Shown in pieces: positions 1-64,000 of a DNA stretch of 64,000 bases. The notes beneath the pieces are model-generated. The model was given only the letters and a program-made list of their open reading frames with translations. It searched no databases and was not told the origin of the DNA. Made by a program: the position numbers and the translations under genes. Every line of letters begins with the position of its first letter. Positions within the stretch are counted from its first letter, which is position 1. Source of the DNA: Lacrimispora amygdalina (lineage in GTDB: Bacteria; Bacillota; Clostridia; Lachnospirales; Lachnospiraceae); the NCBI RefSeq assembly GCF_003432035.1, contig NZ_QOHO01000064.1:1-64000 (forward strand), given 5' to 3'.

Positions 1-516
1 CTATTTATAGTTTGTCACCTCATCCATGTTCTTTAAACCATCATCCAACCCGGCAATTACGCCAGCCATCGTATTGATATAAGAAACAGCCAGCAATCCG
101 TCCGGTTTTAATACACGCAGGCATTCTTTCATTATGCGGGGTCTTATCTCATCATCAGTATGATAAAATGCCCCCATACATAAAACTGCATCAAAACTTT
201 CGTTACAAAACCTGGTAAGATCCAGCATACTTCCGACATAAATATCTTTTAATACAGGATTATTCTTTTGCTTGTTCCTAATAACCTCAATATTACCAGG
301 AACTATATCTCCTGCAACAACATTATATCCCAACTCAGCTAAAGGGAAAGCATAATTTCCTGTCCCCGCACAGCCGTCTAATATCAAAGACTCTTTTTTA
401 ATAAATTTCTTTAAATAATGCATACTGGTCAGCCATTCTATCTTATGACTATTGTTTCTAAACAACCTTCCTTCTTCGTCGTATGCTTTATAATAATTAA
501 TTATATCCTGGTCCAT
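1..516 (-). CDS. class I SAM-dependent methyltransferase, possibly C-terminally truncated
   Basis: Predicted S-adenosylmethionine-dependent methyltransferase of unknown substrate. The Rossmann motif I is visible (LILDGCAGTGNYAFPLAELGY, around residues 44-64), followed by an acidic motif (VVAGDI), the motif IV region (FDAVLCMGAFYH) and LKPDGLLAVSYIN. The ATG is preceded by GGGGAT. At 171 residues it stops soon after the strand following motif IV, whereas relatives with this N-terminus usually continue for 80-100 residues. The TAG stop lies in the first three bases of the window, so I cannot see whether the lost C-terminal half continues beyond it. It could be a shortened functional enzyme or a pseudogene. 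The family is clear; substrate unknown. Confidence 0.75.
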   Translation of the reverse strand: MDQDIINYYKAYDEEGRLFRNNSHKIEWLTSMHYLKKFIKKESLILDGCAGTGNYAFPLAELGYNVVAGDIVPGNIEVIRNKQKNNPVLKDIYVGSMLDLTRFCNESFDAVLCMGAFYHTDDEIRPRIMKECLRVLKPDGLLAVSYINTMAGVIAGLDDGLKNMDEVTNYK

Positions 517-641
517 AAGCCTATCCCCTAATCTGATTTCCCCACACTTATAAGATTTTGAATCAATCTGTAATTTTTAAATAATTATATATTTTATCAT
601 TCTTTTCCCGCTCCTTTCTTCCTGCCTATACACAATTAAGC

Positions 642-1424
642 CTACGGTTTCCTTGCAAGCTGTAAATCAATCGTATCATATATAGTAATTTTACCACCCA
701 AATTATCTATAGCAGATTCAATTTCAGAAAAGAACTTACTTCTTGTACACTCTTCGATTGCAATATGATCAGAATAAGTGCCAATAAGAGATGTATATTC
801 TTTTGCAGTAAATGTTCTTGTTCTATGATATAATTTGAAACTTATATCAATAAAGCCATATTTCCCAGCTAAATCAGCACGTTTTTCAGCATCGTTTTCA
901 CTGTACTCATCATTACTTAGAGTATCAGGCATATATACAGAATAAATCTTCTGAATAGCTTCATGTATTTCCTCTCTCTCTTTATCTTTATACGGGTGAT
1001 TGGCAAAACGGGCAAAAACACCACCGCTTTTTAACAGATTAAAAACCTTTTTGTATCCAACCTCCTCTGGTATCCAATGAAACGCCGATGCTGAATATAT
1101 TAAATCACATGTATTATCATCGCATTCAAAGTCCTCAAACTTTGCCGTCACCATTGAAAACTTAGGAAATTCCCTAAATTTTTTTCGGCATAATTCAGCT
1201 AAATTCGAACCATACTCCACAGCTGTCAGGTAACAACCTGTTTTTAAAATCGGCAGAGTTGCCTGGCCTCCCCCAATTCCAACTTCCACAACATTACTTG
1301 TCTTATTAATTGGAATATAATTAAAAATATCCTCGTATAACTCCGGAACATACCCTGGACGCATTTTTTCATACTTTTCTGCCTCAGTATTAAAGGTCCA
1401 CTCCAATCCATGAATCACTGACAT
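642..1424 (-). CDS. class I SAM-dependent methyltransferase
   Basis: A 260-residue predicted cytosolic methyltransferase resembling the trans-aconitate/ubiE-like small-molecule group. Motif I is VVEVGIGGGQATLPILK (around residues 44-60), with the acidic end of strand 2 at LTAVEYG and motif IV at CDLIYSASAFHWIP, then the LLKSGGVFARFANHP strand. The ATG has a good ribosome binding site (AGGGGG, 5-6 bases upstream). It lies next to a second, unrelated methyltransferase on the same strand, but over 100 bases separate them and a common operon is uncertain. The substrate cannot be read from sequence. Confidence 0.82.
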   Translation of the reverse strand: MSVIHGLEWTFNTEAEKYEKMRPGYVPELYEDIFNYIPINKTSNVVEVGIGGGQATLPILKTGCYLTAVEYGSNLAELCRKKFREFPKFSMVTAKFEDFECDDNTCDLIYSASAFHWIPEEVGYKKVFNLLKSGGVFARFANHPYKDKEREEIHEAIQKIYSVYMPDTLSNDEYSENDAEKRADLAGKYGFIDISFKLYHRTRTFTAKEYTSLIGTYSDHIAIEECTRSKFFSEIESAIDNLGGKITIYDTIDLQLARKP

Positions 1425-1584
1425 AGAATCCCCCTAACAGATATTTGAACTAAAACATCTAAATTACTTATGTGTAAGCTTATCATTTTTATCCATATAT
1501 TTCCATAGACATTGTAATAATTTTTTCACCTGGAGTTCTATTACTTGAGCTCCTTAGCCAACCTAATAACGACTGGCACACGAC

Positions 1585-1618
1585 AAAAAAAGACCCCACA
1601 CTCTCATGCGAAGTCTTT
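1585..1618 (-). terminator. intrinsic terminator after rpsR
   Basis: On the minus strand the arms AAAGAC and GTCTTT flank an 18-base loop, and the second arm runs into seven consecutive T residues. It is about 115 bases downstream of the rpsR stop and is the likely end of the rpsF-ssb-rpsR transcript. The remaining sequence between 1425 and 1734 shows no convincing gene. Confidence 0.55.
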
Positions 1619-1734
1619 CCATATCACGAAACTCTTTCCCCAGCCGGTAAACCGCCCGGGAAAATCATCCCGATTTGAGTAAATTTTGAGTAATACTCCC
1701 TTACCCAACTCACAAACCCTTATAAAATAAGGAT

Positions 1735-2001
1735 TTACTCCATAGTGTAAGGCATAAGAGCGATATGTCTAGCTCTCTTGATTGCAACAGTCAGTGCTCT
1801 CTGATGCTTTGCACAGTTGCCAGTGATACGTCTGGGAAGAATTTTTCCTCTTTCAGACACGTATCTTTTTAATTTATTTACATCTTTATAATCGATAACG
1901 CCATTCTTCTCGCCGCAGAATACGCATACTTTTTTTCTTCTGCGCATGCCGCCTCTTCTCATCTTAGCGCCATCAGCTTTATCATTCCTGTTAAATGCCA
2001 T
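1735..2001 (-). CDS. rpsR: 30S ribosomal protein bS18
   Basis: Small-subunit ribosomal protein S18, which binds the platform of the 30S subunit as a heterodimer with S6. The 88-residue length and the conserved core are typical ([58 protein letters not shown]). The basic, glycine-rich N-terminus is normal for Firmicutes. It is last in the rpsF-ssb-rpsR operon, 20 bases after ssb, with a GGAGG site before the ATG. Confidence 0.98.
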
Positions 2002-2021
2002 TGGTATACCTCCTGTTAGAT

Positions 2022-2474
2022 TTAGTTGAATGGAAGTCCTTCGTCTTCGACTCCATCCGGGATATTCATAAATCCATCGCCGATTGCACTGGAGGGAGCT
2101 GGTCTGGAGGTTGGCTGATAGCCGCCGCCTTCACCCGGAGCGCCGCCCTTGCTGTCTGCGAATTCCTGATCTTCTACAACGATATCGGTTGTATATACTT
2201 TAACGCCGTCTTTATTCGTATAACTTCCAGTCTGGATCCTTCCGGAAATCAGTACTCTCATACCCTGACGGAAATACTTCTCTGCAAACTCGCCTGCTCT
2301 GTCAAATGCAACGCAGTTGATAAAATCAGCGGTCTGCTCATTGCCGTCCTGACTTCTGCGGCTTCTGCGATCAACAGCAAGGGTATACCTTGCGATGGCC
2401 ATAGCACGCTCGCCCTGGGAATATCTTACTTCTGGATCACGGGTCAATCTGCCCATAAGGATTACTCTGTTCAT
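2022..2474 (-). CDS. ssb: single-stranded DNA-binding protein
   Basis: Replicative SSB, which coats single-stranded DNA and recruits partner proteins. The OB fold occupies roughly residues 1-105 ([54 protein letters not shown]). A Gly/Pro/Ser-rich linker follows, and the protein ends in the acidic interaction tip DEGLPFN, the usual D-x-LPF partner-binding tail. It lies between rpsF and rpsR, the standard arrangement in Firmicutes. Confidence 0.97.
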
Positions 2475-2496
2475 ACGATCACGCTTTCTTTATCTA

Positions 2497-2784
2497 TTAT
2501 GCTTCTTGTTTCACGCATAAGTATCTGATAACCGGCTCCATAATACGAACGTTTTCTTCTAAATCGTTCGGTGTTGTGGACGCGCCATCAAATTTGATGA
2601 AGTAGTAGAATCCTTCTTTCATTTTCTGAATTTCGTAAGCTAATCTCTTCTTACCCCATTCATCAACGCCAGTTACAGTGCCGCCGAAACGAGTAATGTA
2701 ACCATTAATTTTTTCCATGGCAGCTGCTCTCTCTTCATCTTCGAGCTTTGCGTTCAGAACAACGGTTAATTCATATTTGTTCAT
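2497..2784 (-). CDS. rpsF: 30S ribosomal protein bS6
   Basis: Ribosomal protein S6 (95 residues), partner of S18 in the 30S platform. Recognisable features are MNKYELTVVLNAKLEDEER, the loop GGTVTGVDEWGKKRLAYEIQKMKEGFYYFIKFDG and the C-terminal IMEPVIRYLCVKQE. It is first in the rpsF-ssb-rpsR operon, 22 bases before ssb, and has a strong AAGGAGG site 7-8 bases before the ATG. In many bacteria an S6:S18 complex represses this operon through its leader RNA. The 5' leader here is about 70 bases long, which leaves room for such a structure, but I did not identify the known motif with confidence. Confidence 0.97.
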   Translation of the reverse strand: MNKYELTVVLNAKLEDEERAAAMEKINGYITRFGGTVTGVDEWGKKRLAYEIQKMKEGFYYFIKFDGASTTPNDLEENVRIMEPVIRYLCVKQEA

Positions 2785-2861
2785 GCTTGTTTACCTCCTT
2801 GTGGTCTCTGGCCCCTGCCTTCAGTTACAGGAGCAAGGATTAATATATGTCACGGTACAGT

Positions 2862-2890
2862 ATTATACCGGAAATCTTTGATAAAAGCAA
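2862..2890 (-). promoter_or_regulatory. sigma-A promoter for rpsF-ssb-rpsR
   Basis: On the minus strand a -35 TTGCTT and a perfect -10 TATAAT are separated by exactly 17 bases and sit about 80 bases upstream of the rpsF start. It is the only convincing promoter between the DUF951 gene and rpsF. Confidence 0.7.
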
Positions 2891-2935
2891 GTCCTTTTCC
2901 CACTTTCAGCACATTTTTCTTTTATTATAAGGATT

Positions 2936-3142
2936 TTATGACTTTGGCTGTCCATCTTTACCCTTTAATCCCCTGGTATTCTTCTCTACCAGCTTCCTTG
3001 GTACCATAATCATGTGACCACAGCCCATGCATTTCAAGCGAAAATCCGCCCCAACACGCAGGATTTCCCATTCCTGGCTCCCGCATGGATGCTGCTTTTT
3101 TAATTTTACAACATCTCCAACTTCATAAATCATACCATACAC
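2936..3142 (-). CDS. DUF951 family protein
   Basis: A 68-residue conserved Firmicutes protein of unknown function. The family core is plain: YEVGDVVKLKKQHPCGSQEWEILRVGADFRLKCMGCGHMIMVPRKLVEK, a small beta-rich domain with a CxxC pair and a preceding Cys that could bind zinc. The start could be Met1 or Met4 (MIYEVGD); the second matches family members better. It lies upstream of rpsF, a common position for this family, but a promoter in between suggests partly separate transcription. Confidence 0.88.
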   Translation of the reverse strand: MYGMIYEVGDVVKLKKQHPCGSQEWEILRVGADFRLKCMGCGHMIMVPRKLVEKNTRGLKGKDGQPKS

Positions 3143-3156
3143 CTGTCCCGTACACG

Positions 3157-4146
3157 CTATTTTAATATAATATCAATTTCCTTCAGCTCCTGTTCAGTAA
3201 ATGACAGATTCTCCAGACAGGCTGCATTATCTTCCAGCTGCTTTACACTGCTGGCTCCTATTAAAACCGATGTCACAGCAGGTTCCCGGAGAACCCAGGA
3301 AAGCGCCATCTGTGCCAGTGTCTGGCCTCTCTTTCCAGCCAGCACATCAAGGCTCTTAATCTGATTCATCCTTTCCTCAGTCAGATATCGTCCGCCGATG
3401 GTCGTTCCCTTTCTGGCAGCCCTTGAATCATCCGGGATACCATTTAAATACCGGTTTGTCAATGCGCCCTGGGCAAGGGGACTGTAGCAGATACAGCCGG
3501 TTCCCTGCTCAAGCAGAGCCCCAAACAGACCGTTCTCCGCTCCCCGTTCCAGCATGTTATATCTTGGCTGATCAATGAGGCACGGCACTCCCATGTCTCT
3601 TAACATGGAAATCGCTTCCACCGCTTCCTGCTCACCATAATTGGATATCCCCGCATAAAGTGCCTTTCCCTGTTTTACAATATCTGCCAAAGCTCCCATG
3701 GTCTCCTCTAAAGGAGTCTCAGGGTCTGGTCTGTGATGGTAGAATATGTCTACATATTCCAGGCCCATACGTTTCAGACTCTGATCCAGGCTGGACATCA
3801 GATATTTTCTGGAGCCCCAGTTTCCATAGGGACCAGGCCACATATCGTATCCGGCTTTTGTCGAAATAATAAGCTCATCCCGGTATGGAAGCAGATCACT
3901 CTCTAAAATCATTCCAAAGTTCTCTTCTGCCTTTCCAGGAGCTGGAAATCCGTAGTTGTTTGCCAGGTCAAAATGGGTGATTCCCATGTCAAATGCCCTT
4001 AAAAGAATTTCTCTCTGCTCTGATAATGGCTTCTCCAGTCCAAAATTCTGCCATAACCCCAGAGATACCATGGGAAGCATGACCCCACTTCTTCCGCAAC
4101 GCTTATATTTCATAGTATTATATCTGTTTTCTGCTGCCTGATACAT
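3157..4146 (-). CDS. aldo/keto reductase, YghZ/Gpr-like
   Basis: NADPH-dependent aldo-keto reductase (329 residues) most like the YghZ group, which reduces L-glyceraldehyde 3-phosphate and methylglyoxal-type aldehydes. The N-terminus MKYKRCGRSGVMLPMVSLGLWQNFG is typical. The catalytic Asp is in FDLANNYG, the Tyr in the same segment, the Lys in IISTKAGYDMWPGPYG and the His in DIFYHHRPDP. The cofactor region appears as TSVLIGASSVKQLEDN. Homology in this family starts at MKYKRCG, so the first eleven residues may not be made. It stops 14 bases before the DUF951 gene on the same strand. Confidence 0.88.
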   Translation of the reverse strand: MYQAAENRYNTMKYKRCGRSGVMLPMVSLGLWQNFGLEKPLSEQREILLRAFDMGITHFDLANNYGFPAPGKAEENFGMILESDLLPYRDELIISTKAGYDMWPGPYGNWGSRKYLMSSLDQSLKRMGLEYVDIFYHHRPDPETPLEETMGALADIVKQGKALYAGISNYGEQEAVEAISMLRDMGVPCLIDQPRYNMLERGAENGLFGALLEQGTGCICYSPLAQGALTNRYLNGIPDDSRAARKGTTIGGRYLTEERMNQIKSLDVLAGKRGQTLAQMALSWVLREPAVTSVLIGASSVKQLEDNAACLENLSFTEQELKEIDIILK

Positions 4147-4179
4147 CGTTTTTTTCTCCTTTTAATCCTGGACCGTTCT

Positions 4180-4911
4180 TCATACCCCGACTGCATCGCA
4201 GAGCACTTCCCCGATGCTCCCGCTGATCACCAGATCCGCTTTGTCATCCATCGGGGTAACGGTTTTGTTAATGAGCACCATCTTATTTCCTCTGTAATAA
4301 TCAATCAGTCCGGCTGCCGGATAGACCGTCAGAGAAGTTCCTCCTACAATAAGCATGTCTGCATGAGAGATGTAAGCCACAGACCGGCTGAGCACATCTT
4401 CGTCCAGACTTTCTTCGTATAACACCACATCCGGCTTGATCAGCCCGCTGCAGCTGCACCTTGGAATCCCATCCTCTCCCATGGAAGAAAGCAGCTCTTC
4501 CAGTGTAAAAAATTTCATACATCTGGTACAATGGTTTCTCCTGACCGATCCATGAAGTTCCAGCACATTCTTACTTCCTGCTGCCTGATGAAGTCCGTCG
4601 ATATTCTGAGTAATAACTGCCTTTAATTTTCCCATCTCCTCCAGCTTTGCAAGGGCTATATGAGCCGGATTGGGCTTTGCCTCAGGAAACAGCATCTTGT
4701 TTTTATAAAAACGGTAAAACTCACCAGGATTAGACCGGTAAAAGCTGCGGCTGATGATGGTTTCCGGAGGATACCGATACTCCTGATGATAAAGTCCGTC
4801 CACACCCCTGAAATCAGGAATGCTGCTTTCAGTCGATACCCCTGCACCGCCGAAAAATACAATATTGCGGCTTTCATTGATCCAGTCCTTTAACAGACTT
4901 TGTTCATTCAT
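4180..4911 (-). CDS. cobB: NAD-dependent protein deacylase, sirtuin family
   Basis: Sir2-type deacetylase (243 residues), which removes lysine acyl groups using NAD. The NAD site GGAGVSTESSIPDFRG (residues 21-36), TQNIDGLH (101-108), the catalytic His120 in LELHGS, the zinc cysteines C128, C131, C152 and C154, and the GTSLTVYPAAGL segment are all present. It is on the same strand as the downstream reductase, with a 33-base gap. The length is normal for bacterial class U sirtuins. Confidence 0.95.
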   Translation of the reverse strand: MNEQSLLKDWINESRNIVFFGGAGVSTESSIPDFRGVDGLYHQEYRYPPETIISRSFYRSNPGEFYRFYKNKMLFPEAKPNPAHIALAKLEEMGKLKAVITQNIDGLHQAAGSKNVLELHGSVRRNHCTRCMKFFTLEELLSSMGEDGIPRCSCSGLIKPDVVLYEESLDEDVLSRSVAYISHADMLIVGGTSLTVYPAAGLIDYYRGNKMVLINKTVTPMDDKADLVISGSIGEVLCDAVGV

Positions 4912-4983
4912 GATTTTAACCCTCCAACTTGCAGGGGCGGATTCATCTGAATCCGCCCGTAACTGATTTCCAACAGCTGAAAA

Positions 4984-6033
4984 TCAGGTTATTTCATCGA
5001 AAAACACGCCATTTAAAGGTCTTATCCGATCTATCATCGTCTGCCGGTTTTCCGGAACCTCCGGTTTTTCATATCCAAAAAGCCAGGAAGTCAGTTCACT
5101 GATTCCCATAAACAGGTGCGGTTTTATCTTATTATTCTCTGATACCGGAGTCATAACAGAGCCGTCTTTTTTAATCCTCCACAGAAATACACCGCTGTTC
5201 TGACGTATAAAATCATCTTTTACTTCAATAAACAGTTCCATCTCGCTGACAGGGCAATCCTCTTTCAGTCTGATCACTTTAACAAACTGCTCGAGATGAA
5301 TAATACGTCCCATAACAGCAGGCCTTAAGTTACCGACTTCTTTTACATAATCCCCAAGAACAATGAGCTCTCTCTGATTTTCTGCAAGCTCTCCGTAATA
5401 AGCCCAGACTCCGGCAAGCCTCTCTCTTTCATCTCTGGTAAAAAGAAGAATCATATCTCCGCTGTCGCTTCTTACTTCTCTGCATAAATTCCGGTAATAC
5501 TCCTCATCTCTGTGAGCATATACCTCATACTTTTTTTCCAGCTGGCGGCCCACAAACCTTGCAGCCTCCTTACAGTCATCAGACCGTTCCATAAAAGCAC
5601 GGCGGCTTAACCGGGTTCTGCCCTTTTCGTTCAGCACCCGCTTTGGCAGATCGCAGATATAGGTAAAATCAAAGGGATGGTAGATGGCAGGATCAACCGG
5701 AACCAAAAAACAAAATTCCATCCGTTCCATATACATATCCAAAAAGCACCGGGCAAGCAGCCTTCTCATATAACCCTGATGACGGAATGCCGGATCAGTA
5801 GCCACTCCCGCAATATAATCCACCTTCCATATACGGTCTTTCACTACCACCTCATAGGGATTACGATGGAGCATTGCAGCTGCCTGATCACCGCTCCATG
5901 CAGTCAAAATCTTGTTCTTCCGGACTCTGTCCGAATAATAATAATCCAGAAAGCTCTTGGTATCCTCAGAAAAAACTTTTTCCCATAACGCCCGGCTTTC
6001 ACTTTTTTCTTCCTGCTTCAAATACCGTACCAT
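4984..6033 (-). CDS. GNAT family N-acetyltransferase, Eis-like
   Basis: A 349-residue acetyltransferase with the Eis-type layout: an N-terminal GNAT domain (IAGVATDPAFRHQGYMRRLLARCFLDM, the acetyl-CoA loop around residues 77-103), a second degenerate GNAT domain and a C-terminal sterol-carrier-like domain. It starts three bases after the stop of the upstream DUF2156 gene, so the two are almost certainly co-transcribed. Relatives acetylate amines such as aminoglycosides, but the substrate here is unknown. Confidence 0.8.
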   Translation of the reverse strand: MVRYLKQEEKSESRALWEKVFSEDTKSFLDYYYSDRVRKNKILTAWSGDQAAAMLHRNPYEVVVKDRIWKVDYIAGVATDPAFRHQGYMRRLLARCFLDMYMERMEFCFLVPVDPAIYHPFDFTYICDLPKRVLNEKGRTRLSRRAFMERSDDCKEAARFVGRQLEKKYEVYAHRDEEYYRNLCREVRSDSGDMILLFTRDERERLAGVWAYYGELAENQRELIVLGDYVKEVGNLRPAVMGRIIHLEQFVKVIRLKEDCPVSEMELFIEVKDDFIRQNSGVFLWRIKKDGSVMTPVSENNKIKPHLFMGISELTSWLFGYEKPEVPENRQTMIDRIRPLNGVFFDEIT

Positions 6034-6036
6034 AGT

Positions 6037-6957
6037 TTAGAAACCCTTCTGTACCACTGAGTATTTTCTTGCAAAATCAACTGGATAATAAGACATCTTC
6101 GCTTTTCTTAAACCTTCCATTCCCACATCATCTTCCCTGTTTACCAGTAACAGCTCTTCCGGATAGGCGTGGGTTATGAACTGCTGGTTAATAAACTGGT
6201 AGAGACCTTTCACATTAGGATCGGCTTTTTCGATATGAATAACAGCCATTTTTTCATATGGGTTGTAGCTTCCTATGGTAAATGCCTTTAATACTCCGTC
6301 TATAAAGACGCCTGCCATTCTTACATTTAAAAAAGAGCAGTTCTTTAAGATATTGTGAATTCCCATAACTTCAAAATCCAGCTGGCGGGTAAACTCCGCG
6401 GCTTCCACCTTGTTCTCCCACCATGTATTTAAGAATTCCACCACACTGTCCCGGTCTGAACAGCAGAGTGTCCGGTACTCGTATCTTCCATCATATTCCT
6501 TTAAAAAGGAATTCAGATGATTTTTCTTTTTGTGAAGTTTCTTCCCGGCCAGTGTGCGTAATGATTCCGCATCGTAAAGATAATCCTTTAAGTCCTCAAC
6601 CTCTTTTACCTCAAACTTATCAGGATCCAGATTCAAATACTGAACAGCAGCCTCATCTGCCAGAGAGATCCTGAGAGGCTTTTTTAAAACCTCATTAAAA
6701 TATTCTTTCATCTCATTGAAATAATAAGGAAGGTCTTCCTCCCGGCACATAGGCATAGCTGTAAATGGCTCGCCATCCTTTTCCATTAAAAACTGCAGCG
6801 CTTTATTGCCGCTGATTGCGTACTTCACATGATAGTACTCTCTCCAGATAAAACAATCCAGATATACGCTATCACAGGTCTTATTTGGCCGCAGGGCATA
6901 AAATGGAGTTATCTTTTCAACATCGTTTGCCTCTATCGGCTTAAATTGTAAATTCAT
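6037..6957 (-). CDS. DUF2156 (phosphatidylglycerol lysyltransferase-like) protein
   Basis: A 306-residue cytosolic protein of the DUF2156 group, a double-GNAT fold related to the catalytic domain of MprF and to Fem transferases. Recognisable stretches are KKLHKKKNHLNSFLKEY, the AGVFIDGVLKAFTIGSYNPYEKMAVIHIEKADPNVKGLYQFINQQF core and LLLVNREDDVGMEGLRKAKMSYYP. It lacks the membrane domain of MprF, so it is not a phospholipid flippase by itself. It sits in a tight same-strand run with the Eis-like acetyltransferase. The function is unproven. Confidence 0.8.
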   Translation of the reverse strand: MNLQFKPIEANDVEKITPFYALRPNKTCDSVYLDCFIWREYYHVKYAISGNKALQFLMEKDGEPFTAMPMCREEDLPYYFNEMKEYFNEVLKKPLRISLADEAAVQYLNLDPDKFEVKEVEDLKDYLYDAESLRTLAGKKLHKKKNHLNSFLKEYDGRYEYRTLCCSDRDSVVEFLNTWWENKVEAAEFTRQLDFEVMGIHNILKNCSFLNVRMAGVFIDGVLKAFTIGSYNPYEKMAVIHIEKADPNVKGLYQFINQQFITHAYPEELLLVNREDDVGMEGLRKAKMSYYPVDFARKYSVVQKGF

Positions 6958-6981
6958 AATTATTCCCTTCTATATTGATCA

Positions 6982-7386
6982 CTAGCTTTTCTTAATAAAA
7001 TCAGTATTACACCTGGGACAATGGATTTTTATTTTCCCCTTACCCCTTGGTACCCTGATTTTTTGTCCGCAGCCGGGGCATTTGTAAATATGAAACTTCA
7101 TGCCCTGCTGAAACCGGAAACGCAATCTGCGGAATGTTTCCGTTATTTTAAAACAAAAGCGTTCAAACTTCTGGTTTTCCTCAAAACGTTTCCTGATATT
7201 TCTTGAAAACATACGGTAGTAGCTTAATATCAGGACAGCCACCGCAATGAAATCCACCAGGGGATTGCGTATAAACAGGCCTGCTACAAATAAAACAAAT
7301 GCTGCTGCTGTTAAAAACCGTCCCAGCTTATCAGCGCCATATCTTCCTGTCATAAACCTTATAAACTGATCTCTCATTTGATTCAT
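6982..7386 (-). CDS. small membrane protein with C-terminal zinc ribbon
   Basis: A 134-residue protein with two hydrophobic segments (about residues 24-42 and 46-60), a basic amphipathic stretch, and a C-terminal double CxxC module (CPGCGQKIRVPRGKGKIKIHCPRC), which should bind one zinc ion on the cytosolic side. Such proteins are common and uncharacterised in Lachnospiraceae. It precedes the DUF2156 gene by 24 bases on the same strand, so it may be the first gene of that run. Confidence 0.72.
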   Translation of the reverse strand: MNQMRDQFIRFMTGRYGADKLGRFLTAAAFVLFVAGLFIRNPLVDFIAVAVLILSYYRMFSRNIRKRFEENQKFERFCFKITETFRRLRFRFQQGMKFHIYKCPGCGQKIRVPRGKGKIKIHCPRCNTDFIKKS

Positions 7387-7479
7387 GCTATAGTATCGCC
7401 CCTTTTCTTTGACTTAACTATAATAAGCTATCCAGCCAAAGTCAATGTTATGAACGGATATTTCATAATCTTTTCAGAA

Positions 7480-8460
7480 TTAATTCCTGAACTTATCCCG
7501 GTACTGTTTCGGTGTCAGACCATAACGTTCTTTAAACAGGCGATGAAAATAACTGCTGTTTTCATATCCGATTTCCTGTATAATTTCTTCTACAGGTTTA
7601 CAGGATGCAGTCAGGCAGTTAGCAGCCCTGCAAAGCCGGATCAGCTGTAGGCATTCAGTAAACGTCATCTGATAATACCTCTTAAACAGGCGGCTTACAT
7701 AATAGGACGGCTGCATGACCTTTAAGGAGAATTCCTCCAATGTGGCAGTGGAATAATGACTTTCCAGATACTGGTATGCAGTTAAGGCAATCTGCTCCTC
7801 ATACTGAATCACATCATGGGATTCCACCTTATCCGCATCATGAAGCAGTTCCATAATCAGCATGGACATCGTCGCCTGATTAATCTCCTGTCTGCACTTT
7901 TTCTCCACCATAAGAGACCAGATCATATTCTCCAGAAGATTCCTGGCGGGCAGGATGTCCTGGAGCCGGAAATGGAGATAATCCGCTACCGAATGATTTT
8001 CCGACAACGCACCTGCAATAAAATGTCTCAAAATGCTTCCATCCTCCGTAATTAAAGACGGGTGGGAAAAAAACTCCGGCATGAGGAAAAAATGAACCGC
8101 TATGTCACCCTCGCCTGCAGGCTCAATCGCATGGCTGGTGCCCTGCCTTAAAAGAAGGAGATCATAAGTCTCCAGTACAATTCGTTTGGTTTTATTAATT
8201 ACCTGAGTGGTGGAACCGCTGTACATATAAACCAGTTCCACATAATTGTGGCTGTGATCAGGAATCGCTATATGCGGCGGCTGGCAGTAAAGATCCATCA
8301 GCCTCCCGGATTCAATAACAAGATCCTTATCCACTACATTACTTTTCCCTTCTTTTATACAATATGATAAAATTGAAGATGCATCTTTGATAATACCGTT
8401 TTTTTCTTCCGATGTGTTCCTTAAAAATTTCAGAAGTTCTTCATCCATATTAACCTCCAA
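7480..8460 (-). CDS. AraC family transcriptional regulator
   Basis: A 326-residue regulator with an N-terminal cupin sensing domain (IPDHSHNYVELVYMYSGSTTQVI, residues about 80-180) and a C-terminal pair of helix-turn-helix motifs (LEEFSLKVMQPSYYVSRLFKRYYQMTF and the signature EEIIQEIGYENSSYFHRLFKERYGLTPKQYR). Members with this layout usually control sugar-use genes. It is transcribed away from the HPr-like gene at 8635. No obvious target operon is adjacent, so the effector is unknown. Confidence 0.9.
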   Translation of the reverse strand: MEVNMDEELLKFLRNTSEEKNGIIKDASSILSYCIKEGKSNVVDKDLVIESGRLMDLYCQPPHIAIPDHSHNYVELVYMYSGSTTQVINKTKRIVLETYDLLLLRQGTSHAIEPAGEGDIAVHFFLMPEFFSHPSLITEDGSILRHFIAGALSENHSVADYLHFRLQDILPARNLLENMIWSLMVEKKCRQEINQATMSMLIMELLHDADKVESHDVIQYEEQIALTAYQYLESHYSTATLEEFSLKVMQPSYYVSRLFKRYYQMTFTECLQLIRLCRAANCLTASCKPVEEIIQEIGYENSSYFHRLFKERYGLTPKQYRDKFRN

Positions 8461-8634
8461 ACGGCAGACTCACATGCCCTTCCCCCGGTTCATTATATCA
8501 CCTTTTTTGCAGTATTTGCAAGAAAAGACGGTTTTTATACAAATTTGGACATAGTTTATTTATCAAACAGATCCTATAATCTAGTGATGTATTCATTTTA
8601 ATACAATCATAACAATCCGCAAGAGGTACGACAT

Positions 8635-8877
8635 ATGAAAAAATATCCGATACGTTTAACTAACCTTGAAGAAGCAACTGCATTTGTAAAGACAGCGAAC
8701 CAGTTTGATTGTGATATGGACATCTGCAGAGGCAGTATTATCATCGATGCCAAATCCATTTTGGGTATTATGACACTCTGTTCAGACACCGATCTGGAAC
8801 TGATCATTTACAACAACAGCCATGATGAGGTTCTGGAATCGTTATCCGCCTTTCTGGTAGATCAAAAAACCGCCTGA
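8635..8877 (+). CDS. HPr-like protein lacking the phosphorylatable histidine
   Basis: An 80-residue protein that aligns with PTS phosphocarrier HPr over the Ser46 region (IIDAKSILGIMTLC matches the usual VNLKSIMGVMSL) but not over the active-site helix. The GLHARPA signature is replaced by TNLEEATAF, putting Asn where His15 should be. The regulatory serine is retained (Ser41 here). By analogy with Bacillus Crh it may act in catabolite control rather than sugar transport; this is inference. It is a single gene followed by a strong hairpin. Confidence 0.8.
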   Translation: MKKYPIRLTNLEEATAFVKTANQFDCDMDICRGSIIIDAKSILGIMTLCSDTDLELIIYNNSHDEVLESLSAFLVDQKTA

Positions 8878-8898
8878 CCGATACTTAAAAAAGCAAAC

Positions 8899-8948
8899 AA
8901 GAGGCCGTCAAAAACTAACCATAATCTGTTAGTTTCCGACAACCTCTT
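8899..8948. terminator. bidirectional terminator between the HPr-like gene and the chemoreceptor gene
   Basis: The nested arms AAGAGG...CCTCTT and AAACTAAC...GTTAGTTT form a long hairpin in the 74-base gap between two convergent genes. Short T and A runs on either side allow it to work in both directions. Confidence 0.75.
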
Positions 8949-8951
8949 ATT

Positions 8952-10979
8952 TTAATGCTGGTCTAATTGAAATTCATCTACCAGTTCTTTTAATGCAATT
9001 GCCATATCAGACAGTTCTTTGCTTGCAGCTGCACTTTCCTCTGCTGTTGCTGAGTTATTCTGTACCACTGCTGAGATCTGATCGATACCTGCAGTGACCT
9101 GGCGGATTGCTTCAGACTGCCTCACAGAAGCTTCCGAGATCCGTTCAATCATCTCGGAAACAGAACGGGTGCTCTCTACCGCTGTTGACAGGGATTCTGC
9201 GGCGTCCTTCACCAGACTGGAGCCATTCATAACGGACTGAATCGAACCTTCAATGAGATGTGTGGTATTCTGAGCCGCTTCCGAACTTTTTGACGCCAGG
9301 TTGCGGACTTCATCGGCTACAACAGCAAATCCTTTTCCCGCTTCTCCTGCACGCGCCGCTTCCACAGCCGCATTCAGTGCCAGAATATTAGTCTGGAACG
9401 CAATATCTTCTATGGTTCTTATAATTTTGCTGATCTCCCTGGAATTTTCACTGATTTCCTCCATGGCAGTAACCAGAGCTTCCATATGTCTGCTGCTGGT
9501 CTCCAGCTCTCCGGTGGCGGCAACCGCCTGCGCATTGGCACTGGTGGAATCCTGGGCATTCTTATCAATATTATGGGAGATATCATTGATGGTAGCAGCC
9601 AGTTCTTCTACCGCACTGGCCTGCTCTGTTGCCCCCTGGGCAAGAGCCTGTGAGCTGGCGGATATGTTCTGCGATCCATAAGCGACCTGATCCGAAGCAG
9701 ATACTATCCTTTCCATCGTTACGGTCAGTGTACTGCGGATTTTAAGCAGGGCATTCTTCACCTTTTCAAAATTCCCTTTATAATCGTATTCCAGCTGGAA
9801 CACCAGATTCCTGTCTGCAATCTGATTGAGAACAGAAGTAATTTCATCAATATAGTTTACATAATCTCTCAGCTGCAATACTGTATTGCCCAAGGAAGCA
9901 GCAACCATACCAATTTCATCATTATCAAAGTTCTCCATGGCAAGATCCAGCCTGCCTTCTGCAATCTGTTCTGCAACATAAGACAGTTTTCTAAGCGGTT
10001 TCGTCATGCCCCTGGAAATGAGGATAATTAATAATACAAGCAATACCGATCCCAGCAGGAAGACAGTTGTAATTGTTGCAGTCACAGCCATACGGGAAGC
10101 AAGCAATTCTGACTTTGGAATACTTGAAAGTACAAGCCAGCCGGAGTCCCCAACCCGGTTTACAGCCCCAAAATACTCTTCCTTATTCATCGTATACTCA
10201 TAGCTGCCTGCTGCCTGTCCGGTTATCGCCTGTTTTATATTATCAGACATGTCCGTTTCCGTAACGTTCTTCTGAATGATATCATTGTTCGGATGATATA
10301 CGATTTGTCCACCCTCTGTAGCCAGAACCACAAATCCATCTGTTCCGATCTTGTAATCACTCATGATTGTGACAAGCTGGGACAGCTTAATATCCAGTCC
10401 CATCACACCAAGGGGTTTTCCGGTGCTGCTGTCAAAAACTCCGCAGACTGCACTGACAATGACTCCTCCTGTACTGGCATCCACATAGGGCTCCGTCAAT
10501 ATAGGGTGATCCAGCTCCATGGCCCGGTACCAGGGCCTTCCTGAGATATCCCAGCCATCATCCGATGTGAAGTTGTCCGACTGTGTTACCTGGCTTAAAT
10601 CCAGATCTGCGATCCATGCAGCGAGAATGTTATCCTTATCTGTCGCCTGCAGCTTATCAAGCGTTTTCTTAATCTCCGGATATCCCTCACTGTCCGGCAT
10701 TCTCACTTTTCCGGTGGCATTCTTTAAATACGATTCCACCTGCTGGCTCGCTGCCGCACTCTTCATCTCCGCCAGGTAAAAAGTCAGAAACGAATCCACC
10801 TGGTTTGCCGCAGCTAAGGATGCCGAATTAAGATTTTCCGTAGACTGATGTTCCATGCTCTTTCCAACCTGCATAGTAATAAGAAATCCTGATAAAATTA
10901 AAATTACTATGACTGGAGCTGAAATCCCAAAGAGCAGTTTTGTAAATATGCGTTTTTTTCTCTTGTTTATCATAGACAT
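8952..10979 (-). CDS. methyl-accepting chemotaxis protein with dCache sensor
   Basis: A 675-residue chemoreceptor. A basic N-terminus is followed by a membrane helix (about residues 12-34). An extracellular double-Cache ligand domain (about 38-300) contains [32 protein letters not shown] second membrane helix (about 302-325), a HAMP domain and a long cytoplasmic signalling coiled coil follow, with the hairpin tip [48 protein letters not shown]. The PYxD motif in the first Cache pocket resembles amino-acid or amine-binding receptors, but the ligand is not provable. It is a stand-alone gene. Confidence 0.95.
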
Positions 10980-11091
10980 CCTTTCTCCCCATAATTATAC
11001 TATAATATAGCATGGGGCTTTCTGGATCGCAACTGCTAAAAATATCAATTAATAATATAAGGAAATGGATTAATTTTCTAATTAAAAATCA

Positions 11092-11121
11092 GCAGGACGG
11101 TCTGTTTTATCTCAACCGTCC
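11092..11121 (-). terminator. intrinsic terminator after dapA
   Basis: Arms GGACGGT and ACCGTCC enclose a 13-base loop. Read on the minus strand, the hairpin is followed by a T-rich stretch (TGATTTTTAAT). It begins 12 bases past the dapA stop. Confidence 0.75.
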
Positions 11122-11133
11122 CGCTTTCCTATA

Positions 11134-12033
11134 TTAAGATTGTATCAGGAAATAAGATTCCATGATCTCTCTTAATTTTTCTTTATCCGTTTCTTTCAGC
11201 GGAACCAGAGGCAGCCTGTATTTCTCCTCGCACAGTCCCAGTAAGGACAACGCCGCTTTCACAGGAACAGGGTTCACATCCATAAACATGGCATTCATGA
11301 TCCGCAGCAGCTCCAGCTGCATATCCCTGCTCTTTTTAATCTGTCCTTCAAAAAACAGTTCACACATTGTGTGCATCTGAAGAGGCATGATATTTGCCAG
11401 GACTGAGATCACTCCTTTTCCCCCAAGAGACATAATCGGTACAGTCTGATCATCATTTCCTGAGTACAGATCCAGCCGGTCCCCGCACAGGGCCGCCACT
11501 TTTGCGATATGGGAGATATTCCCCCCTGCCTCTTTAGCCGCCCTTATATTGGGGTGCTTTGAAAGCTTTAAATAGGTCTCCGGTTCAATATTAACCCCTG
11601 TTCGCGTGGGTACGTTATACAGGATTATGGGAATATCCACGCGGTCCGCTATGGTATTAAAATGCTCCACCAGTCCATGCTGGGATGTTTTGTTATAGTA
11701 CGGTGTGACCAGCAAAAGCGCTGATGCTCCCAATGATTGTGCCTTCCTGGAGAGCCTCACGGAATTTGACGTGGAATTGCTTCCCGTTCCCATTATTACA
11801 GGTACCCTGTGATTAACATAATGCACCACAAATTCCAGCAGCTCAGTCTTTTCCTTCTCTTCCAGAGTAGAGGATTCTCCTGTCGTTCCGTTTACAACAA
11901 TCGCGTCTGTACCATTTTCCAGCTGAAATTTCAACAGCCGTTCCATAGCCGTAAGATCCAAATTCCCATGTTGGTCCATGGGGGTGACAATGGCTGCAGC
12001 AGAGCCTTTAAAAATCCCATCATTCATAGACAT
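11134..12033 (-). CDS. dapA: 4-hydroxy-tetrahydrodipicolinate synthase
   Basis: DapA condenses pyruvate with aspartate semialdehyde, the first committed step to diaminopimelate/lysine and, in spore formers, to dipicolinate. The 299-residue TIM-barrel protein shows the pyruvate-binding GTTGES, the catalytic Tyr139 in ILYNVPTRTG, and the Schiff-base lysine Lys167 in RAAKEAGG. It is divergent from the dipicolinate synthase genes dpaAB across 113 bases. This suggests it may be a sporulation-dedicated copy feeding dipicolinate, though the sequence does not exclude a housekeeping role. Confidence 0.96.
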   Translation of the reverse strand: MSMNDGIFKGSAAAIVTPMDQHGNLDLTAMERLLKFQLENGTDAIVVNGTTGESSTLEEKEKTELLEFVVHYVNHRVPVIMGTGSNSTSNSVRLSRKAQSLGASALLLVTPYYNKTSQHGLVEHFNTIADRVDIPIILYNVPTRTGVNIEPETYLKLSKHPNIRAAKEAGGNISHIAKVAALCGDRLDLYSGNDDQTVPIMSLGGKGVISVLANIMPLQMHTMCELFFEGQIKKSRDMQLELLRIMNAMFMDVNPVPVKAALSLLGLCEEKYRLPLVPLKETDKEKLREIMESYFLIQS

Positions 12034-12097
12034 TCATTCCTAAAAAATAGGTTCATACTAACAAAAATATGACAAACATTCCCGGTTGGTACCATAC

Positions 12098-12124
12098 ACA
12101 AATCATTTTTTTTATCATATAAAC
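12098..12124 (+). promoter_or_regulatory. possible sigma-K-type promoter for dpaAB
   Basis: An AC dinucleotide, a 16-base spacer and CATATAAAC resemble the mother-cell sigma-K consensus (AC, then CATANNNTA), although the last two bases of the -10 are AC instead of TA. It ends 22 bases before the dpaA start. Sigma-K control is expected for this operon from Bacillus; the match alone is weak. Confidence 0.3.
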
Positions 12125-12146
12125 CAGTATAAGGAGTGATGACCGT

Positions 12147-12989
12147 ATGCATAAATTTCTTCTATTAGGCGGCGACTCAAGACAGCTTTATTTAAGCCGC
12201 ATTTTAACTGAAAACGGCTTTTTTAATGTTCTTCATTCTGACGGAGATGATCCGGACTTCTCACTGAAGGAAGCCATGGAAAGCTGCGATATTATTCTCT
12301 GTCCCATACCGTTCACCAAGGATAAAATCAGCCTTTTTTCTGACCATGAAATGAACGACCTTGGAATTGGCAATCTCTTAAGCCATCTTACCTCCGGCCA
12401 TATCCTGTTTGGAGGCAGCATTCCGGCATACGTAAAAGATTATGCCAGAAAAAATGAAATTAGCTGCTTCGACTATATGGATATGGAAGATGTCACCATA
12501 AAAAACACCATTGCAACTGCAGAAGGCGCTGTCGCGGAAGCCATCCGGTTAAGCCCCGGCTGCCTCCACCAGAGTAAATGCCTGATTACCGGCTTCGGAA
12601 GATGTGCCAAAACCCTGGCACTTAAGCTAAAAGGCCTTGACCTTACTATCACCATCGCGGGAAGAAGAGCAAACCAGCTGGCCCTTGCTTCAGCCATGGG
12701 TTTTCAGACTGTTTTACTAAGTGATTTAAAAAAAGAAATAGGCAGCTACGACTATATCTTCAACACCATACCAGCACTGATCATCGATGAGGAGCTTGTC
12801 TTTCTGGCAGCGCGGCAGGCAGTCATTATTGATATTGCCTCTGCCCCCGGTGGTGTGGATTTTGAAGCCTGCAGACAGCAGGGAATCCGTGCAAAGCTAT
12901 GCCTTGGCCTCCCTGGAATCTATGCTCCCGAAACCTCAGCGAAAATTCTGTATGAAGCGATTCTCACCTGTTTATCTCAAACTGTCTAG
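12147..12989 (+). CDS. dpaA: dipicolinate synthase subunit A
   Basis: Subunit A (SpoVFA) of dipicolinate synthase, which oxidises the DapA product to dipicolinic acid in the mother cell during sporulation. The 280-residue protein has the characteristic N-terminus (MHKFLLLGGDSRQLYLSRIL) and a Rossmann NAD(P) site (CLITGFGRCAKTLALKLKGL, about residues 145-164). A GGAG site precedes the ATG. dpaB follows after 15 bases. The dpaAB pair is strong evidence of a spore-forming host. Confidence 0.95.
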   Translation: MHKFLLLGGDSRQLYLSRILTENGFFNVLHSDGDDPDFSLKEAMESCDIILCPIPFTKDKISLFSDHEMNDLGIGNLLSHLTSGHILFGGSIPAYVKDYARKNEISCFDYMDMEDVTIKNTIATAEGAVAEAIRLSPGCLHQSKCLITGFGRCAKTLALKLKGLDLTITIAGRRANQLALASAMGFQTVLLSDLKKEIGSYDYIFNTIPALIIDEELVFLAARQAVIIDIASAPGGVDFEACRQQGIRAKLCLGLPGIYAPETSAKILYEAILTCLSQTV

Positions 12990-13004
12990 GCAAAGGAGTG
13001 CAAT

Positions 13005-13583
13005 ATGAAACTGGAAGGAAAGAAAGTTGGCCTGGCAATTACCGGGTCCTTTTGTACTTTTGACAAAATAGAAGAAGAAATCAAGGTTCTGGCAGAACAG
13101 GGAGCCGATATCTATCCCATTTTTTCGTCCAATGTCCAGACTACAGATTCCCGATTTGGCAGCACGAAAGAATTTATGGACCGGATTACTGAAATAGCCG
13201 GTAATAAGCCTATTCTCCGGCTGGAGGAAGCCGAACCCATCGGCCCCAAAGGATATTTAGATATCCTTCTTATTGCCCCCTGCACCGGCAATACGCTGGC
13301 AAAGCTGGCAAATGGAATTACCGACTCACCGGTTCTCATGGCTGCAAAAGCACATTTAAGGAACGAAAAACCCCTGGTTATCTCCCTTTCCACAAATGAT
13401 GCTCTTGGAATGAATTTCAAAAATATCGGTATTCTTTACAATGTGAAGAATATTTATTTTGTACCCTTCGGCCAGGATAATCCTGTAAAGAAACCGAATT
13501 CCATGATTGCCCGCACGGAACTGATCTGTAAAACTCTGGAATATGCGCTTGATGGAAGGCAGATTCAGCCGGTAATTATTTAG
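13005..13583 (+). CDS. dpaB: dipicolinate synthase subunit B
   Basis: Subunit B (SpoVFB), a flavoprotein-like partner of DpaA. The 192-residue protein begins MKLEGKKVGLAITGSFCTFD and carries the flavodoxin-like segments LLIAPCTGNTLAKLANGITDSPVLMAAKAHLRNEKPLVI and the ALGMNFKNIGIL region. A GGAG ribosome site lies before the ATG. It is directly downstream of dpaA and followed by a GC-rich terminator, so dpaAB forms a closed two-gene operon. Confidence 0.95.
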   Translation: MKLEGKKVGLAITGSFCTFDKIEEEIKVLAEQGADIYPIFSSNVQTTDSRFGSTKEFMDRITEIAGNKPILRLEEAEPIGPKGYLDILLIAPCTGNTLAKLANGITDSPVLMAAKAHLRNEKPLVISLSTNDALGMNFKNIGILYNVKNIYFVPFGQDNPVKKPNSMIARTELICKTLEYALDGRQIQPVII

Positions 13584-13623
13584 AGCCGCGGTTAATCCGT
13601 ACAACAAAAATGACTTATATACC

Positions 13624-13655
13624 CCTCCCCCGCTCTGCCGGGGGAGGATTTTATT
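13624..13655 (+). terminator. intrinsic terminator after dpaB
   Basis: Perfect 9-bp arms CCTCCCCCG and CGGGGGAGG with a 6-base loop, followed by ATTTTATTTATATT. It lies 40 bases after the dpaB stop. Confidence 0.85.
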
Positions 13656-13756
13656 TATATTATAAAATCAATTCTCTTGAATTTATCCATTTCTGCGCTT
13701 ACACTTAAACCATGAATATCCATTTTAGTAAAACGGTTCGTATAAGGGGGATAAAT

Positions 13757-14452
13757 TTGGACTGCCATATTTTAATAATTGACGATGACAGAGATTTGTG
13801 TACTTTAATTAAAGAATGTGCTGCTAAAGAAGCAATAAACGCAGATTACTGCCAATCCGGCATGGCTGGACTGGCAATGCTTGAAAAAAAGGAATATCAC
13901 CTCATTCTTCTGGATGTGATGATGCCTGGACTTGATGGATTCCAGACGCTGGAGAAAATCCGCAGCAAAAGTAATATTCCAATTCTCATGCTGACTTCCA
14001 AAGATGACACCACCTCAAAAATTTACGGTCTCCGCTCCGGTGCCGATGATTATCTGACAAAACCTTTTAATATGGAAGAATTAATTGCCCGGATTATATC
14101 ACTAATCCGCAGATACACCCGTTTTAATGGAGCAGGAAACGGTTACCGTCCGCTTATATATGAAGGATTGAGTATAGACTTTGACAGCCGAAGTGTAACG
14201 ACCAAAAATGGAACCTTTGATTTACCGCCAAAAGAGTTTGATGTTTTACTTTTCTGTGCAAAAAACCAGGGCAGAATATTAACAAAACAGCAGATATATG
14301 AAGAGGTCTGGAAAGAAACGTATGTTTACGATGACAGCAATATCATGGCCATTATAAGCCGGCTTCGGAAAAAGATTGAACCGGATCCGGGAGCGCCTTT
14401 CTATATTCAGACAATCAAAGGAATTGGTTACCGCTTTAATAAGGAGGTGTAA
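13757..14452 (+). CDS. OmpR-family response regulator
   Basis: DNA-binding response regulator (231 residues from this start). The receiver domain has acidic pocket residues in LIIDDD, the phosphoacceptor Asp53 in ILLDVMMPG, Thr in MLTSKDD and Lys in DYLTKPF. A winged-helix output domain follows (KEFDVLLFCAKNQGRILTKQQIYEEVW, IRRYT, IQTIKGIGYRF). I chose the TTG start because AAGGGGG sits 6 bases upstream; an in-frame ATG at 13712 has no ribosome site. It is followed at four bases by its histidine kinase and probably controls the ABC exporter downstream. Confidence 0.92.
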   Translation: MDCHILIIDDDRDLCTLIKECAAKEAINADYCQSGMAGLAMLEKKEYHLILLDVMMPGLDGFQTLEKIRSKSNIPILMLTSKDDTTSKIYGLRSGADDYLTKPFNMEELIARIISLIRRYTRFNGAGNGYRPLIYEGLSIDFDSRSVTTKNGTFDLPPKEFDVLLFCAKNQGRILTKQQIYEEVWKETYVYDDSNIMAIISRLRKKIEPDPGAPFYIQTIKGIGYRFNKEV

Positions 14453-14455
14453 GCG

Positions 14456-15382
14456 TTGGCATTGACATTCGTTCTAAGCTTCCTTTTATGTATATCAGTC
14501 CTTAGCGGAACGGTCTGGCTTACTCAGTTAACAGCGGTCAGGAGGCAGCTGCGGGAAATGGCAGAAGCTTTATCAGATATACAGGCTGGGAACGGGAACC
14601 GAAAAATTCTGGCTCCCCGTAATGATCTGACTGCAGAGCTTTCCTACAAATTAAATGGAATTGTTTATTGCTACGAGGAACAGATCTATAAACTTAAAGC
14701 AGCAGATGAAGCAAACCGCCAGCTTGTGACCAGCCTTTCCCATGATGTACGAACTCCGCTTACTACTCTGATTGGGTATTTAGATGCGGTGCACAGGGGC
14801 ATCGCCGGTCCGGAGGAGCATGTAAACTATATTGAGACGGCAAGGTTAAAAGCGTACAGTCTTAAGGAATATATTGATCTTTTGTTTGACTGGTTTAAGT
14901 TAAACTCCAACGAATTCACTTTATCTTCAGAAAAAATCCAGCTTGCAGAACTGACACGGAATATACTGATAAACTGGATACCTGTCTTTGAAGAAAATCA
15001 GATCCAGTATGAAATAGATATCCCGGAAAAACCGGTTTTCATTCATGCCGACCCTGATGGTTATGAACGGATTATCAACAATCTTATTCAAAATGTTATA
15101 AAGCACAGTCATGCATCAAAAATAACAATACAGATATCAAAAAAACAATCCGATATTACAATTCAAATTGAAGACAATGGAATTGGAATTGACCCGGCTG
15201 ACTTACCGCATATCTTTGAACGGTTATATAAGTGCGATAAAGAACGTTCTGACAAAGGCAGTGGGTTGGGATTATCAATTGCGAGACAGCTGACTGAAAA
15301 AATGAATGGCTGGATTGATGTAAAGAGTAAGTCAGATCATGATACCGCTTTTATTATTTGTTTTCCAGCTGCCCCAGACTGA
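14456..15382 (+). CDS. sensor histidine kinase
   Basis: A 308-residue kinase with one N-terminal membrane helix (residues 4-25) and essentially no extracellular sensor, then a HAMP-like linker, the H box TSLSHDVRTPLTTL with His96, the N box NNLIQNVIKHS, G1 DNGIGIDP, F box and G2 GSGLGLSIA. A TTG start is preceded by AAGGAGGTG. Kinases with minimal sensor domains beside peptide exporters often respond to the transporter's status or to a membrane-targeting antibiotic; this is inference from context. Confidence 0.92.
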   Translation: MALTFVLSFLLCISVLSGTVWLTQLTAVRRQLREMAEALSDIQAGNGNRKILAPRNDLTAELSYKLNGIVYCYEEQIYKLKAADEANRQLVTSLSHDVRTPLTTLIGYLDAVHRGIAGPEEHVNYIETARLKAYSLKEYIDLLFDWFKLNSNEFTLSSEKIQLAELTRNILINWIPVFEENQIQYEIDIPEKPVFIHADPDGYERIINNLIQNVIKHSHASKITIQISKKQSDITIQIEDNGIGIDPADLPHIFERLYKCDKERSDKGSGLGLSIARQLTEKMNGWIDVKSKSDHDTAFIICFPAAPD

Positions 15383-15384
15383 TT

Positions 15385-15423
15385 GCAAGGTTATTGCAAG
15401 GCAGCGGCAAGGTTTATGCAAGG
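15385..15423 (+). promoter_or_regulatory. four GCAAGG direct repeats at 11-bp period, probable response-regulator site
   Basis: GCAAGG occurs at 15385, 15396, 15407 and 15418, exactly 11 bp apart, in the 85-base gap between the kinase stop and the ABC ATPase start. A TAGAAT -10-like hexamer follows at 15433. Repeats on one helix face just upstream of a -10 are the usual form of an OmpR-family activator array, so the adjacent regulator probably induces the exporter genes from here. Confidence 0.7.
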
Positions 15424-15467
15424 TTCCGGTATTAGAATAATTTCAATGAGAGAGGAGGTTTTTTGAA

Positions 15468-16391
15468 TTGGGTGAATTGATCATTGAAACGAAAAATCTT
15501 ACAAAACAATATGGAGATCAAAAAAGCGTTAACAACTTAAACCTGCATGTAAAGCAAGGGCGCATTTATGGACTGCTTGGCCGCAACGGAGCCGGTAAGA
15601 CCACAACAATGAAACTGCTTCTGAACTTAATAACCCCCTCATCGGGAGAAATACGGATATTTGGAAAAAATATAAAAGAGGATGCCAAAAAAATATTGCC
15701 CCGCATCGGAAGTCTGATAGAAGCACCTGGATTTTATCCAAATTTGACCGGGACGGAAAATTTAAAAATTTTCGCACTGCTTAGAGGAACCCCAACGCGC
15801 AACGCAGTTCAAAGTGCTCTGGAAATTGTAGGACTGCCTTATCATGACAAAAAGCTGTTTTCTCAATACTCGCTGGGAATGAAACAGCGTCTCGCCATTG
15901 CCCTTGCAATTATGCATGATCCGGAGCTGTTAATTTTAGACGAGCCGATTAATGGTCTTGACCCCATCGGAATTGCTGAAATGCGTTCTTTTATCCGGGA
16001 TCTTTGCCACTTAAAAAAGAAAACAATATTAATATCCAGCCACATCCTGTCAGAAATATCTTTACTTGCAGATGACATCGGAATTATCGACCATGGTGTT
16101 TTGCTGGAGGAAGAAAGTCTTTCTGAACTGGAAGAAAAAAACAGCAAATACATGCATTTTATAGTTTCAGATACTTCTCAGGCTGCCAGAATCCTGGAAA
16201 TGAATTTTAACACAGAAAACTTTACGGCAGAAAAGGACCATAGCATACGTGTGTATGAAAAACAGCTTTCTGCGGCTTTAATAAACCGCACATTAATAGA
16301 AAATGGTATAGAGGTTTCTGAAGTACATACCTGTGAAGACACTCTGGAGGATTACTTCAGGCGTATAACAGGAGGTGCGGGAATTGGTTAA
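15468..16391 (+). CDS. ABC transporter ATP-binding protein, lantibiotic/bacitracin resistance type
   Basis: A 307-residue ATPase of the BcrA/LanF group, which powers removal of peptide antibiotics from the membrane. Walker A is GRNGAGKTT (around residues 38-46), the Q loop is near LIEAPGFYPNLTG, the signature is YSLGMKQRLAIA, Walker B is LLILDEPINGLDP and the H loop is SSHILSE. A TTG start is preceded by GAGAGGAGG. It overlaps or abuts the first permease and forms a regulated unit with the upstream two-component system. Confidence 0.92.
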   Translation: MGELIIETKNLTKQYGDQKSVNNLNLHVKQGRIYGLLGRNGAGKTTTMKLLLNLITPSSGEIRIFGKNIKEDAKKILPRIGSLIEAPGFYPNLTGTENLKIFALLRGTPTRNAVQSALEIVGLPYHDKKLFSQYSLGMKQRLAIALAIMHDPELLILDEPINGLDPIGIAEMRSFIRDLCHLKKKTILISSHILSEISLLADDIGIIDHGVLLEEESLSELEEKNSKYMHFIVSDTSQAARILEMNFNTENFTAEKDHSIRVYEKQLSAALINRTLIENGIEVSEVHTCEDTLEDYFRRITGGAGIG

Positions 16392-17157
16392 TCTTGTCTA
16401 TGCAGAATTTTTAAAATTTAAAAGGAAGCGGATTTTTACACTGGGAATACTGGCCGCCTTTATTTTTCCTTTTTTTAATGCAGCAATTCTGGCTGAACCA
16501 GATTTTGCAGATATCCAATCCGGAGTCAGGGAGGACAATGCTTTTTTATTTTTAATGCCTCTGCTCATTATCCTGGCTGTGAACTTATTTTTCGCAGAAC
16601 TGGAAAACAACACACTTAAAAATCTGCTCTGTATTCCCGTTTCAAAAATAAAACTGGTGCTTGTTAAACTGCTGGTATTACTGATATTTTCAATTGCATT
16701 TCAAATTACAGGTTTTTTCATCAGCACTATTTATGCTGTTTCCCAGGATATCCCCGTGGTTCAGCCACTTTTTCAATTTTATCTGACCGCATCAACCGGC
16801 ATGCTGATGTGGGCTGCTTCCCTTCCCTGCATTGTACTGGTGGTCTGGTTTAATAAAAGTTCTATTCTATCCGTTATCATTGTTTTTTTCTATACGCTTT
16901 TAAACTATACCATGCATTTCAGCGATCATATCATGATGCAGCCCATAGGATTTCATACCGGAACACTTATGCCTGTCCCCATGATCTTTCGGTGGCTCTA
17001 TCAGTTTTACACACCGTCAGGAGACGTTCAGACTGCATTTTATCAACGTTTCAGTCAATATTTTGCCTCTACATCCGAGTGCTTTTCTATCCTTCTTCTT
17101 GAAGCCATAATTTGTATTGTTTGCATGATCCGGATCTATAGCGGCAGAGAATATTAA
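16384..17157 (+). CDS. ABC transporter permease, lantibiotic immunity type
   Basis: An ABC-2 type permease with about six membrane segments, of the EpiE/MutE/BcrB group (FLKFKRKRIFTLGILAAFIFPFF at the N-terminus, FAELENNTLKNLLCIPVSKIKLVLVKL after the second helix). GGAGGTG lies 6 bases before a TTG at 16384, giving MVNLVYAEF. A GTG at 16375 lies inside that ribosome site and is less likely. The start overlaps the end of the ATPase gene by 8 bases, consistent with translational coupling. Confidence 0.88.
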   Translation: MVNLVYAEFLKFKRKRIFTLGILAAFIFPFFNAAILAEPDFADIQSGVREDNAFLFLMPLLIILAVNLFFAELENNTLKNLLCIPVSKIKLVLVKLLVLLIFSIAFQITGFFISTIYAVSQDIPVVQPLFQFYLTASTGMLMWAASLPCIVLVVWFNKSSILSVIIVFFYTLLNYTMHFSDHIMMQPIGFHTGTLMPVPMIFRWLYQFYTPSGDVQTAFYQRFSQYFASTSECFSILLLEAIICIVCMIRIYSGREY

Positions 17158-17173
17158 GAAAGGGCATTACCTC

Positions 17174-17932
17174 ATGATTTGTATTATAAGAACCGAATTT
17201 ATGAAATTAAGACGTTTCTATGTTTTACTTATTGGTATGATCGGCATGGCTTTTCCCGCTATCCTTTCTGTATTCACTCAGACAGTCACGATTCCTGAAG
17301 CACAGATACAGGATTTTAACTTCACCGTTCTTTTCAATCATACCATCTGGAATAGTGCTACAACTTTCATGCCTGTAATCTTCACCCTGATTGGAGGCTT
17401 TCTAATTAACCGTGAATATAAAGACGATACATTAAAAAACATTTTTACCATACCAATCAGTTTTCATAAACTGGTATTGGGAAAGCTGATTGTGATGGGC
17501 ATAATAAGTATATTATTTGGTTTTTACAGTTTTATTGTAACACTAATCGTGGGTTTCATAACCGGGATAAACGGACTTAATCCCACCGTATTACGGAACA
17601 GCTTTCTGCAGATGACCGGCATTTCCATCTGTACATATATTTCAGTACTCCCCATTATTGCTTTCACCTGCAGAAAACGCGACGCCTTTATGGGCGGTGT
17701 TGTTGTATCCTTTCTATTCGGATACAGCTCTATGTTTATAAAAGACGTCACGCTCCGCAGCCTGTATCCTATATTATCAGGTCTGACTATAATCCGGTTT
17801 GATACACGAACTTATATGAACACTGCTGAATCTGGTAATCTCAGTATTTCCGTTCTAACTATGGCCGCTATCCTTTTGTTCACAGGTAAGCTGATCTTAA
17901 TGCCTTATTCCGGGAAAGCTTCTTATACCTGA
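17174..17932 (+). CDS. ABC transporter permease, lantibiotic immunity type
   Basis: Second permease (252 residues, about six membrane helices) of the same exporter, 16 bases after the first. It shares the group pattern TEFMKLRRFYVLLIGMIG and NREYKDDTLKNIFTIPISFHKLVLGKL. ATPase plus two different permeases is the LanFEG layout, which protects cells by expelling lantibiotics from the membrane. There is no lantibiotic precursor next to this set, so it is probably a stand-alone resistance system. Confidence 0.88.
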   Translation: MICIIRTEFMKLRRFYVLLIGMIGMAFPAILSVFTQTVTIPEAQIQDFNFTVLFNHTIWNSATTFMPVIFTLIGGFLINREYKDDTLKNIFTIPISFHKLVLGKLIVMGIISILFGFYSFIVTLIVGFITGINGLNPTVLRNSFLQMTGISICTYISVLPIIAFTCRKRDAFMGGVVVSFLFGYSSMFIKDVTLRSLYPILSGLTIIRFDTRTYMNTAESGNLSISVLTMAAILLFTGKLILMPYSGKASYT

Positions 17933-17934
17933 TT

Positions 17935-18477
17935 TTATGAATCTTTCCCGATACCAGCGGCATAGATCCGGTTCTTGTAATCTCCCATGCCGCTGGTATC
18001 CTCTATGTTATAGCTCATGAGGTAATGGGTTCTTGACGTGCCATAAATGGTAAATCCGTGTTCCAGGTATAAATCTGCAAAAGGAGCTGACTGATACACC
18101 GTTAACAAAACAGGTTTCTTAGTCCGGTCGGATAACCGGGTGATAAAATGAAGAAACTCTCCCAATAGCTCTATCTCCTGACCAGACTCAGACATGATAA
18201 CAGAGATATCGGTGATCTGGTCCGGCTGTTCCTTATAAGCTAAGAATCCTATGGTCTCCCCACTCTTTAATATTTTCAAAAAGCTGGCATCTTTCCTTGT
18301 TCTATGAAACAAGTCGTTGGCAATGATCATCTGTATCTCTTCAACCCAGCCGCCGTAATACTGATCCACAAATGGTTTTAAGAAGTCTTTTCTTATTTTC
18401 ATATACTGGTCAGAGTCGCCTTCCCCGACCGGTTCTATTGTATACCCCTCGCAGATCAGATCATCAGATAATATCAT
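17935..18477 (-). CDS. GNAT family N-acetyltransferase
   Basis: A 180-residue acetyltransferase of unknown substrate. Supporting segments are KIRKDFLKPFVDQYYGGWVEEIQ near the N-terminus, GETIGFLAYKE, the central strand and LYLEHGFTIYGTSRTHYLMSYNI, typical of the last helix and strands of the fold. It converges with the ABC permease gene with only two bases between stop codons. Its last codons form one arm of a perfect inverted repeat. Confidence 0.72.
   Translation of the reverse strand: MILSDDLICEGYTIEPVGEGDSDQYMKIRKDFLKPFVDQYYGGWVEEIQMIIANDLFHRTRKDASFLKILKSGETIGFLAYKEQPDQITDISVIMSESGQEIELLGEFLHFITRLSDRTKKPVLLTVYQSAPFADLYLEHGFTIYGTSRTHYLMSYNIEDTSGMGDYKNRIYAAGIGKDS
17950..18000. terminator. 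perfect 14-bp inverted repeat inside the 3' end of a gene, probable bidirectional terminator
   Basis: GATACCAGCGGCAT and ATGCCGCTGGTATC are perfect complements separated by 23 bases, wholly within the last codons of the acetyltransferase gene and just past the converging permease stop. There is no true T run, but the position between convergent genes with a two-base gap suggests transcript ends for both. Confidence 0.5.
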
Positions 18478-18580
18478 GCTTCCCCCTTACCAGCAATGGT
18501 CTGGATTCCTTCTATTTCTACCATTATATAGACAGTACCCGTAATTATTCTTTCTGGTTTTCTTTTCCCGTGTTTGCTGT

Positions 18581-19432
18581 TTAAAATCCTCTTCCGCTGC
18601 TTTTACAAACCCAGATCTTATCCTGCACATATCGCTTTACCAGCTCTTTTCCCATTTTTCCGTAAATCTTCGGGTCTATGACTGATTTATCTTCATTGAG
18701 AATCCGTTTTACCCCGTCACTGAACGCAATCCTCAGATCGGTTGCATAATTCACCTTACAGATTCCTTCCTGAATACAGCTTCTCACCACATCATCCTCT
18801 ACACCTGATGTACCGTGAAGCACCAGGGGAATAAAGACTCTTTTTTTAATTTCACTTAAAAGATCCAGACGGATGCGGGGAGTTCCTTTATATACTCCGT
18901 GTGCTGTTCCAATTGCTACTGCCAGAAAATCAATACCGGTCTGCTGGACAAATTCCACTGCCTGCTCCGGCTCAGTGAGTCCGGCACAGTGATTTACCAG
19001 ATCATCTTCTTTCCCTCCGACACAGCCTAACTCCGCTTCAACCGGAACTTTGCAGGGGTGACATGCTTCCACAACCCGTCTGACCAATTTGGTATTCCCG
19101 CCCAATGGCAGATGTGAGCCATCAATCATAATTGATGTATACCCTTCCCTCAGTGCCTGGACTGCCAGTTCAAAACTGTCTCCATGATCCAGATGCAGGG
19201 CGACAGGGACAGAAGCTCTCTCAGCCGCTGCCTTTACATTGGCATAATAGAGATTTAAACCGGCATATTTAACGGTGGAAGGTGTGGTCTGTAAAATAAC
19301 AGGCGACTGCATCTCCTGCGCAGCCTCCACGACTGCCATGACCATTTCCATATTTTCCACATTAAAGGCACCCACAGCATAATTGCCTTTCTGAGCATCA
19401 AGCAGCATTTCTTTCGAAGTAACTAATGGCAT
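18581..19432 (-). CDS. class II ketose-bisphosphate aldolase
   Basis: Zinc-dependent aldolase (283 residues) of the Fba/GatY/KbaY family, which cleaves fructose- or tagatose-1,6-bisphosphate. It shows VGAFNVENMEM, the metal His pair region ALHLDHGDSFE, MIDGSHLPLGGN, AELGCVGGKEDD, and the metal and substrate segments GTAHGVYKG and LVLHGTSGV. It is the last gene of the fructose operon, 10 bases after the PTS gene, so its substrate is most likely the fructose-1,6-bisphosphate made by FruK. A tagatose role cannot be excluded. Confidence 0.92.
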   Translation of the reverse strand: MPLVTSKEMLLDAQKGNYAVGAFNVENMEMVMAVVEAAQEMQSPVILQTTPSTVKYAGLNLYYANVKAAAERASVPVALHLDHGDSFELAVQALREGYTSIMIDGSHLPLGGNTKLVRRVVEACHPCKVPVEAELGCVGGKEDDLVNHCAGLTEPEQAVEFVQQTGIDFLAVAIGTAHGVYKGTPRIRLDLLSEIKKRVFIPLVLHGTSGVEDDVVRSCIQEGICKVNYATDLRIAFSDGVKRILNEDKSVIDPKIYGKMGKELVKRYVQDKIWVCKSSGRGF

Positions 19433-19442
19433 CTTCTTTCTC

Positions 19443-21287
19443 CTATTCTTCTGTAATCAGCTGTATAATCTGATCCTTTTGTGTACATTCTTTCAGCCTG
19501 GACAGAAATCCGGGTTCCATGAGCTTTTTGGAAAGAGCAGAGAGCAGCTTTAAATGCACATCATCTTCTTTCTCTCCCACAGCAATCATGAAAACGGCAT
19601 ATACCGGTTCTCCGTCTGAAGAATCAAAAGATATTCCATTCTTTGATATTCCGACAGCGACTCTTGGCACTCGAACCGACTGTGATTTTCCATGGGGTAT
19701 TGCAATGCCGCTGCCAAATGCCGTAGAAGAGATCTCTTCCCTCTTCATAATCTCGTTTTTAAATACCTCTGCATCCTGCAGAACACCATCTGCATAAAGC
19801 ATTGCCACCATCTCATCGATGGCCTCCTCCTTCCCGGTATTTACAAGAGAGAGGCATATTGTCTCTTCTTTCAGTAATGAATCCGGTAAGATATTATCAT
19901 CAGCTTTCCACCCAGACGTATCTTTTTTTGCAACCGGAGTCACAAAAATGTAAAGAACTGCCCCAATAAAAGAACCAAGAAGAATACAAAGAACCCAGGC
20001 AGCCGGCTTATTCACCAGACCAAGAATCAGGAAACCTCCATGAGGCGCCGGCACTTCGATCTTCATCAGATAAGTGGAAACAGCCGAAATAGAGGAACTT
20101 AACATAAGAATCGGAATTACTTTTAACGGATTCTTTGCCGCAAAGGGAATCGCCCCCTCCGTTATATGAGTGAAACCCAGAACATAATTAACCAGTGCAG
20201 CCGTCCGGTCGTCCTGGGAAAACCGGTTTTTCTTAAGGGTGGCTGCAATGGCCAGAACCAGAGGAGGCGTGATGCAGGCAGCGGAAACACCTGCCATAAA
20301 ATAGTAATTTCCCTGTCCAAGAAGAACGGTTCCTGTTACATAAGCGGCTTTATTAACCGGCCCTCCCATATCAAATCCACACATGCAGCCAATAACAATT
20401 CCAAGGAGAACCGGACTGGTATTCTGTATCTTTGACAATGCCGCCATCATCCACTGGTTAAGCGCTGCACAGGGCTGGGCAAAGAGCATCATCAGGATGC
20501 CTACACCTCCAATGGTGACGATCGGTACAATAAAAATAGATTTCAACCCTTCCAGCTGTCTCGGAAGTCTTCTTAGGGAACTGACAACACCCTGGGAAAG
20601 GTATCCCGATAAAAATCCGGCGACAATACCTCCAAGAAATCCCGCATCAGTACCAGCTGCAATGGCACCTCCCACCAGACCGGCCAGGAGCCCCGGGCGC
20701 CCGCCGATGGACTGGGCAATAAAACCGCTGAGGACTGTAACCATCAGTCCCATGGAGTAACCGCCTACTGACTTGATCATCGCGGCAACTGCATTATACT
20801 GATCCGAAGTTGGATCAAAGGAATAAATGCCCCATAAAAAAGAAATAGCCGTCAGGACACCTCCCGCTACCACAAGCGGAAGCATATGGGAGACACCGTT
20901 CATCAGATGCTTATAGATCTGACGGGCAGTATTTTGGTTCTGACCGGGATTCAGATTATGAATCGCGGTTCCCCTTCTGACCGGCACGTTTCCCTCCAGA
21001 CATGCTTTTACCAGTTCCTCCGCCTTACTGACTCCGTCTCCCACCGATACCTCCAGAACCGGCTTGCCGTTAAAGCGCTCTAAATCCACACTTTTATCAC
21101 TGGCAACAATAATTGCATCTGCTGCCTTGATATCTGCCTCAGTTAATGCATTTTCAACCCCGATAGCCCCGTTGGTTTCCACTTTGATCTGACACCCCAG
21201 TTTTCCAGCCGCTTCTTTTAAGGCCTTCTCAGCCATAAACGTATGGGCGATTCCCGTAGGGCAGCCTGTAACTCCAAGTAACTTCAT
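19443..21287 (-). CDS. fruA: PTS fructose transporter, fused EIIB-EIIC-EIIA
   Basis: A 614-residue fructose permease that takes up and phosphorylates fructose to fructose-1-phosphate. The order is EIIB (residues 1-100, phosphocysteine Cys9 in GVTGCPTGIAHT), a membrane EIIC domain of about nine helices (roughly 125-445), and a C-terminal EIIA (about 470-614, phosphohistidine His532 in IAIPHGKS). The start overlaps the fruK stop by four bases, so the genes are translationally coupled. Confidence 0.95.
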   Translation of the reverse strand: MKLLGVTGCPTGIAHTFMAEKALKEAAGKLGCQIKVETNGAIGVENALTEADIKAADAIIVASDKSVDLERFNGKPVLEVSVGDGVSKAEELVKACLEGNVPVRRGTAIHNLNPGQNQNTARQIYKHLMNGVSHMLPLVVAGGVLTAISFLWGIYSFDPTSDQYNAVAAMIKSVGGYSMGLMVTVLSGFIAQSIGGRPGLLAGLVGGAIAAGTDAGFLGGIVAGFLSGYLSQGVVSSLRRLPRQLEGLKSIFIVPIVTIGGVGILMMLFAQPCAALNQWMMAALSKIQNTSPVLLGIVIGCMCGFDMGGPVNKAAYVTGTVLLGQGNYYFMAGVSAACITPPLVLAIAATLKKNRFSQDDRTAALVNYVLGFTHITEGAIPFAAKNPLKVIPILMLSSSISAVSTYLMKIEVPAPHGGFLILGLVNKPAAWVLCILLGSFIGAVLYIFVTPVAKKDTSGWKADDNILPDSLLKEETICLSLVNTGKEEAIDEMVAMLYADGVLQDAEVFKNEIMKREEISSTAFGSGIAIPHGKSQSVRVPRVAVGISKNGISFDSSDGEPVYAVFMIAVGEKEDDVHLKLLSALSKKLMEPGFLSRLKECTQKDQIIQLITEE

Positions 21288-22210
21288 ACTCCCTCCACCT
21301 TTCTCACAATAATCTCTTTTGCATAGTTATCAACTTTATCCATGATACCCAGTCCGCTGCTCTCCGCCACATTGGCGCCTACCGCTGCGGACCGCCTTAA
21401 TGCACTCTCAATCTCATATGGCTGCTTCAGCCATATACTTAAAAATCCTGCAAGTGCCGCATCACCGGCACAGGCTGAGCTTACCAGCTGAATTTTCTTA
21501 GTTCCTGCATGGTACAGCTCACTGCCGTTATAAAAGTAGGACCCCCGTTCGCCTAAAGTCAGAAGGATGTTTCTGGCACCGCTTTCATGGAGATCCTTAA
21601 GCACATCCGTTACATCTGCTTCATCCCTCATTACAATTCCAAAGATATCCTTAATCTCTTCGTCATTGGGTTTAATCAGATATGGGCGGCAGCCTATTAA
21701 ATCTTTCAAACAGGTAGAACTGATATCCAGAATAACAGCCGTCTGCTTCTTTCTGCAGATCTCCATTACCTCATCGTAAAAAGTATCTTTAAGTCCTTTT
21801 GGAAGGCTTCCGCTGATAATTAACGTATCCATATCGTTAAGTGTCTCCATCAGTCTGCATAAATTTTTCTGCTTCTTTGATGAAACATAGGAACCTTCAT
21901 TTACAAACTTATACTCTTCGGTTCCGTCATTTAAAAAAATATTGATTCTGGTTGTATCTTCCACCCAGACCGGATATACTTTAAGCCCCCGTTTCCGGGT
22001 CTCATCAACAATATACTTCCCGGAAAATCCGCCGAAAAAGCCAAGAACAGCGGACTGGGTCTGAAACCGCTTCAGACAGTAGCTGACATTTAAGCCCTTT
22101 CCGTTGGGTGTATATACTGCATCAAAAGTACGGTTCACCACCTTTCCCATAATTCCATAAGACGAGATATTCATATCAATCGCCGGATTTGCTGTCAATG
22201 TATAGATCAC
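21284..22210 (-). CDS. fruK: 1-phosphofructokinase
   Basis: PfkB-family kinase (308 residues) that converts fructose-1-phosphate to fructose-1,6-bisphosphate. The first signature is near NGKGLNVSYCLKRF; the ATP/anion hole and catalytic base are in SACAGDAALAGFLS, where the family usually has GAGD, so a Cys replaces the first Gly. It has a GTG start with GAGAGGTGG upstream. It is the first gene of the fruK-fruA-aldolase operon, behind a palindrome-rich promoter. Confidence 0.94.
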   Translation of the reverse strand: MIYTLTANPAIDMNISSYGIMGKVVNRTFDAVYTPNGKGLNVSYCLKRFQTQSAVLGFFGGFSGKYIVDETRKRGLKVYPVWVEDTTRINIFLNDGTEEYKFVNEGSYVSSKKQKNLCRLMETLNDMDTLIISGSLPKGLKDTFYDEVMEICRKKQTAVILDISSTCLKDLIGCRPYLIKPNDEEIKDIFGIVMRDEADVTDVLKDLHESGARNILLTLGERGSYFYNGSELYHAGTKKIQLVSSACAGDAALAGFLSIWLKQPYEIESALRRSAAVGANVAESSGLGIMDKVDNYAKEIIVRKVEGV

Positions 22211-22254
22211 CTTATTCCACCTCTCTTTTCTATGAAAACCCCTGCTTATCTGCT

Positions 22255-22301
22255 ATTATAGAGAAGGTAGCGGTGAAAATCTTTTCAGTTTCTGAAAACT
22301 G
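22255..22301 (-). promoter_or_regulatory. fru operon promoter with two overlapping palindromes
   Basis: A -10 TATAAT (22255-22260, minus strand) lies 45 bases before fruK. Where a -35 should be there are two overlapping dyads, TGAAAA-TC-TTTTCA (22274-22287) and CAGTTT-CTGA-AAACTG (22286-22301). The first resembles a CcpA cre box except for the central CG. They are good candidates for RpiR-type regulator and/or CcpA binding. Confidence 0.5.
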
Positions 22302-22360
22302 CTGTACCCGGCTCCCGGAGCGTTCTATACCAGGCCACAGGGCTGCATTTCCAATAAAAT

Positions 22361-22395
22361 ACGCTGGAATACCAGAAAATCAGGTGCTCCAGCGT
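22361..22395 (-). terminator. terminator after the RpiR regulator gene
   Basis: Arms ACGCTGGA and TCCAGCGT enclose a 19-base loop and are followed on the minus strand by ATTTTATTGG. The hairpin begins 12 bases past the regulator stop and separates it from the fru promoter. Confidence 0.65.
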
Positions 22396-22407
22396 CTATG
22401 TAACCGG

Positions 22408-23184
22408 TCAGGAATAAGTTGACATATAATCTATGATAATTCTGCAGATCATATACAGGGGAATCCTCGAAGAAACCTCAAATTCCTTAATAGCCTGATG
22501 AGAATGCTTAAACCCGACCAGAGAAATCTTACTGCATGACAGTAACCTGGACTTAGGATTGCAGCAGCATGAAATTACGCAGTTCCCCTTCTGGTGGGCT
22601 GTTACAGCCGAAGAAACCAGCTCCGGAGTCTGTCCGTTCAAAGATAAAATAAACAGAACATCCCGCTCTTTCAGCTTCGAAGCCTTTACCTGCATAATAT
22701 TGGGATCATCCGTAAAGAAAACATCATAATCCAAAAGCTGTAATTTCAATGAAAACTCCTGACCCACATAGGTGGTAAGGCCTCTGGCAAACACTGATAT
22801 CTGATGTGCCTCCTTTAAACACTGAATGACTGCCAGAATATCCGTCAGTGAAATCCGTTCATGTACAGCCTGAGCCTCAATGAGTGTTTTATTAAAAAGT
22901 TCATTCATGCTCTGAATCTCTTCACTTCTCGCCTTATTCCCGGAACGGTACCTTAATTCATTAAATCCATTCAGGCCGCACTTACGGATGGCTCTTGATA
23001 CCGTAGAGGGTGAAGAATAAGTATCAAATGCAATATCAACAATAGACATTGCATGAAGAGTATTCTCATGGCTGTTGATAAAATTAATAATTTCCAGTTC
23101 CGTCTTTGTCAGATTCTCTATTATATCTGAGTCAAGTGAGATAATTATGAAAACCTCCCCCTTTCCATACCTTATCAGTCGCAT
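22408..23184 (-). CDS. MurR/RpiR family transcriptional regulator
   Basis: A 258-residue regulator with an N-terminal HTH_6 domain (FINSHENTLHAMSIVDIAFDTYSSPSTVSRAIRKCGLNGFNELR) and a C-terminal SIS sugar-phosphate domain (SVFARGLTTYVGQEFSLKLQLLDYDVFFTDD, VLFILSLNGQTPELVSSAV). It lies directly upstream of fruKA-aldolase and very likely controls them in response to a sugar phosphate. The ATG is 9 bases after the upstream HTH gene stop. A strong GGGGGAGG lies 30 bases inside the frame with no standard start after it, so the exact start is uncertain. Confidence 0.85.
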   Translation of the reverse strand: MRLIRYGKGEVFIIISLDSDIIENLTKTELEIINFINSHENTLHAMSIVDIAFDTYSSPSTVSRAIRKCGLNGFNELRYRSGNKARSEEIQSMNELFNKTLIEAQAVHERISLTDILAVIQCLKEAHQISVFARGLTTYVGQEFSLKLQLLDYDVFFTDDPNIMQVKASKLKERDVLFILSLNGQTPELVSSAVTAHQKGNCVISCCCNPKSRLLSCSKISLVGFKHSHQAIKEFEVSSRIPLYMICRIIIDYMSTYS

Positions 23185-23193
23185 AAATGCAAC

Positions 23194-23400
23194 TTACCGG
23201 GCAAAAAAAATTCTTGCAGCCTCTTCCTTAGTCAGCGGGATCATCTTCATAATTTTGTTCATCTCTTCTACCGTAAATGTATTGCCTTTCCTCTTCATCT
23301 TACGATAAAATGTACATCTGCTTACTCCGATGGCATCTGCAATCGCTTCCTGAGTCAATGCTGACTCTGCCATCTTCTCTTTTAACATTTGTATATTCAA
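23194..23400 (-). CDS. small helix-turn-helix protein, phage-repressor-like
   Basis: About 68 residues, almost entirely one XRE-like helix-turn-helix (LTQEAIADAIGVSRCTFYRKMKRKGNTFTVEEMNKIMKMIPLTKEEAARIFFA), of the type found in small phage regulators. A TTG at 23400 fits the AAAGGGG site (spacing 8); a GTG at 23409 touches that site. It ends 9 bases before the RpiR gene and is divergent from the XRE repressor gene at 23566, with the operator palindrome between them. Confidence 0.65.
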   Translation of the reverse strand: MNIQMLKEKMAESALTQEAIADAIGVSRCTFYRKMKRKGNTFTVEEMNKIMKMIPLTKEEAARIFFAR

Positions 23401-23505
23401 ATAATACACCCCTTTCCAGTTGCATTAATGCTACTATTGTAATATAAGAATAGCTCATAGAAATTGAAAAGTCAATATGCAAATCGCAAAAATGCATCTG
23501 TTGTC

Positions 23506-23535
23506 GTTGCATTTTTGCAACATTGATGATATGAT
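23506..23535 (+). promoter_or_regulatory. promoter with palindromic operator of the first XRE repressor
   Basis: GTTGCATTTTTGCAAC (23506-23521) is a perfect 6-4-6 dyad. It contains the -35 hexamer TTGCAT, which is 16 bases from the -10 TATGAT (23530). The same dyad and spacing occur before the paralogous repressor gene at 27973, so this is a likely autoregulatory operator. Confidence 0.72.
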
Positions 23536-23565
23536 ACCCATAAGAAACATTCAGGAGGTATGAAC

Positions 23566-24072
23566 ATGTCAGTCACTGGCCAGAGAATAAAGGAAAGAAG
23601 AACTCAATTAGAGATGAGCGCAGACGATGTAGCCGCCCGGTTAGGCGTTTCAAGGTCTACGATTTTCAGATATGAGAACGGACACATCGGGAAGGTTCCC
23701 GCTAATGTTTTAGAAAAACTGGCGGGCATACTGAAAACCACTCCTGCCTATTTAATGGGATGGCAGGATGAGTGTGCAGAATATCAGCATTCCGGCTGGG
23801 TGCATGGATCATTAGATACAGCCGGCGAAAGCTTTTTCAGGGAAGATGACGGTAAGGGTTACCACACAGATACTGAGCTGGAAACTGTTATCCAGCACGC
23901 TCACCCGGACGACATGAAAAAGATCATTGCCATGGCGAAGCTATACTTCACTTTGACAGATTCCGGGAAAAGAAAAGCCTATGATTATCTCATTGATTTG
24001 TCCGAACAGCCAAAATACCGGAAGCAGTTTCCTGACGCATTTTCTCCGGATGTGAAAGTAGAAAAAGGATAA
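23566..24072 (+). CDS. XRE family transcriptional regulator (paralog 1)
   Basis: A 168-residue repressor with an N-terminal HTH (GQRIKERRTQLEMSADDVAARLGVSRSTIFRYENGHIGKVPANVLEKLAGILKTTPAYLMGWQ) and a C-terminal tail ending in YFTLTDSGKRKAYDYLIDLSEQ. The second ATG (23566) is 7 bases after AGGAGG; the ATG at 23560 is too close to it. It is a close paralog of the gene at 27973. It has no C-terminal peptidase domain, so it is not a LexA/CI-type self-cleaving repressor. Confidence 0.88.
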   Translation: MSVTGQRIKERRTQLEMSADDVAARLGVSRSTIFRYENGHIGKVPANVLEKLAGILKTTPAYLMGWQDECAEYQHSGWVHGSLDTAGESFFREDDGKGYHTDTELETVIQHAHPDDMKKIIAMAKLYFTLTDSGKRKAYDYLIDLSEQPKYRKQFPDAFSPDVKVEKG

Positions 24073-24220
24073 TTAATCCAGCTGTTCCATAAAGATTTTC
24101 CACCTGTAAAAAAACTTGCGTCTGGTAATAAAATCTTGCTGATTTGTAATTAATTGTATGATAAAATAAAATGTATTTTCCTCACAAACAATACTATAGA
24201 AAAGCAGGAACAGTTGAACT

Positions 24221-25573
24221 ATGGAAGCAAAATTAGAAAAAAAATATGGGTTATTTACAGCCATCGCGATGGTTGTAGGCATCGTTATTGGAAGCGGTGT
24301 ATTTTTTAAGGCCGAAAAGATTCTGACTGCAACAGGGGGTAATTTAAAGCAGGGCATTCTTGCATGGATCATCGGCGGTATCATTATGATTTCCTGTGCA
24401 TACACGTTTTCAGTTATGGCTACAAAATATCAGTACATCAATGGTATTGTAGATTATGCAGAGGCGACGGTCGGAAAAACTTATGCCTATTATGTGGGCA
24501 GTTTTATGGCAATCATCTATTATCCTACGATTACCGCAGTTCTTGCATGGGTATCCGCACGGTACACCTGTGTAATCTTCGGTTTTTCCATAACCGGAGG
24601 AGAATGTATGACCATTGCCTGTCTTTACCTGATCTCCAGTTTTACAATCAACGCTTTATCTCCGGTTTTAGCAGGCAAATTCCAGGTAAGCACCACTGTC
24701 ATTAAGCTGATTCCTCTCTTTTTAATGGCAATTATCGGAACGTTTACCGGTCTTCGCAACGGAATGACCACTTACAATTTTACTCATACCGTATCTGCAA
24801 GCACCTCCAATGGACTGTTTACAGCCATTGTCGCGGCCAGCTTTGCCTATGAGGGCTGGATCATCGCGACCTGTATCAATGCAGAGCTTAAAAATGCAAA
24901 AAGGAATTTACCCCTTGCTTTAATTTCCGGCACCTTAATCACCATGGCGGCGTACATCCTGTATTACATCGGTCTGGCTGGTACTGTTAAAAATGAGGTG
25001 ATTATGGCAGGCGGCGAAGCTGGAGCCAAGCTTGCATTTGAAACAGTTTTTACCTCAATCGGAGGAAACCTGTTATTTGTGTTTGTTATTATCTCCTGCC
25101 TGGGTACCTTAAACGGGCTGATGCTTGGATGCACACGCGGAATCTATTCTCTGGCAGCGAGAGGTCTGGGACCGAAACCAAAGGTTTTCAGTCAGGTAGA
25201 TCCTATGACGAACATGCCTGTTAACTCTGCAATTTTAGGGTTATTCCTCTGCGGCGTCTGGCTGTTTTATTTTTACGGAGCCAATCTGACTGCCAGCTGG
25301 TTTGGATTTTTCACTTTTGATTCTTCCGAACTGCCAATCGTTACTGTTTATGCTTTGTACGTTCCTATTTTTATTAACTTCATGGCAAAAGGCAAAGGAC
25401 TTAACTTCTTTAACCGTATATTAATGCCCTGTTTATCCCTTGCAGGCTGTTTATTTATGATCATAGCGGCATGGTTTGCACACGGAATGGCTGTAGTTGC
25501 CTTCCTTATCGTATTTTTTGCTGTTATGATATTCAGTGCTTTGTTTTTGCGGGGATCAAAAGCGGAAGCTTAA
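24221..25573 (+). CDS. APC superfamily amino acid permease
   Basis: A 450-residue transporter with about twelve membrane helices. The N-terminus (KKYGLFTAIAMVVGIVIGSGVFFKAEKIL) carries the APC helix-1 GSG motif that binds the substrate amino/carboxyl groups, and FAYEGWIIATCINAELKNAKRNLPLALI matches the conserved helix 6 to loop region. It probably exchanges or imports an amino acid. It is a single gene; the DJ-1-like gene starts 34 bases later and could be co-transcribed. Confidence 0.9.
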   Translation: MEAKLEKKYGLFTAIAMVVGIVIGSGVFFKAEKILTATGGNLKQGILAWIIGGIIMISCAYTFSVMATKYQYINGIVDYAEATVGKTYAYYVGSFMAIIYYPTITAVLAWVSARYTCVIFGFSITGGECMTIACLYLISSFTINALSPVLAGKFQVSTTVIKLIPLFLMAIIGTFTGLRNGMTTYNFTHTVSASTSNGLFTAIVAASFAYEGWIIATCINAELKNAKRNLPLALISGTLITMAAYILYYIGLAGTVKNEVIMAGGEAGAKLAFETVFTSIGGNLLFVFVIISCLGTLNGLMLGCTRGIYSLAARGLGPKPKVFSQVDPMTNMPVNSAILGLFLCGVWLFYFYGANLTASWFGFFTFDSSELPIVTVYALYVPIFINFMAKGKGLNFFNRILMPCLSLAGCLFMIIAAWFAHGMAVVAFLIVFFAVMIFSALFLRGSKAEA

Positions 25574-25607
25574 ATCAAATATATCAGTTACAGAATGCGG
25601 GGGGCTA

Positions 25608-26117
25608 ATGAATACTTTTATTTATCTATATCCGGAGACGTCTTTTTTCGAGGTTGATCTGGTTGCTTATTTTATGAAGACCGTTGGAAATGTAACAATT
25701 TTGACTGACGATGATCGAATAATTGAAACAAACGAGGGCGTCCGGGTCATGGCTGATTTATCCATTGGCGAAATAAGCGCTGCAGATATTGATGTTCTGG
25801 TCATTTGTGGCGGTAATACAGATAATATAAAAAAATTATCTCAACTTAATAATTTAATTAGAGAATGTCAAAAGAAGAATAAGGTCATCGGCGGTATCTG
25901 TGCAGGAAAGAACATTGTAACAAAAGCGTTATGTATTGAAAATGATTCAAAACATACTCAAACCCTAGATGGTACCATTGTATTAAGCCCAGGAAATGAA
26001 TATGTAGATTTTGCATTAGCTATTGGTAAAGCTGTAAATATTTATAAAGATGAAGCAGATTATCAGGAAACTATCACTTATTTTAAATTGTTTCAATATC
26101 CCGATAACGCTAGATAG
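25608..26117 (+). CDS. DJ-1/PfpI family protein
   Basis: A 169-residue protein of the DJ-1/ThiJ/PfpI superfamily (glutamine amidotransferase-like fold). The N-terminal strand FIYLYPETSFFEVDLVAYF and the nucleophile elbow GGICAGKNIVTKAL (Cys about residue 101) are visible. Relatives include deglycases, chaperones and cyanide hydratases; the activity here is unknown. I start at the ATG at 25608 because GGGGGG lies just upstream. A hairpin terminator follows. Confidence 0.85.
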   Translation: MNTFIYLYPETSFFEVDLVAYFMKTVGNVTILTDDDRIIETNEGVRVMADLSIGEISAADIDVLVICGGNTDNIKKLSQLNNLIRECQKKNKVIGGICAGKNIVTKALCIENDSKHTQTLDGTIVLSPGNEYVDFALAIGKAVNIYKDEADYQETITYFKLFQYPDNAR

Positions 26118-26128
26118 GGGTAACACAA

Positions 26129-26172
26129 AAATCAGGGTTGGAATCCTCATGATAGAATTCCTGCCCTGATTT
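26129..26172 (+). terminator. terminator after the DJ-1-like gene
   Basis: Arms AAATCAGGG and CCCTGATTT with a further GGAAT/ATTCC pairing inside. It starts 12 bases after the stop codon, with a short T run after the second arm. Confidence 0.7.
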
Positions 26173-26241
26173 CTTGACTGACGGTTTTATTTGTGCTAAC
26201 ATAACAGTTGTTATGCCATAGTAAGATTGGAGCAAGCAAGC

Positions 26242-26862
26242 ATGAAGAAGAATTGGGAGAGCCCGTCTTCACAGGAGTCCGATGCCGGAACAACCCGTGA
26301 ACGGCTGATAAAAGCAGGTATAGAAGAATTTTATGAAAAAGGTTACAAACAGGCCAGCCTCCGTAAAATCTGTGCTGCCTGCGGCGTTACTACAGGTGCC
26401 TTTTATTTTCATTTTTCCGGAAAACAGCAGCTATTTTCCGCCATTGTAGAACCAGTTATTGAACAATGGACCTGTCTGGGTAATACACTTGCGGACCGGG
26501 AGCTTAAAGACCAGTCCACCGCACTGGACAACGACCGGGCTATGATGGACCTTGAACTAAGGCACCGCAGGGAAATACTCATATTGCTGGAAAAATCATC
26601 CGGCAGCGGAAAAGAAAATTTTCTGGATAATCTGAAGCAGGGGCTTAAAAAACATTTTATGACTCATTTTACCACGGCCATCGGTCATGTCCCCAATCCG
26701 GAGTTCATACAGCTTCTGGTAGATATGCGCATCTATGGAAACATTCAGCTTCTAAAAGGAAATTACAACAGAGCACAGACATTATTTTTTAATGATCTGC
26801 TGGCTCATTATGCGGAAGGCGGTTTTACATATTTAATTCAAAACTGTAAAGAAAGGTTATAG
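26242..26862 (+). CDS. TetR/AcrR family transcriptional regulator
   Basis: A 206-residue TetR regulator with the N-terminal HTH ERLIKAGIEEFYEKGYKQASLRKICAACGVTTGAFYFHFSGKQQLFSAIVEP and an all-helical ligand domain. The ATG at 26242 follows GGAGC by eight bases; an in-frame TTG 15 bases upstream is possible but less likely. It precedes a membrane-anchored methyltransferase, separated by a terminator hairpin, so the genes are neighbours with independent transcript ends. Confidence 0.88.
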   Translation: MKKNWESPSSQESDAGTTRERLIKAGIEEFYEKGYKQASLRKICAACGVTTGAFYFHFSGKQQLFSAIVEPVIEQWTCLGNTLADRELKDQSTALDNDRAMMDLELRHRREILILLEKSSGSGKENFLDNLKQGLKKHFMTHFTTAIGHVPNPEFIQLLVDMRIYGNIQLLKGNYNRAQTLFFNDLLAHYAEGGFTYLIQNCKERL

Positions 26863-26892
26863 AAACCAGGGCAAGGTGCCCTGGTTTTTTTA
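26863..26892 (+). terminator. intrinsic terminator after the TetR gene
   Basis: ACCAGGGCA, loop AGG, TGCCCTGGT, then seven T residues. A textbook rho-independent terminator directly after the stop codon. Confidence 0.88.
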
Positions 26893-26947
26893 TATAACAA
26901 AAACAGGCAGCTGTTATGCTGCCACATTAAAAGGAGGTATTTTAACT

Positions 26948-27727
26948 ATGAAACAACCAAACTACGGAAACTGGATTTCCAAATCCATGATGCAGTTTCT
27001 CTGGGCCGCAACCGCCGTCTTCCTGGCGCTCACCCTGCTTTTCACCTATCTGTTCCAGGTGAAGCTTCTGGCTGCTGCCACCCTGGTGCTGACCATATTA
27101 TCAGCCATTTTATCCGTATACCATCAGATCTGCCGTCATGCGTTTTCCTTCTCAGGAAAAGGAGTGATGAGCGGCATCCATAAAGAATTGCTGAGTCATC
27201 TCCCCTGGAACGGAAACGGGACCCTTCTGGATATCGGCTGCGGCTCCGGCGCGCTTACCATTCGCTGCGCCAAAGCGTTTCCCAAAGCAGAAATAACGGG
27301 AATCGACTATTGGGGAGCGCAATGGAACTATGCCAAAGAACAATGCGAAGAAAACATGCGGATTGAACAGGTTCCACCCATCACCTTCCTAAAAGGCGAT
27401 GCCGCCGCACTCCCTTTCCAGGATGAAAGCTTTGACGCCGTAATCAGCAATTTTGTCTTCCACGAAGTTATGACTCAGCCGGATAAACGCAAAGTCGTCC
27501 GTGAGGCACTCCGGGTAGTAAAAAAAGGCGGTGTTTTCGCCTTTCACGATTTATTTGAGCAGAAGAAACTATATGGCAATATGGAAGAATTGGTGGAAGA
27601 ACTAAAAAAAGAGGGAATCACGAAAATCCATTATGTCCCGCATACAGAACATATGGATTGTATACCATCCTATGTAAAAGCACCATGGCTGCTGTCAGGC
27701 CTTGGAATGCTTTATGGGGTAAAATGA
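26948..27727 (+). CDS. membrane-anchored class I SAM-dependent methyltransferase
   Basis: A 259-residue protein with two predicted membrane helices in the first 65 residues (MMQFLWAATAVFLALTLLFTYLF, LLAAATLVLTILSAILSVYHQ) followed by a methyltransferase domain (motif I LLDIGCGSGALTIRCAKAFP, acidic AEITGIDYWG, motif IV FDAVISNFVFHEV, then VVKKGGVFAFHDLFEQKK). An AAAGGAGG site supports this ATG. The membrane anchor suggests a lipid or quinone-like substrate, but that is a guess. A perfect 15-bp hairpin follows. Confidence 0.85.
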   Translation: MKQPNYGNWISKSMMQFLWAATAVFLALTLLFTYLFQVKLLAAATLVLTILSAILSVYHQICRHAFSFSGKGVMSGIHKELLSHLPWNGNGTLLDIGCGSGALTIRCAKAFPKAEITGIDYWGAQWNYAKEQCEENMRIEQVPPITFLKGDAAALPFQDESFDAVISNFVFHEVMTQPDKRKVVREALRVVKKGGVFAFHDLFEQKKLYGNMEELVEELKKEGITKIHYVPHTEHMDCIPSYVKAPWLLSGLGMLYGVK

Positions 27728-27800
27728 GTTCTTACAAAGGAAAATAAATCCGGAAAGAATCAAAGAAATCACTAAATACAAATATCCTACCAGAGAGTTT

Positions 27801-27850
27801 AAAGCAGCAGCCTCATTGTTTCTGTAAAACAAATATGAGGCTGCTGCTTT
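27801..27850 (+). terminator. terminator after the membrane methyltransferase gene
   Basis: Perfect 15-bp arms (27801-27815 and 27836-27850, AAAGCAGCAGCCTCA and its complement) around a 20-base loop, ending in a run of four T. Confidence 0.75.
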
Positions 27851-27923
27851 TACAGTAACTGCAATTTAAGAATAGCACTATACTAAATAAATACCCGTCA
27901 ATAGCAAATCTGCGATTATATAT

Positions 27924-27953
27924 GTTGCATTTTTGCAACATTAGTGGTATGAT
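27924..27953 (+). promoter_or_regulatory. promoter with palindromic operator of the second XRE repressor
   Basis: The same GTTGCATTTTTGCAAC dyad as at 23506, again with -35 TTGCAT inside it and -10 TATGAT after 16 bases. Identity extends only a little beyond the operator and -10, which points to selection on the site. Confidence 0.72.
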
Positions 27954-27972
27954 ACATCCAGGAGGTAGTAAG

Positions 27973-28455
27973 ATGTCAATAACCGGTCAACGAATTAAAC
28001 AAAGAAGGAAACAATTACAGATGAGCGCAGACGATGTGGCGGATCTTTTAGGAGTTTCAAGATCTACTATTTTCAGATATGAAAACGGTTATATCGAGAA
28101 AGTCCCTGCAAATATTTTAGAAAAGCTAGCCGAGATTTTAAAAACGACTCCGGCGTATTTAATAGGCCGGCAGGATTATTACACTGATACCAGAGAGCTG
28201 AATATTGACCCTATTACCTGGCACAACAGTACTGTTAAGTTTGAAGACGAAATATTACTCAAAGAAACAGCTGATGACACCTACCGCACAGATGTAGGAT
28301 CCAGATTCATTGAGCCAGGAATAATTCATGACGACAGTGACAAACTCGCCGCCATAACTGCAATTTATTTGACACTGACTGATGCAGAAAAGAAGAAAGC
28401 CTACGATTATTTTATAAACTTATCAAAGCAGACAGAATCCGGAAAACAGCGGTGA
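27973..28455 (+). CDS. XRE family transcriptional regulator (paralog 2)
   Basis: A 160-residue paralog of the regulator at 23566. The HTH half is nearly the same (GQRIKQRRKQLQMSADDVADLLGVSRSTIFRYENGYIEKVPANILEKLAEILKTTPAYLIGRQD). The middle has diverged, and the end is again similar (IYLTLTDAEKKKAYDYFINLSKQ). AGGAGG lies 8-9 bases before this ATG; upstream in-frame codons belong to the promoter. With near-identical recognition helices and operators, the two proteins probably cross-regulate. Confidence 0.88.
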   Translation: MSITGQRIKQRRKQLQMSADDVADLLGVSRSTIFRYENGYIEKVPANILEKLAEILKTTPAYLIGRQDYYTDTRELNIDPITWHNSTVKFEDEILLKETADDTYRTDVGSRFIEPGIIHDDSDKLAAITAIYLTLTDAEKKKAYDYFINLSKQTESGKQR

Positions 28456-28518
28456 ACAACTGGAGCCTGTTCCAGATTATAACATTTTTAAGTTCCTAAC
28501 GATTATTTGGCATAACCC

Positions 28519-29073
28519 TCAAAGTGTTTCTATTTTAATTTTATAAATATCCGCTGTTTTCCCCTCATACTCAAAACTTCTTTCATATACTCCACCATTC
28601 TTTTTTATGGTTTTTATGGAAGGTATATTGTCTTGTTCTACCGACAAGTGTAATTCTGATAAGCCAGCCTCTTTTGCAATAACCAGCAGCTGTTTGAGCA
28701 TCTCCGTTGCAATGCCTTTGCGTCTGAAAGTAGGTCTTACGCTGTATCCGCAATTTCCAAAATTCATTAAAAAATCATTAAGTGTATGTCTCAAATCAAT
28801 AATACCTACGATATTTTTCGCTTTATTATCGATTGCAAAAAAAGTATCTGTTACCACCCAGTTCGGATTGACGGTATTTGGATTAGAGTTATCGATCACT
28901 GATTTTAACCAGTCCTCATAAGATTCTGTTTTATCAAATAATTCACTGCCATTTATAATTTGCTCACCAAAATTAAAATGTTCTTTTCTATAATCTATGG
29001 CTTTTTCCTTTAGTTCAATTGTTGGTCTCACTAATAGTATATCCGGCTTTTCATCTGACTCCTTCAAATCCAT
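28519..29073 (-). CDS. GNAT family N-acetyltransferase
   Basis: A 184-residue acetyltransferase. The acetyl-CoA loop is NCGYSVRPTFRRKGIATEMLKQLLVIAKEAG (about residues 106-136), followed by LHLSVEQDNIPSIKTIKKNGGVYERSFEYEGKTADIYKIKI, characteristic of the DUF-type acetyltransferases that act on small amines or antibiotics. The substrate is unknown. It is 35 bases downstream of a TetR gene on the same strand, which may regulate it. Confidence 0.87.
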   Translation of the reverse strand: MDLKESDEKPDILLVRPTIELKEKAIDYRKEHFNFGEQIINGSELFDKTESYEDWLKSVIDNSNPNTVNPNWVVTDTFFAIDNKAKNIVGIIDLRHTLNDFLMNFGNCGYSVRPTFRRKGIATEMLKQLLVIAKEAGLSELHLSVEQDNIPSIKTIKKNGGVYERSFEYEGKTADIYKIKIETL

Positions 29074-29108
29074 TGTTTCGTTCTCCTATTTAAAATATTT
29101 ATATTCTT

Positions 29109-29672
29109 CTATCTCAACATTTCCTTTATTTTCTGTAACATTTCACTTATCTGGCTCCTGCTAATATCAGTAACATTACTCCACATTTGTACACCTTGAT
29201 AACTATATAAGAGCAGGTCTATGATTGGTTCAGGATTTGTTTTTATAAATTCCCCTCGTTCCATTCCATAGTTCAATAGTCGTTGCCATTTTTTTCTTCC
29301 AATATCATTTATTTTTTCAAATAAATCAGACTTTCTTGTAACTGCATATTCATAGATAGCTAAACTTAAGGAATCTTTTTTATTAAGCATTTCTTCTTCT
29401 AAGACAGAAAATATTTCATCTAAAATAATATCTGCTTTAATACCACGATTCATCTTTTCGTTTATATTATCAATACTACCATCTGAAAAGCCTTTAATAA
29501 TCTCTTCAAATATATGATCTGTATTTTCATAATGCCGATACAGTCCACCCCTGCTTAATCCCGTCTTATCACAAATATCTTTCATAGTAACTTGAGTAAA
29601 TCCCTTTACAGCAAACAATTCATATGCTTTTTCCAATATTAACTGTTTCGTCAGTTCACCCTTACTTCCCAT
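29109..29672 (-). CDS. TetR/AcrR family transcriptional regulator
   Basis: A 187-residue TetR protein with HTH ELTKQLILEKAYELFAVKGFTQVTMKDICDKTGLSRGGLYRHYENTDHIFEEI. The start at 29672 (MGSKGELTK) fits the family. The frame stays open upstream to 29765, but that part contains a tandem operator and is better read as promoter. It is followed on the same strand by an acetyltransferase gene. Confidence 0.87.
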   Translation of the reverse strand: MGSKGELTKQLILEKAYELFAVKGFTQVTMKDICDKTGLSRGGLYRHYENTDHIFEEIIKGFSDGSIDNINEKMNRGIKADIILDEIFSVLEEEMLNKKDSLSLAIYEYAVTRKSDLFEKINDIGRKKWQRLLNYGMERGEFIKTNPEPIIDLLLYSYQGVQMWSNVTDISRSQISEMLQKIKEMLR

Positions 29673-29712
29673 CCTTGTACCTACTTTAATATTAAAAAAT
29701 AAAATGTTTGTT

Positions 29713-29760
29713 TGCGACACATATGTCTCTTTTAAGATTATGCGACACCCGTGTCTCTTT
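29713..29760 (-). promoter_or_regulatory. tandem operator repeats upstream of the TetR gene
   Basis: Two near-identical 20-base sites start 28 bases apart at 29713 and 29741 (plus-strand reading TGCGACAC, three bases, TGTCTCTTT). Each has a dyad core (GACAC-CC-GTGTC in one, GACAC-AT-ATGTC in the other). They lie 40-90 bases before the regulator start, where an autorepressing TetR protein would bind. Confidence 0.65.
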
Positions 29761-29830
29761 GTCAATACTTTGCTGCCTTTTAATAAAAATATTTATACCT
29801 AAATACTACCAATAGATATCAATATTCTTC

Positions 29831-30637
29831 TTAATTATAGTTTCCTGACACTTCAATTTCTCTCGCAAGGCACTTCAACTCTCTTACTGAATCCTCTATG
29901 GTGTCACTCAAAACCGACAATTTAAGGATCTGCAAAAGTCTTTCATAACAATTGTCCGGTTTATTTTCAAAACGCCGAATATACTCTTCCATTCTTTTGC
30001 GGCTTGGAAAATACGTATGATTCAGTGCATACAGCGCCTGGAGCAGATGATCTAACGAGTTTTCCAGCACCTGATGATAAAAAAGAGCTTCTTTTCTCAA
30101 GATCACTCTTCCTAAGTCCTCTTCATTAAGCACCCTGGAGATATGAAATTGAAACAGCTTATGAAACAATTCAGCCGGAGGTCTCTTTACCATTGCTTTC
30201 ATATCTGACCAAACAGAATCCTCTTCATATAATATATTAATAGTTTCAATACTGGACAATCTTCCGGTTGGATAAAAACCGCCAGACATTCCCAGATGTT
30301 TTCCCTGCAATGTTTCTTCCACGTACAACATCATCTCTTTCACGGTAAAATACATTGGCATAACTTCAATTCCATTAATCACCAGTATATCTCCATACCC
30401 CCACATACCACCATTGCATACATTCATGAAGCAATCTGAATACTGTCCCGCAAAGGCAGAGTATATTAACTCACGTTCTTTCTTTTCCGGAATGTCCGTA
30501 CAAAGAACAAACAAATCAATATCACTCTGTCCTGGCACCAGTATTGCATTTATATCACCTGTCTGAGCTATTCCTTTCACCTCTTTACACTTTGATATTT
30601 CACATACCAGATTATCTTTTATCTGAAGAACATCCAT
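29831..30637 (-). CDS. nucleotidyltransferase-domain protein
   Basis: A 268-residue protein with a polymerase-beta-like nucleotidyltransferase N-terminus: GIAQTGDINAILVPGQSDIDLFVLC supplies the D-x-D metal motif, though the usual GSxARG is changed to TGDINA. The helical C-terminal half resembles aminoglycoside or substrate-binding domains. The activity is unknown. The ATG at 30637 follows AAAGGAG by 8 bases and is preferred over the ATG at 30670. It is third in the padR operon. Confidence 0.68.
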   Translation of the reverse strand: MDVLQIKDNLVCEISKCKEVKGIAQTGDINAILVPGQSDIDLFVLCTDIPEKKERELIYSAFAGQYSDCFMNVCNGGMWGYGDILVINGIEVMPMYFTVKEMMLYVEETLQGKHLGMSGGFYPTGRLSSIETINILYEEDSVWSDMKAMVKRPPAELFHKLFQFHISRVLNEEDLGRVILRKEALFYHQVLENSLDHLLQALYALNHTYFPSRKRMEEYIRRFENKPDNCYERLLQILKLSVLSDTIEDSVRELKCLAREIEVSGNYN

Positions 30638-30670
30638 ATTTCTAATCTCCTTTACCTTTACCTTTACCAT

Positions 30671-30790
30671 TCAGTACTTTACCAATGGTATAAAAAGCAT
30701 ACCACCGGTAACAAAAAGAATCAATCTAAACACCAATAACATTATATCTGAAATTGAAGATGTACCGGGAATAAATATTATTTTACTCAT
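30671..30790 (-). CDS. 39-residue single-helix membrane protein
   Basis: A short ORF encoding MSKIIFIPGTSSISDIM followed by a hydrophobic helix (LLVFRLILFVTGGMLFIPLV) and a KY end. Its ATG overlaps the padR stop (ATGA), with AGGAGG 6-7 bases upstream inside padR. It ends immediately before the first possible ATG of the nucleotidyltransferase gene. The overlap, ribosome site and hydrophobic character argue that it is translated. Function unknown; it could be a shortened relic of a PadR-partner membrane protein. Confidence 0.6.
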   Translation of the reverse strand: MSKIIFIPGTSSISDIMLLVFRLILFVTGGMLFIPLVKY

Positions 30791-31134
30791 CCGTTCTTAC
30801 CTCCTAAAATAATTGTTGAGGCCAGCTTCAAAACTTCTTCCAGGCGTTTTAATTCTCCCTCTGCTATCTGTCTTCCGGCATCAGTTATGACGTATTCCTT
30901 TTTCTTGCTGTCAAATTCATCATCATAAGGAATAATCCACTTTTTCTTTACCAATGCATTAACAGCTCCATACAAAGTACCTGCGCCCAAAACAACCCGC
31001 CCATCCGTTACTTTGTCTATAAACTGCATAATTCCATATCCATGATTCGGTTTATACACAGCCAACAGGACAAGAAAGGTCGTTTCAGTCAATGCACCGC
31101 CTTTTATGTTATCCCGAATAATTATCGCTCCCAT
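30787..31134 (-). CDS. PadR family transcriptional regulator
   Basis: A 115-residue winged-helix repressor: ALTETTFLVLLAVYKPNHGYGIMQFIDKVTDGRVVLGAGTLYGAVNALVKKKWI is the typical PadR core, followed by KKEYVITDAGRQIAEGELKRLEEVLKLA. It is the first gene of a three-gene operon (padR, small membrane protein, nucleotidyltransferase) and carries a palindromic operator just upstream of its start. Confidence 0.9.
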   Translation of the reverse strand: MGAIIIRDNIKGGALTETTFLVLLAVYKPNHGYGIMQFIDKVTDGRVVLGAGTLYGAVNALVKKKWIIPYDDEFDSKKKEYVITDAGRQIAEGELKRLEEVLKLASTIILGGKNG

Positions 31135-31140
31135 CTATAC

Positions 31141-31174
31141 TACGTTTACTGTAATAAATATATCACTAAACGTA
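31141..31174 (-). promoter_or_regulatory. PadR operator
   Basis: TACGTTTA (31141-31148) and TAAACGTA (31167-31174) form an inverted repeat, extendable to 11 bp with one mismatch (TACGTTTACTG versus CACTAAACGTA). It begins 6 bases upstream of the padR start codon, the usual place for PadR autoregulation. Confidence 0.68.
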
Positions 31175-31206
31175 ATAAAATTCAAGCTTTCTTAACGGAA
31201 CTTTAA

Positions 31207-31235
31207 TTGACATTCCAAATTCTTTTATGTAAAAT
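31207..31235 (+). promoter_or_regulatory. sigma-A promoter for kup
   Basis: Consensus -35 TTGACA and -10 TAAAAT with a 17-base spacer, about 100 bases before the kup start. The leader contains no riboswitch I can recognise, although K+ transporters in this group are often controlled by c-di-AMP RNAs. Confidence 0.65.
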
Positions 31236-31337
31236 ACCCAGTAGTTAACACTGAAGTAGCAAGACTTTTGTTGTAAATATATTTTGCAGCAAGGGTTTTT
31301 TTAATTGAAATAAAATAAATTTTACAAAGAGGATGAC

Positions 31338-33350
31338 ATGGAATCACTATCAAAGAAATCAAATATTTCTAAATTAACATTAGGAGGAGTCCTGGTAACA
31401 TTAGGTGTTGTATATGGAGATATCGGTACTTCGCCGCTATATGTAATGAAATCCGTACTATACGGGAACGGAGGTATTCAGACTGTCTCAGAAAATTTTA
31501 TACTTGGAACCCTGTCCCTGGTATTCTGGACACTCACTATTTTAACAAGCATAAAATATGTATTTATTACATTAAGGGCTGACAACACTGGAGAAGGCGG
31601 TATCTTTTCACTTTTTACACTGGTCAGGAGCCGTTCCAGATGGCTGATTATCCCTGCAATGATCGGAGGTTCTGCGCTGTTAGCAGACGGTATGCTGACT
31701 CCGGCAGTAACCGTGACATCAGCTGTTGAAGGTCTGAAACTGCTGCCTGTTTTTCACCAACTTTTCGGAGAAAATCAGGGAAATATCATTGCTCTGGTTA
31801 TTTTAATAATCTGTATTCTGTTTTTTATTCAGCACATAGGCACTGATTCCATTGGTAAACTGTTCGGTCCCATCATGTTTTTATGGTTCTGCAGCTTAGC
31901 CCTTTTTGGTGTTATTAATCTCGCGCAAAACCCCTTCCTGCTGCGTGCATTATCACCCCATTATGCTATCAATATACTTTTCAGCCCCCACAATAAACTT
32001 GGTTTTTTTATTCTTGGAAGCATATTTTTGTGTTCAACCGGAGCGGAAGCACTTTACTCCGATTTGGGACATGTAGGCAGAAAGAATATTTACTTTACCT
32101 GGCCATTTGTTAAAATATGTTTATTACTCAACTATTTCGGCCAGGGTGCGTGGATTTTATCCTCAAAAAACAACCCTGCTTTCGCCTTAACAGAAGATAT
32201 CAATCCGTTTTATCAGATGATTCCCAATGGTCTGCTTGTATACGGCATCATAATTTCTACCCTTGCCGCCATCATAGCATCTCAGGCCCTAATATCAGGT
32301 TCCTTTACACTTGTATCAGAAGCAATAAAACTGAACTTGTTTCCAAGACTCCATACCATATACCCTTCCCCCTCCAAGGGACAGCTTTATATTCCTGCAA
32401 TCAACCGGATTCTGTGGATTGTCTGTATTGGAATTGTACTTTACTTTCAAAGTTCCGAGAAAATGGAATCAGCGTATGGACTTGCCATAACAGTCACCAT
32501 GCTTATGACTACCATTCTGCTTTTTAACTATATGCTGAAGAAGAAAACGCCCATTCTGCTTGCTGTTATCATGCTTATTTTCTTTATGAGTTTTGAAATT
32601 TCATTCTTCATAGCAAATATAGTTAAATTTTTCCATGGAGGATTTGTAGCCATTATCATTGCTGTATCCATCTTATTTATCATGTATCTCTGGGACAGAG
32701 CTCATGTGATACGGGTTCGCTATGAGGAATTTGTACCCATTGATAATTATTTAGAATTACTGACACAGTTAAGTCAGGACCCGAAAGTTCCCAAATATGC
32801 CAGCAATCTGGTGTGCTTAAGCAAATGTCCGAATCCGAAACAAATTGAACGTAAAATATTGTACTTTCTTCTGGATAAACGGCCAAAAAAAGCCGATGTT
32901 TACTGGTTTGTAGACGTTAATGTAACAGATGAGCCTTATCAGGCAGAATACACGGTGGAAAAATTCAATACAAACAACATTATAAAAATCCAGTTAAAAC
33001 TGGGCTTCCGTATCGATCAAAATCTTAATGTATTTTTACGGCAGATATCAACAGAACTGGTGGAAAACAAAGAAATTGAACCGCAGTCAAACAGTTACTC
33101 CATTCTTCCAAACCGCAAGCTGGGAGATTTTCGTTTCGTATTTATCCAGGAAATTTTATCTCATGATGCCACATTATCCGCCTGGGATTCCTTCGTATTA
33201 AATACCAAACTTTTTATACAGAAGTTCACAGCTTCCCCATCAAACTGGTTCGGACTTGACACCAGTGATGTTTATATTGAAAAAGTTCCAATGTTCCTGG
33301 GACATTCAAACCAGGTTATTTTAAAAAGAGTGGATAGAAAAATGAAGTAA
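31338..33350 (+). CDS. kup: Kup-type potassium uptake protein
   Basis: A 670-residue KUP/HAK/KT potassium-proton symporter with about twelve membrane helices in the first 450 residues and a cytosolic C-terminal domain. Family marks are LGVVYGDIGTSPLYVMKSV (first helix), DNTGEGGIFSLFTLVR, LLADGMLTPAVTVTSAVEGL, STGAEALYSDLGHVGRKNI and SKNNPAFALTEDINPFYQMIPNG. It is a single gene with its own promoter and terminator, and it lies just left of the lantibiotic locus. Confidence 0.96.
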   Translation: MESLSKKSNISKLTLGGVLVTLGVVYGDIGTSPLYVMKSVLYGNGGIQTVSENFILGTLSLVFWTLTILTSIKYVFITLRADNTGEGGIFSLFTLVRSRSRWLIIPAMIGGSALLADGMLTPAVTVTSAVEGLKLLPVFHQLFGENQGNIIALVILIICILFFIQHIGTDSIGKLFGPIMFLWFCSLALFGVINLAQNPFLLRALSPHYAINILFSPHNKLGFFILGSIFLCSTGAEALYSDLGHVGRKNIYFTWPFVKICLLLNYFGQGAWILSSKNNPAFALTEDINPFYQMIPNGLLVYGIIISTLAAIIASQALISGSFTLVSEAIKLNLFPRLHTIYPSPSKGQLYIPAINRILWIVCIGIVLYFQSSEKMESAYGLAITVTMLMTTILLFNYMLKKKTPILLAVIMLIFFMSFEISFFIANIVKFFHGGFVAIIIAVSILFIMYLWDRAHVIRVRYEEFVPIDNYLELLTQLSQDPKVPKYASNLVCLSKCPNPKQIERKILYFLLDKRPKKADVYWFVDVNVTDEPYQAEYTVEKFNTNNIIKIQLKLGFRIDQNLNVFLRQISTELVENKEIEPQSNSYSILPNRKLGDFRFVFIQEILSHDATLSAWDSFVLNTKLFIQKFTASPSNWFGLDTSDVYIEKVPMFLGHSNQVILKRVDRKMK

Positions 33351-33360
33351 AATCATTTGA

Positions 33361-33399
33361 AAAAGACCATCCTGCTTCCGGCAAGACGGTCTCTTTTTA
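33361..33399. terminator. terminator after kup
   Basis: AAAAGACC and GGTCTCTTTTT arms around an inner TGC/GCA pairing, 10 bases after the kup stop. A-rich on the left and T-rich on the right, it may also end the converging immunity operon. Confidence 0.72.
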
Positions 33400-33462
33400 T
33401 CAACAAACAAAATATGAAATTAGCATAAGTTCTCCATTCTTCTTTATGGAAGACAGTTCTCT

Positions 33463-33759
33463 TTATTGCTGAAAGTTCAGTAAAAACGCCAGAGCAATGA
33501 AACCAGCCACCATAAGCACCCATAAAATGCTGATTATCATAGCAATAATATTTACGGCACTCCGGCTTTCGCTGTTTCGTACACAGACAATAGAAAGGCA
33601 TAGTCCTAAAAGTACAAAGACCATGTTTGCTGCGGACCAGATACCTTGTATCCCGCCTGATAAAGTGAACTTGAATAAAATCGGAATAAAGGTTGCTAAT
33701 GGTAAAACACTGATGATCAATGCAGCAATACTTAATTTTTGAAATTTTTTCTTTTCCAT
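33463..33759 (-). CDS. small three-helix membrane protein at the end of the immunity operon
   Basis: A 98-residue hydrophobic protein with three predicted membrane helices (LSIAALIISVLPLATFIPILF, GIWSAANMVFVLLGLCLSIVC, IIAMIISILWVLMVAGFIALAFLL). It starts six bases after the LanG-like permease gene, so it belongs to that operon. Related loci such as ruminococcin A carry an extra small membrane gene after lanFEG, and this may be an accessory immunity protein. That function is inferred only from position. Confidence 0.65.
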   Translation of the reverse strand: MEKKKFQKLSIAALIISVLPLATFIPILFKFTLSGGIQGIWSAANMVFVLLGLCLSIVCVRNSESRSAVNIIAMIISILWVLMVAGFIALAFLLNFQQ

Positions 33760-33764
33760 AATAA

Positions 33765-34529
33765 TTACCTCATTTCTTTCTTTCCAAATTGGAGGACGGA
33801 CAATGTCAGTGCCAGTCCAAAGACCAGTACTGCACAGGGCAGGAACGGGAACAATGAAAGCGCTGCACCGGAATCTGCTGCGGTATAATCATGCAGCGAA
33901 CATGAAACCAAATAGCCGCTGTAACAATATGGATAGACGACCCAAATCGGCGTATTGGCAAACAGAACACCAGGAATGACAAGGAACATGTTTAACCCCA
34001 CAGATAACAGCGGTTTTTCAAACAGAACTGTAATTGCCCACATCACAGCTAAGCAGGGCAGCATGGTAAGGAACAGACCCACACACCATTTCAGCAGGTA
34101 AAGCACCGGCATCGTCTCTGTTATTCCCATCATACCGGTGGCAATCATACCGGCGATGATGAATACTATGAGGAACACAACCATTTCCAGAAAAAGATAA
34201 AACATAAGTATACAGAATTTTGCCAGCGATAACTGATACCTGCTTACCGGAAGTGCCAGCATTTTCAGTATGCCGTTATTCTGTATTTCCCGGTCGGCAA
34301 TCATCACACAGACCACGATCATGGAGAATGGCAGCAGATAATATGCATAGACAAGAGCACTTTGAATAAACATAGCGCGCCACGCGTTTGTATATTCCGG
34401 CGTAAAATAACTGCTCAAATTGGCAATTCCTGATACCACTACCAACAATGGAGCTATAAAAATCAAGGGTACAATTTTCGAACGTTTCACTTTTGTCAAC
34501 TCAATTTTCAGTAATTCATAAAAATTCAT
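33765..34529 (-). CDS. lanG: lantibiotic immunity ABC permease (LanG-like)
   Basis: A 254-residue ABC-2 permease with about six helices, of the MutG/NisG-type immunity group (NFYELLKIELTKVKRSKIVPLIFIAPLLVVVSGI at the N-terminus, DREIQNNGILKMLALPVSRYQLSLAKF after the second helix). It starts 12 bases after the LanE-like gene. Together with LanE and LanF it should expel the mature lantibiotic from the producer's membrane. Confidence 0.88.
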   Translation of the reverse strand: MNFYELLKIELTKVKRSKIVPLIFIAPLLVVVSGIANLSSYFTPEYTNAWRAMFIQSALVYAYYLLPFSMIVVCVMIADREIQNNGILKMLALPVSRYQLSLAKFCILMFYLFLEMVVFLIVFIIAGMIATGMMGITETMPVLYLLKWCVGLFLTMLPCLAVMWAITVLFEKPLLSVGLNMFLVIPGVLFANTPIWVVYPYCYSGYLVSCSLHDYTAADSGAALSLFPFLPCAVLVFGLALTLSVLQFGKKEMR

Positions 34530-34541
34530 TTTACGACCTCC

Positions 34542-35267
34542 TTACTCATAGTGCAGGTTCTTGGACATCCATAATCCTGCACCCAGGAGAAGGACGGTTT
34601 CAGCCACAGATATAATTGCTACGATCCTGTCAGGCTGTGCGCTCATGGCAACCGCCGGCTTCAACATAACGATAAACGGATGCACCAGAAGCAGCCGGGC
34701 ATTGGATGTTGCCAAAGCCATGCCGCTCAAAAATCCTGCTACCCCAATGCCAAGAGGAACCCATATATTTTCAAAGCGGGAGGAAACCAACAGCATAAAG
34801 GACAACATCGGCATAGAGGTAAGAAACGAATACCCGGCAAAGTTAACCAGTGTCCCAAACTCAAACGAGCCCTGGGGCAGGTCTGTTATTCCAATCTGCA
34901 TGAGAGCCAGATTTTGCAGAACGACGGCCGTAAACAACATCACAGTCAAAATTAGGAATTTACAAAAATACATGGCAGGAACACTGGCAGGAAGCATATA
35001 GATTTTCTTGACGGCATTTCCCTTAAACTCCATGTTGTAAATCATACAGGCAGCAACTACAATACCAAACATATTCAGTACCATTATCATCCCATATAGC
35101 TGCGTAAGCAGAACATCCATCGGAGGCAGTGACAGGGCCAACAGCGTATCCTTCCGTACAAGGAAGTTGACAAACGCATAGGCAGCTCCTAAAATCCCGA
35201 CTGCCAGCAGCAGGGGGATTATGCCGGTCCGTTTTTCTTTCTTCAGTTCAATCATAAGCGTTTTCAT
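34542..35267 (-). CDS. lanE: lantibiotic immunity ABC permease (LanE-like)
   Basis: A 241-residue ABC-2 permease, about six helices, of the MutE/EpiE immunity group (LMIELKKEKRTGIIPLLLAVGILGAAYAFVNF; NMEFKGNAVKKIYMLPASVPAMYFCKFLIL). Its start overlaps the ATPase stop by four bases (ATGA type), showing coupling to LanF. Confidence 0.88.
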   Translation of the reverse strand: MKTLMIELKKEKRTGIIPLLLAVGILGAAYAFVNFLVRKDTLLALSLPPMDVLLTQLYGMIMVLNMFGIVVAACMIYNMEFKGNAVKKIYMLPASVPAMYFCKFLILTVMLFTAVVLQNLALMQIGITDLPQGSFEFGTLVNFAGYSFLTSMPMLSFMLLVSSRFENIWVPLGIGVAGFLSGMALATSNARLLLVHPFIVMLKPAVAMSAQPDRIVAIISVAETVLLLGAGLWMSKNLHYE

Positions 35268-36028
35268 AGCTTAGCCCTCTGCTTTCTGTCCGCATTGTCC
35301 TTATCTATCATGGAAAGGAACATATCCTCCAGATTATCCGCAGCGAATCCTGCCTGTAATGCGCTCTGCCTCAGTTCAGCCATACTTCCTTCAAACAGCA
35401 GATTCCCATGGTTAAGGATACCGATGTCGTCCGCCATCAATTCAATTTCCGAAAGCATATGGGATGAAATTAATATTGTGCAGTGGTAGAGACTGGGCAG
35501 TGATTTCACCAGATTGCGGATTTCATGGATGCCGGATGGATCAAGTCCGTTAGTCGGTTCATCCAGAATAAGAATGGGGGGTCTGCCAAGCAGCGCGCCC
35601 GCAAGTCCCAAACGCTGTTTCATGCCCAGAGAATATTTTTTTGCCAGCCGGCTGCCAAATTCTGTAAGGCCCACCAGCCCCAGTGCATCTTCCACCGTTT
35701 CTTCCGGCAAGCCTAAAATCCTTCGTATGATATCAAGGTTCTCACGTCCTGTCAGATTTGCATAATACGAAGGGGATTCAATAAAAGAACCAATTTCTTT
35801 GAGGATTGCCAGCCGGTCACCAGGAAAGTGTTTCCCGTCAATAGTAAAACTTCCTTTTGTGGAGGCAGTAAGCCCTAACAGCATTTTCATGGTGGTGGAC
35901 TTTCCCGCACCATTCGGACCCAGGAAACCGTAAATGCTGCCTTTCCGAATGTGAAGGGATACGTTGTTGACAGAAGTGAAGTCTTTATATTTTTTCGTCA
36001 ACTGGTCTGTTGTGATAATGTAATCCAT
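35264..36028 (-). CDS. lanF: lantibiotic immunity ABC ATPase (LanF-like)
   Basis: A 254-residue ATPase: Walker A GPNGAGKST, signature YSLGMKQRLGLAGALLG, Walker B ILILDEPTNGLDP, H loop SSHMLSE. I start at ATG 36028 (MDYIITTDQLTKKYK) because AAAGGAG lies 8-9 bases upstream; the open frame further upstream is leader. It is the first gene of the immunity operon, divergent from the lanRK genes across a 144-base regulatory gap. Confidence 0.92.
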   Translation of the reverse strand: MDYIITTDQLTKKYKDFTSVNNVSLHIRKGSIYGFLGPNGAGKSTTMKMLLGLTASTKGSFTIDGKHFPGDRLAILKEIGSFIESPSYYANLTGRENLDIIRRILGLPEETVEDALGLVGLTEFGSRLAKKYSLGMKQRLGLAGALLGRPPILILDEPTNGLDPSGIHEIRNLVKSLPSLYHCTILISSHMLSEIELMADDIGILNHGNLLFEGSMAELRQSALQAGFAADNLEDMFLSMIDKDNADRKQRAKL

Positions 36029-36092
36029 AGAAACAACTCCTTTCGATGCTTTCATGATACAACACCAATCTGACATCTACATTCCCGTCTCC

Positions 36093-36111
36093 TTACTTTT
36101 ACATTACTTTT
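36093..36111 (-). promoter_or_regulatory. 11-bp-spaced TTACTTTT repeats between lanF and lanR
   Basis: TTACTTTT occurs at 36093 and 36104 (AAAAGTAA on the minus strand), exactly 11 bp apart, about 65 bases before lanF. The spacing is what an OmpR-family regulator such as LanR would use to control the immunity genes. Sequence similarity to the repeat before lanA1 is weak. Confidence 0.4.
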
Positions 36112-36145
36112 GGGAAAGAGTATACGCAACCACTGCCTGCTATGT

Positions 36146-36151
36146 TATAAT
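36146..36151 (+). promoter_or_regulatory. extended -10 promoter for lanRK
   Basis: TATGTTATAAT gives a perfect TATAAT preceded by TG, the extended -10 form, 21 bases before the lanR start; GGAGGG sits between them as the ribosome site. No clear -35 is visible. Confidence 0.55.
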
Positions 36152-36172
36152 GGCCTCATCGGAGGGTACACT

Positions 36173-36874
36173 ATGGACAATTTATTTTTACAAAATAAAA
36201 AGCTTCTGCTTGTTGATGATGAGCTGGACCTGCTTAAAATGGTAACTGCCATTCTAAGGGATAATGGCTTCGAGAATATCACTACCGCTTCTACGGTCGG
36301 AGAAGGCGTTGCTGCTGCCCAAAAGGAAGCACCTGACCTGGCAGTTCTGGATGTCATGCTGCCGGATGGAGATGGATTTTCTTTAATGCAGCAACTGCGG
36401 TTATTTACCAACGTGCCGGTTATTTTTCTTACGGCAAAGGACGAGGCAGCGGATAAACTGGCTGGACTGGGCCTTGGTGCAGACGATTATATCGCTAAAC
36501 CATTTCTGCCTCAGGAATTACTGCTACGCATCTACGCAGTTTTGCGCCGCTGCTATAAGGAAGACGAACAGCTGATACCGTTGGCCGGATGCACCATTGA
36601 CTTCAGCCGGGCTGAAATCCACAAGGCAGATGAGATCATCCCGCTGACCGCAAAGGAATATACCTTATTAGAGGTTCTCGCAAGAAATGACGGTAAAATC
36701 GTCACGGTAGACTCACTGTGCGAAGCCCTTTGGGGTGATAATCCATTTGGATATGAAAACAGTCTGAATGCCCATGTGCGGCGCATCCGGGAAAAGATTG
36801 AAGCAGACCCGTCAAAGCCGGTTTCCCTTATAACAATAAAAGGATTGGGCTATAAACTTAATACAAGGAAGTGA
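36173..36874 (+). CDS. lanR: lantibiotic two-component response regulator
   Basis: A 233-residue OmpR-family regulator: acidic pocket LLLVDDE, phosphoacceptor Asp60 in LAVLDVMLPDG, FLTAKDE, DYIAKPF, and a winged-helix domain ending HVRRIREKIEADPSKPVSLITIKGLGYKL. The ATG at 36173 has GGAGGG upstream. It is coupled to the kinase gene four bases later. In the ruminococcin A locus the equivalent regulator activates precursor transcription; here it lies between the immunity operon and the precursors and likely controls both. Confidence 0.92.
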   Translation: MDNLFLQNKKLLLVDDELDLLKMVTAILRDNGFENITTASTVGEGVAAAQKEAPDLAVLDVMLPDGDGFSLMQQLRLFTNVPVIFLTAKDEAADKLAGLGLGADDYIAKPFLPQELLLRIYAVLRRCYKEDEQLIPLAGCTIDFSRAEIHKADEIIPLTAKEYTLLEVLARNDGKIVTVDSLCEALWGDNPFGYENSLNAHVRRIREKIEADPSKPVSLITIKGLGYKLNTRK

Positions 36875-36878
36875 AGCC

Positions 36879-38240
36879 ATGAAATCATTTGTGAGATATA
36901 TTCTAAAATACATGATCTCCTTTGCAGCCGTTATCCTGGTACTCCTCTTAATCAATGTGATAGCTTTTTGTCTTACTTTTGGCCGCGCATTGACAAAAGA
37001 TTATGGGGAAACTTCCCCTCAAAATTTACTGGAGGAAACTGCGGCGGCCTGCTCAGCAGATGGAATATCCGAAGAAGCTGCCCAAAAGCTGAAGCACAAT
37101 CAAATATGGGCTGTATTCCTGAATCAGGAAGGCAGATGTGTATGGTCAGCAAATGCACCGGAGGATCTTCCAGTATCCTATACCATTCAGGACGTTGCCC
37201 TGTTTTCAAAGGGCTATCTTAACGATTTCCCTGTATTTGTCCGAAACACGGAAGACGGACTGTTAATATTAGGTTATCCCAAAGACAGCTATACAAAAAT
37301 TACCGGTAATTATTTTTCATTGCAGGCAATCCGGCTTCTGCCGTTTTATATTACGGCTATACTGGTGATAGACTGTCTGATTTTATTTGCTGCTTATTAT
37401 CTGTCCAAACGAAAGATTGTTAAGAACACGGAGCCAATCATTTCCTCCTTAAAAAACCTTTCTGACGGCATACCGGTTTCTCTGTCCATTAGCGGAGAAC
37501 TGTCAGAGTTAGCCGACAGCGTAAACAAATCTTCCCGGATACTCAGCAGGCAAAACCAGGCGCGGGCCAACTGGATCAGCGGCGTCTCCCATGACATCCG
37601 AACACCGCTTTCGATAATAATGGGATACGCAGATCGCATTATGCATGATGAAACTTCAAGCAAAACAGTCAAAGATCAGGCAGAAATCGTAAAGATGCAA
37701 AGCATTAAAATCAAAGAACTCGTACAGGACTTAAATCTGGTGTCCAGACTGGAATATGACATGCAGCCAATAAACAAAACCCAGGTACGCATTCGTTCAT
37801 TGATGCGCTCGTATCTGGCAGAACTGCTGAATACCGGTATATCGGATGCCTATTCCATAGAACTTAAAATTGAACCTGCTGCTGAAACAGTCATATTTGA
37901 GTGTGACGCCCGGCTGATCTCACGGGCTATCGCTAATTTAGTACAGAACAGCATTCGTCATAACCCGAAAGGCTGCGCCATCACGCTTCTTTTGGAGGAT
38001 AGGGAAACCTCTTTCTCTATTACTGTTGCAGATAATGGTACAGGGCTGTCAGCAGAAAAGCTAAAGGAACTGGAAGAAAAACCGCACTACATGGAAAGTA
38101 CTGATGAACGGTTAGATTTGCGGCATGGTCTGGGACTTATACTTGTCCGGCAGATCGTGGAAGCTCACGGCGGTGCGATACAAATAGAAAGTAAAGTCCT
38201 GCAAGGATATAAAACAGTTTTAACATTCCCAAAAGCATAA
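36879..38240 (+). CDS. lanK: lantibiotic two-component sensor histidine kinase
   Basis: A 453-residue kinase with an N-terminal membrane helix (about 9-33), an extracellular domain of about 120 residues, a second helix (about 155-175), a HAMP-like linker, the H box SGVSHDIRTPLSI with His238, N box ANLVQNSIRHNPKG, G1 DNGTGLS and G2 HGLGLILVRQIVEAHGG. Unlike the short kinase at 14456 it has a real external sensor. Its ligand could be the lantibiotic itself or a gut signal. Confidence 0.92.
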   Translation: MKSFVRYILKYMISFAAVILVLLLINVIAFCLTFGRALTKDYGETSPQNLLEETAAACSADGISEEAAQKLKHNQIWAVFLNQEGRCVWSANAPEDLPVSYTIQDVALFSKGYLNDFPVFVRNTEDGLLILGYPKDSYTKITGNYFSLQAIRLLPFYITAILVIDCLILFAAYYLSKRKIVKNTEPIISSLKNLSDGIPVSLSISGELSELADSVNKSSRILSRQNQARANWISGVSHDIRTPLSIIMGYADRIMHDETSSKTVKDQAEIVKMQSIKIKELVQDLNLVSRLEYDMQPINKTQVRIRSLMRSYLAELLNTGISDAYSIELKIEPAAETVIFECDARLISRAIANLVQNSIRHNPKGCAITLLLEDRETSFSITVADNGTGLSAEKLKELEEKPHYMESTDERLDLRHGLGLILVRQIVEAHGGAIQIESKVLQGYKTVLTFPKA

Positions 38241-38256
38241 AAAGTCTGAAACAATT

Positions 38257-38292
38257 GGCGTTGATTCATTTTTAGTGAATTAACGCCTTTTT
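38257..38292 (+). terminator. terminator after lanK
   Basis: GGCGTTGATTCA and TGAATTAACGCC (one mismatch in 12) followed by five T residues, 17 bases after the lanK stop. It isolates lanRK transcription from the precursor promoter. Confidence 0.85.
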
Positions 38293-38314
38293 CTGTATCC
38301 TGCTATCAGAAATC

Positions 38315-38352
38315 GAGGAAAAATTACATGCTAAAGGAGGAAAAATTACATG
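38315..38352 (+). promoter_or_regulatory. 16-bp direct repeat at 22-bp period upstream of lanA1
   Basis: GAGGAAAAATTACATG occurs perfectly at 38315 and 38337, that is two helical turns apart. A TTAATT/TATGTA promoter-like pair (17-base spacing) starts at 38359, leaving the repeats directly upstream of the -35. This is the likely LanR activator site for the precursor genes. The ATG ends of the repeats do not open frames of any length. Confidence 0.6.
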
Positions 38353-38433
38353 TTCCTGTTAATTCATGAAATAGGTATTATTATGTAACCATAATCCTAT
38401 TTGGGAAACATCAAAGGAGAAGGGAGAATTAAT

Positions 38434-38580
38434 ATGAGAAATGATATTCTTGAATTAACAAATCCAATGGAAGAAAAAGAACTGGAGCAGATTTTGGGCG
38501 GTGGCGATGGTGTTATTAAAACAATCAGCCACGAATGTGCAATGAATACATGGCAGTTTATTTTTACATGCTGTTCATAA
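38434..38580 (+). CDS. lanA1: lanthipeptide precursor, ruminococcin A/lacticin 481 type (copy 1)
   Basis: A 48-residue class II precursor. The leader (residues 1-23, MRNDILELTNPMEEKELEQI then LGG) ends in the double-Gly site cut by the LanT peptidase. The 25-residue core (24-48) begins GDGVIKTISHECAMNTW and ends in FTCCS. By analogy with lacticin 481, core Thr7-Cys12, Ser9-Cys23 and Thr16-Cys24 should form the (methyl)lanthionine rings, and Thr22 should become dehydrobutyrine. The leader is nearly that of RumA from R. gnavus. A GGAGA/GGGAG ribosome site precedes it. Too short for routine gene callers. Confidence 0.95.
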   Translation: MRNDILELTNPMEEKELEQILGGGDGVIKTISHECAMNTWQFIFTCCS

Positions 38581-38593
38581 GGAGGGAAAAAAA

Positions 38594-38740
38594 ATGAGAA
38601 ATGATATTCTTGAATTAACAAATCCAATGGAAGAAAAAGAACTGGAACAGATTTTGGGCGGTGGTGACGGCGTGATCAAAACGATCAGCCATGAATGTGC
38701 AATGAATACATGGCAGTTTATTTTTACATGCTGCTCATAA
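38594..38740 (+). CDS. lanA2: lanthipeptide precursor, identical protein to copy 1 (copy 2)
   Basis: Encodes exactly the same 48 residues as lanA1, 13 bases after its stop, with its own GGAGGG site. The two genes differ at nine positions, all synonymous third bases and all between codon 18 and codon 47. Duplicate identical precursors raise peptide output; ruminococcin A has three copies. The 5' 51 bases and most of the last 14 codons are identical in DNA, which suggests recent duplication with partial gene conversion, or selection on the protein. Confidence 0.95.
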   Translation: MRNDILELTNPMEEKELEQILGGGDGVIKTISHECAMNTWQFIFTCCS

Positions 38741-38779
38741 TACTATAAAACATATAATGCTCTCAAATAGGATTTATGA

Positions 38780-38818
38780 ATAGGCCGCTTAGAAAAATAT
38801 TTAATCTAAGCGGCCTAT
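38780..38818 (+). terminator. perfect 14-bp hairpin between lanA2 and lanM, probable attenuator
   Basis: ATAGGCCGCTTAGA and TCTAAGCGGCCTAT with an 11-base AT loop. There is no T run after it (GTAATAAATAAAG follows), so it should reduce rather than abolish read-through, giving much more precursor than LanM/LanT mRNA and perhaps stabilising the short lanA transcript. Confidence 0.72.
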
Positions 38819-38873
38819 GTAATAAATAAAGTATTTTGGGAGAGAAGTCAAGCGGATATTACGGAGGGACCAT

Positions 38874-41621
38874 ATGGATAAAATATTTGGCAGATTATAT
38901 ATAGACTATATATTTCAATATATTATCAGGAAAGTAAAAGAAGAGGATAAGATTGACTTCAATGATAACGAATTTAAATCTTTGAAGGAACTGATCAAGC
39001 TGGAACTATTTAAAAGGAGTTTTAAATCTTTATTATATTGTATGAATGCATGCCGGGTGGATGGTAATCTGACAGGTGATACATCGGAAAATCGATATCT
39101 TTGGTTTTGTAATAACCAATATTGTATTGATGCAATGGAAAAGATGTTTCCATGCATGAAAGAACAGTTATATGAAGAAGTTAAAGGAAAATTCAGCTAT
39201 ATTTTAGAAATAATCAACTTATTTCAAAGAAATAAATCGGCCATATGTCAATACTTTTTTCATACGCAATCGGAGGATATTATAAACATAACAAATTCCG
39301 GGGATTGGCACAATGATAAGTGTGTGTTGGTAATAACTTTTGCATCAAAGAAAAAATTAGTTTTCAAGCCCTCCAAAGGGGATAACTTAAATTTTCTGAA
39401 GGGACTATTAAGTTACTTTTTTGAAGATGAATATACCAGACAGTATGACTGTATGTGCGAAAGTGAGGGAACATGGGTAAAATTTGTTGAACATGAGGAA
39501 ATATATGACAAAAGCGAAGTAAATCAATTCTATTTTAACTATGGGAAACTCTTATTTGCTGCATATCTGTCAGGTATGAACGATATGCATTATGAAAATT
39601 TAATCGCTCATGGTAAATTTCCTGTAATTACAGATGTTGAAACAATTTTCTCTTCCTATCTGTTTTTTGATACGCACAAATTTGAATACGATGCGCAGTA
39701 TAAAGCAGTGCAGCGATTATTATATGGGGTTATGGCTACTGGTCTGATCCCAATATTTTCTATGACAGAGTATTTCGGGGGTGATGTCAGTTGTTTATCA
39801 AATAAAGGTATAAAAATCGTTGCTGAAAAAGTAAAGAATGAGTATAGAGATGATATGTATATTTTTACGGAACCAAAAATGATTACGCAATATAATCATC
39901 TGCCAAATAAAGAAACAGACCCATTATTCTATGGAGATCAGATATTAAACGGGTTTGAACAAGCCGAAAAACTGTATAAGGAGAAAAAAGATGACATATT
40001 AAATTATATTCTGGACAATTTAACGAAGATTGAATCACGTATTATTCTCAATATGACCAAGGGGTATTCAAAAATAATAAGAATAAAGAGCGACCCCAGA
40101 TATCGGAATAATCCGGAATTATTTTACGGATTACTGGAAAATTTAAAAAGAAGCAATCAATTTAATCAGGACGTTTACATGTATGAGGTACATGAATTAT
40201 GCAAAAGTAATATACCTGGCTTTTATTGGAATATGTCTCTTAATTATGTCTATGGATATCATGGAAATACGAAAAAAAAGATATTGGACATGCATGAGTT
40301 CAGCCTGAAGAAAGCATACGATATTTTGGAGGCTCAGACAAATCCGAAGATGTTATCAAGACAAAAACAGCTTATTCGTGAATCAATTACATCGAGTATC
40401 GCTTTGGGGATTGAATATAAAGATATGAGGGTGAGCGATAAAAAAGAAATACGTTCAGAGAATAATAAACCACTGAGAGAAAATATTGATGACAACCGGA
40501 TTGTTGGTGACGACGGTACAATCAGTTGGATCGGGCTTATGGTAAATGATAAGGAACAATTGGAATATGCGGTATTAGATTGGTCATTATATTCCGGATT
40601 GACAGGAATCGGTTATATGTATCTTTCTGAATATTTAATTAATAAAGATGAGTTTACAAAATCGATTATAGAGATGATTTATAATACAATTAAAACAGCT
40701 TATCATATGGGGATGTTTAACGATTATAATATTTCTTATTTCTGCGGTCTGACCGGAATCTATGCTTTTATAGCAAAAATTAAGGAGACCGGAATCATAA
40801 AATATGATGAAACAGACCTGTTTCTTAGGGAAATTAAAAAATTAGTGAAAAATAATATATCAAAAACAAACTGTTATGATACTTTATCAGGTCTGCACTC
40901 AGCAGTTATCTATTTTTTTGCCAGGTATGAGTCAGACGATTTTGCAAAAGAAATTCTACCGGCAATAGCGGAATATTTTATTTCTGATTTTGATACTGGT
41001 GTTATGGATAAAAATTTTAATTATGCCAGCTTTGCACATGGATATTCAGGTATTATGACATCCATTATGTGTATGAACAGAATTGCCAAACAGGAAGCGC
41101 TGATAACATTGGCACGAGGGTTATGGGAAAAGGAACAGCGGCTATATACAGGAAAGTATATGTGGAAGGACTTAAGGAGCAGTGAGGATACATATTCTCA
41201 TTTTTGGTGTCATGGTTCTTGTGGAATCATGTATTCCCGTTTAATTTGGAAGAAATGGGGTTTTATAAATGATGGAATAATCGGAATGAGTGAATCAGAC
41301 CTGGATAATCTTCTGGCTCAGTATAGAGAAGTAATCGAAAGCAAAGTTCTAAATTCTCAAAACTATTCTTTATGTCATGGAAATTTTGCTTTTATAGATT
41401 TCATCCTTTCGTATGAGAAGGTACTGGGAGAAAAACCTGAAAAGGAAAATTATATTATTCAGACCATGGAGGATGCACAAAAACAAGGATATAGTTGTAT
41501 AGGAGCACCAGGCGCTATCAATGCGATTGGATTTATGGTAGGAGAATCTGGAATACAATATTTACTGAACCGTTATAAAAATTTGAAATTACCTTCTGTA
41601 TTGGCAATAGAAAATATATAG
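38874..41621 (+). CDS. lanM: class II lanthipeptide synthetase LanM
   Basis: A 915-residue bifunctional enzyme that dehydrates Ser/Thr in the precursor core and then closes the thioether rings. The N-terminal DUF4135 dehydratase (about 80-470) contains KLVFKPSKGDNLNFLKGLL and MNDMHYENLIAHGKFPVITDVETIF. The C-terminal LanC-like cyclase (about 560-910) keeps the zinc ligands Cys779 (HFWCHGSCG), Cys834 and His835 (YSLCHGNFA). Length and ligand positions closely match LctM. It is markedly AT-rich compared with chromosomal neighbours. GGAGGG precedes the ATG. Confidence 0.97.
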   Translation: MDKIFGRLYIDYIFQYIIRKVKEEDKIDFNDNEFKSLKELIKLELFKRSFKSLLYCMNACRVDGNLTGDTSENRYLWFCNNQYCIDAMEKMFPCMKEQLYEEVKGKFSYILEIINLFQRNKSAICQYFFHTQSEDIINITNSGDWHNDKCVLVITFASKKKLVFKPSKGDNLNFLKGLLSYFFEDEYTRQYDCMCESEGTWVKFVEHEEIYDKSEVNQFYFNYGKLLFAAYLSGMNDMHYENLIAHGKFPVITDVETIFSSYLFFDTHKFEYDAQYKAVQRLLYGVMATGLIPIFSMTEYFGGDVSCLSNKGIKIVAEKVKNEYRDDMYIFTEPKMITQYNHLPNKETDPLFYGDQILNGFEQAEKLYKEKKDDILNYILDNLTKIESRIILNMTKGYSKIIRIKSDPRYRNNPELFYGLLENLKRSNQFNQDVYMYEVHELCKSNIPGFYWNMSLNYVYGYHGNTKKKILDMHEFSLKKAYDILEAQTNPKMLSRQKQLIRESITSSIALGIEYKDMRVSDKKEIRSENNKPLRENIDDNRIVGDDGTISWIGLMVNDKEQLEYAVLDWSLYSGLTGIGYMYLSEYLINKDEFTKSIIEMIYNTIKTAYHMGMFNDYNISYFCGLTGIYAFIAKIKETGIIKYDETDLFLREIKKLVKNNISKTNCYDTLSGLHSAVIYFFARYESDDFAKEILPAIAEYFISDFDTGVMDKNFNYASFAHGYSGIMTSIMCMNRIAKQEALITLARGLWEKEQRLYTGKYMWKDLRSSEDTYSHFWCHGSCGIMYSRLIWKKWGFINDGIIGMSESDLDNLLAQYREVIESKVLNSQNYSLCHGNFAFIDFILSYEKVLGEKPEKENYIIQTMEDAQKQGYSCIGAPGAINAIGFMVGESGIQYLLNRYKNLKLPSVLAIENI

Positions 41622-41636
41622 AAAGGAGAAGTCAGT

Positions 41637-43688
41637 ATGAAAGTTATCTTGCAGACAAATCAATCGGATTGTCTTCTTGCTTGTGCAGCGATGATTATGG
41701 ATACATTTAAGTGCAGAATTCCAGTTTACCGGTTGGTGGAAAAGGTAGAATTGTCCATGGCCGGAAGCAATGTTCTGCAGTTAAAAGAGGCATTAGGAGA
41801 ATATGGCTTTTCCGTAGAAGGTTATAAAGTTGAGAGCGAAAAATTCAACCAGACAATATTACCTATCATTGCATATGTAAATAACGGTCATTTTATTATT
41901 ATCAATAAAGTAACCAAAAACAAATTTATTGGAATTGATCCGGCGATAGGAAGAATCGCTTATTCCCATGCAGAGTTTAAAAGTATCTATAGCGGTGTTG
42001 TTATAAAAATTACTAAAACCCGGAAACATGTAAAAAATGTGGTAGTAAAGCAGCGGGAGATATTAGGATTCTTAAACAATACTAAATTAATAACGATTTT
42101 ATTTGGACTGTTAATTACTTCAATTTTTACTCAAATTGTAGCTATGAGCTATTCATATATGTATTCTGCAGGTAAGAACGACTCTTACTTAAATCTGTCC
42201 TTAATATTAATTGCTGCGGTTGTCCTATTAGGGACAGGCAGTATGATCCAGGGCTTCTTAACAAAAAAATTTAATATATTATATGAACAGATATACGGTA
42301 ACAGACTCGTTGATAAACTTATAAGTAAAAACTACAAGTTCTTTACATTCAGAAGCAATGGTGACTTATTATATCGTATCAACGCAAGAGGAATGATAAA
42401 AGACGCCCTGCTATTCAAAATAGTCCCATCTTTTATAGCACTATGTACCATTATTGTAGTTCAAGTCGCTTTGTTTCAGAAGAGTTTATTTTTGGGGGGA
42501 CTTTTTCTGACTGCTAATATTTTATATTTGATATTTTATATAGGGATTAGTAAACTAATATATATGGAGAGCAATAAATATACACAAAAATTGATTAAAC
42601 TCAATACAACAAGTGAAAATATAATCAGGACAATCTCAACTATTAAGGTTTTGGATGTCGGCAACATTTTCATGAAAAAATGGCATAATGAAAATGAAGA
42701 ACAGACAGAGCGTTACGGTCAGTTAGTCATTTTGCAAAGCATTCAAAGTGTATTAACAAATATCTATACATATGTTGTTCCCATAGTAATTAGTATCATA
42801 AACATAGTTTGCAACAGAAATACTGATATTTTCAGCCAGATGGCATTATTACCACTGCTATATTTAGTAGTTCAAAATGTAATAACAATCGGACAGGCTT
42901 TTAATTCTTTATATACCGTACTGCCAAATATAGATAAAACAAATGAATTATTAGATGAAAATTTTATGCAGGACAATGAGCGTAAAGTTTCCAATTTGAA
43001 TAATGATGAGGAAATACATGTCGAAAATATGTCATATTACTACGGTAATTTTAAATGTCTTGAAAATGTAAATTTACAGATTAAAAAGGGCAGGAGGTAT
43101 GCGGTTATAGGAATATCCGGAAGCGGAAAGTCCACATTATTAAAGGTTTTAGCAAATCTTTTTAATGATTATAAAGGTGAAGTAATATTTGATTCTGCTA
43201 ATGAGGATAAGCCAGTATATCTTGACCAGGACACATCTATTCTGGACAGCAGTATATTAGAAAATGTATTATTCGGCCAGCAATGTACAAATGAAAGACT
43301 GGCCAGCATCAGCCAGGCTACAGGATTAGAGGATATTATTAACAGACTACCGCAAAAATGGGCAACTGAGATATCAAAAGGAAAAAACCTGTCCCGTGGT
43401 CAGGAACAACGGATTTGTCTGGCAAGATGCCTGATTAAAGATGCCAGAATATATTTACTTGATGAAGCAACAAGTAATATTGATGTTATTGATGAAGAAA
43501 AGATCATGAATAATCTGATTGGTCCAAATGGTATTTTAGAAGGTAAGACTGTGTTTATCTCCACACATAAATTAAGTATGATAAATTATGCTGACGAGAT
43601 AATATATATAAAGGAAGGGACCGTATATCAGGGAACCCATGAACAGCTGTTGCAGAGGTTTCCTTCTTATGAAAACTTCTTTGAATAA
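41637..43688 (+). CDS. lanT: lanthipeptide transporter/leader peptidase LanT
   Basis: A 683-residue AMS-type exporter that removes the leader after the double Gly and exports the peptide. The N-terminal C39 peptidase has Cys12 in QSDCLLACAAM, His85 in NNGHFIIIN and Asp101 in IGIDPAIG. Membrane helices span about 145-420. The ATPase domain has Walker A GISGSGKST (492-500), signature LSRGQEQRICLARCL and Walker B IYLLDEATSNID. It starts 15 bases after lanM behind AAAGGAG. It is the last gene of the biosynthetic unit; no LanP protease is present or needed. Confidence 0.97.
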   Translation: MKVILQTNQSDCLLACAAMIMDTFKCRIPVYRLVEKVELSMAGSNVLQLKEALGEYGFSVEGYKVESEKFNQTILPIIAYVNNGHFIIINKVTKNKFIGIDPAIGRIAYSHAEFKSIYSGVVIKITKTRKHVKNVVVKQREILGFLNNTKLITILFGLLITSIFTQIVAMSYSYMYSAGKNDSYLNLSLILIAAVVLLGTGSMIQGFLTKKFNILYEQIYGNRLVDKLISKNYKFFTFRSNGDLLYRINARGMIKDALLFKIVPSFIALCTIIVVQVALFQKSLFLGGLFLTANILYLIFYIGISKLIYMESNKYTQKLIKLNTTSENIIRTISTIKVLDVGNIFMKKWHNENEEQTERYGQLVILQSIQSVLTNIYTYVVPIVISIINIVCNRNTDIFSQMALLPLLYLVVQNVITIGQAFNSLYTVLPNIDKTNELLDENFMQDNERKVSNLNNDEEIHVENMSYYYGNFKCLENVNLQIKKGRRYAVIGISGSGKSTLLKVLANLFNDYKGEVIFDSANEDKPVYLDQDTSILDSSILENVLFGQQCTNERLASISQATGLEDIINRLPQKWATEISKGKNLSRGQEQRICLARCLIKDARIYLLDEATSNIDVIDEEKIMNNLIGPNGILEGKTVFISTHKLSMINYADEIIYIKEGTVYQGTHEQLLQRFPSYENFFE

Positions 43689-43868
43689 TTATTTGTTACT
43701 GATCAGATGAGTGTCGTAGTTGTGCTCATTTTAACTGTCATAAAGCTTCTTCGTTTTCTGTCAATTTTTTTGTATTGCACATGGCGGGCAGTGCCCCGCC
43801 ATGTTATTACCATATTTTCATAAACTCATCGAGAGCAGAAAGTGCTCCTGTCATCACAGTATCCCAAA

Positions 43869-44540
43869 TCAATCAGTCCTCAATATCCAACAACCGGGTA
43901 TTGGTTCCCCGCTCAATTCTTCCAGTATCTCTTTTGGTGTCTCCTCCTCCCACTCAGAAGGCGGACGGGAGCAGTTAATATACTCTTTGTAGACCGGTAA
44001 GTTCGGAACATCAGGATTGAGTGTCCCCATCAGGTAATCGCACCGCATGGCTGACTCTCTTATAAATTCAATATCAGCAGTGTTAATCTCATCTATGTAC
44101 AGCAGCCGTACTGACCACCCAGGGTTTTCTGCCACTTCTTCTTGTCGCCATAGCCTAAACATAGATGACCTTATCCCCTCCTGAAGTATGAAAGAGAATG
44201 TGCGGGATCTTATCGTCTTTGGTTCCGTTGCCGTTGTACTCAGTCAGGATGCCGAAATCATCTATATGCCCAGATCCTTATTGATGATACTCTTCTCAGC
44301 AGTACCAGTATCCTTTGCTGCTATTATGTGCAGCTTCTTAGGACTCTCCGCAACCTTAAGCATGAACTTAAAAAGACCGACTGTCGTTTTACCCGCAGCC
44401 GTTGTCCCTTCAAGAAATTCCACTGGGAGTGTTAACTCATTACCGGCGAAGACTTTATAGCTGCATCCGCCTCAGCCTGTATGCGGCTGTTTATACTGGC
44501 TCTATCTGCTCTGCAGTCTTTTGATGATTTACTCAATTTA
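43869..44540 (-). pseudogene. phage terminase large subunit remnant
   Basis: The minus strand holds terminase (PBSX-type) pieces in several frames. From the 5' side these are YKVFAGNELTLPVEFLEGTT with the Walker A AAGKTTV, then KKLHIIAAKDTGTAEKSIINKDL and a stop, then ILTEYNGNGTKDDKIPHILFHTSGG, then the Walker B-like segment LLYIDEINTADIEFIRESAM and MGTLNPDVPNLPVYKEYINCSRP. At least two frameshifts and in-frame stops break it, and the nuclease half is missing. It belongs to a decayed prophage and not to the prophage at the right, whose terminase would lie beyond the window. Confidence 0.78.
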
Positions 44541-44685
44541 TCCCTCCTCCGGCAAATATTAGATCATTCTGTTAAAATTATATTTCTGTTTTTCTCAACA
44601 ATTATGTAACACCAATATAAGCAACTAATATAATGCTAGTAAAACAAGTGCTTTTAAAAAGTTGATTTTATGAGGAGTCAAAATT

Positions 44686-45021
44686 ATGGATATTAAATCT
44701 GTTATTGCTTATCGTATTGATGATACTATTAACGTTTTAGTTTTAGCTGACCTACCGCGTCCGTGTGACTATGCCAGAATTTATGGCACATATCCGGGAA
44801 ATATATATCATGTTGCGGATCCCGGCAAAGCAGAAGTATTTATTGAATTTTATGAGAGCCCCGAATCATGTTCTACAGTTATTCAACCATGGTTATCAAG
44901 TGTGCAAATAAAAGACACTGCTTATAACGAAGTGGACGTCTTTGTTGATGGTGAAAGCGTAATGTCTGTTCCAATATTTAATTATTCTATGCCCCAACCC
45001 ACGACTTTCTATCTAAGATAA
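44686..45021 (+). CDS. hypothetical protein, 111 residues
   Basis: I do not recognise this protein. It is a soluble, acidic, beta-rich-looking sequence (DDTINVLVLADLPRPCDYARIYGTYPGNIYHV; EVFIEFYESPESCSTVIQPWLSS; VDVFVDGESVMSVPIFNY) with no membrane helix or signal peptide. TGAGGAG lies 8 bases before the ATG, and the AT-rich sequence upstream could hold a promoter. It sits intact between two phage pseudogenes, so it may be cargo that is still selected. No relation to the lantibiotic genes can be shown. Confidence 0.55.
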   Translation: MDIKSVIAYRIDDTINVLVLADLPRPCDYARIYGTYPGNIYHVADPGKAEVFIEFYESPESCSTVIQPWLSSVQIKDTAYNEVDVFVDGESVMSVPIFNYSMPQPTTFYLR

Positions 45022-45023
45022 GT

Positions 45024-45508
45024 TCATCGGTCAAAGTTCAACCACAACGTCTCCACCCTCGAAAGACTATTCTGAGCTCTGGCCGGAATCTGTATTTTCC
45101 TCCAGCCCTTCAGATACTTTTTATACAGCCACAGTCATATCCGGAAAGCATGATCTTAGCCTTACTGTGAATACTTGTATCCAGCAGCTCCTCATGATCC
45201 TCGTCAGACATTTCATGCCGGTACTGCTTCCTGCCTCGTGTAGACCATACATAAGGCGGATCCAGGTAGATCAACACATTTTCGTGATCAAAGGCCCTAA
45301 TCAGCTCCAGCGTCGACTTATTCTCAATCTGTACTTCTTTCAACCTGATCGCCATTTCTGCCACTTCCGAAAGACGGTTCCAATTTCTTAGCGCATAGGC
45401 TGCTTCCCTGCTTGAACAGCTTTCCTGTGACTTTAATTTGCGATTCTTCTGCGCTTTTGGCAATTGGTATCTCCAAAGATAATGTGCAGTATTTGCACGA
45501 TCATGCAA
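45024..45508 (-). pseudogene. Dam-type adenine-specific DNA methylase remnant
   Basis: The longest piece keeps the catalytic motif LIYLDPPYVWSTRGRKQYRHEMSDEDHEELL and AKIMLSGYDC. The C-terminus continues in another frame (KYLKGWRKIQI..., ending TLWLNF), matching the end of phage Dam enzymes. The N-terminal SAM-binding part is missing and at least one frameshift is present. It is part of the same decayed element as the terminase remnant. Confidence 0.75.
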
Positions 45509-45681
45509 ATCCAGTTAATATTGGAGGCAAAACACCAGAGCAGGTTGCTATTTATGTTGCTGTTTGGACACTTTTATAACTAATTAACATGCTGATTACA
45601 TTCATGGGCTGTTGCAAAAGTAGACGAATAATTTACCGGAGCAACAGTTACATTTTGTGTCTCTAAACAAAAAGATAGAAA

Positions 45682-45726
45682 AAAATCAGGTTGAAATCAA
45701 TGCAGTAGAATTTCGACCCTGATTTT
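45682..45726 (-). terminator. terminator after the hypothetical gene at 45742
   Basis: AAAATCAGG and CCTGATTTT with an extended inner pairing (GGTTGAAAT with ATTTCGACC). Read on the minus strand it ends in a T-rich run. Confidence 0.6.
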
Positions 45727-45741
45727 ATCCATAGAAGGAAA

Positions 45742-46146
45742 TTATTTACCAATTAAATTATTAGTGTAATCCTCCATATTATAAAGTGCTGTTTTAAAAT
45801 CTCCATCTTTTATGTACGTTACCGTTACAGTCTTATTATCAGAAGATAATTTTAAATCACTAAATTCTGTATTAACTAATTCCGTACCCATAAATTTATT
45901 AATAGTCCATTCTTTAAAAGCTTGAGAATCTGAAGGAAACATATTATCTATTACAATTCTGTAAATAATTTCCTTGTCATTATTTGTTTCGGTAAAGACA
46001 TAAAAGTTATACGTTCCATTGGAAACTATATGTTTATTAAAAACATTGTTCGAACCTCTTCTATTTACCATGTAAACATCATCATATTTAAAAGCATAAA
46101 TAGAAAAGCCATGTTCACTGTCCCCTTCCATGAAATTTGGCGTCAT
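45742..46146 (-). CDS. hypothetical protein, possibly N-terminally truncated
   Basis: A 134-residue unrecognised protein with alternating hydrophobic and polar strands (YNFYVFTETNNDKEIIYRIVIDNMF; LKLSSDNKTVTVTYIKDG), which suggests a small beta-rich domain. There is no ribosome binding site before the ATG and no signal peptide, so it may be the surviving C-terminal end of a larger secreted or phage protein. A hairpin terminator follows. Confidence 0.42.
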   Translation of the reverse strand: MTPNFMEGDSEHGFSIYAFKYDDVYMVNRRGSNNVFNKHIVSNGTYNFYVFTETNNDKEIIYRIVIDNMFPSDSQAFKEWTINKFMGTELVNTEFSDLKLSSDNKTVTVTYIKDGDFKTALYNMEDYTNNLIGK

Positions 46147-46679
46147 AGCTAGCTATTATGATGTATTTAAAAGCTAATATACATACTTTTCCTTTCTTTT
46201 ATTTTTGTGGCTATAATACATTCAGATTCTACGGAATTTAGATTCTTATATATGGTTAACTGCTTGATGGGCTGTATTGCAAGAGCTTTGTTTAAATTAT
46301 TTATAGTCTTAGATGTGCAGGTACTTTAAAATATACACGGCGCATTTTTTCTGATGTTTCCTATGCTATTTAAGTAACTTCGAGACATACAATTTCCATT
46401 AATTTTCTCAAAAGCCAATAGTCTTTATTAATACATCAAACGCACCAAAAGTAATATATTACATTTTATTCCACTTTCTCTAATTATGATATTATACTCT
46501 CTATGCTTATCCTTTTCAATGATAAGTGATCAATTAGGTAATCAGATTGATTAATTTTCCCAAAAACAAAACCATGTCGACAGTAAGATGTTAACGAGCA
46601 GCCCTGGTATTATATATGAGGTACATCAGTGCCACATGAAAAGATAGCGTATTAAATTCCAATCTTCAATAGTCCTAAT
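46147..46679. other. gene-free AT-rich spacer
   Basis: About 530 bases with no ORF of useful length, no recognised RNA and only short runs of homopolymeric A/T. It lies inside the decayed element, and I see nothing functional in it. Confidence 0.5.
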
Positions 46680-46689
46680 CTAGCCAAAA

Positions 46690-47525
46690 TACGCTGCGCC
46701 GTTTCACGGAAAAGGCAGAATAGTGGAAGAAGGGTAGGATTTATTTTAAGCAGGCGAAAGCTTGCAAATTCAGCAGTACCTATAAGGGATTAATTGATAA
46801 GCTATATGATTATTTCTTTAGGGATAATGCTGCTACCATGGAAACGTACTTTAATACCTGGATGGAGTGGAGAGAAAAGGAGACAAGCGTTAGTAGAAAG
46901 ACACTTAAGGAAAACCGTTTTATGTGGAATTCTTTACTGAGAGATCAGGAAATCACGTTAATTCCCTTAAAGGACCTGACAGCAAAGGATCTGATTGTCT
47001 ATTTCAGGAACATAACAAAAGGCCGACAAATGACTAGAAAACGTTTCAATGATCTAAAAAGTATTATGAATGGCAGCCTGTATCATAGGTGAATTGAAGG
47101 GGTTAAGATGGGATGATGTTTCTGGTAACTTTCTACACATTCAACGCTTTGTTGATGATAAAAATGAAATCATTGAAGATATAAAAGGTCATGCAAGTGA
47201 AGGGAAACGTTATATGCCGCTGAAACTGAAAGCCAATGAAATACTGAAGCAGATTTACTCTCTGAATTCAGAAAGCCATTATATCTTCATCCGTAACGGT
47301 CAGCCCCTGGCAACAGTTACCTTTAACCGTCGCTTAAAGAAATGCTGTGAGGAATAGGCATTGAATACCGTTCCTCCCACAAGCTCCGTTTCTCCACCGC
47401 CTCCATCATGTACAAGAACGGAAAGGAGGACACCGAGCTACAGAAGCTCCTGGACATACCAGTCTCACCATGACGCACCACTATCTCCGCAACATCACTT
47501 CCCAGGAAGAAACAGCATCAAAAAT
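46690..47525 (+). pseudogene. tyrosine recombinase (integrase) remnant
   Basis: Pieces of a phage/ICE integrase lie in order but in several frames. An N-terminal arm-binding part has an in-frame TAG (TEKAE stop WKKGRIYFKQAKACKFSSTYKG). The core-binding domain begins METYFNTWMEWREKETSVSRKTLKENRF. The catalytic domain starts after a deletion (GELKGLRWDDVSGNFLHIQRF), with later YRSSHKLRFSTASIMYKNG and an end resembling the Tyr motif region (HHYLRNI) in another frame. It is inactive. It lies about 130 bases left of the tRNA-Cys core, as expected for the integrase of an element that used that site. Confidence 0.78.
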
Positions 47526-47656
47526 GAGGGCAATCCTGGATTAACAGCCCTCAAAAACACCAAAAATGCCCACGCAAACAAGCGCAAACACCAGATACAC
47601 AAAGTAAAAACCCCAGAAACCCTTATTTTATCAGGTTTCTGAGGCTTTCATAAGAG

Positions 47657-47681
47657 AGGCGACAACCAGATTTGAACTGGG
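47657..47681 (-). repeat. tRNA-Cys 3'-end fragment, probable attachment-site core
   Basis: On the minus strand the sequence reads CCAGTTCAAATCTGG then TTGTCGCCT, which is the T arm and 3' acceptor strand of a clostridial tRNA-Cys, with no anticodon or D arm next to it. A lone 3' end of a tRNA is the classic scar left by integration of a phage or island into that tRNA. From its orientation, the element bounded here extends to the right and the complete tRNA should lie at its far end. Confidence 0.65.
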
Positions 47682-47710
47682 AAAAGTAAAATACCGCTAA
47701 AGCCAGTAAG

Positions 47711-47746
47711 TACCGAGATTCCTTATAAACACTAGGTTTCTCGGTA
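47711..47746 (+). terminator. hairpin near the attachment-site scar
   Basis: TACCGAGA...TCTCGGTA with an inner CCT/AGG pairing, followed by TTATTATG. It could end transcription coming from either the decayed element or the old tRNA. Confidence 0.5.
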
Positions 47747-47806
47747 TTATTATGTTATTCTATTGGATAAATATTAACCCCCGAAAATGACTATTTATCT
47801 ACCTGT

Positions 47807-47828
47807 GCAACACGAAATGCAACACGAA
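47807..47828 (+). repeat. tandem GCAACACGAA repeats
   Basis: GCAACACGAA occurs at 47807 and 47819 (12-base period) about 130 bases right of the tRNA-Cys core. Short direct repeats near a core are typical of integrase arm-binding sites. Confidence 0.4.
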
Positions 47829-47867
47829 GAATACTGCCAGCTCCTATCTGGGAATTTATAGAATCGC

Positions 47868-47896
47868 TTGACTATTCGAACATATGTTCTTATAAT
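47868..47896 (+). promoter_or_regulatory. promoter with a LexA (SOS) box in its spacer
   Basis: TTGACT, a 17-base spacer and TATAAT form a near-perfect promoter. The spacer contains CGAACATATGTTCT (47877-47890), which matches the Gram-positive LexA/DinR box (CGAACRNRYGTTYC) at 13 of 14 positions. LexA bound here would block the promoter, so the gene that follows should be induced by DNA damage. Confidence 0.75.
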
Positions 47897-47917
47897 GATA
47901 TAAAGGAGGTGGTTATA

Positions 47918-48097
47918 ATGAAAGCAAAATGCGAGCTTGATCCAGACATCAACAAATGTCCACACTATGAACCGGTAGAACAGGAATGTAACTCAGATAA
48001 TAGCTGCTGCGGATTTTACAGAATACCAAACGCAGAAAGCATCCCTAAGTATTTTAGGCAACCACGATGGTACGAGCAATACTATAAAAAACGATAA
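47918..48097 (+). CDS. small Cys-rich protein under a LexA-type promoter
   Basis: A 59-residue protein beginning MKAKCELDPDINKCPHYEP with five more Cys-rich residues in QECNSDNSCCGFYR, then a basic, aromatic tail (RQPRWYEQYYKKR). The six cysteines and one His could bind metal. The ATG follows AAAGGAGG by 8 bases; an upstream in-frame GTG overlaps that site. I do not know the function. SOS control and its place at the prophage edge suggest a role in phage induction or the damage response. Confidence 0.72.
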   Translation: MKAKCELDPDINKCPHYEPVEQECNSDNSCCGFYRIPNAESIPKYFRQPRWYEQYYKKR

Positions 48098-48433
48098 TAC
48101 AAGGCGTGTGACATAAAACTTACATTTTTTAAATTCAGACAGTAAACTAATATATATCAATAAGAAAAAGAGGATAATATTAATGCAATGTAATGCAAAG
48201 ATGAAAACGGCATATGAAATACCACAATTATATATATAGTTATTCTACTAATAATATGTACTATATATAGTGGCACAACATTATTTTTATCGGATTTTTA
48301 CTAATATAAAAAAATCAACAAAAAATCAATTCGCAAATTGTATAAAGATCCGATTGTTTTTTTGTGCATAATATCATATAATATAGATGTAGGATAATTA
48401 TATAATATCTTATAATTTAAAGGAGGTGAAACG
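48098..48433. other. AT-rich intergenic region upstream of the Panacea gene
   Basis: About 335 very AT-rich bases with no convincing gene. The right end has several TATAAT-like sequences (around 48375-48415) that could serve as the promoter for the next two genes, but no single one is decisive. Confidence 0.45.
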
Positions 48434-48868
48434 ATGTTATATAATGCAAGCGATATAGCACAATATATTATAACAAAATGTTGCATATTGTCCAAGCCAA
48501 TCAGTAATTTGAAACTACAAAAAATGCTTTATTTTATTTGGGTCGATTATTACAAAAAGACATCGTCACCGTTATTTCTAGACGACATATGCGCTTGGCA
48601 ACTTGGGCCAGTAGTACCCGATGTCTATTATGACTACTGTTCTTATGGGGGGCGTTCTATTTGCAACATTTACGAAACATCCATTAGGGAGAATGATGCT
48701 TCAATTATTGATGAGTTTATTAATGATTATGTAGATGTTCCTGCAAGCGTATTGGTAAACAAAACTCATAAGCCTGGTACTGCTTGGGATATTATATTTA
48801 ATCATGGACTTGGTAATAGAGATACAATACCATTTTCATTAATAAAAGAAAAAGAATGTATAGGATAG
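48434..48868 (+). CDS. Panacea-domain (DUF4065/SocA-like) protein, putative antitoxin
   Basis: A 144-residue protein that is essentially one Panacea domain. It begins ASDIAQYIITKCCILSKPISNLKLQKMLYFIWVDYYKK and continues LFLDDICAWQLGPVVPDVYYDYCSYGG, both diagnostic. In known PanAT pairs this domain neutralises very different toxins, often as the first gene. An AAAGGAGG site precedes the ATG. The next gene starts seven bases after its stop, so they form an operon and probably a functional pair. Confidence 0.85.
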   Translation: MLYNASDIAQYIITKCCILSKPISNLKLQKMLYFIWVDYYKKTSSPLFLDDICAWQLGPVVPDVYYDYCSYGGRSICNIYETSIRENDASIIDEFINDYVDVPASVLVNKTHKPGTAWDIIFNHGLGNRDTIPFSLIKEKECIG

Positions 48869-48875
48869 GTATTAT

Positions 48876-49724
48876 ATGCTCGCCGAAGAAAGACAAAAAA
48901 GACAAGAGAATTTAATAGATAAAATTCAAGTATTATCAAAGAATTTATTCGAAAACGAGACTGAAATCAGAAGAATGGCGCTTAAACTTAAAGAAGTTTA
49001 TTCTTCTGATTTTCGTCATAGTTATTCAGAATTTTTTCCTGCTATTCTTGATATTAATCAAAGTAGCGATGGTAATTTAGATTTTTTAGCTGAAAATTTG
49101 GAAAGATTGCGCAATTATGTAGAAGAAGATTTCATAACTGGCAAAAATGAATTTACTGAAATGCATAAGAGTTTTGATAAACTATGCGATCACCTTAATC
49201 TTGAAATAAGCAGGGTTAGATACTCTTCTCAAAATGATGAGAAGACTAATGATCTTTCAAGGCGTTTAGAAACTGCACGTGAAGAAATGAATACATCTAC
49301 TAAAAAGTTGTCTAAAGCTTCAAAAAAAGCTGAATCTATTCAGACAGAACTTATATCTGTAGTCAGTGTTTTTTCAGCTATAGTTATCTCATTCTCTGGT
49401 AGTCTTAGTTTTATCGGTAGTGCAATTAATGGCATTCGTGATACATACATTTGTAAGATGATACTAACCTTATTAATATGTGGATTTATACTATTTAATA
49501 CTACATTTTTATTAATGTATTTAGTTGGAAAAATTATAGGACGCAGTATTTTAGCTGATTGCGAATCTGAAAAATGTGACTGTAAAAATGGCGAAAAACC
49601 TAAATGCGCAGAATTAAAGAAAATCAGAAAAAGGTTACCATATGTATTTTATTTTAACATAGTAATTATTCTTTTCACTATCATTGATATTTTAGTATGG
49701 TTAGGCGATAAAGAGCTATTTTAA
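48876..49724 (+). CDS. coiled-coil membrane protein paired with the Panacea protein, putative toxin/effector
   Basis: A 282-residue protein of unrecognised family. Residues 1-155 are charged and helical with long predicted coiled coils (RRLETAREEMNTSTKKLSKASKKAESIQ). Then come two close hydrophobic segments (LISVVSVFSAIVISFSGSLSFIGSAI; MILTLLICGFILFNTTFLLMYLVGKIIG), a Cys-rich loop (CESEKCDCKNGEKPKC) and a last helix (FYFNIVIILFTIIDILVWL). A cytosolic sensor tied to membrane helices beside a Panacea gene suggests a membrane-acting toxin or abortive-infection effector. This is inference. Confidence 0.65.
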   Translation: MLAEERQKRQENLIDKIQVLSKNLFENETEIRRMALKLKEVYSSDFRHSYSEFFPAILDINQSSDGNLDFLAENLERLRNYVEEDFITGKNEFTEMHKSFDKLCDHLNLEISRVRYSSQNDEKTNDLSRRLETAREEMNTSTKKLSKASKKAESIQTELISVVSVFSAIVISFSGSLSFIGSAINGIRDTYICKMILTLLICGFILFNTTFLLMYLVGKIIGRSILADCESEKCDCKNGEKPKCAELKKIRKRLPYVFYFNIVIILFTIIDILVWLGDKELF

Positions 49725-49754
49725 GGCGACAAAAAGAAATTATTGTCGCCTTAA
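49721..49754. terminator. perfect 12-bp bidirectional terminator at the cargo/prophage junction
   Basis: TTAAGGCGACAA and TTGTCGCCTTAA around a 10-base loop, overlapping the stop codon of the membrane protein gene and followed by a T run. Between convergent units, it would stop both the cargo operon and the phage late operon. Confidence 0.85.
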
Positions 49755-49832
49755 TTTTTATAATTCAACATATTTTAAAACTACTTAATAATACTCGGTA
49801 CAATAAATCAATTCTTGACAGGTATCATCTGC

Positions 49833-50597
49833 TTATATTTCTCCAATATACTGCGCTCCATCATGATCTGACACATACAGGGCACACTCCAGATCATGTC
49901 CCGCTCTGGGTTCAAAATAATACCATTTGCCATCTATCTCCTGCCAACCAGTAACGGCATATCCGTCCGGATTGAAATAGTACTTATGGCCATTGATAAC
50001 CTGCCAGCAGGATTTATAGTAACTGGTTTTCGTATCAGCATACCACCAGCCATTTTTATCATGATTCCACCCATGGGTATATTCTGCAGGAACTGCCAGT
50101 ACTGCCTTAAAATCTTCCCATGTGTGCTGTGTATGGTTATAGACATAAGGGTTCGGGCAGATCTTTCCGGTCACATCATAATGCCGAATTACATGATCTG
50201 CAGGTATGTTATACTTTGCCATCAGCTCCATGGTCAGTTTAACAGCTGCCTGTACCGTTGCGTCCTCAAAATACCAGTCTCGGCTTGTATCTGCTTTGCT
50301 GCGTTTATTCCGGACACACATTTCAATACCGATGCTATTCGAGTTCCTGCACTCAGGATGCACATATTTTTTCGCCCCACAGTGCCAGGCAATGTTCTGA
50401 TCCTCTACGGACTGCCAAACGGATCCATCAAAGTCAACGTAATAATGCGCACTAGCGCTCCGATCGGCACCGGCATACCACTTGCAGTTTGCCTCAGCTC
50501 CGCCAGTTGCTCCTACATAATGGATCACGATATACTTGATACGATCCACGGTACCCTCATTATGATTATAGGGTGTAAGTAATTTATTGATCTGCAT
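49833..50597 (-). CDS. phage endolysin, N-acetylmuramoyl-L-alanine amidase
   Basis: A 254-residue lysin. The N-terminal Amidase_2/PGRP domain (about 1-165) has zinc and catalytic residues in YIVIHYVG (His26) and HVIRHYDVTGKICPNP. The C-terminal part carries cell-wall-binding repeats of the choline-binding type (KNGWWYADTKTSYYKSCWQVINGHKYYFNPDGYAVTGWQEIDGKWYYFEP). It cleaves the peptide from the glycan strand to release phage. It is the last gene of the late operon, 86 bases after the holin. Confidence 0.93.
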   Translation of the reverse strand: MQINKLLTPYNHNEGTVDRIKYIVIHYVGATGGAEANCKWYAGADRSASAHYYVDFDGSVWQSVEDQNIAWHCGAKKYVHPECRNSNSIGIEMCVRNKRSKADTSRDWYFEDATVQAAVKLTMELMAKYNIPADHVIRHYDVTGKICPNPYVYNHTQHTWEDFKAVLAVPAEYTHGWNHDKNGWWYADTKTSYYKSCWQVINGHKYYFNPDGYAVTGWQEIDGKWYYFEPRAGHDLECALYVSDHDGAQYIGEI

Positions 50598-50663
50598 ATT
50601 ATTTTCCTTTCCAAAAAAGGACCCAGGATTAACCCAGGTCCGTAAAGTTGTAATATCACAACC

Positions 50664-50680
50664 GTTGCGACGGTCGCAAC
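50664..50680. repeat. 17-bp palindrome, copy 1
   Basis: GTTGCGACGGTCGCAAC, 8-bp perfect arms around one base, in the gap between holin and amidase. The same palindrome occurs at 63922 upstream of the scaffold gene. It has no T run, so it is not an obvious terminator. Confidence 0.75.
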
Positions 50681-50683
50681 AGA

Positions 50684-51127
50684 TTAAGTGTTATCCGGCA
50701 ACTCGTCCGTGTACTGTGTAAGGAATTTCTTCACAGTCTCCCACAACCGCTTCACCGGCAGACCGCACAGAGTCATGTTTTTAAGAATACTCACCAACTC
50801 ATATGCTATGTACAGTAGTCCGAAGAACTCCGCCACTCCAATGGCATTAACTGGTAGATATGAACGGATCGCTTCTGGAATGAAGCCGATCAGATTAAGA
50901 TGTACAATCCGATCAAGTATCAGTAGGAACGCCAGGGACGCCACCATAGAGATCTTCCGGATCGCTCCATCAATGCCGAAACAGCTGTTAAATTCATGCT
51001 CCTTAATCGCTCTAATGCAGCCGAAGCAGGTGTCCATCACCACTGCCAAAATAACCAGTTTAATAATCGGGCTACCCCATGCCAGGGCAAGCAGTTCTGT
51101 AATTCTATCCATTTTTATTTTCCTCAT
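50684..51127 (-). CDS. phage holin, TcdE/toxin-secretion family
   Basis: A 147-residue membrane protein with about four hydrophobic segments (LALAWGSPIIKLVILAVVMDTCFGCI, ISMVASLAFLLILDRIV, VNAIGVAEFFGLLYIAYELVSIL), of the phage_holin_4 family common in clostridia. It forms the pores that let the endolysin reach the wall. The start overlaps the XkdX stop (ATGA). Confidence 0.9.
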   Translation of the reverse strand: MRKIKMDRITELLALAWGSPIIKLVILAVVMDTCFGCIRAIKEHEFNSCFGIDGAIRKISMVASLAFLLILDRIVHLNLIGFIPEAIRSYLPVNAIGVAEFFGLLYIAYELVSILKNMTLCGLPVKRLWETVKKFLTQYTDELPDNT

Positions 51128-51264
51128 TCTTTCTCATATTCTTTTCCGGTGATCTCCTGATACTCAGCTGCCGTGATCCATTTATCTACTGCATTAACCA
51201 CCCAGCTTAAGGGCCATAATTTAGCATCATAAAATCGCTTTACCTTTTCAAAGTTTTTACTCAT
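51124..51264 (-). CDS. XkdX family phage protein
   Basis: A 46-residue protein, MSKNFEKVKRFYDAKLWPLS followed by WVVNAVDKWITAAEYQEITGKEY, matching the XkdX family found between tail-fibre and lysis genes in Gram-positive phages. GGAGGT is at the right distance. It starts two bases after the upstream gene stop and overlaps the holin start by four bases. Function unknown. Confidence 0.85.
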   Translation of the reverse strand: MSKNFEKVKRFYDAKLWPLSWVVNAVDKWITAAEYQEITGKEYEKE

Positions 51265-51266
51265 GA

Positions 51267-51662
51267 TTACACCTCCGCTGTTACATCATTTATCATTTGC
51301 AGGTAGGCTATTTGAGCACTTAATTTCTGAACTTGCTTTTGCGAATCTTCATACTGTTTCTGTATCAACATAAGAGTTTTATAATCTACAAAGGGATAAC
51401 AAATATACCCATTAAATATTTTGTTACCTTCTTCATCAAGCTTATAAAGAAATTCCCCTGTCTTTTTATCTCTTGCGTTACTTCCATCTTCATTAAATAA
51501 CAACTCGTATTGCGGTTCGTATTTGTAGCCATAGATACAGGCATCACATAGGCTTCCAAAAAGATCGGATCTTGTTTGCTCTGTTTCAAAGATCTGTTTG
51601 TAGCCTACTACTTCTTTGTCTAATCCGATAATTTCATATTGTTCATTTACATAAATTTTCAT
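51267..51662 (-). CDS. phage hypothetical protein next to XkdX
   Basis: A 131-residue protein (MKIYVNEQYEIIGLDKEVVGYK at the N-terminus; a C-terminal heptad-like helix LMLIQKQYEDSQKQVQKLSAQIAYLQM). Proteins like this are common just before XkdX and may be chaperones or structural parts of the tail fibre. The ATG at 51662 follows AGGAG by 8 bases and comes just after the upstream stop; the longer frame to 51704 would overlap the preceding gene. Confidence 0.75.
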   Translation of the reverse strand: MKIYVNEQYEIIGLDKEVVGYKQIFETEQTRSDLFGSLCDACIYGYKYEPQYELLFNEDGSNARDKKTGEFLYKLDEEGNKIFNGYICYPFVDYKTLMLIQKQYEDSQKQVQKLSAQIAYLQMINDVTAEV

Positions 51663-51672
51663 AGCTGGTCTC

Positions 51673-52602
51673 CTAACTAAGCCAAATTCGATATATTGCC
51701 CCATTTAAAACGTCAAATGATAGATACATAGCCCCATCTACTTGTTGTGCTGATACATTCAAACTAATCACATAATTTCCAGGCTGATTATTAGTAACGT
51801 CGACGATCGATAACATGTTGTCGGAACTAGAAGTAAGCTGCCATAATCTAATTTGTTTATAGACGCCGGCGTTAGTATTTGTATACCCTTCAATGTTCAA
51901 CCAATTAAAACCTCTTAAGTTTAAATAATCAGTTTCAATTCTAGCAGCTCCTGCAATTGAAATTTGACCCGAATCGAAAGTAACTGTGCCTTTTGTTGTT
52001 AGTTTATACCAATTTTTAATGTTATTCCCTCTCAAATACAAATCCGTAGCCGTTGGAACATATCCCTCAAAAGTACCAACAACACCTGCAACATTCACTC
52101 CTTTTTTAATGTTAGACGCTACAAAATTGGCATTATAGCCTCTGACCCAGCTTACCCCGTTGTTATAATAACCATTTCTAATACCTAAAAAATAGTTGCC
52201 ATCACCAAAATTAGAATAATTTGTAGCCCACATATGGTCTGTATTAGCTATTTCGGGATTCTGAAGCGGTATACTTCCCTGCACACCGCATATATTTTGG
52301 TCGGCGCGCATTTTCCAAGCTTCGACACCTAGAGCTGCGGCAACCTCTGGGCGAGTCATATAGACCCAAGGAGTCAGCGAGCCTTCATCGTAATACCCTT
52401 TGGGAATATAATAATAAAGTCCCTGCTGATTTAATCCTGTGCCTGATCCATGTACTGCGCTTCCTCGTTTTGGCATAGTACCAATTGCAGGTTCACCATC
52501 TTTATCGACCGTTACTTTTCCGGCCAGCACATCTTCAGTTCCAGCCGTTACCACATCCAGATCAGCCCCTCCCCCGCCTCCGGGCATCCATATCTTTCCC
52601 AT
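51673..52602 (-). CDS. phage tail/receptor-binding-like protein
   Basis: A 309-residue structural protein. The N-terminus (MGKIWMPGGGGGADLDVVTA then GTEDVLAGKVTVDKDGEPAIGTMP) is a module seen in many Firmicutes tail-fibre proteins. The rest is Gly/Asn/Tyr-rich and beta-structured (YYNNGVSWVRGYNANFVASNIKKGVNVAGVVGTF). It likely forms part of the receptor-binding tip. Host range would be set by this gene and its neighbours. Confidence 0.72.
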   Translation of the reverse strand: MGKIWMPGGGGGADLDVVTAGTEDVLAGKVTVDKDGEPAIGTMPKRGSAVHGSGTGLNQQGLYYYIPKGYYDEGSLTPWVYMTRPEVAAALGVEAWKMRADQNICGVQGSIPLQNPEIANTDHMWATNYSNFGDGNYFLGIRNGYYNNGVSWVRGYNANFVASNIKKGVNVAGVVGTFEGYVPTATDLYLRGNNIKNWYKLTTKGTVTFDSGQISIAGAARIETDYLNLRGFNWLNIEGYTNTNAGVYKQIRLWQLTSSSDNMLSIVDVTNNQPGNYVISLNVSAQQVDGAMYLSFDVLNGAIYRIWLS

Positions 52603-52605
52603 GTA

Positions 52606-53055
52606 TTACACTCCTTTCAAGCCGATCTTAATATCTGTTACCGGCTTTTTGTATACTTTAAAGGTTGCTGTCCCATCACCCAGAGATGCAACTCCACTTG
52701 TCACAATACCAAAAGCTTTACTATAAGCCTTTTGGACGGTCTCTGTGGCACCATCTGCCAAGGCACTTACAACCATAGCCTCCGAGTCTTGCGTCGCTCC
52801 TGATACCGTCACTGTTTGTGTGAAAGGCGCTGCGCTACCGGTCCACCCTGAAGCCGTCAGGGTTATTTCAGTCACATGGTTAAGCCGGTTAACAGCTTCA
52901 TTGGTTGAGTTAATATCATTGGCCCCGAACTTATCGCCCTTCTGGGTGTACGTTGTTTCGTCCGGAAGACTGTAAGTTCCATCTTCATTTGGGATCAGGC
53001 GGTACCGGCGCTGGCCATCAAACATGGCATCCTTATAATCTGTTTTTAGTTCCAT
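52606..53055 (-). CDS. phage tail-associated protein
   Basis: A 149-residue protein: an N-terminal part (ELKTDYKDAMFDGQRRYRLI, then DETTYTQKGDKFGANDINSTNEAVNRL) typical of baseplate or fibre linkers, followed by a small beta domain (VTEITLTASGWTGSAAPFTQTVTVSGATQDSEAMV). It lies three bases before the fibre gene. Exact role unknown. Confidence 0.68.
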   Translation of the reverse strand: MELKTDYKDAMFDGQRRYRLIPNEDGTYSLPDETTYTQKGDKFGANDINSTNEAVNRLNHVTEITLTASGWTGSAAPFTQTVTVSGATQDSEAMVVSALADGATETVQKAYSKAFGIVTSGVASLGDGTATFKVYKKPVTDIKIGLKGV

Positions 53056-53454
53056 TTAAAAAGTACCTCCATTTAGTGTAAAAGATAATGTTTTTCTGCC
53101 GTGATAGCGGCTTTGTATATTACTGTAGATCAACCGGCTGGCTTCTTCAATTCGATTCAGTTCCTTCCAATCAATAAAGGGCTGATTATCATAAAAGGTT
53201 TGACGGTCACCGATTTTAAATGGGTAGGTACCATTACAAATATGGTCCACATTAGCCTCAAACCGGTTGATCTCATCCGCGTAGAATCCATAGTCCTCAT
53301 AGGTCTTATCAGATCCCATATCCTCAAACTCAAAATCCGGCCAGAGCAGAAGTGCCTGTGACCGGATTTCATTTATGTTTCCTTTTATGCGGTTGTAGTC
53401 CTCTATATTAAAGAAGTCACTTTCCTTCCAGTTAGTCTTTGGCAGCTGCCACAT
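53056..53454 (-). CDS. phage structural protein, unknown
   Basis: A 132-residue tryptophan- and tyrosine-rich protein (MWQLPKTNWKESDFFNIEDY; FIDWKELNRIEEASRLIYSNI; C-terminal YHGRKTLSFTLNGGTF). It resembles small baseplate proteins of clostridial siphoviruses. The start overlaps the tail-tip gene by 23 bases and its stop abuts the next gene, so it is tightly coupled in the tail operon. Confidence 0.65.
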   Translation of the reverse strand: MWQLPKTNWKESDFFNIEDYNRIKGNINEIRSQALLLWPDFEFEDMGSDKTYEDYGFYADEINRFEANVDHICNGTYPFKIGDRQTFYDNQPFIDWKELNRIEEASRLIYSNIQSRYHGRKTLSFTLNGGTF

Positions 53455-55678
53455 TGCTCATGTCCCTCCTTGCCTTTATGGTGCCGCTTAAGGCTCCATT
53501 AAATTTTAAAGAATGTTCATATACCCGCAGGAGCAGATCAGGGACATATTTGTTTTCCAGAAATGCGATGTCGTTCGCCTCTATCCTGGGTTCTCCACGA
53601 TACTGAAGATCATACTGCCGATCTGACTTTAGATAGTCACCAATCCAGTCCGCAATATTTGCGGCATGGACTGCATCAGATACCAGAGGATTTTCCCATG
53701 TTTCCATACTGCCGGTTGGGTTAAGTTGGCGGCTTATTTTAGTTTTAACAGTTGTACACTCTCGACCAGATATGGATACCTCAACGGTCCCTGTAACCCC
53801 TGTAATCTCCACCGTGGCAAAATAATTGCTGCTATCTATAATAGTTGCCATCTGCCCCTCTCTTGGCGCTGTCAGCGTACAGGACAAGTCATACGATGGA
53901 TTGGTAAAGTAAAAGTTATACCGGTTATCTGCAGCCGTTACCATAATCGATTCTTTCGCCAGTTCCTTTTTTTCTCCCGCCTGATTGTAAAGCGTTCTGA
54001 TTACCTGCAGCTCCCTAACCTTGGCAAGCTGTGTTCCCTTTGGCGTTTTGGTCAATTCATGACCGTACTCAAAAACATAATCGGTTCTGTCCCCAAAAGT
54101 GATATTATTTAAGACTATCCGGTTATTCGGAAATTCCTTAGTAAACTCCAAGATCAGCCTGTCAAACTCCTCAAATTCATGGCTAATGACCGATATTGCA
54201 GTCAGATCTGTTACTGTGTAATCTTCCACCGGTTGTCCGTCATGGTAGGCGTGAAAGACCATTTCCAAAGGATTATTACTGCCAAACTCCAAAGTCAACC
54301 CGAAGCATTTGAATGAAGCTTCCAGGTTAATTTCTACAATTGGATTGACTGCAAAGGATCCATCACTTCCTGCTACTGCTTCTGAGACATATCCGGCATT
54401 TAGGTAGATTGCACCTTCTTCCTGCCTTGGCAGAAAATACTGTATAGGGGTTGCGCTTGTATAGTTTTGTGTTGTCATTGCATACGGCTTCTTTGTCGAT
54501 TTATCCAGGACGGATCCTGCACGACTGAAATAAGTCTCATTATTTGAACTTGCCTCCATAACCGGAATGAAGCTGGATTTTAGAAAAATATTTCCCTCTC
54601 TGTCCTGGTAAAGAATACACCGGCCAGCATTGGCAATCAGCTGCAGGGCTTCCTTGTGTGCGACAACCGGCATCGGATTTACCACTTTCACAGACTTTAA
54701 ATAGCTGTCAATCCAGTAGGTCCGGTTATCAATTCCCGCATCGGAAAGCACATCAAGTGCCAGGTCATACAGACTGATCCCTTCCGGGCGATACAGACCT
54801 CTGTGATAAGTTCCGTCCATATAGTCGAACCGATCAGAGGCGGAAAAAGTCATTTCCTCATCATCTGCAGACCATTCCTTTAACTGTACCTTTGCTCCTG
54901 GTAGCCACTCCACGGATCCATCATCAAGCTCCTGTCCATATAGGACCGTTATGTCTTGGCCAATCTCCAGGAAGTTTACGGAGCTTTCTTCATTCTCAAT
55001 ATCAAAGGCTCTGTCTTTATTGTTTACGGACAGATTAAAGTCTATGGTCGGCAGCTCCTCCATGATCGGACTGATATGCTCCTTTTTCGTGGCAGACAGG
55101 ATCCTCTGATTATCAAAGTAGATCCCGATTCCCATAGTGATCTTATGGATCCGGAACCGACCTTGACCGTTTAGCATTCGGGAGGGCGTAAAGCGCAGGA
55201 ATGTTGCTCCTGCAAAAATCTCCTCTGTTACAAAATGCCCTGCAGTATTCCCGGTAATCTCCACCGTGTTGTTTTCAGATTCTATAACAAAATCCACCGG
55301 ATAGGCTTTTCCAAATTCTACAGTCAAACCCTTAATATCATGCTGGACTGGGAACCGGATTTCCACCGGCCCCATAAGTTCCTTTGACACAATCCCTTGA
55401 TTTAACACCACATCCGCCCTGGCTCTTGGAAGGAAGTACATGCTGCCATCTACCGGCGTGTAATCCTGATCACAGGTAGCATAAAGCTCCTGGACCTCAT
55501 AATTGTCTAAAGGCCGCTTGAAACTGGAATAATAAGTATAGTTCTCATGATCGGGTATGTATGCACTGGCCTGCGCCTCCTGGTTGATCAGACCAATGGT
55601 AACCCGGATATAGGTCTGATTGCGCAAGCGATCTTTTGACTTCATGTGGTCCTTGTATTGGGTGCTCACTGCCTGCAT
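53432..55678 (-). CDS. phage baseplate/tail-tip protein with duplicated domain
   Basis: A 748-residue minor structural protein. Two related beta-domains are visible, one around residues 85-160 (RADVVLNQGIVSKELMGPVEIRFPVQ, then LTVEFGKAYPVDFVIES) and one around 415-500 (GAIYLNAGYVSEAVAG, then LTLEFGSNNPLEMVFHAYHDGQ). Between them lies a region like phage tail-associated proteins (IGQDITVLYGQELDDGSVEWLPGAKVQLKEWSADDEEMTFSASDRFDYMDG). It occupies the position of the tail-associated lysin/baseplate hub. No catalytic domain is recognised. Confidence 0.75.
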   Translation of the reverse strand: MQAVSTQYKDHMKSKDRLRNQTYIRVTIGLINQEAQASAYIPDHENYTYYSSFKRPLDNYEVQELYATCDQDYTPVDGSMYFLPRARADVVLNQGIVSKELMGPVEIRFPVQHDIKGLTVEFGKAYPVDFVIESENNTVEITGNTAGHFVTEEIFAGATFLRFTPSRMLNGQGRFRIHKITMGIGIYFDNQRILSATKKEHISPIMEELPTIDFNLSVNNKDRAFDIENEESSVNFLEIGQDITVLYGQELDDGSVEWLPGAKVQLKEWSADDEEMTFSASDRFDYMDGTYHRGLYRPEGISLYDLALDVLSDAGIDNRTYWIDSYLKSVKVVNPMPVVAHKEALQLIANAGRCILYQDREGNIFLKSSFIPVMEASSNNETYFSRAGSVLDKSTKKPYAMTTQNYTSATPIQYFLPRQEEGAIYLNAGYVSEAVAGSDGSFAVNPIVEINLEASFKCFGLTLEFGSNNPLEMVFHAYHDGQPVEDYTVTDLTAISVISHEFEEFDRLILEFTKEFPNNRIVLNNITFGDRTDYVFEYGHELTKTPKGTQLAKVRELQVIRTLYNQAGEKKELAKESIMVTAADNRYNFYFTNPSYDLSCTLTAPREGQMATIIDSSNYFATVEITGVTGTVEVSISGRECTTVKTKISRQLNPTGSMETWENPLVSDAVHAANIADWIGDYLKSDRQYDLQYRGEPRIEANDIAFLENKYVPDLLLRVYEHSLKFNGALSGTIKARRDMSNVAAAKD

Positions 55679-56055
55679 TATTCTATCACCCCGCAGTCAA
55701 TAATATTTACTTTACAATCCTGATACATAGTGGGAAGTCCTTCCTTATCAAACTCAATGGGCGTGGCCGTCCGATTCCCTGGATACATTCGGATTGTCAT
55801 CATGCGATTATGTACCATATCCGGAATTCTTGCTGTGACCACAAACTTATCAAACTCCTGCAGCATAGCGGCCCAGGTGGCAGCGTCTAAAAACTTCCAC
55901 TGTAATCCCTCAAATTTATGCTGATCTCTTCCCACTTTTTGCCCAACAAACTCACCCAGTGCGTTTTTCCCGTCACTTACATTTGTTGCGACAACCAGAT
56001 TACTTCCAATGTCGGGAGACGGAAACTCCCGACCATTAATTGTTATTACTGCGAT
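55678..56055 (-). CDS. phage tail protein with non-standard start
   Basis: A tail protein of about 126 residues. Coding similarity to clostridial phage tail proteins runs from ITINGREFPSPDIGSNLVV through GQKVGRDQHKFEGLQWKFLDAATWAAMLQEFDKF to CKVNIIDCGVIE. The AAGGAGG site directly after the tape-measure stop is followed in this frame by TAT-ATC-GCA-GTA-ATA and no ATG, GTG or TTG until the GTG at 55935, which would discard the conserved first 40 residues. I place the start at the ATC 9 bases after the site, provisionally. Confidence 0.7.
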   Translation of the reverse strand: MAVITINGREFPSPDIGSNLVVATNVSDGKNALGEFVGQKVGRDQHKFEGLQWKFLDAATWAAMLQEFDKFVVTARIPDMVHNRMMTIRMYPGNRTATPIEFDKEGLPTMYQDCKVNIIDCGVIE

Positions 56056-56070
56056 ATAGCACCGCCTCCT

Positions 56071-59000
56071 TTACGTTGGTCTCATTGTGTAACCGCTTCT
56101 CTTATCCAGATCGGCAAGTTTGCTTTTAATCTCTCGGATATCAATATTTACAGTCAGATCCATGGCTTCTATCAGATCAACAATCTTTTGAAGTAAATCT
56201 ACCATAAGGGTCAGATAATGATCGGACATGGACTCTGTCGGCATAGTCATAACCTGATTCGCCATATTTTGAACCTGGTCTGCTGTTCCTGTACTGCGCC
56301 CTGTGGTTCCGATCAGAGACAGCTGCGGGGTAGCATTGTTGACAATGGCACTTATGCTGGAGGCTAATGGAGCGATGGCAGATCTCATACCGTACTGAAC
56401 CGCTCTTGTAATACCTTCTGTAATCTGCATATTATTAGCAACAGCTGCTTTACCGCCCCAGTTTCCAACCATTTCCGGATTGCCGTTTTCGTTGGCAATA
56501 AATAAACTGCCAGAAGTCGGGAATCCGCCGGTTGCATGGCCTTTCACACCTGGACCACTGTTTACATGGCCTTTCGTGCTACCTGGACCAGAAGAGCTTT
56601 CTTTTTCTTCCTTTTCCCCTGCTTCACTCTCCGCATCCTCTTTGGCATTTTTAAATAGATTCTTCGCCCCGTCGACAACCGAATTAAACGCTTTTCCTAC
56701 TTCATCAGCGATCCCACTTAGCCAGCTTTTAATGCTTTCCCATATCTCCTGCATACCACCCCAGAACTTATTCATTACATCTTTGCCAATCTGAGTCATT
56801 TCATCAAGCTTAAACACATCTTTGATCTTCTGCCAGATCTGATCAAACCACTCCTTAATGGCATTCCATTTTTCCTCAATCGTTTGCTTTACGCTGTCCC
56901 AGATCTCTGACAATTTATCTCTTATGGCTTCAGAAGCTTTTGTAATATTATCCTGTATGGAGGTCCAAATATTTGACACAAAGGTTTTTATGCCATTCCA
57001 AATGAGTTCCCAGACAGATTTTATAACACCGAGGACAATCTGTATTACAGAGTCAATAACATCCATTACTGTAGATACGATATCCTTCATAGCATCCCAG
57101 ATACCGCCAAAGAATGTTTTTATTCCTTCCCATGCCAGATTCCAGTCACCGGTGAAAACTCCAATTATAAAATCCATAAGACCACTTAAAGCTGTTAATA
57201 TATCCCCTACAACTGTACTTACACCTTCAAAGAAACGGAAAAATCCGTCTATCACATTCTGGATAAACTCTGCAATGATTGGAGTTGCCGCTTCCATGAA
57301 CCAAAGAATAAAGGGCTTTAACACGTTTTCCCAAAGCACAGTTATTGCATCTGCCACTTTTCCTGCAAACTCCATGAACTTATCAATCAGAGGGGATAAA
57401 TATTCCTCTCGAAACGCCTGAAACTGTACGGATAGATCTGTAATGATTGGAAGGAAGTAGGTATTGTAAAGCTCCAGGAGCTTTGTTGCTATCTCTGTAA
57501 ACCCCTGCTTAAACGAATCCAGCATTGGCTTGATATGAGTGTCATAGGTTTCGTTGATTTTAGTAAATGCTTCATCAACAATTGATTTTATTTCAGAGAA
57601 AATAGGCTCTACTGCAGAAAATGTATCTTCAAGAGTCTGTTTAATAAGATCCCTGTTCTGGATAAATGGAGCTGTAATCAAGTCCAGAACATCTCTACCC
57701 AGCTTTCCGGCCAGCTCCGTCACACCCATAAAGGCACTCGAAAAAATGCCTATAATATCTGCCGTGATCTGCTTTGCACTGTCACTGCGAAAGGCTGAGA
57801 AAATCGTTGCAAATGCCACATTGAAATTACCTACAATGTCGGTGATCTCCGCGCCGATATCAAACATAGATACCAGATAATCCTTAATCCGCTGGCTGTT
57901 CTGTTCTAAGAACTTATCAATCCCACCCAGTAAATTATCTGCAAGCGTTGCCCCTATAGAAGCCATGCTTCCTGCAATCTTTCCAAAATTTACTGCTAAC
58001 CTGTTTCCAAATTCCTCAGCAGAAGCTAAAACCGTTGGATCTGTAAATATCCCTTTTAGGCTCTGTCCGATACCTTGTATGGACTTCTGAATGCTGTCAA
58101 TGACTGATGTGTCTCCAAAACCGATACTAAAACCAGTCTTAAATAGATCTTTCAGTTCTCGCGCTCTATCAATTAACGCCTGGTATTTGTTACTGGCTTC
58201 CTCAACACCGGTGGTATCCACTGCTCCCATATCAAACTCATCCGCAGCGTAACCGCCAACCCCTCCAGCAACACCAGAGCTGTCAGAGCCAGTATCCGGA
58301 CTTATGACATTCAATTCATCAATACCGGTGGACATACCCTTAATATCCTTGGCTGCTTTCTTTGCAGCCCCACCGGTTCCGCCTATTGCTCCAGAGGCAT
58401 TATCAGCCGCATTGGTAACAGCTTCCATACCAGAAACAGCTGCAGCCGAAGCACCACTGGAACCTTTCTTTCCAGATATCAGCTCCGTAAATGATTTAAA
58501 GGCGTTGGCCAGACTCATCAGCTTCCCGATAATAGTGTTAATTACCTTTATCACCGGAGTAAGTACATTGATAAGCCCCTGGCCAATGGTGGCTTTTAAC
58601 GAATCGAACTGAAGTTTTAATACCCGGACCTGATTAGCCCAGCTGTCACTTGTACGGGTAAAATCTCCGGTAGCAAGGGCCAGCTGATCTTGTACGAACT
58701 TATATCGCAACGCCACCTTTTCTGCCTCTGACATTTTAGCCGTTACCTTGCCGTAACCATTAGCAAGGGCATAGCTGTCAAGGGCATTCTGGGTCATTAC
58801 GATACCCAGATCCTTAAGCGTTTCTGTTTCACCAGTGAACACGGATTTCAGCTTCGTATAAGCCTCGTCCTGTGAAAGGTTGTAAAAGGATGCCACATCT
58901 CCGGCCAGACCGGTCAGGGTAGTGGACATATCATAAGCAGCACTTTCTGAAAATCCGAAAGCTTTCGCCATGGCTCCAAAGGTACCTGTAAACCTCTTAG

Positions 59001-59286
59001 CCATAGTCTCTGATAATCCAAAGGACGTTATGGCATTCTTGGCAAACTGGTCGATCTGCTTATTCATGTTAGGAAAGGTTACATCAACTACGTTCTGCAC
59101 CTCAGCAAGGTCAGACCCCAGCTTTACGCACTGAGCTCCAAAGTCAACAATCTTCTTAACAGCAAAAGCGGCCGCCAGAGCCTTTGCTGCTTTTGAAGCA
59201 AGACCTTGAATACCAGCCATCTGTCTATTGAAATTATTTTGATTAACTACAAGGTCAAGACCAATCTGACCCACGCTTTCAGCCAT
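56071..59286 (-). CDS. phage tail tape measure protein
   Basis: A 1071-residue tape measure protein, the largest gene of the prophage, which sets tail length and enters the host membrane at infection. N-terminal LVVNQNNFNRQMAGIQGLASKAAKALAAAFAVKKIVDFGAQCVKLGSDLAEVQNVVDVTFPNMNKQIDQFAKNAITSFGLSETMAKRFTGTFGAMAKAFG is the TP901 core signature. Coiled coil and repeated amphipathic helices (WDAMKDIVSTVMDVIDSVIQIVLGVIKSVWELIWNGIKTF) follow. A Gly/Ser-rich loop precedes the C-terminal helices. By the usual 1.5 angstrom per residue, the tail would be about 150 nm. Confidence 0.96.
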   Translation of the reverse strand: MAESVGQIGLDLVVNQNNFNRQMAGIQGLASKAAKALAAAFAVKKIVDFGAQCVKLGSDLAEVQNVVDVTFPNMNKQIDQFAKNAITSFGLSETMAKRFTGTFGAMAKAFGFSESAAYDMSTTLTGLAGDVASFYNLSQDEAYTKLKSVFTGETETLKDLGIVMTQNALDSYALANGYGKVTAKMSEAEKVALRYKFVQDQLALATGDFTRTSDSWANQVRVLKLQFDSLKATIGQGLINVLTPVIKVINTIIGKLMSLANAFKSFTELISGKKGSSGASAAAVSGMEAVTNAADNASGAIGGTGGAAKKAAKDIKGMSTGIDELNVISPDTGSDSSGVAGGVGGYAADEFDMGAVDTTGVEEASNKYQALIDRARELKDLFKTGFSIGFGDTSVIDSIQKSIQGIGQSLKGIFTDPTVLASAEEFGNRLAVNFGKIAGSMASIGATLADNLLGGIDKFLEQNSQRIKDYLVSMFDIGAEITDIVGNFNVAFATIFSAFRSDSAKQITADIIGIFSSAFMGVTELAGKLGRDVLDLITAPFIQNRDLIKQTLEDTFSAVEPIFSEIKSIVDEAFTKINETYDTHIKPMLDSFKQGFTEIATKLLELYNTYFLPIITDLSVQFQAFREEYLSPLIDKFMEFAGKVADAITVLWENVLKPFILWFMEAATPIIAEFIQNVIDGFFRFFEGVSTVVGDILTALSGLMDFIIGVFTGDWNLAWEGIKTFFGGIWDAMKDIVSTVMDVIDSVIQIVLGVIKSVWELIWNGIKTFVSNIWTSIQDNITKASEAIRDKLSEIWDSVKQTIEEKWNAIKEWFDQIWQKIKDVFKLDEMTQIGKDVMNKFWGGMQEIWESIKSWLSGIADEVGKAFNSVVDGAKNLFKNAKEDAESEAGEKEEKESSSGPGSTKGHVNSGPGVKGHATGGFPTSGSLFIANENGNPEMVGNWGGKAAVANNMQITEGITRAVQYGMRSAIAPLASSISAIVNNATPQLSLIGTTGRSTGTADQVQNMANQVMTMPTESMSDHYLTLMVDLLQKIVDLIEAMDLTVNIDIREIKSKLADLDKRSGYTMRPT

Positions 59287-59300
59287 TGTTCACTCACCTC

Positions 59301-59597
59301 CTATCTGCACAAGTCTGCAAACATTTTTTCCAGCGCTTTCATTTCCTGTTCATAAGTAGCCGGTGGCATTGTTTCTGCCTTCCGATTCCTCCAGGCATTG
59401 TATATGCGCTTTTGATCCTTGTTGAAATTCTTAATTACGTTCTTATCTGTCTCTGCTCGGATCGCCACAACTCGCCCCAGAGGAGTTTCAGGATCAATTC
59501 CGGCTATCAGGGATTTAAACTCATCCCAGCTAACAGATTCAAATTCTTTTGTTCGTATTCTCAACCCGTACTGCGTTAAAAAACTGGATACAATCAA
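59301..59597 (-). CDS. Gp15-like tail assembly chaperone, downstream frame
   Basis: A 98-residue frame from a TTG, resembling the Gp15 tail assembly chaperone family (IVSSFLTQYGLRIRTKEFESVSWDEFKSLIAGIDPETPLGRVVAIRAETD). No ribosome site precedes the TTG. The frame is open upstream into the previous gene, and the upstream codons (DPYYDLFEDWDL) also match the family, so the true product may be made by ribosomal frameshifting from the gene at 59928. Confidence 0.75.
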   Translation of the reverse strand: MIVSSFLTQYGLRIRTKEFESVSWDEFKSLIAGIDPETPLGRVVAIRAETDKNVIKNFNKDQKRIYNAWRNRKAETMPPATYEQEMKALEKMFADLCR

Positions 59598-59628
59598 GTC
59601 CCAGTCTTCAAATAGATCGTAGTACGGG

Positions 59629-59928
59629 TCACTGCTCTCCCTGGCTGGCTGTTTCTCCCATAACCAAGCTTACTGCTTCACTTATTACAATCATAAGATC
59701 CTTTGTATTAATTCCCAGCTTAACAATCTCTGCTTTTGCTTTCTCTGTAAACATCATTTCATAAGCCTGAAGCATTTCAGCCAAATTGGGGGGTTCTGCA
59801 CTCATAATTCCCATAACCTTTAACATGGTGGGAGCATCTGCATTTACTTCCAGTTTCTTTCCCTTAATCATCAACGAAGGATTTCCTTCAAAAGTCAACT
59901 TCTCTGTAATATCAACCACTTTTGCCAT
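59629..59928 (-). CDS. tail assembly chaperone, upstream frame
   Basis: A 99-residue protein between the tail tube and tape measure genes (MAKVVDITEKLTFEGNPSLMIKGKKLEVNADAPTMLKVMGIM, then a helical second half). Position and size match the first of the two tail assembly chaperone frames of siphoviruses, which coat the tape measure during assembly. It ends GETASQGEQ-stop, where the other reading frame of the downstream chaperone is already open. Confidence 0.78.
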   Translation of the reverse strand: MAKVVDITEKLTFEGNPSLMIKGKKLEVNADAPTMLKVMGIMSAEPPNLAEMLQAYEMMFTEKAKAEIVKLGINTKDLMIVISEAVSLVMGETASQGEQ

Positions 59929-59942
59929 CTGTAACTCCCTCC

Positions 59943-60410
59943 TTATACTTTAGCTGCTGTTGTTTTTGTAGTTGTTGTCGTTTCTGTGAACGTTGGTTTA
60001 CCCTTGCACTTAACTTCAAACTCCAGCGCATCAACCGCCGTACTATCGCCACCTGCAGGAGTGGTCACATTGATAATTGCATCAAAAGCCACCTTTGCTC
60101 CGGATGGCATTTCCCATTCAAACGGAGCCACTACATCATTACCGGATTTCCATGCAAGACCTGCAACATAATCATTGCCCGGATCGCCATAGGTACGTTT
60201 ACCCTGGAAAGAGAATGATAACTTTTTACTGGTCATCATTGCATCTCCCCAGCCCTCATGCTCCATGGCGTTCCACTCTTCTACGCCTCCTTCAATACTG
60301 GGGGCAAAATTCGTCAGGTTGGCAATCATGGTCATTGTATCTTTAAGTCCGTTTAAGCCGACTTTAAATTTATTATTATTTACGGGATATACTTTAGCAG
60401 TACAGTCCAT
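59943..60410 (-). CDS. phage major tail tube protein
   Basis: A 155-residue tail tube subunit (KVYPVNNNKFKVGLNGLKDTMTMIANLTNFAPSIEGGVEEWNAMEHEGWGDAMMTSKKLSFSFQGKRTYGDPGNDYVAGL), ending in a Thr/Lys-rich tail. It polymerises around the tape measure to form the tail. It sits between the tail terminator and the chaperone genes, as expected. Confidence 0.9.
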   Translation of the reverse strand: MDCTAKVYPVNNNKFKVGLNGLKDTMTMIANLTNFAPSIEGGVEEWNAMEHEGWGDAMMTSKKLSFSFQGKRTYGDPGNDYVAGLAWKSGNDVVAPFEWEMPSGAKVAFDAIINVTTPAGGDSTAVDALEFEVKCKGKPTFTETTTTTKTTAAKV

Positions 60411-60415
60411 ATTTC

Positions 60416-60826
60416 TTACCTGTTCCTTTCATAAATAAAATCCAGCCAGATCACATATTCATACACTCCTGCATCATCTGTCCCTACGTCCTGCGGTTCA
60501 GGAACCATCAGGTGCAGGTAATTGATAAGGGTATCTCCTATGGTAAGGCTGGTAACACTTCTTAGTTTCTCAAACAGCTCAAAAGCCGCTCTCTCTGTTT
60601 CGTCCTTACTTTTATTCCAGTGGACCAGAAGAGAAACCGGCTTCGTATCGTAGGTGGTGCATTCCAATCCACCAATGGCAATATTGGCAGGTCCAGAAGA
60701 CGGCCGGCTATAAACTCCAATGGATTTCTGACTTTTATTATCCAGTTTCCCCATGTAGACGTTATCATCTGTAGCAATGTTCAGGCTAGATATGTACTGG
60801 CGTACATCTTTTAAAGACAGCATCAC
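60416..60826 (-). CDS. phage tail terminator (minor capsid type)
   Basis: A 136-residue protein of the minor-capsid/tail-terminator group (LKDVRQYISSLNIATDDNVYMGKLDNKSQKSIGVYSRP; VSLLVHWNKSKDETERAAFELFEKLRS; VYEYVIWLDFIYER). It caps the tail tube before joining to the head. Its start overlaps the previous gene by four bases. Confidence 0.82.
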   Translation of the reverse strand: MMLSLKDVRQYISSLNIATDDNVYMGKLDNKSQKSIGVYSRPSSGPANIAIGGLECTTYDTKPVSLLVHWNKSKDETERAAFELFEKLRSVTSLTIGDTLINYLHLMVPEPQDVGTDDAGVYEYVIWLDFIYERNR

Positions 60827-61203
60827 ACACCACCTACTTTCTTATATAACTTCTTAAATTCCTTTGGCGCAAAATCTGCCTTGCTTCCTCCAGGTAACCA
60901 ATCTTCATACCACCGTCCTTTTGCATTTGGGTTCTCATGGGTTTGGAAATTATATTCCGGGTGAAAATACAAACGCCTTGCATAAGGAGTACTGGTTACA
61001 AGTTGAACCTTTCCTCTGGAGGAATCGGAATAATCAGCAAAGAAACTTTCCCCTTGAAGATTTCCTGTATCAAACGGCATAACCTGCGCCTGAAGAACCT
61101 CCGTGTGCAAAGCTTCTGCAGTCAGCTCTAAAGCTGTTACGGCAGCCTGTGTCAGTTGCCGGATCCGTGGCATATTCATTTTAACCGTTGATTTCACCTG
61201 CAT
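60823..61203 (-). CDS. phage minor capsid / head-tail joining protein
   Basis: A 126-residue connector component (MPRIRQLTQAAVTALELTAEALHTEVLQAQVMPFDTGNLQ, then TSTPYARRLYFHPEYNFQTHENPNAKGRWYEDWL). These segments are diagnostic of the Minor_capsid_2/HK97 gp10-like family. The ATG at 61203 follows TTGGAGG at 8 bases. The gene overlaps its neighbour by one base. Confidence 0.85.
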   Translation of the reverse strand: MQVKSTVKMNMPRIRQLTQAAVTALELTAEALHTEVLQAQVMPFDTGNLQGESFFADYSDSSRGKVQLVTSTPYARRLYFHPEYNFQTHENPNAKGRWYEDWLPGGSKADFAPKEFKKLYKKVGGV

Positions 61204-61541
61204 TAGATTACCTCCAATGTGCAAAAGTTTACGGTACCGTCCGGATTCCGGTTCTTAGTCCCCTGCTCGATCCGCCTCTCTTCCCCAAATACAGTAACGG
61301 TACCCCCGCTTAAGGTTGGGAAGTCTGGCGCAATATCATCAGGAAACATGGCCGTTCCGGTTATCTGGACCAGCTTCTTTTCTGCTGTAAGGATTGTCTT
61401 TGCCCTGTCCTGAAAGTTGCACTTTAAATCTAAATCAGCCATATATTTAGGCTCTCCCAGGTTGTTAGTCTCTTCACTTTCAAGGTGGACCTTTATATTT
61501 GTCTTACATAGGCTTTTCGGTACTAAACATGGGTATTTCAT
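61203..61541 (-). CDS. phage head closure / minor capsid protein
   Basis: A 112-residue protein (TNIKVHLESEETNNLGEPKYMADLDLKCNFQDRAKTILTAEKKLVQITGTAMFPDDIAPDFPTLSGGTVTVFGEERRIEQ). The size, the TGTAMFPDD and position between two connector proteins match head-closure (stopper) proteins of clostridial siphoviruses. Confidence 0.8.
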   Translation of the reverse strand: MKYPCLVPKSLCKTNIKVHLESEETNNLGEPKYMADLDLKCNFQDRAKTILTAEKKLVQITGTAMFPDDIAPDFPTLSGGTVTVFGEERRIEQGTKNRNPDGTVNFCTLEVI

Positions 61542-61545
61542 AGGA

Positions 61546-61941
61546 TCACCTCGCTAACCGGCAGCACAGGCCCGTCTGGGACAGCTGTGCGTATACGTCT
61601 CGTTTCATTGCCACGCCTTTATCCATAAACACATTCCAAGAGCTCCCAAACTGCGCCGACACTCCGTTGATACTGTAGCTGGACAGGATTGTGTTGATCT
61701 CATCAGCGTTTTCATGCTCGAAATCTGCCTGCAGACATACCACTTCCTGAATGACTTCCTGTTGAAACTCGGTCAAATTGGAAAATCCCCGGCCCACAAT
61801 ACGGTTGTAGGTCAGGGAATCAATATGGCGGCTGGCTTGACGGAGTGTTCTCTCCAGTTGATCATCTGGTACCGTGCTGCCTTTATAGATTTCTTTGTAA
61901 TAATCCGGCGTTACATAGGGAACGTAGGTCATCTTACTCAC
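61546..61941 (-). CDS. phage head-tail connector protein
   Basis: A 131-residue helical adaptor (YVPYVTPDYYKEIYKGSTVPDDQLERTLRQASRHIDSLTYNRIVG, then FQQEVIQEVVCLQADFEHENADEINTILSSYSINGVSAQFG). The DYY..Y.G..ipdd.....L..AS..ID..TY.RI pattern is the family hallmark. It sits directly under the portal in the connector. The start overlaps the preceding gene by eight bases. Confidence 0.87.
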   Translation of the reverse strand: MSKMTYVPYVTPDYYKEIYKGSTVPDDQLERTLRQASRHIDSLTYNRIVGRGFSNLTEFQQEVIQEVVCLQADFEHENADEINTILSSYSINGVSAQFGSSWNVFMDKGVAMKRDVYAQLSQTGLCCRLAR

Positions 61942-62206
61942 CTGCTTTCTGGCTCGCAGATTTTCCTTTCTTTACTTCCTTATCAGGTTCTTTCTCTGCA
62001 TTTTCTTCCGGGGCTTCAGGATTCTCCTGTTGGGGTTCGCCCTGATCTATGGCAGGATCTCCTAATTCTGGAAGATTCTCTACTTCATACCCATGGCTTT
62101 TGAACCAATGTAACAGGCGAGGATCCTCTGTCTCTCCCACGCCGTTTAAAAAAGGTACGCTGGCGGACGTACCTGTATACTGTTTGTTGGGTGCAAATAC
62201 TTTCAT
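61934..62206 (-). CDS. small phage protein with acidic/basic C-terminal tail
   Basis: A 90-residue protein found between capsid and connector genes in many clostridial phages. The first half (KVFAPNKQYTGTSASVPFLNGVGETEDPRLLHWFKSHGYEVE) is a small folded domain. The second half is Pro/Glu/Lys-rich and probably disordered. Possibly a head decoration or completion protein; no function is established. Confidence 0.7.
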   Translation of the reverse strand: MKVFAPNKQYTGTSASVPFLNGVGETEDPRLLHWFKSHGYEVENLPELGDPAIDQGEPQQENPEAPEENAEKEPDKEVKKGKSASQKAGE

Positions 62207-62218
62207 GGAAACCCCTCC

Positions 62219-63178
62219 TTATTTTACTTTAATATTACGGAATGCCCCAGCGGCTTTGGAAGCCTTTAAGGCGATTGCTGCGTTCATTTCCACTTCACCC
62301 GTCTTTACTGCTCCTGCCGTTGTAAAGTCAGGAAGCCAGGTCTGCACCGGCGCTACTCCTGCAAAGGACACGCCGTGAAGTCCATCAAGCGCCAGCCTTG
62401 CTGCAAAGAGGGATGTGGTTCCTTTGGTTGCATCAATGTTCACCACTTCATCATTGGTTCCCGGTTTTGCTCCCAGATCTACGAAAGGAATATTTCCGTA
62501 AGCTTCCACGTTGGTTCCCCAATCACTCTTTGTCACCTGATACATGGAGGCGCGTCTTGCACATGCTCTCAGTTTGGAGATCAGTTTGGTGTTGCCTGCA
62601 ATGAAAGAGGGTTCTCCATCAAGTCCGCGAAGGAATTCATCAAGCATATCCAGGAAGTATTGGAAATTATCCGTTACCATCTGGGATGTGGATAAATCAA
62701 TAACTGATGCACCAGTATTGTATTCTGTTGAACTGCCAGCCAGGGCCTTTTCCAGACCATCAAAAGCATTACTGTCCACCGCACTGTCGCCATTAATAAA
62801 GGTATCATTAAACAATGCCTGAGCCGCCTTGATTTTCTGGGACTGCTGTAAATCGATTTCAGATACGATACCTCCCATATTGGCAATAACACGGTCAATC
62901 TGATAGGATCCACCAAACACCTTAATATCCACGGAATGACGCTCCTTGGTCACCTCATGAGGTGTATACTCCTTATTGATCTCACGGAACTGCGCCGTAG
63001 GCTGTGTTTTTAATCTGGTGTAGGAATAAGTAGGTGTTGCTCCGCCTCCGGTTGGTGAAACGGCATCATCGAACGTGATATGATCCAGGATCCAGTTAGA
63101 CTTTCTGAATTCATCAATCACCCCGATCTGCAGGTCATCCTGCACATTTTTTCTTGCTTCTTCTAACGTAATAGCCAT
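62219..63178 (-). CDS. phage major capsid protein
   Basis: A 319-residue HK97-fold capsid protein. Supporting segments are an N-terminal helix (EEARKNVQDDLQIGVIDEFRKSNWILDHITFDDAVSP), the P-domain-like HEVTKERHSVDIKVFGGSYQIDRVIANMG, and the A-domain KLRACARRASMYQVTKSDWGTNVEAYGNIPFVDLGAKPGTNDEVVNI. It has no long N-terminal delta domain, consistent with the separate scaffold gene just upstream. GGAG precedes the ATG. Confidence 0.93.
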   Translation of the reverse strand: MAITLEEARKNVQDDLQIGVIDEFRKSNWILDHITFDDAVSPTGGGATPTYSYTRLKTQPTAQFREINKEYTPHEVTKERHSVDIKVFGGSYQIDRVIANMGGIVSEIDLQQSQKIKAAQALFNDTFINGDSAVDSNAFDGLEKALAGSSTEYNTGASVIDLSTSQMVTDNFQYFLDMLDEFLRGLDGEPSFIAGNTKLISKLRACARRASMYQVTKSDWGTNVEAYGNIPFVDLGAKPGTNDEVVNIDATKGTTSLFAARLALDGLHGVSFAGVAPVQTWLPDFTTAGAVKTGEVEMNAAIALKASKAAGAFRNIKVK

Positions 63179-63200
63179 AGTCTTTTCATCTCCTTAATTT

Positions 63201-63806
63201 TTATTTAGATGGCATCTGTGCCTGAAGCGCTGCTTCAATGGCAGATTTCATATTTACCTTTCCATCATCGGTTTTGGTTCCTCCCTGGGACTGCTGACCG
63301 GGTGCGCCAAGAGGGCGGAACCCTGTATTCTTTGCTGGTTCTGCCTTTTCTTCTTTAAATAGAAACGGTTTAGATTCCTTTATGGACTTTAACTGCTCTT
63401 CCAAACCAGTTACCTTCCCATCATCAGAAAGAATCAGCTTAGACTTATCGAACAAGCCAGTTACCAGATCTGCGTCCTGAGCAGACTCGGCAATGGCCAG
63501 CTTAATGGCAGTGGAAAGTTTTAACTCCTTCATGTCAGCTTCGTTTTTCTCTAAGGCTGCTTTGTTTTCTGCCTGCAGGGTTTCGATCTGTTTTTTCAGC
63601 TCCGCATTGTCCCCGCTGTTCTTCTTTAAATCTTCCAGCTGCTTATCCCTGTCCTTGATATCCTTTTCAAGCTGTCCCTTTACCTGATTGGCTGCGTCAT
63701 AATCAGTTTTAGGTACGTAAGATTCCAGCTCCTTTTTTGAAGCCTCTGCTGCTTTGGCTGCCTGATCCTCACTAATTCCCAGTGCGATAAATGCTTCTTT
63801 TTTCAT
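63201..63806 (-). CDS. phage capsid scaffold protein (GP20 family)
   Basis: A 201-residue, highly charged, coiled-coil protein (residues about 35-100, QVKGQLEKDIKDRDKQLEDL then KKQIETLQAENKAALEKNEADMKELKL), with a Gln/Gly-rich C-terminus that binds the capsid protein. This is the phage minor structural GP20 scaffold family. I choose ATG 63806 (MKKEAFIALGISEDQAAKAAE), 6-7 bases after AAAGGATG. Confidence 0.9.
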   Translation of the reverse strand: MKKEAFIALGISEDQAAKAAEASKKELESYVPKTDYDAANQVKGQLEKDIKDRDKQLEDLKKNSGDNAELKKQIETLQAENKAALEKNEADMKELKLSTAIKLAIAESAQDADLVTGLFDKSKLILSDDGKVTGLEEQLKSIKESKPFLFKEEKAEPAKNTGFRPLGAPGQQSQGGTKTDDGKVNMKSAIEAALQAQMPSK

Positions 63807-63921
63807 AATCTCATCCTTTCTATGCAATAAAATAACGCCCAGGTTATCCTGCGCGCTTTATCTGTAATAATTTTTAATTATATCGGATCCTCTCTTATCC
63901 GGTTCATACTGCCTCCGATCT

Positions 63922-63938
63922 GTTGCGACGGTCGCAAC
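63922..63938. repeat. 17-bp palindrome, copy 2
   Basis: GTTGCGACGGTCGCAAC again, about 120 bases upstream of the scaffold gene. Compared with the copy at 50664, the matching flank (CAGAT) lies on the opposite side, so the two extended sites are in inverted orientation about 13.3 kb apart. Confidence 0.75.
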
Positions 63939-64000
63939 TTTTGAATATAAGAATACCGTACCTCGGACTAATGAAAACACTTATATATTTTCCATATCAC

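Follow-up and report, generated by a model that had tools for sequence, protein, structure and literature searches.

An intact-looking lantibiotic locus of the ruminococcin A type in Lacrimispora amygdalina, with two identical precursor genes and a core peptide already in print

Lantibiotics of the lacticin 481 and nukacin group are made with a LanM synthetase and a C39 peptidase-containing LanT, and lantibiotics can also act as signals. The ruminococcin A cluster, as set out in PMC6071512, where RumA was fused to a carrier, comprises rumFEGHR2, rumRK, rumTX, rumA1A2A3 and rumM. Table 1 of PMC9927145 prints for "Clostridium indicum" (WP_117418566.1) a 25-residue core that agrees at 25 of 25 residues with the one described below, and in NCBI taxonomy C. 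indicum is listed as a name of Lacrimispora amygdalina. According to the same paper, this core was expressed in S. mutans T8 behind the mutacin II leader, the transcript of the fusion was present, and activity did not rise above that of the deletion control on 12 indicators, none of them clostridia.

The window analysed here, 64,000 nucleotides of L. amygdalina DNA, holds between 33463 and 43688 what is very probably an intact class II (LanM) lantibiotic locus, seemingly in working order, of the ruminococcin A type within the lacticin 481 group (Table 1). All of the genes named in a sequence-only reading of this DNA (lanFEG, lanRK, two lanA, lanM and lanT) are present, with lanH-G-E-F on the minus strand, lanR-K-A1-A2-M-T on the plus strand and every frame open, and family scores and conserved catalytic motifs agree with that reading in calling the locus complete and of the lacticin 481/ruminococcin A type. 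The LanM zinc ligands (WCHG at 778, LCHG at 833) are found in the window and in six of six clostridial relatives, and in LanT the C39 peptidase domain scores 112 bits against a cut-off of 22 around an intact QSDC catalytic segment. LanT, LanF/E/G and LanR/K all meet Pfam cut-offs, which for LanF/E/G are those of general ABC-2 and ABC families; the curated Mut/Epi-type immunity cut-offs (TIGR03732, TIGR03733, TIGR03740) are missed by LanF, LanE and LanG. The names lanE and lanG follow gene order, the gene at 33765 (lanG) scoring best against the MutE model (50 bits, cut-off 145) and the gene at 34542 (lanE) reaching 24 bits against the MutG model (cut-off 117). The start coordinate first given for the block, 33463, is the end of a previously unnamed 98-aa gene, which is called lanH here because it adjoins lanG in six of six clostridial relatives (L006-L011) and which matches no Pfam or NCBIfam model.

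Table 1. Features of the locus, in window coordinates. Profile scores for lanR were computed from a start at 36170, one codon upstream of 36173.
Feature	Position	Strand	Evidence
lanH-like small protein, 98 aa, candidate immunity accessory	33463..33759	-	behind lanG in 6/6 clostridial relatives, 40-74% identity
lanG, ABC-2 permease	33765..34529	-	PF12730, 112 bits
lanE, ABC-2 permease	34542..35267	-	PF12730, 39.5 bits
lanF, ATPase of immunity ABC transporter	35264..36076	-	PF00005; best NCBIfam TIGR03740 (gallidermin ABC), 245 bits, cut-off 310
Putative LanR operator in divergent lanF/lanR gap, CAAAAGTAATGTAAAAGTAAGG, 11-nt tandem repeat	36091..36112	-	repeat conservation; role inferred
lanR, OmpR-family response regulator	36173..36874	+	PF00072, PF00486
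lanK, sensor histidine kinase	36879..38240	+	PF00512, PF02518
Intrinsic-terminator-like hairpin 3' of lanK	38257..38287	+	14-pair stem, then TTTTT
Putative LanR operator of lanA, two GAGGAAAAATTACATG repeats 22 nt apart	38315..38352	+	exact 16-nt direct repeat
5' arm CATAATCCTATTTGGGA, predicted lanA transcript start	38390..38406	+	conserved in 7/7 loci with few changes; pairs with 38761-38778
lanA1, 48-aa precursor, leader MRNDILELTNPMEEKELEQILGG, 25-residue core	38434..38580	+	NF040664 82 bits, PF04604 87 bits
lanA2, peptide identical to lanA1	38594..38740	+	NF040664 and PF04604 scores; 9 synonymous differences from lanA1
3' arm TCTCAAATAGGATTTATG	38761..38778	+	complementary to 5' arm; conserved in 7/7 loci with few changes
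Hairpin between lanA2 and lanM, perfect 14-bp stem	38780..38818	+	RNA model R1 matches in 7/7 loci
lanM, bifunctional lanthionine synthetase, 915 aa	38874..41621	+	TIGR03897, 435 bits, cut-off 304; zinc-ligand motifs
lanT, C39 peptidase-ABC exporter, 683 aa	41637..43688	+	PF03412, PF00005, PF00664; QSDC segment intact

Both precursor genes score too far above the family cut-offs for a chance match (NF040664, 82.2 bits against 46; PF04604, 87.2 against 21.7), and all nine differences between them fall at third positions, a pattern consistent with selection on the peptide. The leader ends in a double-glycine cleavage site (LEQILGG/G). Set against the ruminococcin A core as we take it to be, the core differs by Asn2Asp, Leu5Ile, Asn13Ala, Leu20Ile and an extra C-terminal Ser. 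It presumably carries thioether rings T7-C12, S9-C23 and T16-C24; the Ser, Thr and Cys residues required for these three predicted rings are all in place, and the monoisotopic mass expected after loss of four waters computes to 2718.19 Da. The core had been put forward as a new variant, a proposal that an identical core already described under another name would refute, and Table 1 of PMC9927145 prints just such a core; the core peptide is thus already known. Nor are the changes flagged as distinctive peculiar to it, as every one occurs in other family loci: among the peptides of 11 relatives, Asp2 recurs in L008, L010, L011 and L012, Ala13 in L006 and L007, Ile5 and Ile20 are common, and the C-terminal Ser is found in 11 of 11, with some further members ending in CC. 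Position 13 is A, N or H among these relatives and R, K, H, A or N in Table 1 of PMC9927145. Given that this position is among the variable ones, the suggestion that loss of its Asn alters lipid II binding is unsupported.

On the strength of the conserved genes, motifs and repeats, a course of events may be proposed. Two identical precursors would raise dosage; LanM would dehydrate Ser and Thr and then close the three thioether rings; LanT would cut after the double glycine and export the 25-residue peptide, which might be expected to bind lipid II via its TISHEC ring; LanFEG with LanH would protect the producer; and LanRK would switch on lanA and lanFEGH via the tandem repeats before each. 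Judged from its intact genes the locus is likely functional, the sole test of the core that was found having been negative and made in a foreign system. An unlikely alternative is that the intact locus yields something other than mainly an antibiotic, either a signal that the producer itself perceives via LanRK or a peptide of so narrow a spectrum that ordinary panels miss it. The negative activity test reported in PMC9927145 and the operator-like repeats in the divergent lanF/lanR region would fit such a role, but a heterologous test is weak evidence, and the candidate immunity transporter is kept in six of six relatives, which suggests a product toxic to its producer.

Upstream of lanF, AAAAGTWAKGTAAAAGTAAGG recurs in all seven loci (the window and six clostridial relatives), and two aligned boxes precede lanA in the same seven, though L010 and the first box of L009 are degenerate; both sets of repeats are putative LanR operators. 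The hairpin behind lanA is likewise conserved in seven of seven loci according to RNA model R1, which was built from those same loci. Run over 397 family genomes, R1 matches in four, the one in its own genome being the true match. The match in G252 (45.5 bits) was read as a terminator behind what we take to be a ribosomal protein gene, and those in G053 and G335 are weak. A scan of 33000-46500 gave no Rfam match at or above the gathering score, and the two matches listed are at chance level.

At its predicted 5' end (start site placed from TATTAT at 38379-38384), the lanA transcript is complementary to a stretch just before this hairpin. Tentatively, and with the balance somewhat against it, the lanA mRNA may be clamped at its ends, its first ~16 nt pairing with ~18 nt directly 5' of the lanA-lanM hairpin, so burying the 5' end and making the short precursor mRNA more stable than the lanM portion; this arrangement, with other arm sequences, may also occur in a streptococcal/Atopobacter branch of the family. 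With 25 dinucleotide shuffles, the number as good as the observed pairing was 0 for the window, L007 and L008, 2 for L006, and 7 for L010 and L011, and L009 paired best in another way. Against mononucleotide shuffles in fixed 60/100-nt windows the clamp is not strong (as good among 300: window 22, L006 34, L007 41, L008 2, L009 35, L010 7). When the 3' arms were re-dealt among six loci, 36 of 720 arrangements equalled the observed score and none exceeded it. Covariation lies within that of shuffles, with no pair changed on both sides (six rows, without L011 and with L008 shifted by one), and the minimum-energy fold of L009 is formed without the clamp. Among 13 other family loci examined by one rule, which left out L045, L054, L056, L058 and L061, the loci L012, L013, L016, L043 and L044 had 69-946 equally good places elsewhere; in L045, L054, L056 and L058, with several lanA each, nothing consistent emerged under dinucleotide shuffles, and in L045 nothing with fixed windows either. 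Because covariation is weak, the clamp is a lead only.

The full FEGH-RK-A-M-T set is found in six of six clostridial relatives fetched (L006-L011), and since the nine gene types stay together although their order varies, it looks as if they move as one block. This bears on the improbable view that FEGH-RK is a stand-alone peptide-resistance module merely adjoining an A-M-T cassette. A related FEG-RK set elsewhere in the genome (C170, L037; identity 51% for R, 38% for K and 54% for F) has no lanA family match, and the FEGH and RK blocks lie on the other side or apart in L007 and L008, but FEGH-RK accompanies A-M-T in every one of the six relatives, with identities falling in step with those of LanM and LanT.

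Among three LanC-like matches in the genome considered as second copies, that in C92 belongs to a different cluster, of class I. C85, a near-identical 3.8-kb contig spanning window positions 40384-44204, matches without substitutions and is 6 bases shorter in lanM and 3 bases longer in lanT, the latter at a site where window LanT is one residue shorter than C85 and six relatives (L009-L011 being poorly aligned there); with neither unique sequence nor flanks of its own, it was rejected as a second copy. That these two in-frame indels betray a decaying or mis-assembled locus is very improbable, as C85, which lacks flanks of its own and keeps both frames, has the look of an assembly bubble or of mixed strains, and all window genes are open with motifs intact. 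A prophage lies directly downstream of the locus. Precursor relatives number zero in viral_contigs and zero in phages, so, on present evidence, the locus did not come as phage cargo; a plasmid search with the precursor gave 14 records, the best at 62%.

This is, then, a gut lantibiotic cluster of an already known type, and with a published core and the customary genes it adds little as an antibiotic locus. Its small corrections to the record are the two identical precursors and, in what is likely the native host, a full complement of immunity and regulatory genes; these could help explain the failed foreign-host test. Should the end-clamp prove true, it would offer a simple answer to how such clusters could make more precursor than enzyme from a single operon.

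Among the closest known systems, the locus of Clostridium sp. Marseille-P2415 (L006), a relative within the genus, agrees with the window in all nine gene types and their order, in having two lanA, and in the repeats and hairpin, at 74-92% identity (98% for the precursor), its core differing only in having Asn2. Its flanks are different: agr-like genes and an XRE-type regulator in two copies there, with gene names assigned by our own reading, and kup and the prophage here. The lacticin 481/nukacin group (NF040664) shares the TISHEC...FTCC pattern of the core, whereas its plasmid members are no more than 62% identical to the window precursor, and the clostridial leader, with MRND... or MNK...LEQILGGG, differs from theirs. 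The leader and core of ruminococcin A we take to be near-identical to those of the window, with four core substitutions and the C-terminal Ser. The "C. indicum" locus is called monopeptide in PMC9927145, whereas the window has two identical lanA. Set beside the ruminococcin A cluster of Ruminococcus gnavus E1 (AF320327) as PMC6071512 describes it, the block agrees in most gene types (FEGH, RK, several identical lanA, M and T); it has two lanA instead of three, and R2 and X were not seen in it.

In its gene content the lantibiotic block is complete and of a familiar, ordinary type, and the full gene set that the sequence-only reading had placed there is borne out by the ORF listing and the profile scores. 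Both lanA precursors consist of a MRNDILELTNPMEEKELEQILGG leader followed by the same 25-residue core, and both reach 82 bits with the lacticin 481 family profile NF040664, whose cut-off is 46; of the 147 bases, 9 differ between the two genes, each change silent and at a third codon position. Likewise, LanM scores 435 against a cut-off of 304. LanM retains WCHG, CHG and the DMHYEN...DVE segment and LanT its QSDC catalytic segment. LanF, LanE and LanG all fall below the curated cut-offs of named immunity subfamilies. The value of the locus, which is low to moderate, resides mainly in a conserved hairpin behind the last lanA and in a possible pairing of the ends of the lanA messenger.

Features of the lantibiotic block and of associated stretches (C85, C92 and C170 are other contigs of the same genome; L006 is the Clostridium sp. 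Marseille-P2415 locus)
Feature	Sequence	Position	Strand	Remark
lanF, lanE, lanG, 98-aa lanH-like protein	window	within 33463-43688	minus	ORF listing and profile search
lanR, lanK, two lanA, lanM, lanT	window	within 33463-43688	plus	ORF listing and profile search
Terminator-like hairpin behind lanK	window	38257-38287
TATTAT	window	38379-38384		possible -10 box
5' arm, CATAATCCTATTTGGGA	window	38390-38406
3' arm	window	38761-38778
Hairpin behind last lanA	window	38780-38818		conserved in 7/7 loci
Stretch matched by C85	window	40384-44204		zero substitutions
6-base loss in C85, lanM	window	40814-40819		in frame
3-base gain in C85, lanT	window	42169-42170		in frame
Phage remnants	window	43869-47642
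Stretch resembling parts of the remnants	same contig	68.5-74.8 kb		85-91% similar
Prophage	window	49833-63178
Class I cluster (L022)	C92	2359-13217
FEG-RK set (L037)	C170	5426-10069
agr-like genes	L006	2203-4551; 15555-16683		including two XRE-type regulators

The seven loci that carry the hairpin are the window and six clostridial relatives (L006-L011); all hairpin pairs are kept, and two have changed on both sides. A covariance model built from them matches all seven and no further locus among 25 sources, the seven extra matches being the opposite strand of the same sites. Among 397 family genomes it finds the window genome and three weaker matches, one read as an ordinary terminator and one other weak. 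The 18-base segment directly before the hairpin is also kept in all seven loci and is complementary to the 5' arm, and the two may clamp the ends of the lanA messenger together, a lead that we think somewhat likelier to fail than to stand. In its favour, among 500 mononucleotide shuffles 0 gave an arm duplex as good or better in the window, and 11, 0, 1, 77, 4 and 10 did so in L006-L011; the minimum-energy transcript fold includes the clamp in six of the seven. Over 20-25 kb scanned per locus, windows that pair just as well with the 24-base arm number 3 of 1246 here and 4, 4, 3, 10, 12 and 6 of 1004 in L006-L011. These counts include, unseparated, the genuine site and the reverse strand of the arm itself; by estimate few or no chance partners are left in the window and L006-L008. 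Sliding the partners by 1-3 columns lowers the share of paired cells from 90.5% to 51.8% or less, the structure having been drawn from one of these rows. Thirteen loci in other branches of the family were tested by one fixed rule, which gave no equally good place in L053, L063, L064 and L074, 1 of 140 in L062 and 7 of 993 in L014, with arms quite unlike the clostridial ones in sequence; within the set L053, L061-L064 and L074, one position pairs as A-U in two loci and as G-C in three, with a mismatch in L074.

Against the clamp, covariation in the clostridial set does not exceed that of shuffles, and no clamp-helix pair has changed on both sides. When the arms are permuted, 36 of 720 arrangements equal the observed score and none exceeds it; wider windows weaken the signal, and 25 dinucleotide shuffles do not distinguish L010 or L011 (7 as good in each). 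The fixed rule likewise gave 29 of 582 equally good places in L015 and 24 of 142 in L059, and no clamp in L012, L013, L016, L043 and L044. Because the arm in streptococcal loci is also similar to a repeated promoter motif, CTTTATCTT, it may be a DNA operator there. A narrow search of literature listings, with most subscription papers outside it, turned up no article about this kind of pairing in lantibiotic messengers.

Whether a clamp could form depends on where transcription starts. Given the terminator-like hairpin after lanK, lanA probably has its own promoter. TATTAT stands where the other six loci, by eye in the alignment, have TGnTAnnnT; as a -10 box it would predict a start near 38391, and the 5' arm would therefore be the extreme 5' end of the transcript. 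CATAAT could be the -10 box instead, and most of the arm would then lie outside the transcript; a consensus promoter scan of 35900-44000 (35 sites, 34.9 expected) by itself lends no support. In all seven loci a pair of GGAAAAWTTACAWG-like boxes, spaced by about 22 nt, aligns upstream of lanA; in L009 the first box is degenerate, and L010 has weaker versions of both. Similarly, an 11-nt tandem AAAAGTAAGGTAAAAGTAAGG precedes lanF in all seven, with one base change in the window, L010 and L011. Tandem 11-nt half-sites fit OmpR-type regulators, and the repeats are putative LanR sites.

The locus looks rare and scattered within its family, since NF040664 matches are few: the family scan matched 1 of 397 genomes (the window genome alone), the genus scan 2 of 25 and the order scan 2 of 392, while the genus of genome G622 gave 3 of 29 and that of G755 18 of 284 (12 above cut-off). 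The genus of the window genome also includes G414, with match coordinates that agree with those of L006. A plasmid collection holds 14 records with precursor relatives (top identity 62%); a phage collection and viral contigs hold none. By tblastn with the window proteins, F, E, G, H, R, K, A, M and T are co-located in all of L006-L011 (by title, L008 a Eubacteriaceae MAG and the others Clostridium, Kineothrix and Pseudobutyrivibrio), rearranged in order in L007-L011; identity declines in step across genes (LanM 81, 71, 58, 51, 50 and 50%), and the cluster appears to travel as a unit. The other five scanned loci, L012-L016, match only part of the proteins. Because C170 carries an FEG-RK set related to the lan immunity and regulator genes, with no lanA nearby by precursor search, the immunity half would seem to resemble peptide-resistance modules of a broader class.

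The same genome holds a second lantibiotic cluster, of class I, on C92, with FEG-like and RK-like genes, LanC, an ABC transporter and LanB (PF04738/PF14028). Its 57-aa precursor ends IASIVYCTSGCLTGTTCETSECGITRSCTNTVLCY and passes the gallidermin/nisin family cut-off (37 vs 29 bits); a 17-residue piece of its core was not found by full-text literature search. The 3.8-kb contig C85 (L019) is either an assembly bubble or a strain mixture. Directly behind lanT lie phage remnants, with D12 methylase and integrase fragments by profile and a piece read by eye as terminase, without a profile match; the prophage further on, together with L020, has amidase, tape measure, major head and portal genes. The L006 flanks hold agr-like genes (AgrB-like, AgrC-like kinase, LytTR-type regulator) and an almost identical pair of XRE-type regulators, all named by sequence reading without profiles.

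The window core keeps its TISHEC ring segment intact. Relative to the ruminococcin A core, Asp2, Ile5, Ala13, Ile20 and an extra C-terminal Ser had been flagged, but these changes are ordinary, and all occur among the 11 loci found by scanning GTDB species genomes with the window precursor: Asp2 in four (L008, L010, L011, L012), Ala13 in two (L006, L007), Ile5 and Ile20 commonly and the Ser in all. The L006 core differs solely by Asn at position 2.

Nor is the core the new variant that had been proposed; it is already known. A full-text literature search with the core string returned a single paper, PMC9927145, whose Table 1 prints the same 25-residue core under Clostridium indicum WP_117418566.1. 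In NCBI taxonomy the name C. indicum resolves to Lacrimispora amygdalina, and the window genome is likely a Lacrimispora. There the core was joined to the mutacin II leader and expressed in S. mutans T8; transcript of the hybrid gene was present, and zones against 12 indicators were about those of the mutA deletion and never larger. The outcome is negative, but the host is foreign, none of the indicators was a clostridium, and the passages covered describe no check of modification. The paper treats the C. indicum locus as a monopeptide system, whereas the window carries two lanA genes for an identical peptide.
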